DNA from: Acetobacteraceae bacterium
Lineage (GTDB): Bacteria; Pseudomonadota; Alphaproteobacteria; Acetobacterales; Acetobacteraceae
Length of the DNA stretch: 37,090 nucleotides
Assembly: GCA_019750475.1 (NCBI GenBank)
Contig: JAIEOO010000423.1
Span: 1-37,090, forward strand
Direction of reading: 5' to 3'
A program made the translations under genes and the position numbers. Below, piece after piece: positions 1 to 37,090 of this stretch. A model generated the notes under the pieces. It had not been told where the DNA came from and did not search any database. It was given only the letters and a program-made list of their open reading frames with translations. Each line of letters opens with the position of its first letter. The first letter of the stretch is position 1.

Positions 1-1161
1 GGGGGCGCCACCCGGCGGCCGCGGCGGCGTCCCCGCCGGCACGGCGTTCACCGGCGCGCCGGGACGCACGCGCTGCACGCCTTCGGTGATGACGCGGTCG
101 CCCTGCTCCAGCCCCTGCTCGACGGTCGCGCTGTCGGCCGTGCTGCGGCCGAGGCGGATGTTGCGGCGCTCGGCGGTGTTGTTGGCGCCGACGACGAAGA
201 CGTAGAAGCCCTGCTGGTCCTGCGCCACGGCGGCGCGCGGGATCACGATGCTCTGCACCGGCTGCGCGCCTTCCAGCAGGACGGTGACGAACTGCCCGTC
301 GATCAGCGCGCGGGCGCCGGGCTGTCCGGCCTGCGCCCCCTGCCGAACCGGGTTGGGGATGGAGGCGCGGACCAGCAGCGTGTCCGTCGTGCGGTCGAGC
401 TGGGTGTCGATGAAGTCGATGCGGCCCGGATGCGGATGCACGCTGCCATCCACGCCGCGGATCCGCACCACCGTCGCCGCGGCGCCGCCGCGGCCTTCGA
501 AGCGCTGCCGCAGCTCGATCGCCTGGCGCTGCGGCACCGTGAAGGCGACGCGCATCGGATCCTGGCTGACGATGGTGGCGAGCGGATCGGGCGAGGTGGG
601 GGAGACGACGTTGCCCGGCGTGTAGGTCGCGCGGCCGATGGCGCCGGCGATGGGCGCGGTGATGTCCGTGTAGGCGAGGTTGATCTCGGCGGCGCGGACC
701 TGCGCCTGCGCCGCCAGAAGCTGCGCCTGGGCGGTGCGGGCCTGGGCCTCGGCGTTGTCGAGCGCGACCTGGGTGCCGGTGCCGGTCGCGCGCAGCTCCC
801 GCGCACGGGTCAGCGCGACGCGCGCGTTGGCGAGCTGCGCCTCGGCGGAGGCGACCTGCGCCCGGGCCTGATCGAGCGCCGCTTCGAAGGGCGGCTTCTC
901 GAGGCGGAACAGCGGCGCGTCCTCCGCCACCTCGGAGCCTTCGTTGAACAGCCGCCGCTCCAGGAAGCCGGTGACGCGGGCGCGAATGTCCACCCGGTTG
1001 ATCGCCTCCACCCGCCCGATGAATTCGGTCAGCTCCGTGACAGGCCGGCGCTCCGCGACGACGAAGCCGACCGCGGGCGGCCCCTGCTGCGGCTGCGCGA
1101 GGGCGGGCGCGGCGAGGGAGGCACTCAGGGTCAGTGCGAGCACGCCAGCGCGCAGCATCAT
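1..1161 (-). CDS. RND efflux pump periplasmic adaptor (membrane fusion protein), C-terminus cut by window edge
   Basis: This is the periplasmic adaptor of a tripartite RND multidrug pump, linking the inner-membrane transporter to the outer-membrane channel. The frame is open from 1161 to the left edge (387 codons) with no stop, so the C-terminus is missing. An N-terminal signal peptide ends ALA-QPQQ. Next come a first beta-hairpin/barrel strand (VGFVVAERRPVTELTEF), a lipoyl half (GRVEAINRVDIRARVTGFL), an Ala/Gln-rich coiled-coil hairpin at about residues 95-150, a second lipoyl half (INLAYTDITAPIAGAIG), and a beta-barrel ending in AVAQDQQGFYVFVV. This order is typical of the AcrA/MexA family. 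Two ATGs are adjacent (1161 and 1158), preceded by AAGGAA. The RND transporter gene normally lies directly downstream, so it should be left of the window. No TetR repressor lies on the divergent side. Family confidence is high; substrate is unknown. Confidence 0.92.
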   Translation of the reverse strand, partial: MMLRAGVLALTLSASLAAPALAQPQQGPPAVGFVVAERRPVTELTEFIGRVEAINRVDIRARVTGFLERRLFNEGSEVAEDAPLFRLEKPPFEAALDQARAQVASAEAQLANARVALTRARELRATGTGTQVALDNAEAQARTAQAQLLAAQAQVRAAEINLAYTDITAPIAGAIGRATYTPGNVVSPTSPDPLATIVSQDPMRVAFTVPQRQAIELRQRFEGRGGAAATVVRIRGVDGSVHPHPGRIDFIDTQLDRTTDTLLVRASIPNPVRQGAQAGQPGARALIDGQFVTVLLEGAQPVQSIVIPRAAVAQDQQGFYVFVVGANNTAERRNIRLGRSTADSATVEQGLEQGDRVITEGVQRVRPGAPVNAVPAGTPPRPPGGAP

Positions 1162-1172
1162 GGAGGGATGTT

Positions 1173-1184
1173 CCTTGGCCAAGG
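1173..1184. promoter_or_regulatory. Perfect 12-bp palindrome upstream of the RND adaptor gene
   Basis: CCTTGGCCAAGG is fully self-complementary. It lies 12 bp upstream of the adaptor's first ATG, in the divergent gap with the SMP-30 gene, and its right part contributes to the AAGGAA ribosome-binding site. It could be a repressor operator or chance; no regulator gene is adjacent. Confidence 0.25.
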
Positions 1185-1282
1185 TCGGCTAGGTGTCGGG
1201 GACATTGGAACCTGCCGTCAACTCTCAAGACTGCAAGCTTGGCCCGCTGGACGCGCACGCGCGGAGCCGCGAGCATGTGCGG

Positions 1283-2176
1283 ATGGACCTGTTCGCCCCG
1301 CCGCGCGTCATCGAGGCGCGCCTGTTCTCCCGCATGCCCGATGGTCTCCGCAAGCCGCAACGCAGCGCCTGGGCCGATGCGAACCGTGGCGGCGCGCCCA
1401 CGGATTGCTTCCTGGAGGGGCCGTGCTTCGACGCGCGCGGGCGCTTCTTCGTCACGGACATCCCGCATGGCCGCGTGTTCCGCGTGACGCCCGACGGCTG
1501 GGAGACGGCCGCGGATTACGGCGGCTGGCCGAACGGCCTCGCCCTGGCGCCCGATGGTTCGCTTCTCGTCACGGATTACCGCCACGGCCTGCTGACGCTC
1601 GAGCCCGACACGGGCGCCGTCGCGCCGGTGCTGGAGACGATCCTCTCCGAGGGCTTCCGCGGCCTCAACGACCTGACGGTGGCGCGCGACGGCGCCGTGC
1701 TCTTCACCGACCAGGGACAGAGCGGCCTGCAGGACCCGTCGGGCCGCGTCTGGCGCCTCGGCGCCGATGGCCGGCTCGACCTGCTGATCCGCAACGGACC
1801 GAGCCCCAACGGCATCGCGCTGAACCGCGCGGGCACGCATTGCTACGTCGCGATGACGCGCAGCTGCGAGATCTGGCGCTTCGCCCTGCGGGCCGATGCG
1901 GTGGTGGGCAAGGCGCAGTGCTTCTTCCGCGCACCCGCCGGCGCTTCGGGGCCGGACGGGCTGGCGGTGGACGCCCACGACCGGCTGTTCGTCGCCAATG
2001 CGGGCCACGGCCAGGTCTGGGTGGTGGACGCGCACGGCGTCTGCACCCATCGGGTGGACTGCACGGGCTTCGGCCGCTGGCCGACCAATTGCTGCCTGGC
2101 GCCCGACGGCACGACGCTGCTGATCACGGAAAGCGGCTCCGGACAGGTGCTGGCGGCGGAGATCCCGCCGCCCTGA
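1283..2176 (+). CDS. SMP-30/gluconolactonase/LRE family protein
   Basis: Predicted six-bladed beta-propeller lactonase of the SMP-30/gluconolaconase/LRE family, 297 residues, the usual length. Such enzymes open sugar lactones using one divalent metal. Candidate metal ligands are visible: Glu in FLEGP (residue 45), Asn in GLNDLTV, and Asp in GPDGLAVD. Blade repeats show as recurring DGxLxVTD, DGAVLFTD and DRLFVAN motifs. The frame is open back to 1193, but the ATG at 1283 (MDLFAPP) gives the family-like N-terminus; neither start has a strong ribosome-binding site. The gene is divergent from the efflux adaptor and convergent with the universal stress gene, so it is probably expressed alone. The physiological lactone cannot be told from the sequence. 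Family assignment is firm; enzymatic activity is inferred. Confidence 0.88.
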   Translation: MDLFAPPRVIEARLFSRMPDGLRKPQRSAWADANRGGAPTDCFLEGPCFDARGRFFVTDIPHGRVFRVTPDGWETAADYGGWPNGLALAPDGSLLVTDYRHGLLTLEPDTGAVAPVLETILSEGFRGLNDLTVARDGAVLFTDQGQSGLQDPSGRVWRLGADGRLDLLIRNGPSPNGIALNRAGTHCYVAMTRSCEIWRFALRADAVVGKAQCFFRAPAGASGPDGLAVDAHDRLFVANAGHGQVWVVDAHGVCTHRVDCTGFGRWPTNCCLAPDGTTLLITESGSGQVLAAEIPPP

Positions 2177-2194
2177 GCCCAGCCCGCCGCAACC

Positions 2195-3019
2195 CTATCC
2201 GTGGATGAACACCGGGCAGGGCGACGCGCGCAGGAGGTGCGCGGTGCGGCCTCCCCAGATGAGCCGCGCCAGGCCGGCTTCCTCGTCCGCGCCCGTCACC
2301 AGCATCGAGGCCGGCAGCGTCCGCGCCTCGACGAGCGCGATCTCCGCTTCGTCGCCGGCGACCGCGTGGTGCTCGACGCGGCAGGCATGGCTCTCCAGGT
2401 AGCGTGCGACGCGCGCGGCCTTGGCGGCCGCATCCGCTCCGAAGCCCAGGACCTTGATGGGCGATGCCCCCGCGAGGCCGGACAGGGCGAAGAGCTGCAC
2501 CGTCCGCATGTCGGGCATCGAGCCCTCGAAGGCGACCAGCACCGGCGCGTCCGCGGGCGGCATCGGGCCAGGCGGCACGACGAGCAGCGGGCGGGGGCCG
2601 TCGCGCAGCAGCGCCTCGACGGTCGGTGACAGGCCGTCGTCGCAGATCTCCGCGCCGAGGGTCGAGTCCCGGCCGATGATCACGAGGTCATGCCCCGCCC
2701 CCTCCGCGAGGAGGGCGGCCTCGGGAGCGTCCTCGCTGCGGACGACCTCGAAGGGCACGCCGCCGGCGCTGGCGGCGCAATCCGCCAGCACGCGTTCGGC
2801 TTCGGCCGCGATCGCCGCGGCGCGGGCCTGGTTCCGGCGCTCGGCGAAGGCGGCGCCGCCGAGCGGCACGGCCTCGTGCAGCCCGGTGGTGTGCGGCCGG
2901 TCGAAGACGCTCAACGCCGTCAGCCGCGCTCCGGTCCGGCGCGCGATGCCGAAGGCCAGGTCGCGTGCCGCGACGGCACCGCGCGTGTCGTCGAGAGCCA
3001 GGAGAAGAGAGCGATACAT
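2195..3019 (-). CDS. Universal stress protein (UspA family), tandem domains
   Basis: A 274-residue cytoplasmic protein with two Usp folds in tandem. The first begins MYRSLLLALDDT, with the family's initial strand and Asp, and runs to the VIIGRDS strand. The second begins PVLVAFEGS and ends MLVTGADE...LLRASPCPVFIHG. In the second half a G-x2-G-x9-G(S/T)-type nucleotide loop is not obvious, so ATP binding is uncertain. The frame is open to 3043, but the Met at 3019 places the first strand at the N-terminus, as in the family. The gene is monocistronic and convergent with the SMP-30 gene (18-bp gap). Usp proteins respond to starvation or oxidative stress; no specific role can be given here. Confidence 0.88.
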   Translation of the reverse strand: MYRSLLLALDDTRGAVAARDLAFGIARRTGARLTALSVFDRPHTTGLHEAVPLGGAAFAERRNQARAAAIAAEAERVLADCAASAGGVPFEVVRSEDAPEAALLAEGAGHDLVIIGRDSTLGAEICDDGLSPTVEALLRDGPRPLLVVPPGPMPPADAPVLVAFEGSMPDMRTVQLFALSGLAGASPIKVLGFGADAAAKAARVARYLESHACRVEHHAVAGDEAEIALVEARTLPASMLVTGADEEAGLARLIWGGRTAHLLRASPCPVFIHG

Positions 3020-3141
3020 GGCGCCCACATAAGCGTGCGTCATGCGTCAAGCGCAACCCCGTCCCGCTTGACCTGGCACGGGTCCGTTGCCTAGCAATGG
3101 CAGCATGACGATGCAGCGCCTCATCGCGGGAACGAAAGCCG

Positions 3142-3271
3142 CGGCCGTGAAACGGCCGTGCGCGAACGTGCTCGCGCAGCATCCGGCGCTGCTGCGGCCG
3201 GATCCACGCGCGGGCTGATTCCCTCCTCCCTCGTTTCAACCGATCCGCAGGACGGGCCGCCAAACGGCCCG
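3142..3271 (+). promoter_or_regulatory. Leader of the MFS gene with four consecutive perfect hairpins
   Basis: The 235-bp gap before the MFS gene carries four uninterrupted inverted repeats in a row: CGGCCGT/ACGGCCG (3142-3148, 3152-3158), TGCGCGA/TCGCGCA (3159-3165, 3172-3178), ATCCGGC/GCCGGAT (3181-3187, 3197-3203) and CGGGCCG/CGGCCCG (3253-3259, 3265-3271). The last abuts the GGAAG ribosome-binding site and ends 7 nt before the ATG. A possible -35 (TTGACC) lies upstream at about 3068. I do not recognise a known riboswitch class. A structured regulatory leader is inferred from the density of stems. Confidence 0.4.
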
Positions 3272-3278
3272 GGAAGTC

Positions 3279-4439
3279 ATGTCTGTCACCATCGCAACCG
3301 CGCCGTCGCGCGCGAACCCTTTTGCCCTCTTCGTGGCCGCCGCCACCTGCGCCTTCGCCGGCGTCTGGATGGTCACGCCGCTCTCCGCCGTGCTGCTGAC
3401 CGCGCAGGGCGCGTCGCCCGCGATCGTCGGTCTCTACGCCGCCACGGTGTGGGGCGCGGCGGTGCTGGTGGCGCCCGTCACCCCATGGCTCGCCGGGTTT
3501 GCCGGCGGGGCCTACGCGCTGCACCGGATGGCCGTGGGCCTCGGCATCCTGGGGCTCGTCGGGCTGGGCTTCGGCCCGTCGCTGCCGCTCTGGTTCGTCT
3601 TCGGCGCGATGCTGGGCGTCGGCTCCTGCCTCGCCTGGACGACCGCGGACGCCATCGCGGCCGCCCTCGCCCCGGAAGGCCGTGAGGGGCGGGCGCTCGG
3701 CCTCTACCAGACCTTCGTCTCCGCCGCGATCGGCGGCGGGCCGGCGGCGCTGCTGCTGACCGGCGTGACGAAGGAGGCGTTCTTCGTCTCCGCCGGCATC
3801 CTCGCCTTCGGCCTGCTGCTCGGCGCGACCCTGCGCGACCCGCCCAACGCCATGCCGCGCCGCCTGCGCCTCTCGGGCCTGCGGCTGCGCCCCGTGATGC
3901 TGGTGATGGCCGCGCCGGCCGGGGCGGCCGCGCTCTGCGGCGCGCTGGAAGCCGCCTCCGGCTCGGTGTTTCCGGTGCAGGGGCTGGCGCTCGGCATGAC
4001 GGCGCTGGCGGCCGCCGCGATCACGGTCGCCTCGGGCTTCGGCAATGTGCTCGCGCAGTATCCGCTCGGCTGGGTGGCCGATCGCTTCGGCACGCACCGC
4101 GCGCTCATCACCTGCGGCGTGCTGGTGGCCGGCGCCTCGCTGCTCTGGCCCCTGCTGGCGCCGGGCTGGGGCATCTGGCCGGTGCTGGCGGTGTGGGGCG
4201 GCGCGGCCGGGGCGATCTACACGCTCGGCATGATCCGCGCGGTGCAGCGCTTCGCCGGTCCGGCGCGGGCCTTCGGGATGGCTGGGCTGAACACGGCCTA
4301 CCTTCTCGGCGGCGCGCTGGGCGCCCCGCTCGGCGGCGCCGTGCTCGACGCCGCACCCGGCTGGGCGCTGCCCGGCATCCTCGCGGTGCTGGCGCTGGCC
4401 GGTTCCGTGGCGCTGGCACGCGCCGCGCTGCGGAACTGA
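3279..4439 (+). CDS. MFS transporter
   Basis: A 386-residue polytopic inner-membrane protein of the major facilitator superfamily, with about 12 hydrophobic segments split by a central Arg/Pro-rich loop (residues ~180-200). The second half carries the MFS loop signature GWVADRFGTHRALI after the seventh or eighth helix. The first half has a degenerate loop, PWLAGFAGGAYALHRM. Length and layout resemble small single-polypeptide exporters of the YcaD/DHA type, but the substrate cannot be deduced. The ATG at 3279 has GGAAG only 2-3 nt upstream, an unusually short spacing, and sits behind four hairpins. The gene is monocistronic and convergent with kup. Confidence 0.87.
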   Translation: MSVTIATAPSRANPFALFVAAATCAFAGVWMVTPLSAVLLTAQGASPAIVGLYAATVWGAAVLVAPVTPWLAGFAGGAYALHRMAVGLGILGLVGLGFGPSLPLWFVFGAMLGVGSCLAWTTADAIAAALAPEGREGRALGLYQTFVSAAIGGGPAALLLTGVTKEAFFVSAGILAFGLLLGATLRDPPNAMPRRLRLSGLRLRPVMLVMAAPAGAAALCGALEAASGSVFPVQGLALGMTALAAAAITVASGFGNVLAQYPLGWVADRFGTHRALITCGVLVAGASLLWPLLAPGWGIWPVLAVWGGAAGAIYTLGMIRAVQRFAGPARAFGMAGLNTAYLLGGALGAPLGGAVLDAAPGWALPGILAVLALAGSVALARAALRN

Positions 4440-4547
4440 CCGCGCCCTCATCACGGGCGGTCCCATTCGCGGTCCGATGTTTCGACCGCTGGCGTTCGGT
4501 GGGGCCGCCCGCATGAGTCCGTGGCGGCGCGCAGCCGCGACACCGCG

Positions 4548-4569
4548 CCCCGCTCGGCGGGGGTCTCTT
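4548..4569 (+). terminator. Probable terminator between the MFS gene and kup
   Basis: CCCCGC-tcg-GCGGGG is a perfect 6-bp hairpin followed by GTCTCTTC, which is moderately T-rich. It lies about 110 nt after the MFS stop and 15 nt from the kup stop, between convergent genes. Confidence 0.4.
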
Positions 4570-4583
4570 CCGGGCCGGTCGTC

Positions 4584-6479
4584 TCAGACCGCGACGCGGA
4601 CCCCGAGTTCGACCACGCGGTCGGACGGGATGCGGAAGAACTCCGTGGCCGGCACGCTGTTGCGGCTCATCAGCGTGAACAGCCACTGCTCCCAGCGCGA
4701 CATCTTGGGCACCGCGGCCGCCACCACCGTCTCGCGGCCGAGGAAGTAGCTGGCCTGCATCGGCTCGTAGGCGATGATGCCGGCCTCGCTCAGCTTCTCG
4801 AGCTCGCGCGGGATGTTGGGACTCTCCTGGAAGCCGTAGCGGAAGATGACGCGGTGGATGTTGTCCGCCAGCAGCGTCACCTCGGCCCTGCGCTCCGGCC
4901 CGATCTGCGGCACGTCCTCGTTCAGGACGGTGACGAACAGCACGCGCTCGTGCAGGACCTTGTTGTGCTTGAGGTTGTGCAGCAGCGCGCCCGGCAGGTA
5001 ATCGGCCTGGCCCGTCATGAAGACCGCCATCCCCGGCACGCGGGTGGTGCGGGATTGCGGCAGCCGCGCGAGGAAGCTCTTCAACGGCAGGCTGTCCTGG
5101 CGGAACCGCGCGAAGAGCAGCTGCCGACCGCGCCACCAGGTCAGCATCAGGGCGAAGGCGGCCGCGCCGATGATCACGGGCACGTAGCCGCCCTCGGGGA
5201 TCTTGAGGGCGGTCGCGATGAAATACGACAGGTCGAGCAGCAGCAGCGGCGTGAACACCAGCGCCACCAGCGGCACGGGCCAGCGGAACTGCCGCCGGAA
5301 CACCACGAGGGAGAGGATCGTGGTGCACAGGAAGGTGCCGGTCACCGCCAGCCCGTAGGCCGCGGCGAGGCTGTCGCTGTTCTTGAACTCCAGCACCAGG
5401 ATCAGCACGCCGATGAGCAGCGCGAAGTTCACCTGGGGCATGTAGATCTGCCCCTCCTCCGTCGCCGAGGTGTGCTTGACCTCGAGCCGCGGCGAGTAGC
5501 CGAGCTGCACGCATTGCCGCGCGATCGAGTAGGCGCCCGAGATCATCGCCTGGCTGGCGATGATGGTCGCCGCCGTCGCCAGCACCACCAGGAAGGGGCG
5601 GAACCAGTCGGGGGCGAGGAGGTAGAAGGGGTTCTCGATGGTCGAGGGATCGCGCAGCAGCAGCGCCCCCTGCCCGAAATAGTTGAGCGCGAGCGCGGGC
5701 AGCACGAAGGCGACCCAGGCCACCTGGATCGGCCGCCGCCCGAAATGGCCCATGTCGGCGTAGAGCGCCTCGGCCCCCGTCACGGCCAGCACCACGCTGC
5801 CCATCGCGATGAAGGCCGCCAGGTGGTAGTGCGCGCAGAACTCGATCGCCCAGTGGGGCGAGATCGCCTGGAACACCATCGGGTTGTGCAGCGCCTCGAT
5901 CAGGCCGAGCACGCCGAGGGTGGCGAACCAGAGCGCGCAGATCGGGCCGAAGACCTTCCCCATGCTGCCCGTGCCCCGGTACTGCACGAGGAACAGCGCC
6001 ACCAGCACGCCGATGGTGATCGGCAGCACCGCTTCCTCGAAGACCGGGTTGATGACCTTCAGCCCCTCCACGGCCGAGAGGACGGAGATGGCCGGGGTGA
6101 TCATGCCGTCGCCCAGGAACAGCGCCGCCCCCGCGATGCCGAGGAGGCCGAGGACGAACTTGCCCCGCGCCGTCCCGGCCGTGCGCTGGGCCAGCGCCAT
6201 GAGGGCCATGATCCCGCCCTCGCCGCGGTTGTCCGCGCGCATGACGATCAGCACGTATTTCAGCGTGACCGTCAGCATGAGCGACCAGAAGATCAGGGAG
6301 AGGAGGCCGAGGATCTCCCACTCCTGAATGCCGCCCTCGTCGAAATGCAGCAGCGCGGCGCGCAGCGCGTAGAGCGGCGAGGTGCCGATGTCGCCGTAGA
6401 CGACACCCAGCACGCCCAGCAGGGTCGCCGTGGTCAGCTTGCCGCGCGGGTCGGCGCCGGCATGGTTCGGAACGGACAA
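4584..6479 (-). CDS. kup: Low-affinity potassium uptake protein Kup
   Basis: KUP/HAK/KT-family K+:H+ symporter of the inner membrane, 631 residues (usual ~620-630). The N-terminal signature [13 protein letters not shown] (residues 25-37) is intact. It is followed by about 12 transmembrane helices with family motifs such as [14 protein letters not shown] and [13 protein letters not shown], and a cytoplasmic C-terminal domain (from ~residue 460). The start appears to be TTG at 6479 with AGGGA upstream; the nearby ATG at 6463 is out of frame. The gene follows aapP by 129 bp, and that gap contains several inverted repeats, so a separate promoter or leader control is likely. Function is confident; the TTG start is inferred. 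Confidence 0.95.
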
Positions 6480-6484
6480 GGAAA

Positions 6485-6532
6485 GGTCCCTGGATGCGAA
6501 GCGGCGGGCGGATTACGCCCGCGCGCGGGACC
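6485..6532 (-). promoter_or_regulatory. kup leader stem that would pair with the Shine-Dalgarno
   Basis: On the kup mRNA, GGTCCC (6532-6527) can pair with GGGACC (6490-6485), enclosing a perfect inner hairpin GCGGGCG/CGCCCGC (6504-6522). The 3' arm contains the AGGGA ribosome-binding site of the TTG start at 6479, so folding would hide it. The structure is read directly from complementarity. A role in regulating translation is inference. Confidence 0.35.
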
Positions 6533-6560
6533 CTTCTACAACAGGAAAACGCAGGGCTGG

Positions 6561-6576
6561 TTTGCGGTTCCGCAAA
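6561..6576. promoter_or_regulatory. Palindrome between aapP and kup (operator or terminator)
   Basis: TTTGCGG-tt-CCGCAAA has perfect 7-bp arms. It lies 32 bp past the aapP stop and 82 bp before the kup start. It may be the end of the aap transcript (no immediate U-run) or an operator for kup. Confidence 0.3.
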
Positions 6577-6608
6577 GCGCGGATGACGCTTCCGTCAGTG
6601 GCCGCCCC

Positions 6609-7391
<783 letters not shown>

Positions 7392-7475
7392 CGTCTCGTT
7401 CGTGCTCCCGGATGCGGTTTGGCACCAGTCTGGCGGTTTGTGGCGGGCGCCTCAGGTTACGTAAAGGATAATTTT

Positions 7476-7528
7476 GGCCCCGGTCGGGGCCCGGGACGGC
7501 GCCCTGCCCGGTTCGCGGGCAGGGCGCC
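7476..7528 (-). terminator. Strong intercistronic hairpins between aapM and aapP
   Basis: Directly after the aapM stop is a perfect 12-bp inverted repeat GGCGCCCTGCCC/GGGCAGGGCGCC (7498-7509, 7517-7528, 7-nt loop). It is followed by a 6-bp hairpin GGCCCC/GGGGCC (7476-7491). No U-run follows. It could be a partial terminator, an RNase barrier, or an attenuator that changes the ratio of AapP to the permeases. Confidence 0.5.
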
Positions 7529-7540
7529 GGGATTGCCGCC

Positions 7541-8671
7541 TCACCTGCGGCGATGGGCGTTGAACTCCCGCTCCAGCCCGGCGCTGTACTTCGACATGGC
7601 GAAGCAGAAGACGAAGTAGATCAGCCCGAGCACGACGTAGACCTCGACGCCGAAGCCCTGCCAGGCGGGTTCGATGATCGCCGTCTTGCCCGCCGTCAGC
7701 AGGTCGAAGATGCCGATGATGAGCACCAGCGACGTGTCCTTGAAGAAGCCGATGAAGGTGTTCACCAGCGGCGGGATCACGAGGCGGAGCGCCTGGGGCA
7801 GGATGATCAGCCCGGTCTTCTTCCAGTAGCTGAGGCCGAGCGCGTCCGCCGCCTCGTACTGGCCCTTGGGCAGGGCCTGGAGGCCGGCGCGCACCACCTC
7901 CGCCAGATAGGCCCCGGCGAAGAGGATGATGGCGATCTGCGCGCGCAGCAGCTTGTCGATGTTCATCCCCTCCGGCAGGAAGAGCGGGAACATCACGCTC
8001 GCCATGAACAGCAGCGAGATCAGCGGCACGCCGCGGATCAGCTCGACATAGAGGACGCAGAGCGCCTTGATGGCCGGCAGCTTCGACCGCCGCCCGAGGG
8101 CGACGAGGATCGCCAGCGGGAAGGCGAAGGCGAGGCCGAAGGTGGCGAGGATGAGGGTGATCGGCAGCCCGCCCCAGCGTTCCTGCGGGACGTAGGTCAT
8201 GCCGAGGACGCCGCCCCACATCAGCACGCCGATCGCGGTGAGCGTGACCACCCAGATCGGCACCAGCGTCCAGTTCCAGAAGCGCCGCATCGCCGAGACG
8301 ATGTAGAGCGCGACGAACAGCAGGCAGGCGAGCGCCGGGCGCCAATGCTCCTCGAAGGGGTAGGTGCCGAACAGGATGAAGCGGTGCTTCTCGGTGATGA
8401 CGGCCCAGCAGGCACCCTTCCCAGCCAAGTCGCGGCAGGCCTGGGTCTGGTTGTTCGGCACCCACCAGATGGCGTTGATGAAGGCCCAGTCGATGAAGGA
8501 CAGCGCGGCGCGGATCAGCAGATAGGCGAGCGCGAGCGTGACGGCGGTGGACCACCAGGAGGAGAACAGGTTCTCCCGCACCCAGGCCGCCGGCCCGATG
8601 AGGCGCTTCGGCGCGGTGCGCGGCAGCGCGTCCGCGGGGAGGGTCGGGCGCTGAAGGGCGAGGTCGCTCAT
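7541..8671 (-). CDS. aapM: General L-amino-acid ABC importer, permease subunit AapM
   Basis: Inner-membrane permease of the HisM/GlnP type, 376 residues, the usual AapM length. A long N-terminal part carries several hydrophobic segments and a periplasmic loop with Cys residues. It is followed by the conserved core containing the EAA loop (EAADALGLSYWKKTGLIILPQAL), which contacts AapP, and a membrane-spanning C-terminus. It forms the channel with AapQ. The ATG at 8671 lies 4 nt after a short open frame and 90 bp after the aapQ stop; GGAG is about 10 nt upstream. Assignment is confident from length, motif and operon order. Confidence 0.92.
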   Translation of the reverse strand: MSDLALQRPTLPADALPRTAPKRLIGPAAWVRENLFSSWWSTAVTLALAYLLIRAALSFIDWAFINAIWWVPNNQTQACRDLAGKGACWAVITEKHRFILFGTYPFEEHWRPALACLLFVALYIVSAMRRFWNWTLVPIWVVTLTAIGVLMWGGVLGMTYVPQERWGGLPITLILATFGLAFAFPLAILVALGRRSKLPAIKALCVLYVELIRGVPLISLLFMASVMFPLFLPEGMNIDKLLRAQIAIILFAGAYLAEVVRAGLQALPKGQYEAADALGLSYWKKTGLIILPQALRLVIPPLVNTFIGFFKDTSLVLIIGIFDLLTAGKTAIIEPAWQGFGVEVYVVLGLIYFVFCFAMSKYSAGLEREFNAHRRR

Positions 8672-8675
8672 CGTC

Positions 8676-8756
8676 TCAGCGCTCCACCAGGGCGGTCTTG
8701 GCCGCGGGGAGCTGGCCCTCGGGTCGGCGAAGCGGCGATGCGAAGGATGCGCGCAT
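8676..8756 (-). CDS. Possible 26-residue open frame between aapQ and aapM ending like AapQ
   Basis: An ATG-to-TGA frame of 26 codons fills the aapQ-aapM gap. Its ATG follows GGAGAGG, which overlaps the aapQ stop, and its stop is 4 nt before the aapM ATG. The last residues, ALVER-stop, are identical to the last residues of AapQ. The nucleotides match too: GCGCTGGTGGAGAGGTGA in aapQ against GCCCTGGTGGAGCGCTGA here. It could be a leftover of a small duplication of the aapQ end with its embedded ribosome-binding site, or a coupling peptide. Whether it is translated is unknown. Confidence 0.25.
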   Translation of the reverse strand: MRASFASPLRRPEGQLPAAKTALVER

Positions 8757-8761
8757 GGGCC

Positions 8762-9964
8762 TCACCTCTCCACCAGCGCGATGCGCGCATTGTACCAGTT
8801 CATGAACAGCGAGATGCTCAGGCTGATCGTCAGGTAGACCAGCATGATGATCGCGATGCCTTCGATCGCCTGGCCGGTCTGGTTCAGCGTCGTGTTGGCG
8901 ATGCTGACGATGTCCTGGTAGCCGATGGCGACGGCGAGGCTGCTGTTCTTCGTGATGTTGAGGAATTGCGAGGTCATCGGCGGGATGATGACGCGCAGCG
9001 CCTGCGGCAGCACGACGAGGTTCATCACCCGGCCGCGCGGGAGCCCCAGCGCCTGCGCCGCCTCCCACTGGCCCTGGTTCACCGCCAGGATGCCGGCGCG
9101 CACGATCTCGGCGATGAAGCCCGCGGTGTAGAGCGTCAGGCCGAGCAGCAGCGCGAAGAACTCCGGGCTCACGTCGATGCCGCCGCGGAAGTTGAAGCCG
9201 CGCAGCGCCGGGACGTCCGGCGTCCAGGGCGCGCCCATCGCCCACCAGATGGCGACCGGCACGCCGATCATGAGCGCGAGCGCGACGGGCCACACCTTGC
9301 GCGGCTGGCCGTCCTGCATCTGCTTCGCCCGCGCGGCGCGGCGGTAGAGCCAGGTCAGGACGGCGCCGACGGCGAAGGCGAGGAGGGCCCAGGAATGCGC
9401 CTCGGCCCATTCGATGAAGGGCAGCTTGAGGCCGCGGTTCGAGAGGAACACGCCCTCGATCGGGTTCAGCGCCTGGCGCGGGCCCGGCAGGCCCTGGAGC
9501 AGCGCGTACCAGAACAGCAGCTGCAGCAGCAGCGGCAGGTCGCGCACGATCTCGACGTACCAGTAGGCGATCTTGGCCACGAGCCAGTTGCGCGACAGCC
9601 GCGCGATCCCGAGCAGCGTGCCGAGGATGGTCGCCAGCACGATGCCGATGATGGCGACCTTCAGCGTGTTCAGCACGCCCACGGCCAGCGCGCGGAAATA
9701 GGTGTTGGACGGGTCGTAGGGGATCAGGCTCTCGGCGATGGGAAGGCCGGCCTCCCGCTCAAGGAAGCCGAAGCCGGTCGCGATCCGCCGGACCTCGAGG
9801 TTGTAGGAGGTGTTGGACCAGAGCCAGTAGATGACGCCGAGGATCGCGCCGACGACGAGAACCTGCCAGACGACGTTGCGCACGCGTTCGTCGGACCAGG
9901 ACAGGCGGATGGGGCGTTTGGGCGCCTTTCGCCCGAATCGCGGATCGGCGGTGCTGCTCGACAT
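8762..9964 (-). CDS. aapQ: General L-amino-acid ABC importer, permease subunit AapQ
   Basis: Second permease of the importer, 400 residues. An N-terminal cytoplasmic stretch (SSSTADPRFGRKAPKRP) precedes the first helix. The hydrophobic core has the EAA loop EAAQALGLPRGRVMNLVVLPQAL for docking the ATPase. The loop GFGFLEREAGLPIAESLIPY after the first helix is a recognisable AapQ feature. The frame is open to 10015, but Met at 9964 is the better start: the upstream part is Arg/Pro-rich and lies in a hairpin region. The C-terminus NARIALVER is echoed just downstream. It is transcribed after aapJ, 96 bp from it. Confidence 0.92.
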   Translation of the reverse strand: MSSSTADPRFGRKAPKRPIRLSWSDERVRNVVWQVLVVGAILGVIYWLWSNTSYNLEVRRIATGFGFLEREAGLPIAESLIPYDPSNTYFRALAVGVLNTLKVAIIGIVLATILGTLLGIARLSRNWLVAKIAYWYVEIVRDLPLLLQLLFWYALLQGLPGPRQALNPIEGVFLSNRGLKLPFIEWAEAHSWALLAFAVGAVLTWLYRRAARAKQMQDGQPRKVWPVALALMIGVPVAIWWAMGAPWTPDVPALRGFNFRGGIDVSPEFFALLLGLTLYTAGFIAEIVRAGILAVNQGQWEAAQALGLPRGRVMNLVVLPQALRVIIPPMTSQFLNITKNSSLAVAIGYQDIVSIANTTLNQTGQAIEGIAIIMLVYLTISLSISLFMNWYNARIALVER

Positions 9965-9994
9965 TCGGTCTGCCTGTCCTCGGGGTCTTGGCGC

Positions 9995-10052
9995 GCGGGG
10001 TTCTGTGCCCCGCATCGCCGGGAAGACGCGGGCGCCGCAAGGGGCGCCCGCG
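9995..10052 (-). terminator. Intercistronic hairpins between aapJ and aapQ
   Basis: A perfect 10-bp inverted repeat CGCGGGCGCC/GGCGCCCGCG (10027-10036, 10043-10052) starts 9 nt after the aapJ stop. A second hairpin, GCGGGG/CCCCGC (9995-10013), follows. No U-run is present. This placement after the binding-protein gene is classic for leaky termination or mRNA stabilisation that leaves binding protein in excess over permease; that role is inferred. Confidence 0.5.
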
Positions 10053-10060
10053 CGGTCACG

Positions 10061-11125
10061 TCACCGGAAGGGCGGCGCGTATTGCAGCCCGCCCGGCGTG
10101 GTCCACAGCGCGTTCGGGCCGCGCTGCAGGCCGATCGGGTTCAGGTGGCGCTGGAAGATCTCGCCATAGTTGCCGACGGTGCGGATGATGTTGACCATCC
10201 AGGCGTTGTCCAGGCCGAGCATCCGGCCCATGTCGCCCGTCCGGCCGACGATGCGCTGCACCTCGGGACGCGGGTCATTGGCCATGTTGCCGACATTGGC
10301 GGCGGTGATGCCGAACTCCTCGGCCGCGATCAGGCCGAAATGCACCCAGCGGACGATGTCGGCGAAGCGCTGGTCGCCATGGCGCACGAGCGGCCCGAGG
10401 GGCTCCTTGCTGATCACGTCGGGCAGGATGACGTGGTCGTTCGGGTTCTGCTGCGCCGAGCGCGTCGCCGCGAGGCCCGAGACATCGGTGGTGTAGGCGT
10501 CGCAGCGGCCGGCATTGTAGGCGGCGATGTTCTCTTCCAGCCGCTCGATCACCACCGGGCGGATCTGCACGCGGGCGCCGCGCGCCCAGTCGGCCAGGTT
10601 CTGCTCCGTCGTCGTGCCGGGCTGCACGCAGATCGTCGCGCCGTCGAGCTGGCGGGCGTTCTGCACGCCGAGGCTGCGCTTCACCATGAAGCCCTGGCCG
10701 TCATAGAAGTTGATGGCCGGGAAGTCGAAGCCGAGCGAGGTGTCGCGCGACAGCGTCCAGGTCGTGTTGCGCGAGAGCACGTCCACCTCGCCCGACTGGA
10801 GCGCGGTGAAGCGCGCCTGGGCGGTCGTCGGCACGTAGCGCACGCGGTTAGGCTGGTCGCTGCCGAAGATGGCGATGGCGATGGCGCGGCAGTAATCCAC
10901 GTCGAAGCCGCTCCACACGCCCTGGGCGTTGGGCTGGGCGAAGCCGGCGAGGCCGGTGTTCACGCCGCAGATCAGCGCGCCGCGCGCGCGGATCGCGTCG
11001 AGCGTGCTGCCCGAGGGCGCCGCGGCGGGCTGCTGCGCCGGCGCCTGCGCGGCGGCGGGCAGGGTGAGTGTGCCGAGGAGGGCTGCGGCGCCGATGGCGC
11101 GCGTGAAGCTTTGCCGCAAGGACAT
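10061..11125 (-). CDS. aapJ: General L-amino-acid ABC importer, periplasmic binding protein
   Basis: Periplasmic solute-binding protein (family 3), 354 residues including a signal peptide ending AAAQA near residue 28. The mature N-terminus contains CGVNTGLAGFAQPN and WSGFDVDYCRAIAIAIFG, hallmarks of AapJ. Later motifs include FTALQSGEVDVLSRN and TICVQPGTTTEQN. It is the first gene of aapJQMP and binds polar or general L-amino acids for uptake. Start choice: ATG at 11125 or an in-frame GTG at 11131, two codons upstream, which is better spaced from GGGAG. Either leaves the signal peptide intact. The frame extends further upstream without family similarity. Confidence 0.93.
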   Translation of the reverse strand: MSLRQSFTRAIGAAALLGTLTLPAAAQAPAQQPAAAPSGSTLDAIRARGALICGVNTGLAGFAQPNAQGVWSGFDVDYCRAIAIAIFGSDQPNRVRYVPTTAQARFTALQSGEVDVLSRNTTWTLSRDTSLGFDFPAINFYDGQGFMVKRSLGVQNARQLDGATICVQPGTTTEQNLADWARGARVQIRPVVIERLEENIAAYNAGRCDAYTTDVSGLAATRSAQQNPNDHVILPDVISKEPLGPLVRHGDQRFADIVRWVHFGLIAAEEFGITAANVGNMANDPRPEVQRIVGRTGDMGRMLGLDNAWMVNIIRTVGNYGEIFQRHLNPIGLQRGPNALWTTPGGLQYAPPFR

Positions 11126-11312
11126 CGTCACGAGGGGTCTCCCATTCTGTCTGGCCGGCGCCTCGGCGGCTTCGCCTGCGCTTCCCGGCCTTATGCTTCG
11201 GACAAGGTCCACCTTCGCGATGCTGCGCCAGACGGACCCTCCGATCAACGCCTTTCCACGGCTTCGCCGCGCTGGCAATGCTGAGCTGGGCTTGATTGAA
11301 GGCGGAGGCGCG

Positions 11313-12239
11313 ATGCGCGTGCTGGATCGCGAGGCAGTGGCGCAGGCCCTGCCGTGGGACGGGCTGATCGAGGCGCTGCGCCAGGTCTTCGCGACCGGCT
11401 GCGAGGCGCCGCTCCGCCATCGCCACGCCGCCGGCGGCAACACCCTGCTGCTGATGCCGGCCTGGGATTCGCGCTGCACCGGCGTGAAGATCGTGCACGT
11501 CGCGCCGGGCAATGCCACCCACGGATTACCGGCCGTCCATGCGGAGTATCTCCTGTCGGACGCGGCGACCGGCGCGCCGATCGCGCTGCTCGACGGCGGG
11601 GAACTGACCGACCGGCGCACCGCCGCGACCTCGGTCCTCGCGGCGAGCCACCTATCGCGGCCCGAAGCGCGCGTTCTTCTCCTTCTCGGCAGCGGCAAGG
11701 TCGCGCGGGCGCTGGCCGAGTGCTACGCGGCGCGCTTCCCACTCTCGGAGATCCGCATCTGGTCGCGGCGGAGCGACAACGCCGGGAAACTCGCGCGCGA
11801 ACTCTCCGCGCACGGGCTGCCGGCGCGCGCGGTCGCGACACCCGACCCGCGGGGCGCAGACATCGTCAGCGCGGCGACGCTCGCGACGGAGCCGCTGATC
11901 CGCGGCGCCGAGCTCGATCCCGGGACGCATCTCGACCTCGTCGGCGCCTTCCGCCCCGACATGCGAGAGGCCGATGGCGCGGCCCTCGCCCGGGCGCGTC
12001 TCGTCGTGGACACCCGCGCCGGTTCCATGGCCGAAGCCGGGGACATCGTGCAGGCGCTGCGCGAAGGCGCCTTCACCGAGGCGCATGTGGCCGGCGAGCT
12101 CGCGCAGCTCTGCCGCGGCGAGGTGGCGGGCCGCACGGCGTCCGATCAGGTGACGGCCTTCAAGAGCGTGGGCTGGGCCGGCGAGGATCTGGCGGCGGCG
12201 AAGCTGGCGGTCGGGCTGACACAAGGACTGAAAGCATAA
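11313..12239 (+). CDS. Ornithine cyclodeaminase / mu-crystallin family protein
   Basis: A 308-residue NAD(P)-dependent enzyme of the OCD/mu-crystallin family, whose members include ornithine cyclodeaminase, alanine dehydrogenase and imine reductases. The N-terminal dimerisation part contains GVKIVHVAPGNATHGLP. It is followed by LDGGELTDRRTAATS with the conserved Arg-Thr-Ala-Ala. The Rossmann fold begins LLLLGSGKVARAL, and the putative catalytic Asp is in LVGAFRPDMREAD. ATG at 11313 is preceded by GGCGGAGG. It is divergent from aapJ, suggesting the imported amino acids or derived imines may be its substrates, but this is inference and the exact reaction cannot be assigned. Confidence 0.88.
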   Translation: MRVLDREAVAQALPWDGLIEALRQVFATGCEAPLRHRHAAGGNTLLLMPAWDSRCTGVKIVHVAPGNATHGLPAVHAEYLLSDAATGAPIALLDGGELTDRRTAATSVLAASHLSRPEARVLLLLGSGKVARALAECYAARFPLSEIRIWSRRSDNAGKLARELSAHGLPARAVATPDPRGADIVSAATLATEPLIRGAELDPGTHLDLVGAFRPDMREADGAALARARLVVDTRAGSMAEAGDIVQALREGAFTEAHVAGELAQLCRGEVAGRTASDQVTAFKSVGWAGEDLAAAKLAVGLTQGLKA

Positions 12240-12249
12240 AGCTCGAAAG

Positions 12250-12278
12250 TTGACATTGAGACATCGTTTCTCCACACT
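12250..12278 (+). promoter_or_regulatory. Candidate sigma70 promoter of the RTX/FG-GAP gene
   Basis: A perfect -35 hexamer TTGACA (12250-12255) is followed, after 17 bp, by CACACT (12273-12278), a 3/6 match to the -10. The region is markedly AT-richer than its surroundings. It starts 10 bp after the preceding stop and ends about 28 bp before the start codon. Confidence 0.45.
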
Positions 12279-12306
12279 TTCATTCCAGAAATGTTGGAGA
12301 TGTTCG

Positions 12307-15300
12307 ATGGCTGTCGTCGTTGGCACGTCCGGCAATGATTCGGTCAATAGCGTTTCTCTAAGCCCGGGCGTCACGGGCGGACCGCTGACAGCCGTTGGCG
12401 ACACCATCTTCGGTGGTGCGGGGAATGACCTCGTCACTGCCAGGGAAGGCAATGACACGATCTTCGGTGAGGACGGCAACGACTCGCTCAGCGGCAGTGC
12501 GGGCAACGACCTGATCTATGGCGGCACTGGAAGCGACACCTTCGATGGCGGTCCTGGCAATGACGTCCTGGACGGCGGCGCGGACTTCGACAGCGCGAAC
12601 TACTCCGTCTACGGGTTCGGCATTACGGCCAGCTTCAGCGCAGCATCGGGCACCGTCGCCGGTACGGCAACGGGCACCGATTCCTTGATTGGCATCGAAG
12701 CCATCTGGGGCACGTCAAGCACAGACTCCCTCACGGCGACCGGCGGTGGGACCTTCAGCCTCCTCCTTCGTGGCAATGCGGGCGCCGATACGCTGACCCG
12801 TGCGGGCGGCAGCCGCTGGAGCGTCATCGCGGATTACAGCACCTCAACAGGCACCGTGATCGCCAATCTCGGCACGGGCGTCGTACAGGATGGGTTCGGT
12901 TCCACGGACACGCTCGTCAACATCTTCGCCATCCGTGGCAGCTCGCAGAGCGACACCTTCACCGGCTCCAGCGGCAGCGACGATTTCATGGCCTACGGGG
13001 GTCACAACGTCATCAATGGCGGCTCTGGCGGAACCGACCGCGTCAGCTACGGATTTGCGCCTGGTGTCGCGATCGTGAACCTCGCGCTCGGCACCGCGTC
13101 CAACGGCTATGGTGGCACGGACGCGCTCGTCGGGATCGACGCGATTGCAGGGACGGCATTCAACGACACTCTAACCGGGCACGACGCCTACAACGAACTC
13201 AACGGTTTGGCCGGTAACGACGTCATCAATGGCGGCGGCGGCGGCCGCGACCGACTGATCTATGACAGCTTCTTCGGTATCCAGCCGACGACCGGTGCCA
13301 TCGTAGATCTCGCGACTGGAGTGACCTCCAACGATGGCTACGGCACGACCGACACCTTCACCGGGATGGATCGCGTCAACGGGAACGCCTTCGCCGACAC
13401 GCTGAGCGGCAACAGCAATGGGAACAACCTGAATGGCCGGGCGGGCAACGACCAACTGGACGGTCGGCTTGGCTACGACACGGCCGAGTATTACCTCGCC
13501 TCCTCAGGCGTTGTGGTGAACCTGCAGACGGGCACCGCAAGCGACGGCGAAGGCGGGACCGACACGCTCGTCAGCATCGAGGGCGTCACGGGCTCTGACT
13601 TCAACGACGACCTGACCGGCGGCTCTCCAACCATCGGCACGCACATTGCATGGCTGAGGGGCGGTTTCGGCGCCGACACCATTCGCGCAGGCAACACGTG
13701 GACCGGCGCGAGCTACACCGACCAGACCGAGGGCATGATCATCAGCCTTGCCGCAGGCGGCATCACGAGCGCGACCCTCGGCAATGATGTGTTCGTCGGC
13801 GCCGTTCGCGGCATCCAGATGTTCGGCACCTTCAATGACACATTGACTGGCTCGTCGGGCGACGACGTATTGGCCCCGTCCGGCGGCAACGATGTGGTCA
13901 ATGGCGGCACCGGCTCGGACTGGGTGAGCTATGGCGGGCGCGTCGCCGCGGGTGCCGTCGTCAACTTGGCCCTTGGCACTGCGCAGGACGGCGAAGGCGG
14001 CACGGACACCCTCATCTCCATCGAGAACGTCAACGGCACGGCCTACGCCGACACGCTGACCGGAGACGCCGGTGACAATGTGTTTTCGCCGAGCCATGGC
14101 GCCGACGCGGTCACCGGCAACGGTGGCACCGATACCGTGGACTACGGTATGTTCGGCACTGCTAGCGGCACCGTCGCGTCGTGGAGCGCCAACGACCGCA
14201 CATTTACCCAGCAGCTCAACGCCGGGGTCACGGTGGACCTCGCCGCCGCCACGGCGACCGACCTCCTAGGCTCGACCGACCTGCTGAATGGCATCTCTAA
14301 TGCGGGTGGCCATGGGACCCTCGCGGACATCCTTCGCGGCAGTACAGGCGCCAACTATCTGTTCGGCCGCGGCGGCAACGACCTGCTCGACGGCCGCGCC
14401 GGCGATGACGTCCTGGACGGCGGCGCCGACACGGACCAGATGGCGGGCGGCACCGGCTTCGACACCTCCGTCCTGTCTGGACAGCGCTCGGCCTACAGCC
14501 TCGCCCGGCAGAATGACGGCACGCTGATCACCTTCGGCACCGACGGCTACGACACCCACACCGGCATCGAGGCGCTGCGCTTCGGCGACGTCACCATCGG
14601 CCTCAACAGCCGCGCCAAGGATCTCTGGGGCGACCTGCGCGCCGGCGTGCTGTGGCAGAATGGCGGCACCGTCTGGGGATGGGAGCTGAACGGCACCACC
14701 GTCGCCAGCCAAGGCGGCGTCGGCGTCGTCGGCAGCGGCTGGGCCCTCGCCGGCACCGGCGACCTCGATGGAAATGGCCGGGCCGACGCGGTGTTCCGCA
14801 ACGCCGCCGGCGACCTCTACGCCTGGCGCATGAACGGGCTGGGCGTCGCGTCGGGCGCAGGCATCGGCAACCTGCCCACCGAGTGGCAGCTCGCCGGCAT
14901 GGGCGACATGGACGGCAACGGCACCGCCGACATGCTCTGGCGCCGCGGCTCGGACGGGGCGCTCTATTCCTGGCTGATGCAGGACACGGCCGTGACCGGC
15001 GGCGCCTGGATCGGCGCCCTGCCCGACTGGACCGTCGCGGCGCTGAGCGACTTCACCGGCGATGGCCGCAGCGACATCCTGCTGCGCAAGACCGACGGCA
15101 CGCTGTTCATCGCGCAGATGAACGGGGCCTCGCCCTCCGCCTATCTGGGCGTCGGCGCGATGGGGGCCGAATGGGCCGTGCGCGGCGCGGGCGACACCAA
15201 CGCCGACGGCAGGTCCGACATCATCTGGCAGAACACCTCAACAGGCGCGGTGTGGCGCTGGGCGATGGACGGCGCGACCATCGCGGGGGCAGACCAGCTT

Positions 15301-15483
15301 GGTACTGTCGGCTCGCCCTGGGCGGTGCAGGCGGTGGCGGACTACACGGGCGATGGCCGCGCCGATGTGCTTTGGCGCAACACGGCCACGGGCGATGTCT
15401 ATGGCTGGACGCTGGGCAATGCCGGCCTCACCGGCCAGAGCGGTATCGGCACCGTCGGCACGGAGTGGCAGATCGTCGCGTAG
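12307..15483 (+). CDS. Secreted-type calcium-binding repeat protein (RTX nonapeptides plus FG-GAP-like repeats)
   Basis: A 1058-residue protein with no N-terminal signal peptide. Residues 36-96 are RTX nonapeptides (GGAGNDLV, GEDGNDSL, GGTGSDTF, GGPGNDVL), which bind Ca2+ as a beta-roll. Residues ~103-680 hold eight ~85-residue units, each built of GxxVxLxxGxAxDGxGGTDTL, IExVxGTxxxDTLTG and a diverged nonapeptide. Residues ~685-715 are a second RTX run. Residues ~769-1058 are six ~48-residue FG-GAP-like repeats with D-x-D/T-G-D/N-G-x-x-D calcium loops and a W-x-x-NG strand. Such proteins usually leave by type I secretion, but no T1SS genes are nearby and the C-terminus is a propeller repeat rather than a typical acidic tail. 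ATG 12307 follows GGAGATGTTCG. By eye the first two-thirds use more A/T-ending codons than the last third. Role (surface layer, adhesion, binding) is unknown. Confidence 0.85.
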   Translation: MAVVVGTSGNDSVNSVSLSPGVTGGPLTAVGDTIFGGAGNDLVTAREGNDTIFGEDGNDSLSGSAGNDLIYGGTGSDTFDGGPGNDVLDGGADFDSANYSVYGFGITASFSAASGTVAGTATGTDSLIGIEAIWGTSSTDSLTATGGGTFSLLLRGNAGADTLTRAGGSRWSVIADYSTSTGTVIANLGTGVVQDGFGSTDTLVNIFAIRGSSQSDTFTGSSGSDDFMAYGGHNVINGGSGGTDRVSYGFAPGVAIVNLALGTASNGYGGTDALVGIDAIAGTAFNDTLTGHDAYNELNGLAGNDVINGGGGGRDRLIYDSFFGIQPTTGAIVDLATGVTSNDGYGTTDTFTGMDRVNGNAFADTLSGNSNGNNLNGRAGNDQLDGRLGYDTAEYYLASSGVVVNLQTGTASDGEGGTDTLVSIEGVTGSDFNDDLTGGSPTIGTHIAWLRGGFGADTIRAGNTWTGASYTDQTEGMIISLAAGGITSATLGNDVFVGAVRGIQMFGTFNDTLTGSSGDDVLAPSGGNDVVNGGTGSDWVSYGGRVAAGAVVNLALGTAQDGEGGTDTLISIENVNGTAYADTLTGDAGDNVFSPSHGADAVTGNGGTDTVDYGMFGTASGTVASWSANDRTFTQQLNAGVTVDLAAATATDLLGSTDLLNGISNAGGHGTLADILRGSTGANYLFGRGGNDLLDGRAGDDVLDGGADTDQMAGGTGFDTSVLSGQRSAYSLARQNDGTLITFGTDGYDTHTGIEALRFGDVTIGLNSRAKDLWGDLRAGVLWQNGGTVWGWELNGTTVASQGGVGVVGSGWALAGTGDLDGNGRADAVFRNAAGDLYAWRMNGLGVASGAGIGNLPTEWQLAGMGDMDGNGTADMLWRRGSDGALYSWLMQDTAVTGGAWIGALPDWTVAALSDFTGDGRSDILLRKTDGTLFIAQMNGASPSAYLGVGAMGAEWAVRGAGDTNADGRSDIIWQNTSTGAVWRWAMDGATIAGADQLGTVGSPWAVQAVADYTGDGRADVLWRNTATGDVYGWTLGNAGLTGQSGIGTVGTEWQIVA
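12613..14350 (+). repeat. Eight ~85-codon internal repeats of the RTX-type protein
   Basis: Units begin at strands such as GVAIVNLALGTASNGYGG, GVVVNLQTGTASDGEGG and GAVVNLALGTAQDGEGG. Each ends in a TxxxDTLTG motif. Units 3, 5 and 7 are most alike; 1, 6 and 8 are most diverged. Confidence 0.7.
14611..15480 (+). repeat. Six ~48-codon FG-GAP-like repeats at the C-terminus
   Basis: Five repeats start with a Ca-loop (DLDGNGRAD, DMDGNGTAD, DFTGDGRSD, DTNADGRSD, DYTGDGRAD). The first copy, with GDLRAG, has lost it. Each continues to VLWRN-type and W-x-x-NG strands and ends in a G-x-E/S-W strand, as in beta-propeller blades. Confidence 0.7.
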
Positions 15484-15493
15484 CGGCGCCGAG

Positions 15494-16105
15494 CTACCCT
15501 CCCCGCAGCGCCCGCGCGACCTCCTCGACGAAGGCGCGGGGCTGTGCGACGGCCGGGTCCCGCCGCGGCATCGACACGCGCAGCCGGAGCATCTGCCCGC
15601 CCGCGGCACCGACGCACACGAAGCTCTCCACCGCCTGGCGGCCATAGGTGCCTTCCAGCTCGGCGCAGCGGAACAGCGGCGCGGCGGCCGGGAGATCGGC
15701 CTCGCGCACCAGGCGCAGGCGGCGGTGCGGCCCGCCCCCCTGCTGGACCTCCTGCGTCCAGCGCGTGAACTCGGCGCTCGCCTCGGGGCTGTTCGGCCCG
15801 TCCGGCAGCGGCGCGGCGGGCGCCAGCACCTGGATGAAGCCGGCGGCGCGTTGCGTGCGGCCCGTCGTCGCGTAGGCGACCTCCCGCCCGCCGCGCCCCT
15901 CCGAGAGGGACGCGACCGCGCCGCGCTGGAAGCTGGCGGCGCTGGCCGGCAGCCGGGCCGCGAGTGCCTCCGGCGCCGAGACGGCCGGGATCGGCGGCGG
16001 GCCGGACGGCGCGGCATCGTCGGTCGCGCAGGCCGCGAGGCCGCCGAGCAGAGCCGCGAGCGCGGCCGGGGCGATGGAACCAGGGCGGCGAACGGAACCG
16101 GACAC
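15494..16105 (-). CDS. Putative lipoprotein of unknown function
   Basis: About 203 residues. The N-terminus has Arg-Arg followed by a hydrophobic run ending LGGLAAC, a good lipobox, so the mature protein should be lipid-anchored at a Cys about 25 residues in. The rest is an Ala-rich soluble domain with no motif I recognise. Two Cys near the C-terminal third (FRCAEL and FVCVGA) could form a disulfide in the periplasm. The GTG at 16105, with GGGAG 5 nt upstream, gives a compact signal peptide; ATG at 16123 or 16150 are alternatives. The gene is convergent with the RTX-type gene (10-bp gap). Confidence 0.65.
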   Translation of the reverse strand: MSGSVRRPGSIAPAALAALLGGLAACATDDAAPSGPPPIPAVSAPEALAARLPASAASFQRGAVASLSEGRGGREVAYATTGRTQRAAGFIQVLAPAAPLPDGPNSPEASAEFTRWTQEVQQGGGPHRRLRLVREADLPAAAPLFRCAELEGTYGRQAVESFVCVGAAGGQMLRLRVSMPRRDPAVAQPRAFVEEVARALRGG

Positions 16106-16283
16106 GGCAACTCCCACTGACATCCGCGGCGAAGGGATCGCGGGGCGCATGGCGGATCCCGGCGCGGAACTCCGGGCTGCCCTACCGCGTCACGACGCGC
16201 GGCGCGAGCCGGCCCGATCCTCATCCGGCCTGTTTCCGCGGGGCCGGCGGGCGTCGTCCGGCCACGCGGGAACCAGGCTCATT

Positions 16284-16313
16284 CCGGCCGCGCCCTCTGG
16301 GAGGCGCGGCCGG
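16284..16313 (-). terminator. Hairpin after the TerC-family gene
   Basis: CCGGCCGCGCC/GGCGCGGCCGG is a perfect 11-bp stem with an 8-nt loop, starting 7 nt past the TerC-family stop on the - strand. It has no U-run but otherwise looks like the post-stop hairpins after aapJ and aapM, so stem-only termination may be usual in this genome. Confidence 0.5.
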
Positions 16314-16320
16314 CTCGGCT

Positions 16321-17148
16321 CTACTCGGCGGCGCGGCGCTCGCCATGCATCGGCGCGGCGGGCGCGTGATGCGCGTCGGCCTCGTCGCCGCGGCGGCGCG
16401 CGCGCAGGACGGCCTCCGCCGCGAGGGTCACGACCACCGCGAGGACCAGCACCTGCAGCAGCGTCGCCGCCGCCCAGATGTAGGCGGGGAAGACGCCCGG
16501 CAGCGCGAGGTACCCCAGCGGCAGCAACAGGAAGGCGTAGGACCCGGGGACCTTCTCGGCCACCTCGTTGGTGCCCTGGTAGATCATGTCGCCCGCGACG
16601 TAGAGGATGATCAGCAGGCCGACCCAGGCGATCCAGCGATGCTTGTTCAGCAGGTTCGCGATGAAGGTGGCGGCGACGCCCATCAGCACGACCGAGATGG
16701 CGAGGCCGACGACGAGGACGTAGGGATGGTCCTTCGCGGCACCCGCCACGGCCAGCACGTTGTCGAGGCTCATCGAGACGTCGGCGACCAGGATCTGGAC
16801 GATCGCCTGCCGCATGGTCTTCTTGGGCGCGTCGGAGGTGACGCTGCCGTCCTCGTGCACGGTCTCGGTGTGGCCGCCCTCGCGCAGCTCGCGGTACATC
16901 TTCCAGCACACCCACAGCAGCAGCACGCCGCCCGCCAGGGTGATGCCGACGATCGCGAGCAGCTGGACGGTGACGCTCGCGAAGGCGATGCGCATCACCG
17001 TCGCCGCGACGATGCCCCACAGGATCGCGGTGCGGCGCTGGTCGGGCGGCAGCCCCGCGGCCGCCATGCCGACGACGATCGCGTTGTCGCCCGCGAGGAC
17101 GATGTCGATCATCAACACCTGAAGCAGGGGTACGAACCAATCTGGCAT
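16321..17148 (-). CDS. TerC-family integral membrane protein (YjbE-like)
   Basis: A 275-residue inner-membrane protein of the TerC/YjbE family, implicated in metal (often manganese) export or tellurite-linked stress. Signature acidic helices are present twice: IDIVLAGDNAIVVGMAAAG near residues 15-33, and VADVSMSLDNVLAVAGAA in the second half. Their Asp/Asn residues would line the ion path. A His/Glu/Asp-rich cytoplasmic loop (EGGHTETVHEDGSVTSD) separates the two helix groups. The C-terminal tail is charged. ATG at 17148 follows a short AT-containing leader that I could not match to the yybP-ykoY manganese riboswitch. The gene is divergent from purB. Confidence 0.87.
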   Translation of the reverse strand: MPDWFVPLLQVLMIDIVLAGDNAIVVGMAAAGLPPDQRRTAILWGIVAATVMRIAFASVTVQLLAIVGITLAGGVLLLWVCWKMYRELREGGHTETVHEDGSVTSDAPKKTMRQAIVQILVADVSMSLDNVLAVAGAAKDHPYVLVVGLAISVVLMGVAATFIANLLNKHRWIAWVGLLIILYVAGDMIYQGTNEVAEKVPGSYAFLLLPLGYLALPGVFPAYIWAAATLLQVLVLAVVVTLAAEAVLRARRRGDEADAHHAPAAPMHGERRAAE

Positions 17149-17300
17149 GACGACCTCAACCTTGCATTAAGTTCATGTGCGAGCGGCTTTGCCTGACCGA
17201 CACACTAGGCAGAGACGGGGCCACGGGCCAAGCCCGCTTGCGTGCAACGTCGCGCCGCGTCACAGGGCAGCACGTCACGTTCCAACGTCGAGGCTCGCCC

Positions 17301-18638
<1,338 letters not shown>

Positions 18639-18656
18639 GCGCGGCCGCAACGTCCT

Positions 18657-18683
18657 GATTTGGGCCAGTCTTTGCCCTAAATC
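18657..18683 (+). terminator. Imperfect hairpin after purB
   Basis: GATTTGGGC and GCCCTAAATC pair over 9 bp with one bulged base and an 8-nt loop, 19 nt past the purB stop. It may be the purB terminator or an operator of the next gene. Confidence 0.35.
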
Positions 18684-18731
18684 CGCCGCATCGCGCCCCC
18701 ATATCCGGGACCGATGCGAAGGAGGCGTGCC

Positions 18732-19028
18732 ATGGGTGCGTTTCGTCAGTTCCTCGCCGCGGGCGCCGTCGGTTTCGGCCTCGCCGCGGCCGTCGCCCCG
18801 GCCCCGGCCGCGGCGCAGGTGAGCTTCTCGGTGGGCTTCGGCGCGCCGGTGTATTACGCGCCGCCGCGCTACTACGCCCCGCCGCCGCCGGTGGTGTTCG
18901 TGCCGCCGCCCCGGCCGCGCTACTACTATGCGCCGCCGCCGGTCGTGTACGCCCCGCCGCCGCGCCATTACTACGCGCCGCCCCATCGCCATTGGGGACC
19001 GCCGCCGGGCCACTGGCGCCGCTGGTAG
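18732..19028 (+). CDS. Small secreted Tyr/Pro-rich protein
   Basis: 98 residues. A signal peptide ends APAAAQ near residue 28; the remainder is low-complexity with repeated YYAPPP/RYYAPP units and a His/Trp-rich tail (HHWG-like, ending GHWRRW). The ribosome-binding site AAGGAGG sits 6 nt before ATG 18732, better than an in-frame ATG at 18714. Similar small PPxYYAPP proteins are common, functionally unassigned periplasmic or envelope proteins in Acetobacteraceae and rhizobia. It lies between purB and the NRDE gene with its own leader, so it probably is not part of purine synthesis. Confidence 0.75.
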   Translation: MGAFRQFLAAGAVGFGLAAAVAPAPAAAQVSFSVGFGAPVYYAPPRYYAPPPPVVFVPPPRPRYYYAPPPVVYAPPPRHYYAPPHRHWGPPPGHWRRW

Positions 19029-19069
19029 CCGCCCTTCACGCCGTCCATCCCGCGCGATAGGCGCGGGCC

Positions 19070-19798
19070 ATGTGCACCGTCATCCTGTTGCGGCGACCAG
19101 GCCGGCCCTGGCCGCTGCTGATCGCGGCCAACCGCGACGAGCGCGTGGACCGGGCCTGGGACCCGCCCGGCTGGCACTGGCCGCACGCGTTCGGCGGGCG
19201 CGACGCCACGGCGGGCGGCACCTGGATGGCGATGAACCGTGCCGGCGTCGTCGCGGCGGTGCTGAACCGGCCCGGATCCCTCGGCCCCGAGCCCGGCAAG
19301 CGCAGCCGGGGGGAACTGCCCCTGCTTCTGTCGGAGGCCGACACCGCGCGCTCGGCCGTCGCCCGCCTGCACAGCCTCGATGCCGGGGACTGGCGCCCCT
19401 TCAACCTCGTCATCGCCGATGGGACGGACGGCTTCTTCGCCGCGGGCTTCGGGGCCGGCGCGGCGCTGACGGAGCCGCTCGAGGACGGGATCAGCATGGT
19501 CACAGCCCATCCGCCCAATGACCTGGGCAGTCCCCGGACCGCCCGCCACCTGCCGCGCTTCCGCGCCGCGCCGGCGCCCGAGCCCGACCGGGGCGACTGG
19601 GGGCGCTGGGAGGCGCTGCTGGCCGATTCCGGCGGCAGCACCGCCGAAGCGCTCAACGTGCCGCCCCTCGGCGGGTTCGGGACGGTCTGCTCCTCCCTGA
19701 TCGGCCTCGCCGCCGATGGGCGGCGGGCCTGGCGGTTCGCGCCGGGGCCGCCCGACCGCACCCCGTTCCGGGAACTGGACTGGGATCGGGTGGCATAG
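19070..19798 (+). CDS. NRDE family protein (TANGO2-like)
   Basis: A 242-residue member of the NRDE/TANGO2 family. The N-terminus MCTVILLRRPG, with Cys directly after Met, and the motif AANRDER near residues 20-26 define the family. Later motifs are GGTWMAMNRAGVVAAVLNR and a C-terminal TVCSSLIGL stretch. The Cys-2 placement resembles Ntn-hydrolase nucleophiles; that similarity is established for the fold but no reaction is settled. Eukaryotic TANGO2 is linked to lipid or heme handling. The gene precedes purC by 150 bp in the same direction, with a putative promoter between them. Confidence 0.88.
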   Translation: MCTVILLRRPGRPWPLLIAANRDERVDRAWDPPGWHWPHAFGGRDATAGGTWMAMNRAGVVAAVLNRPGSLGPEPGKRSRGELPLLLSEADTARSAVARLHSLDAGDWRPFNLVIADGTDGFFAAGFGAGAALTEPLEDGISMVTAHPPNDLGSPRTARHLPRFRAAPAPEPDRGDWGRWEALLADSGGSTAEALNVPPLGGFGTVCSSLIGLAADGRRAWRFAPGPPDRTPFRELDWDRVA

Positions 19799-19801
19799 GG
19801 G

Positions 19802-19845
19802 GCGTGCCTCCATGCGCCTATCGGGGAAGCCCCTGCGTGGCACGC
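19802..19845 (+). terminator. Nested inverted repeats after the NRDE gene
   Basis: GCGTGCC (19802-19808) pairs with GGCACGC (19839-19845) around an inner GGGG-aag-CCCC hairpin. An alternative pairing, TCCATGCG with CGCATGGA (ending 19850), overlaps it. It begins 4 nt past the stop, so it may end that transcript. Confidence 0.35.
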
Positions 19846-19860
19846 ATGGAACCCGTTTGC

Positions 19861-19866
19861 TATATT
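19861..19866 (+). promoter_or_regulatory. Candidate -10 element of the purC operon
   Basis: TATATT is the only AT-rich hexamer in the 150-bp gap and sits 83 bp before the purC ATG. The matching -35 position (19838, TGGCAC) is poor, so the call is weak. Confidence 0.3.
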
Positions 19867-19948
19867 TGGGCGGCCGTGCCCGCTTCGTTCCGGCAAGCCG
19901 GGGCGGTCGGGCGTTCGCGACGCTCTCGTTCGAAGGAAGCACCCCACC

Positions 19949-20713
19949 ATGGCACGCCGCCGCCAGCTCTACGAGGGCAAGGCCAAGATCCTGTTCGAGG
20001 GGCCGGAGCCCGGCACCATCGTCCAGTACTTCAAGGACGACGCCACGGCCTTCAACGCCCAGAAGAAGGGCGTCATCACCGGGAAGGGCGTGCTGAACAA
20101 CCGGATCAGCGAATACCTGATGCAGCGGCTGATGGAGATCGGGGTGCCGACGCACTTCATCCGCCGCCTCAACATGCGGGAGCAGCTGGTCCGCGAAGTC
20201 GAGATCATCCCGCTCGAGGTCGTGGTGCGGAACGTCGCCGCCGGCAGCCTTGCGACGCGCCTCGGCATTCCCGAGGGCCAGCGCCTGCCGCGCTCGATCA
20301 TCGAGTATTACTACAAGAACGACCAGCTCCAGGACCCGATGGTGAGCGAGGAGCACATCACGGCCTTCGGCTGGGCCTCGACGCACGACCTGGACGACAT
20401 GGTCCAGCTCACGCTGCGCATCAACGACTTCCTGACCGGCCTCTTCCTCGGCGTCGGCATCACGCTGGTGGACTTCAAGCTGGAATTCGGCCGCCTGTGG
20501 GACAACGAGGAGATGCGCATCGTCCTCGCCGACGAGATCTCCCCCGACAATTGCCGCCTCTGGGACGCCAAGACCGGCGAGAAGATGGACAAGGACCGCT
20601 TCCGCCGGGACCTCGGCAAGGTCGAGGAAGGCTACCAGGAGGTGGCGCGGCGGCTCGGCATCCTGCCCGAGGCCGGCATCCGCGACCTCAAGGGGCCGGA
20701 GGTGATGCAGTGA
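19949..20713 (+). CDS. purC: Phosphoribosylaminoimidazole-succinocarboxamide synthase
   Basis: SAICAR synthetase: joins aspartate to CAIR using ATP, the step before purB. It has 254 residues. The N-terminus [16 protein letters not shown] is the family nucleotide-binding start. It is followed by [41 protein letters not shown] and the signature [22 protein letters not shown] is also conserved. ATG 19949 has GAAGGAA upstream. The stop overlaps the purS GTG (GTGA), implying translational coupling. Firm assignment. Confidence 0.97.
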
Positions 20714-20967
20714 CCGCCAAGGGAACGACGCGCCTCAAGGTCACGGTGATGCCGAAGAACGGCGTGCTGGACCCGCAGGGCAAGGCCATCGAGAAGGCGC
20801 TGGGCGGCCTCGGCTTCGACGCGGTGGGAGAGGTCCGGGTCGGCAAGGTGATGCTGCTCGACGTGGCGGAGGGCGACCCGGCCAAGGCCCGCGCGTTGGG
20901 CGAGGACATGGCCCGCCGCCTCCTCGCCAACACCGTCATCGAGAGCTTCCAGGTCGAGGTCGCGTGA
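20710..20967 (+). CDS. purS: Phosphoribosylformylglycinamidine synthase subunit PurS
   Basis: Small bridging subunit of the three-part FGAM synthase (PurS-PurQ-PurL), 85 residues. It has the PurS fold order: strand [22 protein letters not shown], helix, strand [14 protein letters not shown], and the C-terminal [13 protein letters not shown]. The start is GTG at 20710, sharing GTGA with the purC stop. Its own stop in turn overlaps the next gene's GTG at 20964. The frame is open far upstream but only this start gives the family length. Coupled expression with purC is expected. Confidence 0.95.
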
Positions 20968-21230
20968 CGGCGGCCGTGGCGGGGGGCGGGTTCCGGCAGC
21001 GCTCGCTGCGGGTCTTCGTGGCGGTGTCGCTCGGCATCACCGCGTGGCGGCTGCTGCTGGCCGCCGCCTTCATCCTGTTCGGGCCTGGCCTCGGCGTGCT
21101 GCCGCAGCACGAGACCGCGCAGGTCTTCTTCCTGCTCTCCAAGGCGTTCCTGGGCGGCCTGTTCTGGCCGATCTCCATCGCGATCGACGGTTGGCGCGAC
21201 CCGCTCGGCTGGCTGCTCTACCCATGGTGA
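20964..21230 (+). CDS. Small membrane protein coupled to purS
   Basis: 88 residues, two hydrophobic segments (VFVAVSLGITAWRLLLAAAFILFGPGL and VFFLLSKAFLGGLFWPISIAI), the second followed by DGWRDPLGWLLYP. GTG at 20964 overlaps the purS stop by 4 nt. I do not recognise a characterised family. Its coupling to purS could simply reflect operon compaction. Confidence 0.7.
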   Translation: MTAAVAGGGFRQRSLRVFVAVSLGITAWRLLLAAAFILFGPGLGVLPQHETAQVFFLLSKAFLGGLFWPISIAIDGWRDPLGWLLYPW

Positions 21231-21451
21231 AGGCGTCGCTGGCCGTCATGGTCACGCTCACGGTCCTCGTCTTCTGGGGGCTGCGCTGGCGTGAACAACG
21301 GCTGGCGGCGGCGCGGGCGACGCCCCGGCAAGGCTGGGTGGCGAAGCAGAAGGCCAACCTGAACCGCTGGGTCACCGCGGCCGCCATCGCGGCCATCGGA
21401 ACCACGGCGCTGATGGGCGGCCTGCACTGGCTGCGGGTCGCGACCGGATGA
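21224..21451 (+). CDS. Small membrane protein, overlaps previous gene
   Basis: 75 residues from ATG 21224, which overlaps the preceding stop by 7 nt (ATGGTGA). It has an N-terminal helix (LAVMVTLTVLVFWGL), a basic cytoplasmic-type linker (RWREQRLAAARATPRQ...KQKANLNRW) and a second helix (VTAAAIAAIGTTALMGGLHWL). It probably sits in the inner membrane as a hairpin and may partner the neighbouring small membrane protein. No family recognised. Confidence 0.65.
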   Translation: MVKASLAVMVTLTVLVFWGLRWREQRLAAARATPRQGWVAKQKANLNRWVTAAAIAAIGTTALMGGLHWLRVATG

Positions 21452-21469
21452 GACGAGCGGCACGGGAGA

Positions 21470-21539
21470 GCCGCCCTTCAGGGCGGCGGTGCCGTTCGCG
21501 CGGGGACGGCGCCCACCCATCGCGGCGAGACGCGATGGG
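21470..21539 (+). terminator. Two GC-rich hairpins after the purC-purS-membrane gene block
   Basis: GCCGCCC-ttca-GGGCGGC (21470-21487, 7 bp) and CCCATCGCG-gcgaga-CGCGATGGG (21516-21539, 9 bp) are perfect stems in the 174-bp gap. They may end or process the transcript before the next gene. Confidence 0.45.
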
Positions 21540-21625
21540 CCCCGGCGCGGCGGCCGCGCGCCGAGAGAGACCCCTGCGGGCGGCCTCCCCGCCGACACCA
21601 TGGGTCAGGTCATGAGGCGGCCCGC

Positions 21626-21991
21626 GTGAGCCCGCTGCTGGCGCTGAGCGCGGCGGCCTTCCTGCTCGGAATGGCCGTCTGGCACTTCGCCGGCTTCTTC
21701 GCGCAACTGGCCGCCTGGGCGTGCGGCCTCGCCGTGCTGCTGCACTACGCCCTGCCCCGCCGCTGGCGGGACGGGCTGTCGCTCGACCTCCTGCTCGCCA
21801 TCTCCATGCTCGTGCTGCCCGTGGCCCTCATGTCGGTGCTCGCGGTCTGGACCCTCGCGACGAAGCCCGTCGTCTGGGAGAGCTTCGAATGGCGCCGGAT
21901 CGAGCACGCCCGGCTGCCGGGTGAAACCTGGCGGCACATGTTTCCGAAGCGTCCCGGAGCCTCGGGAAGGGATCCCTCCGCGCCGGAATGA
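21626..21991 (+). CDS. Hypothetical membrane protein upstream of purQ
   Basis: 121 residues from GTG 21626, with GAGG about 9 nt upstream. Hydrophobic segments lie at about residues 3-22, 25-42 and 52-75, followed by a soluble tail rich in Trp, Arg and Pro ([24 protein letters not shown]). No family recognised. It is the third membrane-protein gene between purS and purQ, separated from purQ by 122 bp. Confidence 0.65.
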
Positions 21992-22113
21992 CGCGGGTGC
22001 GGGTTTATGCGCCGCACAAATCGTTGCATTCCCTCGACGCATCCCCACCATCCCGTGCTTGCGGGCGGGGGTTGCGAGCGCCTACGTCATCATCCCGAAA
22101 CAGGGGGTCCTCC

Positions 22114-22788
22114 ATGAAGGCCGCCATCTGCGTCTTTCCCGGCACGAATCGCGAGCGCGACATGGCGCTCGCCCTCGAGGCCGTGACCGGGCGGAAGCCC
22201 GCGCTGCTGTGGCACCGGGAAACCGCTTTGCCGACGGGGCTCGACCTCGTGGTGCTGCCCGGTGGCTTCTCCTACGGCGATTACCTGCGCTGCGGCGCCA
22301 TGGCGGCGCAGTCGCCCGTCATGGCGGCGGTGAAGGATTTCGCGGCGCGCGGGGGCCACGTGCTCGGCGTCTGCAACGGCTTCCAGATGCTGACCGAGGC
22401 CGGGCTGCTGCCGGGCGCGCTCCTGCGGAACGCGTCGCTGCGCTTCCTCGCCATGGATTGCGCGCTGCGCGTGGAGCGCGCGGACACGGCCTTCACCCGC
22501 GGCTACCGCCAGGGCGCGACCTTCCGCGCCACGATGGCGCATGGCGACGGCAACTACTTCTGCGACGCCGAGACGCTGGCGCGCCTCGAAGGGGAGCGCC
22601 TGGTGGCGCTGCGTTACGAGGGTGCGAACCCCAATGGCAGCCTGAACGCCATCGCGGGCATCCTCTCGCCGAACCTCCGCGTGATGGGGCTGATGCCGCA
22701 CCCCGAGAACGCGGTGGATCCGCTGGCCGGGGGAACGGACGGCCTGCCGATGTTCCAGGGTCTGGCCGAGTCGCTGCTGGCCGCCTGA
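22114..22788 (+). CDS. purQ: Phosphoribosylformylglycinamidine synthase subunit PurQ (glutaminase)
   Basis: Class I glutamine amidotransferase subunit that supplies ammonia to PurL for FGAM formation. It has 224 residues. N-terminal [11 protein letters not shown] is the PurQ start. [19 protein letters not shown] and GVCNGFQML carry the oxyanion region and nucleophile Cys87; the catalytic His-x-Glu lies in LMPHPENA near the C-terminus. ATG 22114 follows GGGGG about 9 nt upstream. purL, its usual downstream partner, does not follow here: a DUF2283 gene and convergent cysK do, so purL must lie elsewhere. Confidence 0.96.
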
Positions 22789-22826
22789 TCGCGCGTACCG
22801 GGACGAAGAACGAACTGGGGGACAGG

Positions 22827-23021
22827 ATGGAAATCACGCACGACCGGGACCAGGACCGGCTGTTCATCGAGATCCCGCATTGCGGGGAGCAGGTCGCGGT
22901 CTCGCGCGAGGTGCATCCGGGGGTGGTGCTCTACCTCGACGCGCACGGGCTGCTGCTCGGCCTCGAAGTGACGGGCGAGCGCGCCAAGGAACAGGTGCCG
23001 GTCGCCGCCATCCGGCACTGA
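22827..23021 (+). CDS. DUF2283 family small protein
   Basis: 64 residues, matching the DUF2283 pattern: an N-terminal strand with a paired Asp/Arg segment (HDRDQDRLFIEI), then EVHPGVVLYLDAHGLLLGLEV and a short tail. ATG 22827 follows GGGGGACAGG. It is 38 bp after purQ and convergent with cysK. The family is small, soluble and functionally uncharacterised; a role in purine synthesis is not implied. Confidence 0.75.
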   Translation: MEITHDRDQDRLFIEIPHCGEQVAVSREVHPGVVLYLDAHGLLLGLEVTGERAKEQVPVAAIRH

Positions 23022-23027
23022 CCACCC

Positions 23028-23966
23028 TCAGAGGCCGGCGAAGAGCTCCGTCGAGAGGTAGCGCTCGGCGTAGCTGGCCGCGATGCCGACGACGAGGCCG
23101 CCCGACGGCACCTCGCGCGCGACCTGCAGCGCCGCGTGCAGCACCGCGCCGGTCGAGATGCCGACGGGAATGCCCTCCTCCCGGGCGCAGAGCCGCGCGG
23201 CCGCGATGGCCTCGCGCTCGGAGACGCGGCGCACGCCGTCGAGGCGCTCCAGCTCCAGCACCTCCGGCCGGAAGCCTGCGCCGATGCCCTGGATGCGGTG
23301 CGGCCCCGGGTCCTCCCCGTTCAGCACGGCCGATTCGGCGGGCTCCACGCCGATCACCTGCATCCCGGGCTTCCGGGGCTTCAGCGTCCGGGCGACGCCG
23401 GTGAGCGTGCCGCCGGTGCCCACGCCGCCCACCACCGCGTCCACGGCGCCCGCCGTGTCGCGCCAGATCTCCTCGGCCGTGGTGGCCTCATGGATGGCGG
23501 GATTGGCCGGGTTGTCGAATTGCCGCGGCATCCAGGCCCGCGGCGTCTTCGCCAGGATCTCCTCCGCCCGCTCGATCGCGCCGGCCATGCCGCGGCGGGC
23601 CGGCGTCAGCTCCAGCTCGGCGCCCAGCAGCTTGAGCATCTTCTGCCGCTCGATGCTGGCGCCGTCCGGCATGACCACGATCAGCCGGTAGCCCTTGGCG
23701 GCGGCCACGAAGGCCAGCGCGATGCCGGTGTTGCCCGAGGTGGGCTCGACCAGGACGGAACGGTCCGGCGCGATGGTGCCGGCGCGCTCGGCCGCCTCCA
23801 CCATGGCGAGGCCGATGCGGTCCTTCACCGAGGCGCCCGGGTTGAAGAACTCCAGCTTGAGGGCCAGCCGCGCCGGCAGGCCCTGCTTCGCCGCCAGGCG
23901 CGGCAGCAGGACGAGGGGCGTGTTGCCCACCACATCGAGGATGGAGGAATGGAGTCGGCCGGCCAT
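23028..23966 (-). CDS. cysK: Cysteine synthase (O-acetylserine sulfhydrylase)
   Basis: PLP enzyme making cysteine from O-acetylserine and sulfide; 312 residues, normal CysK length. Schiff-base Lys is K49 in NPGASVKDRIG. PTSGNTGIALA holds the substrate-binding loop, GGVGTGGTLTGVA the phosphate-binding glycine loop, and GIGAGF is conserved. Two deviations: the PLP ring-binding segment reads GISTGAVL rather than GISSGA, and the penultimate block reads VVGIAASYAERYLSTELF, where IL(P/A)D-type residues usually precede GERYLST. Activity is still expected. It is divergent from an Rrf2-type regulator 104 bp away. Confidence 0.93.
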   Translation of the reverse strand: MAGRLHSSILDVVGNTPLVLLPRLAAKQGLPARLALKLEFFNPGASVKDRIGLAMVEAAERAGTIAPDRSVLVEPTSGNTGIALAFVAAAKGYRLIVVMPDGASIERQKMLKLLGAELELTPARRGMAGAIERAEEILAKTPRAWMPRQFDNPANPAIHEATTAEEIWRDTAGAVDAVVGGVGTGGTLTGVARTLKPRKPGMQVIGVEPAESAVLNGEDPGPHRIQGIGAGFRPEVLELERLDGVRRVSEREAIAAARLCAREEGIPVGISTGAVLHAALQVAREVPSGGLVVGIAASYAERYLSTELFAGL

Positions 23967-24070
23967 GGCGCGACATTAACACGAATTCCGGCCGTGAATC
24001 AGGGGGATGGGCTGGAAATCGTCCCCCGGCGGCCGCTATCTCCGTTTGGAACACGTTGGATTCGCCCCCC

Positions 24071-24517
24071 ATGCTGCTTCGCCAGGACCGCGCCCTGCTC
24101 GCGCTCGACATCGCGCTCGACGTCGCCTTCCACGCCGGCCGCGGCGGGGAGGTGACGGGCGCGGCCGAGATCGCCGAGCGCCTCGGCCTGCTGCGCCGAG
24201 GGATCGAGCCGGTGCTGCAGGGCCTCGTCCGCGCCGGGCTGTTCGAGAGCCTGCGCGGCCCGCATGGCGGCTACCGCCTCGCCCGGGGCCCGCGCGACAT
24301 CCGCGTGGACGAGGTGCTGGCCGTGACCGTGGACGAGGACCGCGCTCCCACCCCGGCCGGGCGCCTGGCCGCGGCGGTGACCGCGCCGCTCTGGCAGGAG
24401 CTGGACGCGCTGCTGACCGAGCGGTTGGCGGCGCTCACCTTGGACGACCTGCTGAAGCGGGCGCAGAAGGCGGGGCTGAAGCGCCCGAACGCCGAGGCGC
24501 TGCATTTCGTGATTTGA
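24071..24517 (+). CDS. Rrf2-family transcriptional regulator
   Basis: 148 residues with an N-terminal winged helix of the Rrf2 family: ALDIALDVAFHAG, recognition region AAEIAERLGLLRRGIEPVLQGLVRAGLFES, and the wing LRGPHGGYRLARGPRDI. No Fe-S-ligating Cys cluster is present, so it is not IscR-like and more likely senses a small molecule or partner protein, as CymR does with CysK. ATG 24071 is used; a TTG at 24056 is also in frame. The 104-bp divergent gap to cysK has a direct repeat CGTTTGGA/CGTTGGA at about 24043-24060 that could be an operator. Confidence 0.85.
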   Translation: MLLRQDRALLALDIALDVAFHAGRGGEVTGAAEIAERLGLLRRGIEPVLQGLVRAGLFESLRGPHGGYRLARGPRDIRVDEVLAVTVDEDRAPTPAGRLAAAVTAPLWQELDALLTERLAALTLDDLLKRAQKAGLKRPNAEALHFVI

Positions 24518-24527
24518 GGGTCGCGGT

Positions 24528-27278
24528 TTAGCCTTCGTTGTCGAGGCCAAGCCGGCAGAGCAGGTTGCGTGCCGATGCTGCATTGCCCTGGTAGCCGATC
24601 GCTTCGAAGCGACGGATCGCGTCACGGATAGTGGTGCGCGCCTCGTCGCGCTTGCCCTCGGCAGCCGCGATCTCGCCGAGCCTCGCTTGGCAGATCGCCG
24701 CGCCCACCGGATCGCCAATTGCTTCATGCCGCGCTCGCGCATCTTCGCAGCCAGCCCGTGCGAGGGCGAAATCGGAGCAGGCAAGGGCGATCTCGGCGAG
24801 GCCCCTGATGCAGTTGGCCTCGCCGAGGCGGTCGCCGATGGCCTCGTAGATTGGCCGCGCCTCATTGTAGCGCGCCTCGGCCGCGGGCAGGTCGGAGCGG
24901 CCCGACGCCACATTGGCGAGGCGCTGGATGCAGTTGGCCTCGCCGAGGCGGTCGCCGATGGCCGCGTAGATCGCCCGCGCCTCGCCGTAGCGCGCTTCGG
25001 CCGCGGGCAGGTCGGAGCGGCGGAGGGCGACGTCGGCGAGGCCCTGGATGCAGTTGGCCTCGCCGAGGCGGTTGCCGAAGGCCGCGTAGATCAGCCGCGC
25101 CTCGCCGTTGCGCGCTTCGGCCGCGCGCAGGTCGGAGCGGCGGAGCGCCAAATCGGCGAGGCGCCTGATGCAGTTGGCCTCGCCGAGGCGGTCGCCGATG
25201 GCCTCATAGATCAGCCGCGCCTCACTGTAGCGCGCCTCGGCTGCGGGCAGGTCGGCGCCGCCCGACGCCACATCGGCGAGGCGCTTGATGCAGTTGGCCT
25301 CGCCGAGGCGGTCGCCGATGGCCTCATAGATCAGCCGCGCCTCATTATAGCACGTCTCGGCCGCGGGCAGGTCGGAGCGGCGGAACGCCACGTCAGCCAG
25401 GCCCTTGATGCAGTTGGCCTCGCCGAGGGGGAGGCCGATGGCCCCGTAGATCAGCCGCGCCTCACTGTAGCGCGCCTCGGCCGCGGGCAGGTCGGAGTGG
25501 CCCGACGCCACATCGGCAAGGCCCCTGATGCAGTTGGCCTCGCCGAGGCGGTCGCCGATGGCCTCGTAGATCAGCCGCGCCTCATTGTAGCGTACCGCGG
25601 CCGCGGGCAGGTCCGAGCGGCGGAACGCCACATCGGCGAGGCCCTTGATGCAGTGGCTCTCGTCGAGGCGGTCCTCCGCGTCTCGGCAGGCGGTGGCCAG
25701 CGTCACGAGGCCAGGCGCGGCAAGGCCGGTGAAGCAGCAGAACCGGCCATAACCGAAACTGGCGCTAACCGCTTGCGGCAGCGAGCCGGCAGCCGTAGCT
25801 GCGCCCATCGCGGCATCAAAATTGGCCGCCTCCGGTCGCAGCCGGCGGAGCGCCACGTCCCCGCCGGTCATGCCAATACGCTCGCCCTCCTCTTGCAGGA
25901 GCGACAGGAAGTGCCCTACCCACGCCGCCGCCTCAGCCGGAAGCGGCCGATGATGCTGACCCGCGTGCCGCCGGACGGGCGGCAGAAAGTCGAGCCGCCC
26001 GTCGCGTATCTTCGCCAGTCCGATGCCGCGGAGCCCGCTTGCGGCCCCGTCGGCCTCCGCGCCCAGCAACGCCTCTGCATCCTCCAGTGAAAGACCCGCC
26101 GGCAAAGCGCCTAGGAGACGGAACAGCCGCCGCGCCGCTTCACTCAAACGCGGCGACGCCAGCGAGAACTCGATGGATCGCTTGAGCGAGGCGTGGCGGT
26201 GATCCGGGTCATCTGGGTTCGGATGGGCCACCGCCGCCGCGCCGCCGTGCTGCCAGGCTCGCCAGACGCGGTCCAAACTCTCGTCCAGCTCGGCTTGCCG
26301 AGCCATCAGCTCGATGGCCAGCGGGATGTGGCTCAGTTCCTGGAGAAGCCGCGGCAGCAGGGGGTCATCGGGCGGAATGCGATGCGCCCTGTCCAGGAAT
26401 AGCTCCGCCGCCGTGTCGGGCGGCAGGGGGCACAGGTCGCAGCGATGGTTCCACCTTGCGCCGCCGGGCGATTTCAGCCCGATGATCGAGCCCAGCAGCG
26501 TCACGCCGGGCACGGCCACAAGCTCCCGCAGCAGGCTTTCAACGGCCTTGCCGTCACGGTCCCACGGTGTTTCGAGATTATCGCACAGCAGCAGGACAGG
26601 TGCCGCCGCGAGCGTCGCCTTGATGGCCCCGAGCCCCTGGCTCGGATCGGCGCCAACCGCTTGGGCGATGGCCGCCTGCATGTCCTGGGCCGAAGTGGTA
26701 GTCGCCAACTCGGCCTCGAAGCGCCGTTCCCCGAAGCGCGCGACCACATCCGCGTGCCACGCGGCGTGCCGCGTCAGCGCCGTCTTTCCGATCCCGCCGT
26801 CGCCCAGGACGAGGGCAGCCGTATTGCCGGGCGCCAGCAAGGCCGCAACGAGTGCCGCGAGTTCCGCCTCCCGTCCGAAAATGTGGTCCGGTCTGGTGAC
26901 AAGCTTGCCGGTGGGCACCGACGGGCCGGGCGCCGCTAAAGGCGGCCGGCCCTTCGGGTCCGCCGCCTCCCAGGCGGCGCGAAGCTCCGCACGCTGGGCA
27001 GCATGGGCAACGGCGTCGTGGAACAGATAGTCCTCGATGGCCTTTTGCTTAGTGCTGTCGGGCCTACGAACGCCGTTCAGATAGTTTCGGACGGTCTTGT
27101 CCTCGACACTCAGGTGCTTCGCGAGGGTCTGTGGCGTGCGGACCTCACCACGGGGGCCGAACACGCCGTTCAGGAAACGCTCCAGCCGCTGTCCATAGGC
27201 GCGCTTCTCAGGCGTCTGCGTTCCGTCGCGTTCCGCGCTGTTCCGGCGTTCCGTCGAGGGGCGTTTGCGGGTGTCCAT
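24528..27278 (-). CDS. HTH-NB-ARC-TPR protein (NLR-like STAND ATPase)
   Basis: A 916-residue signal-transduction ATPase. Residues ~49-85 form a helix-turn-helix (TPQTLAKHLSVEDKTVRNYLNG). Residues ~130-380 are an NB-ARC domain: FGREAEL, Walker A GDGGIGKT (159-166), Walker B VLLLCDN (228-234), and a GLPL-type HIPLAIEL (317-324). Where relatives carry an S/T-x-R sensor, the sequence reads GSIIGLKS, so the sensor Arg may be lost. Residues ~380-540 are a winged-helix/arm region. Residues 543-902 are nine 40-residue TPRs, seven nearly identical. Such proteins switch from ADP monomer to ATP oligomer on ligand binding by the repeats. The HTH suggests DNA output, although many bacterial homologues are antiphage sensors. 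Start ATG 27278 has GGGA upstream. The gene is divergent from a small membrane-protein gene. Exact function unknown. Confidence 0.88.
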   Translation of the reverse strand: MDTRKRPSTERRNSAERDGTQTPEKRAYGQRLERFLNGVFGPRGEVRTPQTLAKHLSVEDKTVRNYLNGVRRPDSTKQKAIEDYLFHDAVAHAAQRAELRAAWEAADPKGRPPLAAPGPSVPTGKLVTRPDHIFGREAELAALVAALLAPGNTAALVLGDGGIGKTALTRHAAWHADVVARFGERRFEAELATTTSAQDMQAAIAQAVGADPSQGLGAIKATLAAAPVLLLCDNLETPWDRDGKAVESLLRELVAVPGVTLLGSIIGLKSPGGARWNHRCDLCPLPPDTAAELFLDRAHRIPPDDPLLPRLLQELSHIPLAIELMARQAELDESLDRVWRAWQHGGAAAVAHPNPDDPDHRHASLKRSIEFSLASPRLSEAARRLFRLLGALPAGLSLEDAEALLGAEADGAASGLRGIGLAKIRDGRLDFLPPVRRHAGQHHRPLPAEAAAWVGHFLSLLQEEGERIGMTGGDVALRRLRPEAANFDAAMGAATAAGSLPQAVSASFGYGRFCCFTGLAAPGLVTLATACRDAEDRLDESHCIKGLADVAFRRSDLPAAAVRYNEARLIYEAIGDRLGEANCIRGLADVASGHSDLPAAEARYSEARLIYGAIGLPLGEANCIKGLADVAFRRSDLPAAETCYNEARLIYEAIGDRLGEANCIKRLADVASGGADLPAAEARYSEARLIYEAIGDRLGEANCIRRLADLALRRSDLRAAEARNGEARLIYAAFGNRLGEANCIQGLADVALRRSDLPAAEARYGEARAIYAAIGDRLGEANCIQRLANVASGRSDLPAAEARYNEARPIYEAIGDRLGEANCIRGLAEIALACSDFALARAGCEDARARHEAIGDPVGAAICQARLGEIAAAEGKRDEARTTIRDAIRRFEAIGYQGNAASARNLLCRLGLDNEG
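24813..25652 (-). repeat. Seven tandem 120-bp TPR-coding repeats
   Basis: Seven exact-length 120-bp units (plus two degenerate units, 24573-24812) each encode C-I-x-x-LADVA...DLPAAEARY.EARLIYEAIGDRLGEAN. Units differ by only a few bases each. They alternate between an AFRRSDL/ALRRSDL form and an ASGxxDL form (1 F, 2 S, 3 F, 4 S, 5-6 L, 7 S), suggesting duplication of 240-bp pairs and ongoing recombination. Confidence 0.92.
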
Positions 27279-27308
27279 CGTTCCCGGCGGATGTTGTCAA
27301 TGCGGTGT

Positions 27309-27327
27309 CGGCCCAAAGGAGGGGCCG
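27309..27327 (+). promoter_or_regulatory. Hairpin presenting a Shine-Dalgarno in its loop
   Basis: CGGCCC (27309-27314) pairs with GGGCCG (27322-27327). The 7-nt loop is AAAGGAG, the core of the ribosome-binding site for the ATG at 27331. The stem could modulate access of the ribosome. The complementarity is seen directly; regulation is inferred. Confidence 0.4.
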
Positions 27328-27330
27328 GCC

Positions 27331-27582
27331 ATGTTCGATCCATCCGATAACGTGAACCTGACGGTTCCCGCGTTCAACCCCGTCCCCCACGCTCCACTCG
27401 CGGCGTGGCTCGATCCGCTGATGATTGTCGTCGCCCTTGCTCTCGCGGGCTACGCCGTCATCAACGGCCTCAACCTCTACGACGCCTGCAAGGCCATGCG
27501 CTGCGGCCAGCCCTGCCGGGCCAAATGGCTCAAATTCCTCGGCTATCTCGCCATCACCACCAAGGCGCTCGTCACGCTGTGA
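27331..27582 (+). CDS. Small two-helix membrane protein divergent from the STAND gene
   Basis: 83 residues. A polar N-terminus (FDPSDNVNLTVPAFNP), a helix LDPLMIVVALALAGYAVINGL, a basic loop with three Cys (DACKAMRCGQPCRAKW) and a second segment WLKFLGYLAITTKALVTL. The positive loop predicts a cytoplasmic loop with both ends periplasmic. The start is fixed by AAAGGAGG upstream of ATG 27331. It shares a 52-bp divergent gap with the HTH-NB-ARC-TPR gene and converges with pip (9-bp gap). No family recognised; a target or effector relationship to the STAND protein is speculation from position. Confidence 0.72.
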   Translation: MFDPSDNVNLTVPAFNPVPHAPLAAWLDPLMIVVALALAGYAVINGLNLYDACKAMRCGQPCRAKWLKFLGYLAITTKALVTL

Positions 27583-27591
27583 CGCCGCCCC

Positions 27592-28539
27592 TCAGCGCCG
27601 CCGGAACCGCTCCACCGCCGCGACCAGGGCCGTGCGGATGCCGGGCTCCAGCGCCGAATGCCCGGCATCGGGCACCACCGTCAGCCGCGCGCGCGGCCAG
27701 GCGGTGGCCAGCTCGAAGGCGGTCTCCGCGGGGCAGACCATGTCGTAGCGGCCCTGGATGATCTCGGCCGGCACATGCGCCACGCGGTCCATATGGGCCA
27801 GCAGCCCGCCATCGGGCAGGAACAGGTGGTGGGCGAAGTAATGCGCCTCGATCCGCGCCAGCCCCAGGGCGGTGCGGTCCTGCGCGAAGCTCGCCACCGT
27901 CTCGGGCGAGGGCAGCAGGGTGGAGCAATTGCCCTCGTACTGGCTCCAGGCCCGGGCCGCCGGCAGGTGGACCTGCGGGTCGGGGTCGGTCAGGCGGCGC
28001 AGATAGGCGCCGAGCAGGTCATGCCGCTCGGAGGCGTGGACATGCTCGGCGAAGGACGCCCAGGCGTCGGGGAAGAAGCGGCGCAGCCCGTAGAGGAACC
28101 AGTCCACCTCCGCCTCGCGGCCCAGGAACACGCCGCGCAGCACGCAGCCCGTCACCCGGTCCGGATGCGCCTGGGCATAGGCCAGCGCGAGGGTCGAGCC
28201 CCAGCTGCCGCCGAACAGCAGCCAGCGTTCGAGCCCGAGGAAGCGCCGCAGCGTCTCGATGTCCTCGACCAGGTGCGGCGTGGTGTTGGCGCGCAACTCC
28301 CCGAGCGGCCGGGACCGGCCGGCGCCGCGCTGGTCGAAGATGATGAGCCGCCAGTGCAGCGGGTCGAAGAAGCGCCGATGCACGGCGCCCGCCCCGGCGC
28401 CCGGCCCGCCATGCAGGAACAGCACCGGCTGGCCGCGCGGATTGCCCACCTGCTCCCAATACATGACGTGCCCGTCCGAGAGCGGCAGCAGGCCGGTCTC
28501 GAAGGGCGCGATGTCGGGAAAGAGGTCGCCGCGCGGCAT
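27592..28539 (-). CDS. pip: Proline iminopeptidase
   Basis: Alpha/beta-hydrolase serine peptidase (S33) removing N-terminal proline; 315 residues. N-terminal FETGLLPLSDGHVMYWEQVGNP and FLHGGPGAGAG (oxyanion hole) are diagnostic. Catalytic Ser112 lies in GGSWGS, with the acid in QGRYD and His in DAGHSA. ATG 28539 (MPRGDLFPDI) gives the family start; the upstream open frame to 28662 is Arg-rich and unlike the family. It is cytoplasmic by lack of a signal. Monocistronic, divergent from the DUF2225-like gene. Confidence 0.94.
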   Translation of the reverse strand: MPRGDLFPDIAPFETGLLPLSDGHVMYWEQVGNPRGQPVLFLHGGPGAGAGAVHRRFFDPLHWRLIIFDQRGAGRSRPLGELRANTTPHLVEDIETLRRFLGLERWLLFGGSWGSTLALAYAQAHPDRVTGCVLRGVFLGREAEVDWFLYGLRRFFPDAWASFAEHVHASERHDLLGAYLRRLTDPDPQVHLPAARAWSQYEGNCSTLLPSPETVASFAQDRTALGLARIEAHYFAHHLFLPDGGLLAHMDRVAHVPAEIIQGRYDMVCPAETAFELATAWPRARLTVVPDAGHSALEPGIRTALVAAVERFRRR

Positions 28540-28664
28540 GGCCCGAATATCCGCGCGGCGGCGCGGGGAAACAAGCCGCTTGCCGCGGGGAAACCGGTGC
28601 CCGCGCCGCGAAACACCCGAAGAAGCTCCGATCGCGTCGCGCCCCCTTCGCCAATTCATCACGG

Positions 28665-29441
28665 ATGCCTACCTTGCAGGGGATGGCCGCACCCTCTCCC
28701 GCTCCGCACTCCCGGCCCCGCCAGCCGGGCACGCTGGTCTGCGGCGTCTGCGGCACCGAGAGCCGGCAGCAGAGCTTCCGTCCCGCCGCGCCCGAACAGG
28801 CGCCCGACCTCGACCTGCGTCCGGGCGAGCCCGTCCGCGGCACCATGGCCCGCTGGCTGCAGCAATGCCCGCATTGCGGCTACGCCGCGCCCGACATCGC
28901 GCAGGCCCACCCGGCCGCGGCGCAGGCGGTGGGCGCGGCGAACTTCCGGGCCCTGCTGAACGACGCGGCCCACCCGCCCCTGGCGCGGCGCTTCCTGGCC
29001 TGGGCCCTCGTGCTCGAGGAGACGGGGGCGCTGCACGCGGCGGCCGAGGCGACGCTTCAGGCCGCCTGGGTCGCGGATGATTCCGGCCGCGCCGACCTCG
29101 CCCGCGCCTGGCGGCTGGAGGCGGTGGCGCTCTGGCGCAGCGGGCCGCCCCTCGACGCCGAGCAGACCGTGCGGGTCGTGGACGCGCTGCGCCGCGCCGG
29201 CGCCTGGGACGACGCGGCCACGACGGCGGAGGCCATGCTGCGCGGCGACCCGCCCGAGGCCGTCGGCCAGGTGCTCATGCTCGAGCTGCGGCTGATCGAG
29301 CGGCACGATGACGGCCGCCACACCGTGGCCACCGCGCTGCCCCCGCCGTCACGCCGGCCGCACGTGACCCATGGCCGCACGGCGCCGGCCGCGGGCGGGG
29401 GCCTGATGGCCTGGGTGAGGAAGCTGTTCCGGCGGGGCTGA
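28665..29441 (+). CDS. DUF2225-like zinc-ribbon protein
   Basis: Up to 258 residues. Two CxxC knuckles (VCGVCGT near residue 27 and QCPHCGY near residue 69) would bind one zinc. Between them is FRPAAPEQAPDLDLRPG. The second knuckle is followed by helical TPR-like segments (ANFRALLNDA..., LAWALVLEETG..., ADLARAWRLEAVALWR). The C-terminus is basic (WVRKLFRRG). This layout matches DUF2225-type proteins of unknown function. Start uncertain: ATG 28665 or 28683; neither has a good ribosome-binding site. Confidence 0.7.
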   Translation: MPTLQGMAAPSPAPHSRPRQPGTLVCGVCGTESRQQSFRPAAPEQAPDLDLRPGEPVRGTMARWLQQCPHCGYAAPDIAQAHPAAAQAVGAANFRALLNDAAHPPLARRFLAWALVLEETGALHAAAEATLQAAWVADDSGRADLARAWRLEAVALWRSGPPLDAEQTVRVVDALRRAGAWDDAATTAEAMLRGDPPEAVGQVLMLELRLIERHDDGRHTVATALPPPSRRPHVTHGRTAPAAGGGLMAWVRKLFRRG

Positions 29442-29468
29442 GACCGCTTCCGGCCGGGGCCGGGTTAC

Positions 29469-29481
29469 GTTATGCTATAAC
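29469..29481 (+). promoter_or_regulatory. Zur-like palindrome abutting the zinc-binding protein start
   Basis: GTTAT-gct-ATAAC is a perfect 13-bp inverted repeat ending one base before ATG 29482. Its sequence resembles the AT-rich Zur boxes (GTTAT...ATAAC type) of Proteobacteria. It contains TATGCT, a usable -10 whose start point would fall at about the ATG, implying a leaderless, zinc-repressed transcript. Zur control is inferred from motif and gene. Confidence 0.6.
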
Positions 29482-30366
29482 ATGCTCCGCCGGTCCCTGG
29501 CCTTCCTCGCCCTCCTTCCGCTGGCCGCGCGGGCTCAGGCGCCGCTGCGCGTGGTGGCCTCCTTCTCGATCCTGGGCGATCTCGCGCGCGAGGTCGGAGG
29601 CGAGCGCATCGCCCTGACGATGCTCGCCGGGCCCGACGTGGACGCGCATCACTTCCAGCCCCGTCCCTCCCATGCGGAGGCGCTCAGGGGAGCGGCCGTC
29701 GCCATCCGCAACGGCTGGGGCTTCGACCCCTGGTTCGAACGCCTGCTCCGCTCGACGAATTTCCGGGGCGTGCAGGTGACGGCGACCGAGGGCATCACCC
29801 CGCTCGAGGCCCGGCCGACGCCCGGCCACAACCACGGCCCGGCGGACCCGCACGCTTGGCAGGACGTGCGCCACGCGGCGCGCTACGCCCGGACCATCGC
29901 GGCCGGCCTGGCGCGGGCGGACGCGGCCGGGGCCGCGACCTATCAGGCAGCGGCCGCGGCGTTCTCTACCCGGCTCGATGCCCTCGATGCCTGGGTGCGC
30001 GCGCAGGTGGCGACGGTTCCCGAGGCGCGGCGCGTCGTGGTGACGAGCCACGACGCCTTCGCCTATTTCAGCGCGGCCTACGGGGTGCGCTTCCTGGCGC
30101 CGCAGGGCGTGGCGAAGCAGGCGGAACCTTCGGCGCAGCAGGTGGCGCAACTGATCCGCCAGATCCGCGGGCAGGGGATCACCGCCGTGTTCCTCGAGAA
30201 CATGACGAACCCGGCCACGCTGGAGCGGCTGGCGGCCGAGGCCGGCGTGAGGATCCGCGGACGGCTCTTCGCCGACGCGCTGTCAGCGCCGGACGGGCCG
30301 GCGCCGACCTATGAGGCGATGATGCGGCACAATGTCGGGCTGATGGTGACCGCGATGCGGGGCTGA
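29482..30366 (+). CDS. znuA: Zinc ABC transporter periplasmic binding protein (ZnuA-like)
   Basis: Cluster A-I metal-binding protein, 294 residues with a signal peptide ending AARAQ. Metal ligands appear at family positions: His in GPDVDAHHFQP, His in PADPHAWQDV, His in VTSHDAFAYFSAAYG, and an Asp/Glu near LFADALS. A short His-containing loop (TPGHNHGPADPH) is typical of zinc rather than manganese proteins. It has a Zur-like palindrome at its start. No permease or ATPase gene (znuB/znuC) is adjacent, so it is an orphan or its partners lie elsewhere. Zinc specificity is inferred from loop and operator. Confidence 0.85.
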   Translation: MLRRSLAFLALLPLAARAQAPLRVVASFSILGDLAREVGGERIALTMLAGPDVDAHHFQPRPSHAEALRGAAVAIRNGWGFDPWFERLLRSTNFRGVQVTATEGITPLEARPTPGHNHGPADPHAWQDVRHAARYARTIAAGLARADAAGAATYQAAAAAFSTRLDALDAWVRAQVATVPEARRVVVTSHDAFAYFSAAYGVRFLAPQGVAKQAEPSAQQVAQLIRQIRGQGITAVFLENMTNPATLERLAAEAGVRIRGRLFADALSAPDGPAPTYEAMMRHNVGLMVTAMRG

Positions 30367-30376
30367 AACCCGCAGC

Positions 30377-30523
30377 TCAGAACTTCAGCCCGGCGAGCCA
30401 GAAGAGGAACAGCAGGAAGGCGATCCAGGCGGAACCGTGCAGCATGTAGGCCGGCAGCGACATGGGCGCTTCGTCCCGGGCGCTGGGGCGGCGATTCCGC
30501 GGAGTCAGGACGCGTTCGGTCAT
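30377..30523 (-). CDS. 48-residue single-pass membrane protein
   Basis: A short frame (ATG 30523, TGA 30377) with a basic N-terminus (TERVLTPRNRRPSARDEAP) and one helix (SAWIAFLLFLFWLAGLKF) running to the end. It has AGAGG about 12 nt upstream and strongly GC-ending codons. It is too short for common length cut-offs. It converges with znuA (10-bp gap). No family recognised. Confidence 0.5.
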   Translation of the reverse strand: MTERVLTPRNRRPSARDEAPMSLPAYMLHGSAWIAFLLFLFWLAGLKF

Positions 30524-30918
30524 CGGGGGGCCTCTATGGGTCGCTCAGACCCAACCATGGGTTGTGCCAACTCAGCAATGCGCTCCTCGCACGAAAACAG
30601 GTCGCCGCGGTGTCAGGTTAGGTCAGGAAAAGCCGACGACACGCGCCGCGAGCAGCTTGAACGCAGCTTCAGGCCAATTTGTTGCACTGCCATTTCGTGT
30701 CCGGCGCTCGTGCCGGAGCCCGGAAGCGCTCACCCGCATAGGTTGTCGAAGCCGGCGCGGCGCGTCCGATGGGCTCCCGGCCGGCGCAGGATGGCCCCGA
30801 GCGGCGCCGGTCAGGGCGCGAAGCGACGCTCGACCGCGGCCACGGCCGCCAGGGCGCAACCGCTGCGCGACGCGGCCCAGGCCATGCGCGCGGCCCGGCG
30901 CGACCATGCCCCTCCCGA
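30524..30918. other. 395-bp stretch without a convincing gene
   Basis: The first half is AT-richer than the window. It carries an inverted repeat ACCCA-acca-TGGGT near 30549 and a direct repeat GTCAGG-ttag-GTCAGG near 30615, either of which could be a regulator site. The second half returns to high GC. A 24-residue frame on the - strand (30811-30885) is in frame beyond the stop of the next gene but lacks a ribosome-binding site. No tRNA or other RNA was seen. Confidence 0.5.
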
Positions 30919-31533
30919 TCAGCGCCGCGCCGCGCCGAACTCCACCGCGGCCAGCCGCCCCAGCGCGCCGCGGACGAACAAGGCCGGGTCGGCGAGGTAG
31001 GCTTCGGCCATCGGCATCGCATCCGCGCCCCAGAACAGCTCGGATCCGGCGGCGAGAGTCGGCACGCCGAAGACGCCGCGGGCGATGGCCTCCTCGGTCC
31101 AGAGCCGCAGCCGCTCCTTCGCGCCCTCGTCCGGGGGCGGCGCTCCGAGGCGCTGGCGCAGCGCCTCGGCCTCCCCGGGGTCCGACGGGTCGCGCCCTTC
31201 GCCCCAGATGAAGTCGAACACCGCCCGCACCGCCGGCGCCGGGCTGTCCAGCGCGGCCAGCAGGCGCAGCGCCTCGAGCGACCGGAAGGGGTGTCGGGGC
31301 GGAAAGCGCAGGGCGAGGCCCGCCTGCTGCGCCTGGAAGGTGACCAGACGATAGGTGTGCCGCCGCTTCGGCTCGATCTCGGCCGGGCCGAGCTGCCCCC
31401 AGTGCTTGAGGATGGCGCCGAACACCACGGGGCGCAGGATGACCGCGCGGCGCGCCGCCAGCCGCTCCACCGCCGGCAGCGCCAGATGCGCGAAGGGCGA
31501 GACGGGGTCGAAATACCAGACGAGTTCGGGCAT
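30919..31533 (-). CDS. 2-hydroxychromene-2-carboxylate isomerase / DsbA-fold (kappa-GST) family protein
   Basis: 204 residues with thioredoxin-like DsbA fold. The N-terminus is VWYFDPVSPFAHLAL, where HCCA isomerases place the glutathione-contacting Ser (SPFAHL) rather than a CxxC. The C-terminal cis-Pro motif is GVFGVPTLAAG, followed by FWGADAMPMAEAYL. No redox Cys pair is present, so isomerase or GSH-transferase chemistry is more likely than disulfide exchange. ATG 31533 follows GGAAGGA. It is divergent from the endonuclease V gene. The natural substrate is unknown; naphthalene-type catabolic genes are absent. Confidence 0.85.
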   Translation of the reverse strand: MPELVWYFDPVSPFAHLALPAVERLAARRAVILRPVVFGAILKHWGQLGPAEIEPKRRHTYRLVTFQAQQAGLALRFPPRHPFRSLEALRLLAALDSPAPAVRAVFDFIWGEGRDPSDPGEAEALRQRLGAPPPDEGAKERLRLWTEEAIARGVFGVPTLAAGSELFWGADAMPMAEAYLADPALFVRGALGRLAAVEFGAARR

Positions 31534-31576
31534 GCCGCGTTCCTTCCCGGGGTGCATGGGCAAGGGAGGCTAGGCG

Positions 31577-32236
31577 CTGGCGCTCGACACGTCCTCCCTC
31601 CGGCGGGAGCAGCAGGCGATTGCGGGGCGCGTGTCGCTGGCGGATGAGCTGCCCGCCGCGCCGCGGCTGATCGCGGGCGCCGATGTCTCGGCCACGCGCT
31701 TCGACCCGGACGGACGCGTGTACGCCGCCATGGTCGTCCTCGAGTGGCCATCCCTGCGGGAGGTGGCGCGCGCGGGCACCGTGGAGCGCGCGCCGCTGCC
31801 CTACATCCCAGGGCTGCTCGGCTTCCGCGAGATCCCGGCGCTGCGGGCCTGCTGGGACGCCTTGCCCGCGAAGCCGGAGCTGATCTTCGTGGACGGCATG
31901 GGGATCCTGCATCCCCGCCGCTGCGGCATCGCGAGCCATCTCGGCGTCGTGCTCGACGTGCCGACGATCGGGGTGGGCAAGTCGCGCCTCGTCGGCGATC
32001 CCGCGGGCCCGCTGCCCGACACGGCCGGCGCGAGCGTGGAGCTGCGCGTCGGCGGGGAGGTCCGGGGCGCGCTGCTGCGCAGCAAGCCGAGGGCCAACCC
32101 GCTCTGGATCTCGCCCGGCCACCGCGTCTCGGTCGCGGGGGCGCTCGGATGGGTGCGGGCGACGCTGCGCGGCTACCGCCTGCCGGAACCGACGCGCCTC
32201 GCGCATCTCGCGGCGGGGGCCGTGCGGCGGGGCTGA
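31577..32236 (+). CDS. nfi: Endonuclease V (deoxyinosine 3'-endonuclease), probable CTG start
   Basis: Repairs deaminated adenine by nicking near deoxyinosine. About 219 residues. Motifs: IAGADVS with the first catalytic Asp, YIPGLLGFREIPAL with the catalytic Glu, FVDGMGILHPRRCGIASHLG with Asp and His (the His usual before the second Gly is Met here), VPTIGVGKSRL, and GHRVSVAGALGWV. In-frame coding similarity extends upstream of the GTG at 31631: SSLRREQQAIAGRV matches the usual LRxxQ N-terminus. The frame opens only after TAG 31571, so the likely start is CTG 31577, 7 nt after AGGGAGG. GTG 31631 is the conventional alternative. Confidence 0.9.
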   Translation: MALDTSSLRREQQAIAGRVSLADELPAAPRLIAGADVSATRFDPDGRVYAAMVVLEWPSLREVARAGTVERAPLPYIPGLLGFREIPALRACWDALPAKPELIFVDGMGILHPRRCGIASHLGVVLDVPTIGVGKSRLVGDPAGPLPDTAGASVELRVGGEVRGALLRSKPRANPLWISPGHRVSVAGALGWVRATLRGYRLPEPTRLAHLAAGAVRRG

Positions 32237-32272
32237 TACCCGCGCCGCCCGTCCTGAGCTACACGGCGTCCC

Positions 32273-32635
32273 ATGCATCGCTTGTGGATCGCGGCCGGCG
32301 CGCTGACCGGGCTGAAGGCCGTGGGCTGGTCGGCCTGGGCGGCCCATGCCGGGCCGCGCGTGCTGGCGCCCGCCGAACTCGCGATGCTCGGCACCGCGCT
32401 GCAGACGATGGGCTGGCACGCCCCCGCCCTCATCGCCGCCGCCCTCTGGGCGGAGCGGCGCGGCCGCCTCGCCCATGCCGGCTGCGGCCTGCTGCTCGCG
32501 GGGCTGATCCTCTTCGCCGGGGCGCTCTTCTGCCGCGCCCTCTGGGGCGTGTCGCTCGGCTTCGTGGCGCCGCTCGGCGGCCTGACGCTGATGGCCGGCT
32601 GGGCGGTGCTGGCCGCCTCGGCCGTCCGGCGGTGA
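32273..32635 (+). CDS. DUF423 family membrane protein
   Basis: 120 residues, about four hydrophobic segments. The DUF423/YgdD pattern is visible: an N-terminal helix with AAGALTGLKAVGWSAWAAHAG (where GAFGAHAL is usual), L..ALQTMGWHAPALIAAALW, CGLLLAGLILFAGALF, and APLGGLTLMAGWAVLA at the C-terminus. The gene is 36 bp after endonuclease V and its stop overlaps the next start (GTGA), so it is co-transcribed with the methyltransferase. Function of the family is unknown. Confidence 0.8.
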   Translation: MHRLWIAAGALTGLKAVGWSAWAAHAGPRVLAPAELAMLGTALQTMGWHAPALIAAALWAERRGRLAHAGCGLLLAGLILFAGALFCRALWGVSLGFVAPLGGLTLMAGWAVLAASAVRR

Positions 32636-33531
32636 TCCGCAGCGCCTACCTGGCGGCCGAGGGGTTCGAGCAGCCGCTGGAGGAGGAACTGGCCCGGGCC
32701 GGCGTCCGCATCGCGTGGCATGGCCGCCTCGCCCTCGCCGACGCCCCAGCCCGCCCCTGCGCCTGGGCGCTGGAGGTGTGGGACGCGCCGGTCGAGCTGC
32801 CCGCTCCCTCGGTGAAGGCGGCGGCCGACGCGCTGCGCGCGATCCAGCGCAACTGGGCGCTGGTGCCCACGGCGCATCACCGCCGCGCCGCCCTCATCGC
32901 CGAGCGGTTGCCGCCGGTGAAGGCGCGGCCGCTCGTGTTCCCTGAACCGGCGCCGACCGGCCATCTCGGCGGCTGGACGCTGCTCGCCCCCGATGTGGTG
33001 CTGGCCTCGCCCACCAAATCCTCGCCCTTTGCGGGCGGGGAGGTCCGCTTCGTCGAGGACCGGGAGGGCCCGCCCTCGCGCGCCTATCTCAAGCTGTGGG
33101 AGGGGCTGACGCGCGCGGGCCGCCACCCGGTGCCGGGGGAGCGCTGCCTGGACCTCGGGGCCTCGCCCGGCGGCTGGACCTGGGTGCTGGCGAAGCTCGG
33201 CGCCGAGGTGACCGCGGTGGACAAGGCGCCGCTCGACTCGCGGATCGCCGCCATGAAGGGCGTCGCCTGGCGCCAGGAGAGCGCCTTCGCCCTCGCGCCC
33301 GAGCCGGCGGACTGGCTGTTCTCCGACGTGATCTGCTACCCGGCGCGGCTGCTCGCGCTGGTGCGGCGCTGGATCGCGGCGGGCTGCGTGCCGCGGATGC
33401 TCTGCACCGTGAAGTTCCAGGGCGCGACGGACCACGAGAGCGCCGAGGCCTTCGCCGCCATCCCCGGCGGCCGGCTGTTCCACGCCGCCCACAACAAGCA
33501 CGAGCTGACCTGGGTGTGGGAGCGGCCCTGA
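32632..33531 (+). CDS. rlmM: RlmM-like FtsJ-type rRNA 2'-O-methyltransferase
   Basis: 299 residues from GTG 32632, overlapping the DUF423 stop. The N-terminal half (SAYLAAEGFEQPLEEEL; ALRAIQRNWALVP) resembles the RNA-binding half of RlmM, which modifies C2498 of 23S rRNA. The C-terminal Rossmann domain has SAM motif LDLGASPGGWTWVLAKLG near residues 172-189, TAVDKAPLD, and catalytic-type Lys in SRAYLKLWE and CTVKFQG. It is shorter than the ~366-residue E. coli enzyme, so exact site specificity is inferred. Name used as nearest family. Confidence 0.8.
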   Translation: MIRSAYLAAEGFEQPLEEELARAGVRIAWHGRLALADAPARPCAWALEVWDAPVELPAPSVKAAADALRAIQRNWALVPTAHHRRAALIAERLPPVKARPLVFPEPAPTGHLGGWTLLAPDVVLASPTKSSPFAGGEVRFVEDREGPPSRAYLKLWEGLTRAGRHPVPGERCLDLGASPGGWTWVLAKLGAEVTAVDKAPLDSRIAAMKGVAWRQESAFALAPEPADWLFSDVICYPARLLALVRRWIAAGCVPRMLCTVKFQGATDHESAEAFAAIPGGRLFHAAHNKHELTWVWERP

Positions 33532-33547
33532 CCGCTCCCCTCGGCCT

Positions 33548-33808
33548 CTACCGCTGCGGGTCCTTGGGCAGCGTCGGCAGCGACCGCAGCTCCCCGCTCT
33601 CCACGCTGTCGAGCGCCTGGCGCAGCACGGAGGCGATGGAACGGTCGTCCATGGTGCGGGAGAGCAGGCCGAGCGCCCCGCCCAGCAGGGCGGAGGCCGC
33701 CGAGATCGGGGCGATGTTCTGCTCCAGCATGTACTCGATCGCCTTGTCCACGACCGAACCCGCGTGGCTCAGATCCTCGGGGGCTTGCTGCTCCGATTCC
33801 GTATGCAT
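33548..33808 (-). CDS. Small hypothetical protein
   Basis: 86 residues. Acidic N-terminus (HTESEQQAPEDLSHAG), then amphipathic helices AIEYMLEQNIAPISAASALLGGALGLLSRTMDD, and an acidic/Leu-rich end. No signal peptide. ATG 33808 follows GGAGG with 8-nt spacing, a strong start. It lies between rlmM (convergent) and the ABC exporter. No family recognised. Confidence 0.65.
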   Translation of the reverse strand: MHTESEQQAPEDLSHAGSVVDKAIEYMLEQNIAPISAASALLGGALGLLSRTMDDRSIASVLRQALDSVESGELRSLPTLPKDPQR

Positions 33809-33874
33809 CCCGGCACCTCCAACTGTTGCGGCGCCAGATGGGGCGAAGCGCGGCGGGCTGAAAGGCCGCCTGCC

Positions 33875-35758
33875 TTACGACTTCGTCATCTCTCCCAGAA
33901 CGCGGGCCGAGCGTGACCGGTCGAACCCGGCCTCGGCCTCGGCGCGGGCGGCCGCCTCGGCGGCGGCGACGGCCTCGCTCTGGCGGCGCCACATCTCGGC
34001 GTAGAGGCCGCCCTCGGCGATCAGCCCGGCATGGGTCCCGCGCTCCGCCACGCGTCCCGCCTCCAGCACGATGATCTCGTCCGCTTCCACCACGGTCGAG
34101 AGGCGGTGCGCGATGACGAGCGTCGTGCGGCCCTGCGCCACGCCCCGCAGCGCGGCCTGGATCTCCTGCTCGGTCCGCGTGTCGAGGGCGCTCGTCGCCT
34201 CGTCGAGGATGAGGATGCGCGGGTTCTTGAGGATGGTCCGCGCGATCGCGACGCGCTGCTTCTCGCCGCCCGAGAGCTTCAGCCCGCGCTCGCCGACCCG
34301 CGTCCTGTAGCCGTCCGGCAGCTTGAGGACGAAGTCGTGCACCTGCGCGAGCTTGGCGGCCTCGATCACCTCCTCCTCGCTCGCGCCCGGGCGGCCGTAG
34401 GCGATGTTGTAGGCGATGGTGTCGTTGAACAGCACCGTGTCCTGCGGGACGACGCCGATCGCCTGGCGCACGCTGTCCTGCGTCACGTCGCGGATGTCCT
34501 GCCCGTCGATCCGCACCGCGCCGCCGGTGACGTCGTAGAAGCGGAACAGCAGGCGGGAGATGGTGGATTTGCCGGCCCCTGTCGGCCCGACGATCGCCAG
34601 CATCTTCCCGGGCGGCACCTCGAAGCTGACGCCGTGCAGGATCTCCCGGTCCGGGCGGTAGTGGAACTTCACCGCCTCGAACTCGACGCGGCCCGCACCG
34701 GCTGAGAGGGCCGGCGCGCCGGGCTTGTCCTGCACCTCGCGGGGCACATCCAGCAAGGAGAACATCTCATCCATGTCGGTGAGGCCCTGCTTGATCTCGC
34801 GATAGGCGAAACCGAGGATGTTCAGCGGCAGGTAGAGCTGGATGAGGTAGGTGTTCACCATGACGAAGTCGCCCACCGTCATGGTCCCGGCGGCGATGCC
34901 GTGGCCCGCCAGCAGCATGACGAGGGTGAGGCCCGCCGCCATGATCGTCGCCTGGCCGGCGTTGAGCATGTTCAGCGTCGTCTCGCTGCGGGCGTAGGCG
35001 CGCTCGTAGCGCGTCATGCTCTCGTCGTAGCGGCGCCCCTCGTGGCGCTCGTTGTTGAAGTACTTGACCGTCTCGTAGTTCAGCAGGCTGTCCACCGCCT
35101 TGGTGTTCGCCTCCTGGTCGGTCTCGTTCATCTGGCGGCGGAACTTCAGGCGCCAGTTCGTGAACAGCAGGGTGAAGGCGACGTAGAGCCCGATCGTGGC
35201 CAGGATGACCGCGGCGAAGCGCCAGTCGAACAGGATCCACAGCAGCACGCAGACGAACAGGATCTCGACGATGGTCGGCAGGATGTTGAACAGCATGAAG
35301 TTCAACACCACCGCGATGCCGCGCACGCCGCGCTCGATCACGCGCGACAGGCCGCCCGTCGCGCGGTCCATGTGGAACCGCATCGAGAGCTCGTGCAGGT
35401 GCTTGAACACCGAGAGCGCGACGCGCCGCCCGGCACGGGCCTGCACCTTGGCGAAGACGGCGTTGCGCAGCTCGTTGAAGGCGGCCGCCATGACGCGCAT
35501 CAGCCCGTAGCCGATGACGAGCGCGATGGGGATCGCGGCCAGCGCCAGCGCCCCGTTCTGCGGCGCGAGCGCATCCACGGCGCGGGCGTAGACGATCGGC
35601 ACCAGCACGTTGGCGGCCTTCGCCACGACGAGGAACGCCACGGCCAGCACCACGCGGATGCGCAGCCCGCGCTCATCCCCTTCCTGATCGCGGGGCCACA
35701 GATAGGGCAGGATCGAGCGGAAGGTGCGGAGGTGGTTTTCCCCGCCGGTGGGACCCAT
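33875..35758 (-). CDS. Atm1-type ABC exporter (fused permease and ATPase)
   Basis: 627-residue half-transporter that works as a homodimer. The N-terminal membrane domain has about six helices, with characteristic Atm1/HMT1 blocks: FHMDRATGGLSRVIERGVRG, LNYETVKYFNNERHE and GQATIMAAGLTLVMLLAG. The C-terminal ATPase has Walker A GPTGAGKST, signature LSGGEKQRVAIAR, Walker B ILILDEATSALD and switch His in IAHRLST. The VKYFNNE motif is the glutathione-binding signature of Atm1. It exports glutathione conjugates, Fe-S precursors or metals in alphaproteobacteria. ATG 35758 is chosen; the upstream open frame to 35872 lacks similarity. Confidence 0.93.
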   Translation of the reverse strand: MGPTGGENHLRTFRSILPYLWPRDQEGDERGLRIRVVLAVAFLVVAKAANVLVPIVYARAVDALAPQNGALALAAIPIALVIGYGLMRVMAAAFNELRNAVFAKVQARAGRRVALSVFKHLHELSMRFHMDRATGGLSRVIERGVRGIAVVLNFMLFNILPTIVEILFVCVLLWILFDWRFAAVILATIGLYVAFTLLFTNWRLKFRRQMNETDQEANTKAVDSLLNYETVKYFNNERHEGRRYDESMTRYERAYARSETTLNMLNAGQATIMAAGLTLVMLLAGHGIAAGTMTVGDFVMVNTYLIQLYLPLNILGFAYREIKQGLTDMDEMFSLLDVPREVQDKPGAPALSAGAGRVEFEAVKFHYRPDREILHGVSFEVPPGKMLAIVGPTGAGKSTISRLLFRFYDVTGGAVRIDGQDIRDVTQDSVRQAIGVVPQDTVLFNDTIAYNIAYGRPGASEEEVIEAAKLAQVHDFVLKLPDGYRTRVGERGLKLSGGEKQRVAIARTILKNPRILILDEATSALDTRTEQEIQAALRGVAQGRTTLVIAHRLSTVVEADEIIVLEAGRVAERGTHAGLIAEGGLYAEMWRRQSEAVAAAEAAARAEAEAGFDRSRSARVLGEMTKS

Positions 35759-35865
35759 GGTGGCTCCGTCGCCGCGCGCGCGAACTCGTCTCATGTTGAA
35801 CGATGTGGAACGGATCCGGCGGCTTGGGAATGGCGCAGCGGACCCGCTTCTGCCACATGGCGGGG

Positions 35866-36723
35866 ATGACATCGGGCTTCGGCCGGCACATCGCGGCCTG
35901 CAACAACACCCCTTCCCCCGCCGGGCTGCTTCCCTTCCGCCTCGGCGAGGCGCAGGTCGGCTGGGTCCACCCCGACACCGGCCGGGCCCTGACCTTCTTC
36001 CCGCGGGACGTGCATTTCGACGGACGAGGCGTCACCCTGGCGGGCCGGCTGCGCAGCCCCGGCCAGTGGAGCGACGCGCTGGCCACGCTCGGCCGGCACC
36101 TGGCAGACCGCGGCATCGGCCGCGTCCGGGGCGAGCTGTTCGACATCCGCGAGCACCGGGACGGCGCCGTCCTCGGCACGCTGGACCGGGGGATGGTCCC
36201 GGTCTTCGGCGTCATCGGCCAGGGCGTGCACCTCAACGGCCTCGTCCGGCGGGCGGACGGGCTGCATGTCTGGGTGGGGGTGCGCAGCCGCACCAAGGCG
36301 GTGGCACCCGGACAGCTCGACAACATCGTGGGGGGCGGCATCCCGGCCGGGCTGACGCCCGAGCAGACGCTGTTTAAGGAAGCCGAGGAGGAGGCCGCCA
36401 TCCCGGCCGCCCTGGCCGCCGAGGCCCGGCCGGTGGGCCGCGTCTCCTACATCCTGACCAACGCCGAGGGGCTGCGGCGCGACGTGCTGCACTGCTTCGA
36501 CCTCGACCTGCCGGAGAGCTTCACCCCCCGCCCCAACGACGACGAGGTGGAGCGGTTCGAGCTCTGGCCGGCCCGGCGCCTGCTGGAGGCCGTGCGGGAC
36601 GGGGACGGGGTGAAGTTCAACGTGAACCTCGTGCTGATCGACCTCTTCCTGCGCGAAGGGCTGATCGACCCGGCCTCGGCCGAGGGCCGGGCGCTCCGCG
36701 CCGGGCTGGATCAGGGGCCTTGA
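35866..36723 (+). CDS. Nudix hydrolase with DUF4743 N-terminal domain
   Basis: About 285 residues. Residues ~1-110 match DUF4743 (FGRHIAACNN..., VGWVHPDTGRALTFFP, FDIREH). The Nudix domain follows, with box G-G-G-I-P-A-G-L-T-P-E...KEAEEEAAI; the Arg of REUxEE is Lys and the last Gly is Ala, as in the thiamine-pyrophosphokinase-associated type. DVLHCFDLDLP and DDEVERFELWP follow. Substrates of this group include diphosphate-containing vitamins or cofactors; none can be fixed here. Start uncertain: ATG 35866, 35857 or 35830. Confidence 0.85.
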   Translation: MTSGFGRHIAACNNTPSPAGLLPFRLGEAQVGWVHPDTGRALTFFPRDVHFDGRGVTLAGRLRSPGQWSDALATLGRHLADRGIGRVRGELFDIREHRDGAVLGTLDRGMVPVFGVIGQGVHLNGLVRRADGLHVWVGVRSRTKAVAPGQLDNIVGGGIPAGLTPEQTLFKEAEEEAAIPAALAAEARPVGRVSYILTNAEGLRRDVLHCFDLDLPESFTPRPNDDEVERFELWPARRLLEAVRDGDGVKFNVNLVLIDLFLREGLIDPASAEGRALRAGLDQGP

Positions 36724-36755
36724 AGGGGCGGGCCCGGCGCGGCAGCTTCCCGCCC

Positions 36756-37090
36756 ATGCGATGCGCGCTCGCCCTGCTCGCCGCCCTGTGCCCGGCCGGG
36801 CCGGCGCTTGCCCAGGGGCAGGGCCTCGGCACCTTCTGCAACGGGCGCCTGGCGGTGGACAGCGCCCGCAGCGAGCCGCTGGCGGACGGGGCGGCGGTGC
36901 AGCACGTGCTGCAGCTTCGCAACCTGCTGCCCTTCCCGCTGCGCTACCAGCTTCCCGAGTCTCCCATGATGGCCGCGAGCATCCCCGACCTGACGCCGCC
37001 GCCGAGCCCCGCCCCGCCATCCGTCGGCGGCCCGGCACTTCCCGGCCTGGGCGGCGGCGGCGCGGCGGTCACCGGCCCGGGCGGAGGCGG
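36756..37090 (+). CDS. Secreted hypothetical protein, C-terminus cut by window edge
   Basis: Partial, 111 codons visible. Signal peptide RCALALLAALCPAGPALA followed by QGQGLGTFCNG, then VQHVLQLRNLLPFPLRYQL, ending in a Pro/Gly-rich linker. ATG 36756 is the in-frame start. No family recognised. It follows the Nudix gene by 32 bp. Confidence 0.6.
   Translation, partial: MRCALALLAALCPAGPALAQGQGLGTFCNGRLAVDSARSEPLADGAAVQHVLQLRNLLPFPLRYQLPESPMMAASIPDLTPPPSPAPPSVGGPALPGLGGGGAAVTGPGGG

Follow-up and report, generated by a model that had tools for sequence, protein, structure and literature searches.

A recurrent divergent pairing of an HTH-type STAND-TPR gene with a hydrophobic miniprotein gene, found in an Acetobacteraceae bacterium

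We analysed a 37,090-nucleotide stretch of DNA from an Acetobacteraceae bacterium (contig JAIEOO010000423.1), here called the window, and show that its HTH-STAND-TPR gene and the divergent gene of a small hydrophobic protein represent a pairing and an orientation that recur among relatives, and that one STAND core carries different N-terminal domains. It is possible, although we put the likelihood somewhat below even, that the two genes of the cassette form an NLR-like conflict switch, composed of a STAND-TPR sensor with an HTH in place of a fused effector and a separate, gated membrane miniprotein. The arrangement of sensor and small neighbor suggests a rare switch that was not previously described.

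The two genes and their products

The earlier note placed two back-to-back genes between rrf2 and pip with gaps of 10 and 9 bp, and the coordinates agree. The rrf2-like gene (forward strand) ends at 24517, 10 bp from the convergent STAND gene (24528..27278, reverse strand, 916 amino acids), and the miniprotein gene (27331..27582, forward strand, ATG at 27331, stop at 27582) is separated by 9 bp from pip, which ends at 27592 on the reverse strand. Both start codons are divided by a divergent intergenic region of 52 bp (27279..27330), and a consensus scan for promoters and terminators found none. Third-position GC is 0.83 in the STAND gene and 0.84 in the small gene, and 0.95, 0.92, and 0.97 in the neighboring rrf2, pip, and cysK, respectively. 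Insertion of the cassette into a conserved rrf2-pip pair was rejected, because this pair is not kept together in the genus: in the 16 other genus genomes in which both were found, rrf2 and pip lie on separate contigs (13/16) or at least 0.3 Mb apart on the same contig (3/16). Therefore, the cassette sits at a rearrangement junction.

The STAND protein contains a Walker A region (LGDGGIGKTA, residues 157-166, 26781..26810, reverse strand) with G159, G162, G164, and K165 invariant in 11 aligned rows, and a Walker B region (LLLLCDNLE, residues 228-236, 26571..26597, reverse strand) with D233, N234, E236, T237, and P238 invariant in the same number of rows. These invariant GxxGxGK and DN-ETP columns, together with C-terminal repeats, assign it to the STAND NTPases. 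The repeats are encoded by a tandem array of 120-bp units (24793..25673, reverse strand; 7.3 copies, 87% matches) and matched TPR_12 in Pfam at 6.4e-29. AAA_16 matched at 6.6e-6 (27.2 bits, under the cut-off of 32.6) and NB-ARC at 0.3; among the relatives, NB-ARC was above the cut-off in L074, L084, L086, L087, and L108 and below it in L072 and L081. PADLOC returned only TPR and PDC-S39 (0.81). An NCBIfam HaaT match (8e-39) raised the idea of a RiPP function, which was rejected since it covers residues 638-910 (TPR) only and scores 133 bits where the cut-off is 1125.

The N-terminal HTH module (about residues 25-105, 26964..27206, reverse strand) was delimited in an 11-homologue alignment and is Cro/C1-like by its relatives. 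HTH_3 scored just above the cut-off in L079 and more weakly in L074 (E 0.001), L087, and L076, no HTH_3-like match was obtained in L072, L073, and L086, and the window protein gave a weak HTH_11 match (E 0.11). Thus, of the proposal that this is an NLR-like ATPase with a DNA-binding HTH, the ATPase part is borne out by the Walker motifs and TPRs, while the HTH is weak in the window protein and clear only in relatives. Pfam identified no enzyme family at the N-terminus of the HTH-type STAND proteins, and Pfam and NCBIfam no SARP (ODB-BTA) domain in that of the window protein. A fused N-terminal effector, a trait of Avs and bacterial NLR proteins, was not found either; an HTH-type module occupies this place in the window protein and 11 relatives, in one of which, L077, it lies in another frame.

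The 83-residue miniprotein has the three cysteines and the strong Shine-Dalgarno sequence previously noted, and its "two-helix" character is a prediction from hydropathy: a strong hydrophobic segment at residues 23-39 (27397..27447, forward strand; mean Kyte-Doolittle score over 17 residues 2.16) and a moderate one at residues 67-83 (27529..27579, forward strand; 1.32 over 17 residues). Pfam, PADLOC, and NCBIfam assigned it to no family, and PHROGs returned 0.28 only. Searches with this single sequence (P0001) found no credible homologue in family genomes, genome contigs, plasmids, or phages. In 200 family genomes, two matches besides its own were obtained at E 0.002-0.003 (L003, L002). Both were rejected, the former lying within a longer ORF that overlaps another gene, which we take to encode a transporter-like protein, and the latter containing three in-frame stops. 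Two plasmid matches in Shinella at 0.4 were discarded as well, lying beneath an annotated regulator gene.

Recurrence and distribution of the pairing

Homologues of the STAND core were scored for a small hydrophobic gene at the same divergent position, under a counting rule written after the pattern had been seen. Such a gene is present in 9 of 12 homologues that have the HTH module at the N-terminus, whereas only 1 of 13 homologues with another domain there (SIR2, TIR, DUF4062-like, phosphorylase, and others) has it; among background genes, the figure is 6 of 350. The fixed rule still counts two sphingomonad-type loci, L082 and L086, without which the first figure is 7/12. These were rejected as further pairings because they have different small genes, beside TraG-like or MobA/MobL-like genes. 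The pairing is thus narrow in scope, with sphingomonad-type relatives adjoining mobilisation genes and other small genes. L077 likewise has another small gene; the remaining exceptions of HTH type are L076, with a 150-amino-acid two-segment protein 221 bp away, and L079, whose neighbor is a soluble HTH_17 protein. The counts leave out L093 and L094, in which matches are cut by the locus end, and L088 and L091, which have no recognisable intact N-terminus, and take duplicates of one locus once (L066/L072, L067/L073, L068/L075/L102/L110, L069/L081, L070/L083, L101/L079, L105/L076, and L109/L080).

We accepted seven of the nine HTH-type matches as membrane miniproteins (window, L072, L073, L074, L081, L083, and L087), and all seven loci are divergent. 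Clear homology exists among three of these proteins, and also between a fourth and one of the three; the window protein has no detectable similarity to the others. Hydrophobicity is only moderate in three of the seven (L081, L083, and L087), and none of the six relatives' miniproteins yielded a Pfam match above the cut-off. The earlier note asked whether STAND homologues seldom carry the small gene and whether the small gene occurs alone. The HTH type carries it as counted above, and in 299 family genomes one weak partial match was the only sign of the small gene away from the STAND gene.

The distribution of the cassette is rare and patchy. The N-terminal 546 amino acids of the window STAND protein matched in 6 of 397 family genomes, its own included, and the full protein was found in a single one of 21 genus genomes, the one that contains the window. 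At E 1e-20, the pair was found in none of the 20 other genus genomes, 12 of which are at least 90% complete. Neither protein had a credible match in phages or plasmids, nor did the STAND protein in viral contigs.

Structure at the small-gene translation start

The Shine-Dalgarno sequence of the small gene, AAAGGAGG, stops 8 nt short of the ATG and is enclosed by a dyad, CGGCCC-AAAGGAG-GGGCCG (27309..27327, forward strand), 3 nt before the ATG; 16 of 500 shuffles were as good. Dyads of other sequence were found at the small-gene ribosome-binding site (RBS) in L072, L074, and L087. Arms of at least 6 bp occur in 4/7 accepted small genes versus 8/174 genes, a feature noticed and tested on one and the same set of loci, and perfect arms are only 4-5 bp in L073, L081, and L083. 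As a group, the accepted small genes have an unusual RBS structure, with a mean folding z of -1.88. The window gene itself, in GC-rich sequence, has a z of -0.6 to -0.75, with 39/174 genes as low. For the region -32..-1, several loci also have an ordinary absolute folding energy (genes as stable, of 174: L073, 129; L083, 79; L074, 40; L072, 27). The word GGTGTCGG (27304..27311, forward strand), exact in three of the seven intergenic regions, is a weak lead, considering that an 8-mer was found in as many regions in 7/200 shuffle sets. For 6-mers, for 7-mers, and for 8- and 9-mers with one mismatch, 38, 81, 45, and 16 of 200 shuffle sets, respectively, did as well.

Possible mechanism, alternatives, and relation to known systems

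In the conflict switch that we tentatively propose, the STAND-TPR core would be the sensor, and the effector-type N-terminal position, held in close relatives by SIR2, TIR, DUF4062-like, or phosphorylase domains, would be taken by the Cro/C1-like HTH module, and the divergent gene would separately encode the effector, a membrane miniprotein that has two hydrophobic segments. The TPR domain might sense an intruder or stress, upon which ATP-driven oligomerisation would place the HTH at the short control region that both genes share and so activate the small gene. The hairpin might otherwise keep the translation start of this gene closed, unless the dyad is an operator. The miniprotein would then disturb the inner membrane and stop growth. 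The sensor and membrane-protein reading of the earlier note is supported in part, and the trigger and output of the switch are conjectural. That this amounts to a new NLR-like immunity architecture, in which a DNA-binding module unlocks a divergent, RNA-hairpin-gated two-helix membrane killer, so that killing would proceed via gene expression and not by an attached enzyme, is a more doubtful proposition.

An AfsR/GutR-like regulation without killing, in which a ligand-activated STAND activator controls a small membrane protein with an ordinary effector role in stress or metabolism, in the way that AfsR controls afsS, appears unlikely. Transcription-activating STAND regulators, namely AfsR, MalT, and GutR, are described (PMC10936776), and the control region is short and common to both genes. 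However, domains of NADase type and of other conflict types sit on this core in close relatives, the pair was found in none of the 20 other genus genomes at E 1e-20 and is rare in the family, unlike housekeeping control, and the small genes have a group-wise unusual RBS structure. In Streptomyces, afsS is a small gene neighboring afsR. The AfsR-AfsS system combines a SARP-NOD-TPR activator with its target gene, whereas no SARP domain was found in the window protein, whose match to the NCBIfam AfsR model is confined to the TPR part; moreover, the partner here is divergent and hydrophobic, and conflict-type domains occur among the relatives of the core.

Still less probable is a direct partnership, in which the miniprotein serves the STAND protein as membrane anchor, inhibitor, or recruited pore, and the HTH-like module is a protein-binding adaptor and not a DNA binder. 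Small effector-associated adaptor domains are known at the N-termini of such systems (PMC8195603), and the HTH score of the window protein is weak; yet relatives match HTH_3, all accepted loci are divergent, and the RBS dyads point towards expression control. That the window ORF is an unrelated orphan and the pairing true of other loci alone is improbable, despite the lack of detectable similarity of P0001 to other small proteins and the rearrangement junction, in view of the placement, orientation, size range, and hydrophobic plan that it shares with other loci, its RBS dyad, the scarcity of such neighbors among background genes, and a third-position GC that fits the STAND gene but not rrf2, cysK, or pip.

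Among bacterial STAND defence proteins, those of NLR/Avs type have a core with C-terminal repeats, a changeable N-terminus, and a patchy distribution, and in many known bacterial NLR-like proteins the effector is fused to the sensor. The cassette shares the first three traits; unlike these proteins, the HTH type has no detected N-terminal enzyme, and its candidate effector is encoded apart, as the divergent miniprotein. CARD-NLR-type systems, such as LypABC and a Lysobacter CARD-NLR with gasdermin, are an exception to such fusion, and the membrane-acting effector is apart from the NLR, as stated in the excerpted text of PMC13236601. The likeness to these systems extends to an NLR-like ATPase, TPR-like repeats, and a separately encoded, here putative, membrane-acting effector, but CARD and protease components, placed between sensor and effector in that excerpt, were not seen at the window cassette, and LypABC is not described there as an HTH and miniprotein pair (PMC13236601). 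Swarozyc proteins are DUF4062 TIR-like NADase antiphage proteins in the available text of PMC13174449; DUF4062 or DUF4062-like domains occur on close relatives of the window's STAND-TPR core, where the window protein has its HTH module. Like type I toxin-antitoxin toxins, the miniprotein is short and hydrophobic, with a translation start that may be structured, but its neighbor is a large STAND protein.

The finding points to a small-protein family without a match in the libraries searched (Pfam, PADLOC, and NCBIfam; PHROGs 0.28). If the proposed switch is true, a lineage with a DNA-binding module and a gated miniprotein would link the transcription-activating STANDs (AfsR, GutR, and MalT) to immune STANDs and would show how the one turns into the other.

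The cassette and its genomic surroundings

Two divergent genes lie between the plus-strand gene of an Rrf2-type regulator (Pfam Rrf2), ending at 24517, and a minus-strand proline-iminopeptidase-like gene (Pfam Abhydrolase_1; pip in the earlier note), ending at 27592, and the proposed gaps of 10 bp on the rrf2 side and 9 bp on the pip side agree with the coordinates. The minus-strand gene (24528-27278) encodes a STAND-TPR protein of 916 amino acids (Pfam TPR_12, 6.4e-29; AAA_16, 6.6e-6, below its cut-off), and the plus-strand gene (27331-27582), preceded by AAAGGAGG, encodes a hydrophobic protein of 83 amino acids; 52 bp separate the two start codons. The small protein had no match in Pfam, PADLOC, or NCBIfam, and its sole match in PHROGs was a 13-residue stretch at 0.28. 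Third-position GC is 0.83 in the STAND gene and 0.84 in the small gene versus 0.95 in rrf2, 0.97 in cysK, and 0.92 in pip, and from these similar, lowered values we infer a joint arrival from elsewhere. The TPR-coding tandem repeat at 24793-25673 (7.3 units of 120 bp, 87% matches) looks like a recent expansion of the sensor part, as a fast-changing sensor might show.

The genus was represented by 21 genomes, of which 13 reach 90% completeness or more; at E 1e-20, the STAND protein was detected only in the window's own. Across Acetobacteraceae, where the earlier note had proposed to compare the locus, homologues of its N-terminal 546 residues occurred in 6 of 397 genomes, the window's own included, with the best three candidates scored per genome. 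rrf2 was found in 17 and pip in 18 of the 21 genus genomes. In all 17 other rrf2 loci, pip was absent within about 1.5 kb on either side. The two genes lie on different contigs in 13 of 16 other genomes with both, and on one contig, at least 0.3 Mb apart, in G202, G204, and G210. Since they are not adjacent in these relatives, splitting of a conserved rrf2-pip pair by the cassette is rejected; their separation places the cassette at a rearrangement junction, which may be a misassembly, because the window's genome is a draft of 444 contigs. In two relatives (G200 and G211, loci L051 and L053), counterparts of the window's 27.6-29.4, 31.6-33.5, and 4.6-10.3 kb follow in succession, so gene order is rearranged in the window genome (regions 4584-10342 and 27585-33511). 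Separately, a 1,077-amino-acid ORF at 12250-15483 has a third-position GC of 0.84, lower than most neighbours, and a glycine/aspartate-rich start that we take to be an RTX-like motif.

N-terminal domains of the STAND family

A pattern derived from an alignment of five homologues, scanned against genome_contigs, in which each of 84,980 species has a single genome, returned 25 loci, and genome searches gave three beyond this list (L071 in G014, L104 in G659, and L108 in G869); duplicate loci were checked before counting. An HTH module forms the N-terminus at 12 loci (the window, L072, L073, L074, L076, L077, L079, L081, L082, L083, L086, and L087). The other 13 carry SIR2 (L071, L085, L092, and L104; Pfam SIR2_2, 2e-12 to 1e-18), DUF4062 (L078, 4e-22), DUF4062-like (L075, L080, and L108; 0.0002-0.007, below cut-off), TIR (L090; TIR_2, 3e-8), phosphorylase (L089; PNP, 9e-18), or oxidoreductase-type (L084; Pyr_redox_2, 4e-11) domains or, in the more distant L095 and L096, what we take from the sequence to be a SARP-type N-terminus. 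Thus, different N-terminal domains occur on one STAND core, which carries either an HTH or an effector-type module. In an NB-domain tree of 25 rows, a starred set of 16 comprises all 12 HTH-type and four DUF4062-type proteins. The HTH label requires three changes on this tree, a number as low in 0 of 500 shuffles, and the HTH-type STANDs may have a single origin.

G014 harbours two family members, L073 (HTH type, with miniprotein) and L071 (SIR2 type, without). On a complete Sphingomonas chromosome, the HTH part and the remaining STAND protein of L077 (4622-7028) are in different frames, which may reflect a sequencing error or a broken gene. The L072 record, labelled Solirubrobacterales, is probably misnamed; an identical sequence is present in G027, assigned to the window's family by genome search.

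The divergent partner and its control region

Pairing of the STAND gene with a miniprotein gene recurs, as does its orientation. The partner rule, written only after the pattern had been noticed, specified a divergent ATG ORF of 45-110 amino acids whose start lies between -20 and 200 bp relative to that of the STAND gene, with a Shine-Dalgarno (SD) match of at least 4, a maximal 17-residue hydropathy no lower than 1.2, and a coding-like GC pattern. It was satisfied at 9 of 12 HTH-type loci versus 1 of 13 others (L095; Fisher p 0.0009) and versus 6 of 350 background genes (Fisher p 4e-12), the background being other genes called in the compared loci and 17 stretches of genus relatives. Seven of the nine were accepted as membrane miniproteins (window, 83 amino acids; L072, 58; L073, 51; L074, 64; L081, 92; L083, 64; L087, 76); these alone give 7 of 12 versus 1 of 13 (Fisher p 0.01).

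The remaining two that satisfy the rule are a 103-amino-acid soluble-looking protein in L082, with a relative in L077, and, in L086, zinc-ribbon-like proteins that are hydrophobic in their middle part and whose zinc-ribbon matches fall below cut-off. The rule fails at L076 (where a protein of 150 amino acids, with two hydrophobic segments, is encoded at a distance of 221 bp), at L079 (an HTH_17 protein adjoining a STAND ORF of only 577 amino acids), and at L077 (a small protein of soluble type). In the NB-domain tree, L077 groups with L082 and L086 in a supported clade, and at these loci the partner differs from the membrane miniprotein. All three lie near TraG-like genes (the L086 match being below cut-off), and the MobA/MobL relaxase of L082 has a homologue in L086. 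In L086, positions 3910-4662 hold three consecutive small zinc-ribbon-like genes that read away from the HTH-STAND gene and have TraG-like and relaxase-like genes nearby; L077 contains a 47% relative of the gene at 3910-4227.

At four of the seven miniprotein loci, a perfect dyad (arms 6-10, spacer 7-9) overlaps the ribosome-binding site. The window's arms, CGGCCC/GGGCCG, enclose the 7-nt loop AAAGGAG; the arms are 7 each in L072 and L074 and 10 in L087, whose dyad ends at the ATG, and are shorter in L081 (5) and in L073 and L083 (4). Same-base shuffles were as good in 16 of 500 cases for the window, 0 for L072, L074, and L087, 38 for L081, 119 for L073, and 125 for L083. Arms of at least 6 occur at 4 of 7 small genes versus 8 of 174 other genes with an SD (p 0.0004), the dyad having been discovered and tested on the same loci. 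The dyad sequences differ between loci, matching at no more than 4 bases. Folding of the stretch from -36 to +15 gives z-scores between -0.6 and -3.5 in the seven (mean -1.88, against +0.10 for 174 background genes), and 0 of 20,000 random sets of seven were as low; the four other small genes gave -1.20 (L076), +0.48 (L082), -0.61 (L086), and +0.71 (L079). Pairing also takes in part of the start codon in the folds predicted for the window, L073, L074, L081, and L083. As a group, the ribosome-binding sites are structured. Two results speak against this: the window's own z-score is only -0.6 to -0.75, and absolute folding energies are ordinary in several of the seven. The structure may lock translation as RNA, or may serve as DNA, as an operator bound by the HTH.

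Novelty and putative role

In the open-access literature, covered by titles and abstract starts, we found no description of a STAND/TPR/HTH protein paired with a small membrane protein. The single themes are known, and their combination in one cassette appears to be a novel variation on them. As outlined in the cited sources, 2TM SLATT proteins are coupled to other conflict systems (PMC7159879), HTH domains can stand where an effector would (PMC7159879, PMC8195603), and a CARD-NLR can have a membrane effector downstream of it that is encoded apart from the NLR (PMC13236601). AfsR is described as a STAND-TPR protein able to activate a target gene (PMC10936776).

In the mechanism we propose, the TPR domain would act as the sensor, the STAND protein would oligomerise, the HTH would act on the region common to both genes, and the output would be membrane damage. 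A role in metabolic control is less likely than one in conflict, because relatives carry effector-type domains such as DUF4062, described as a TIR-like antiphage NADase (PMC13174449).
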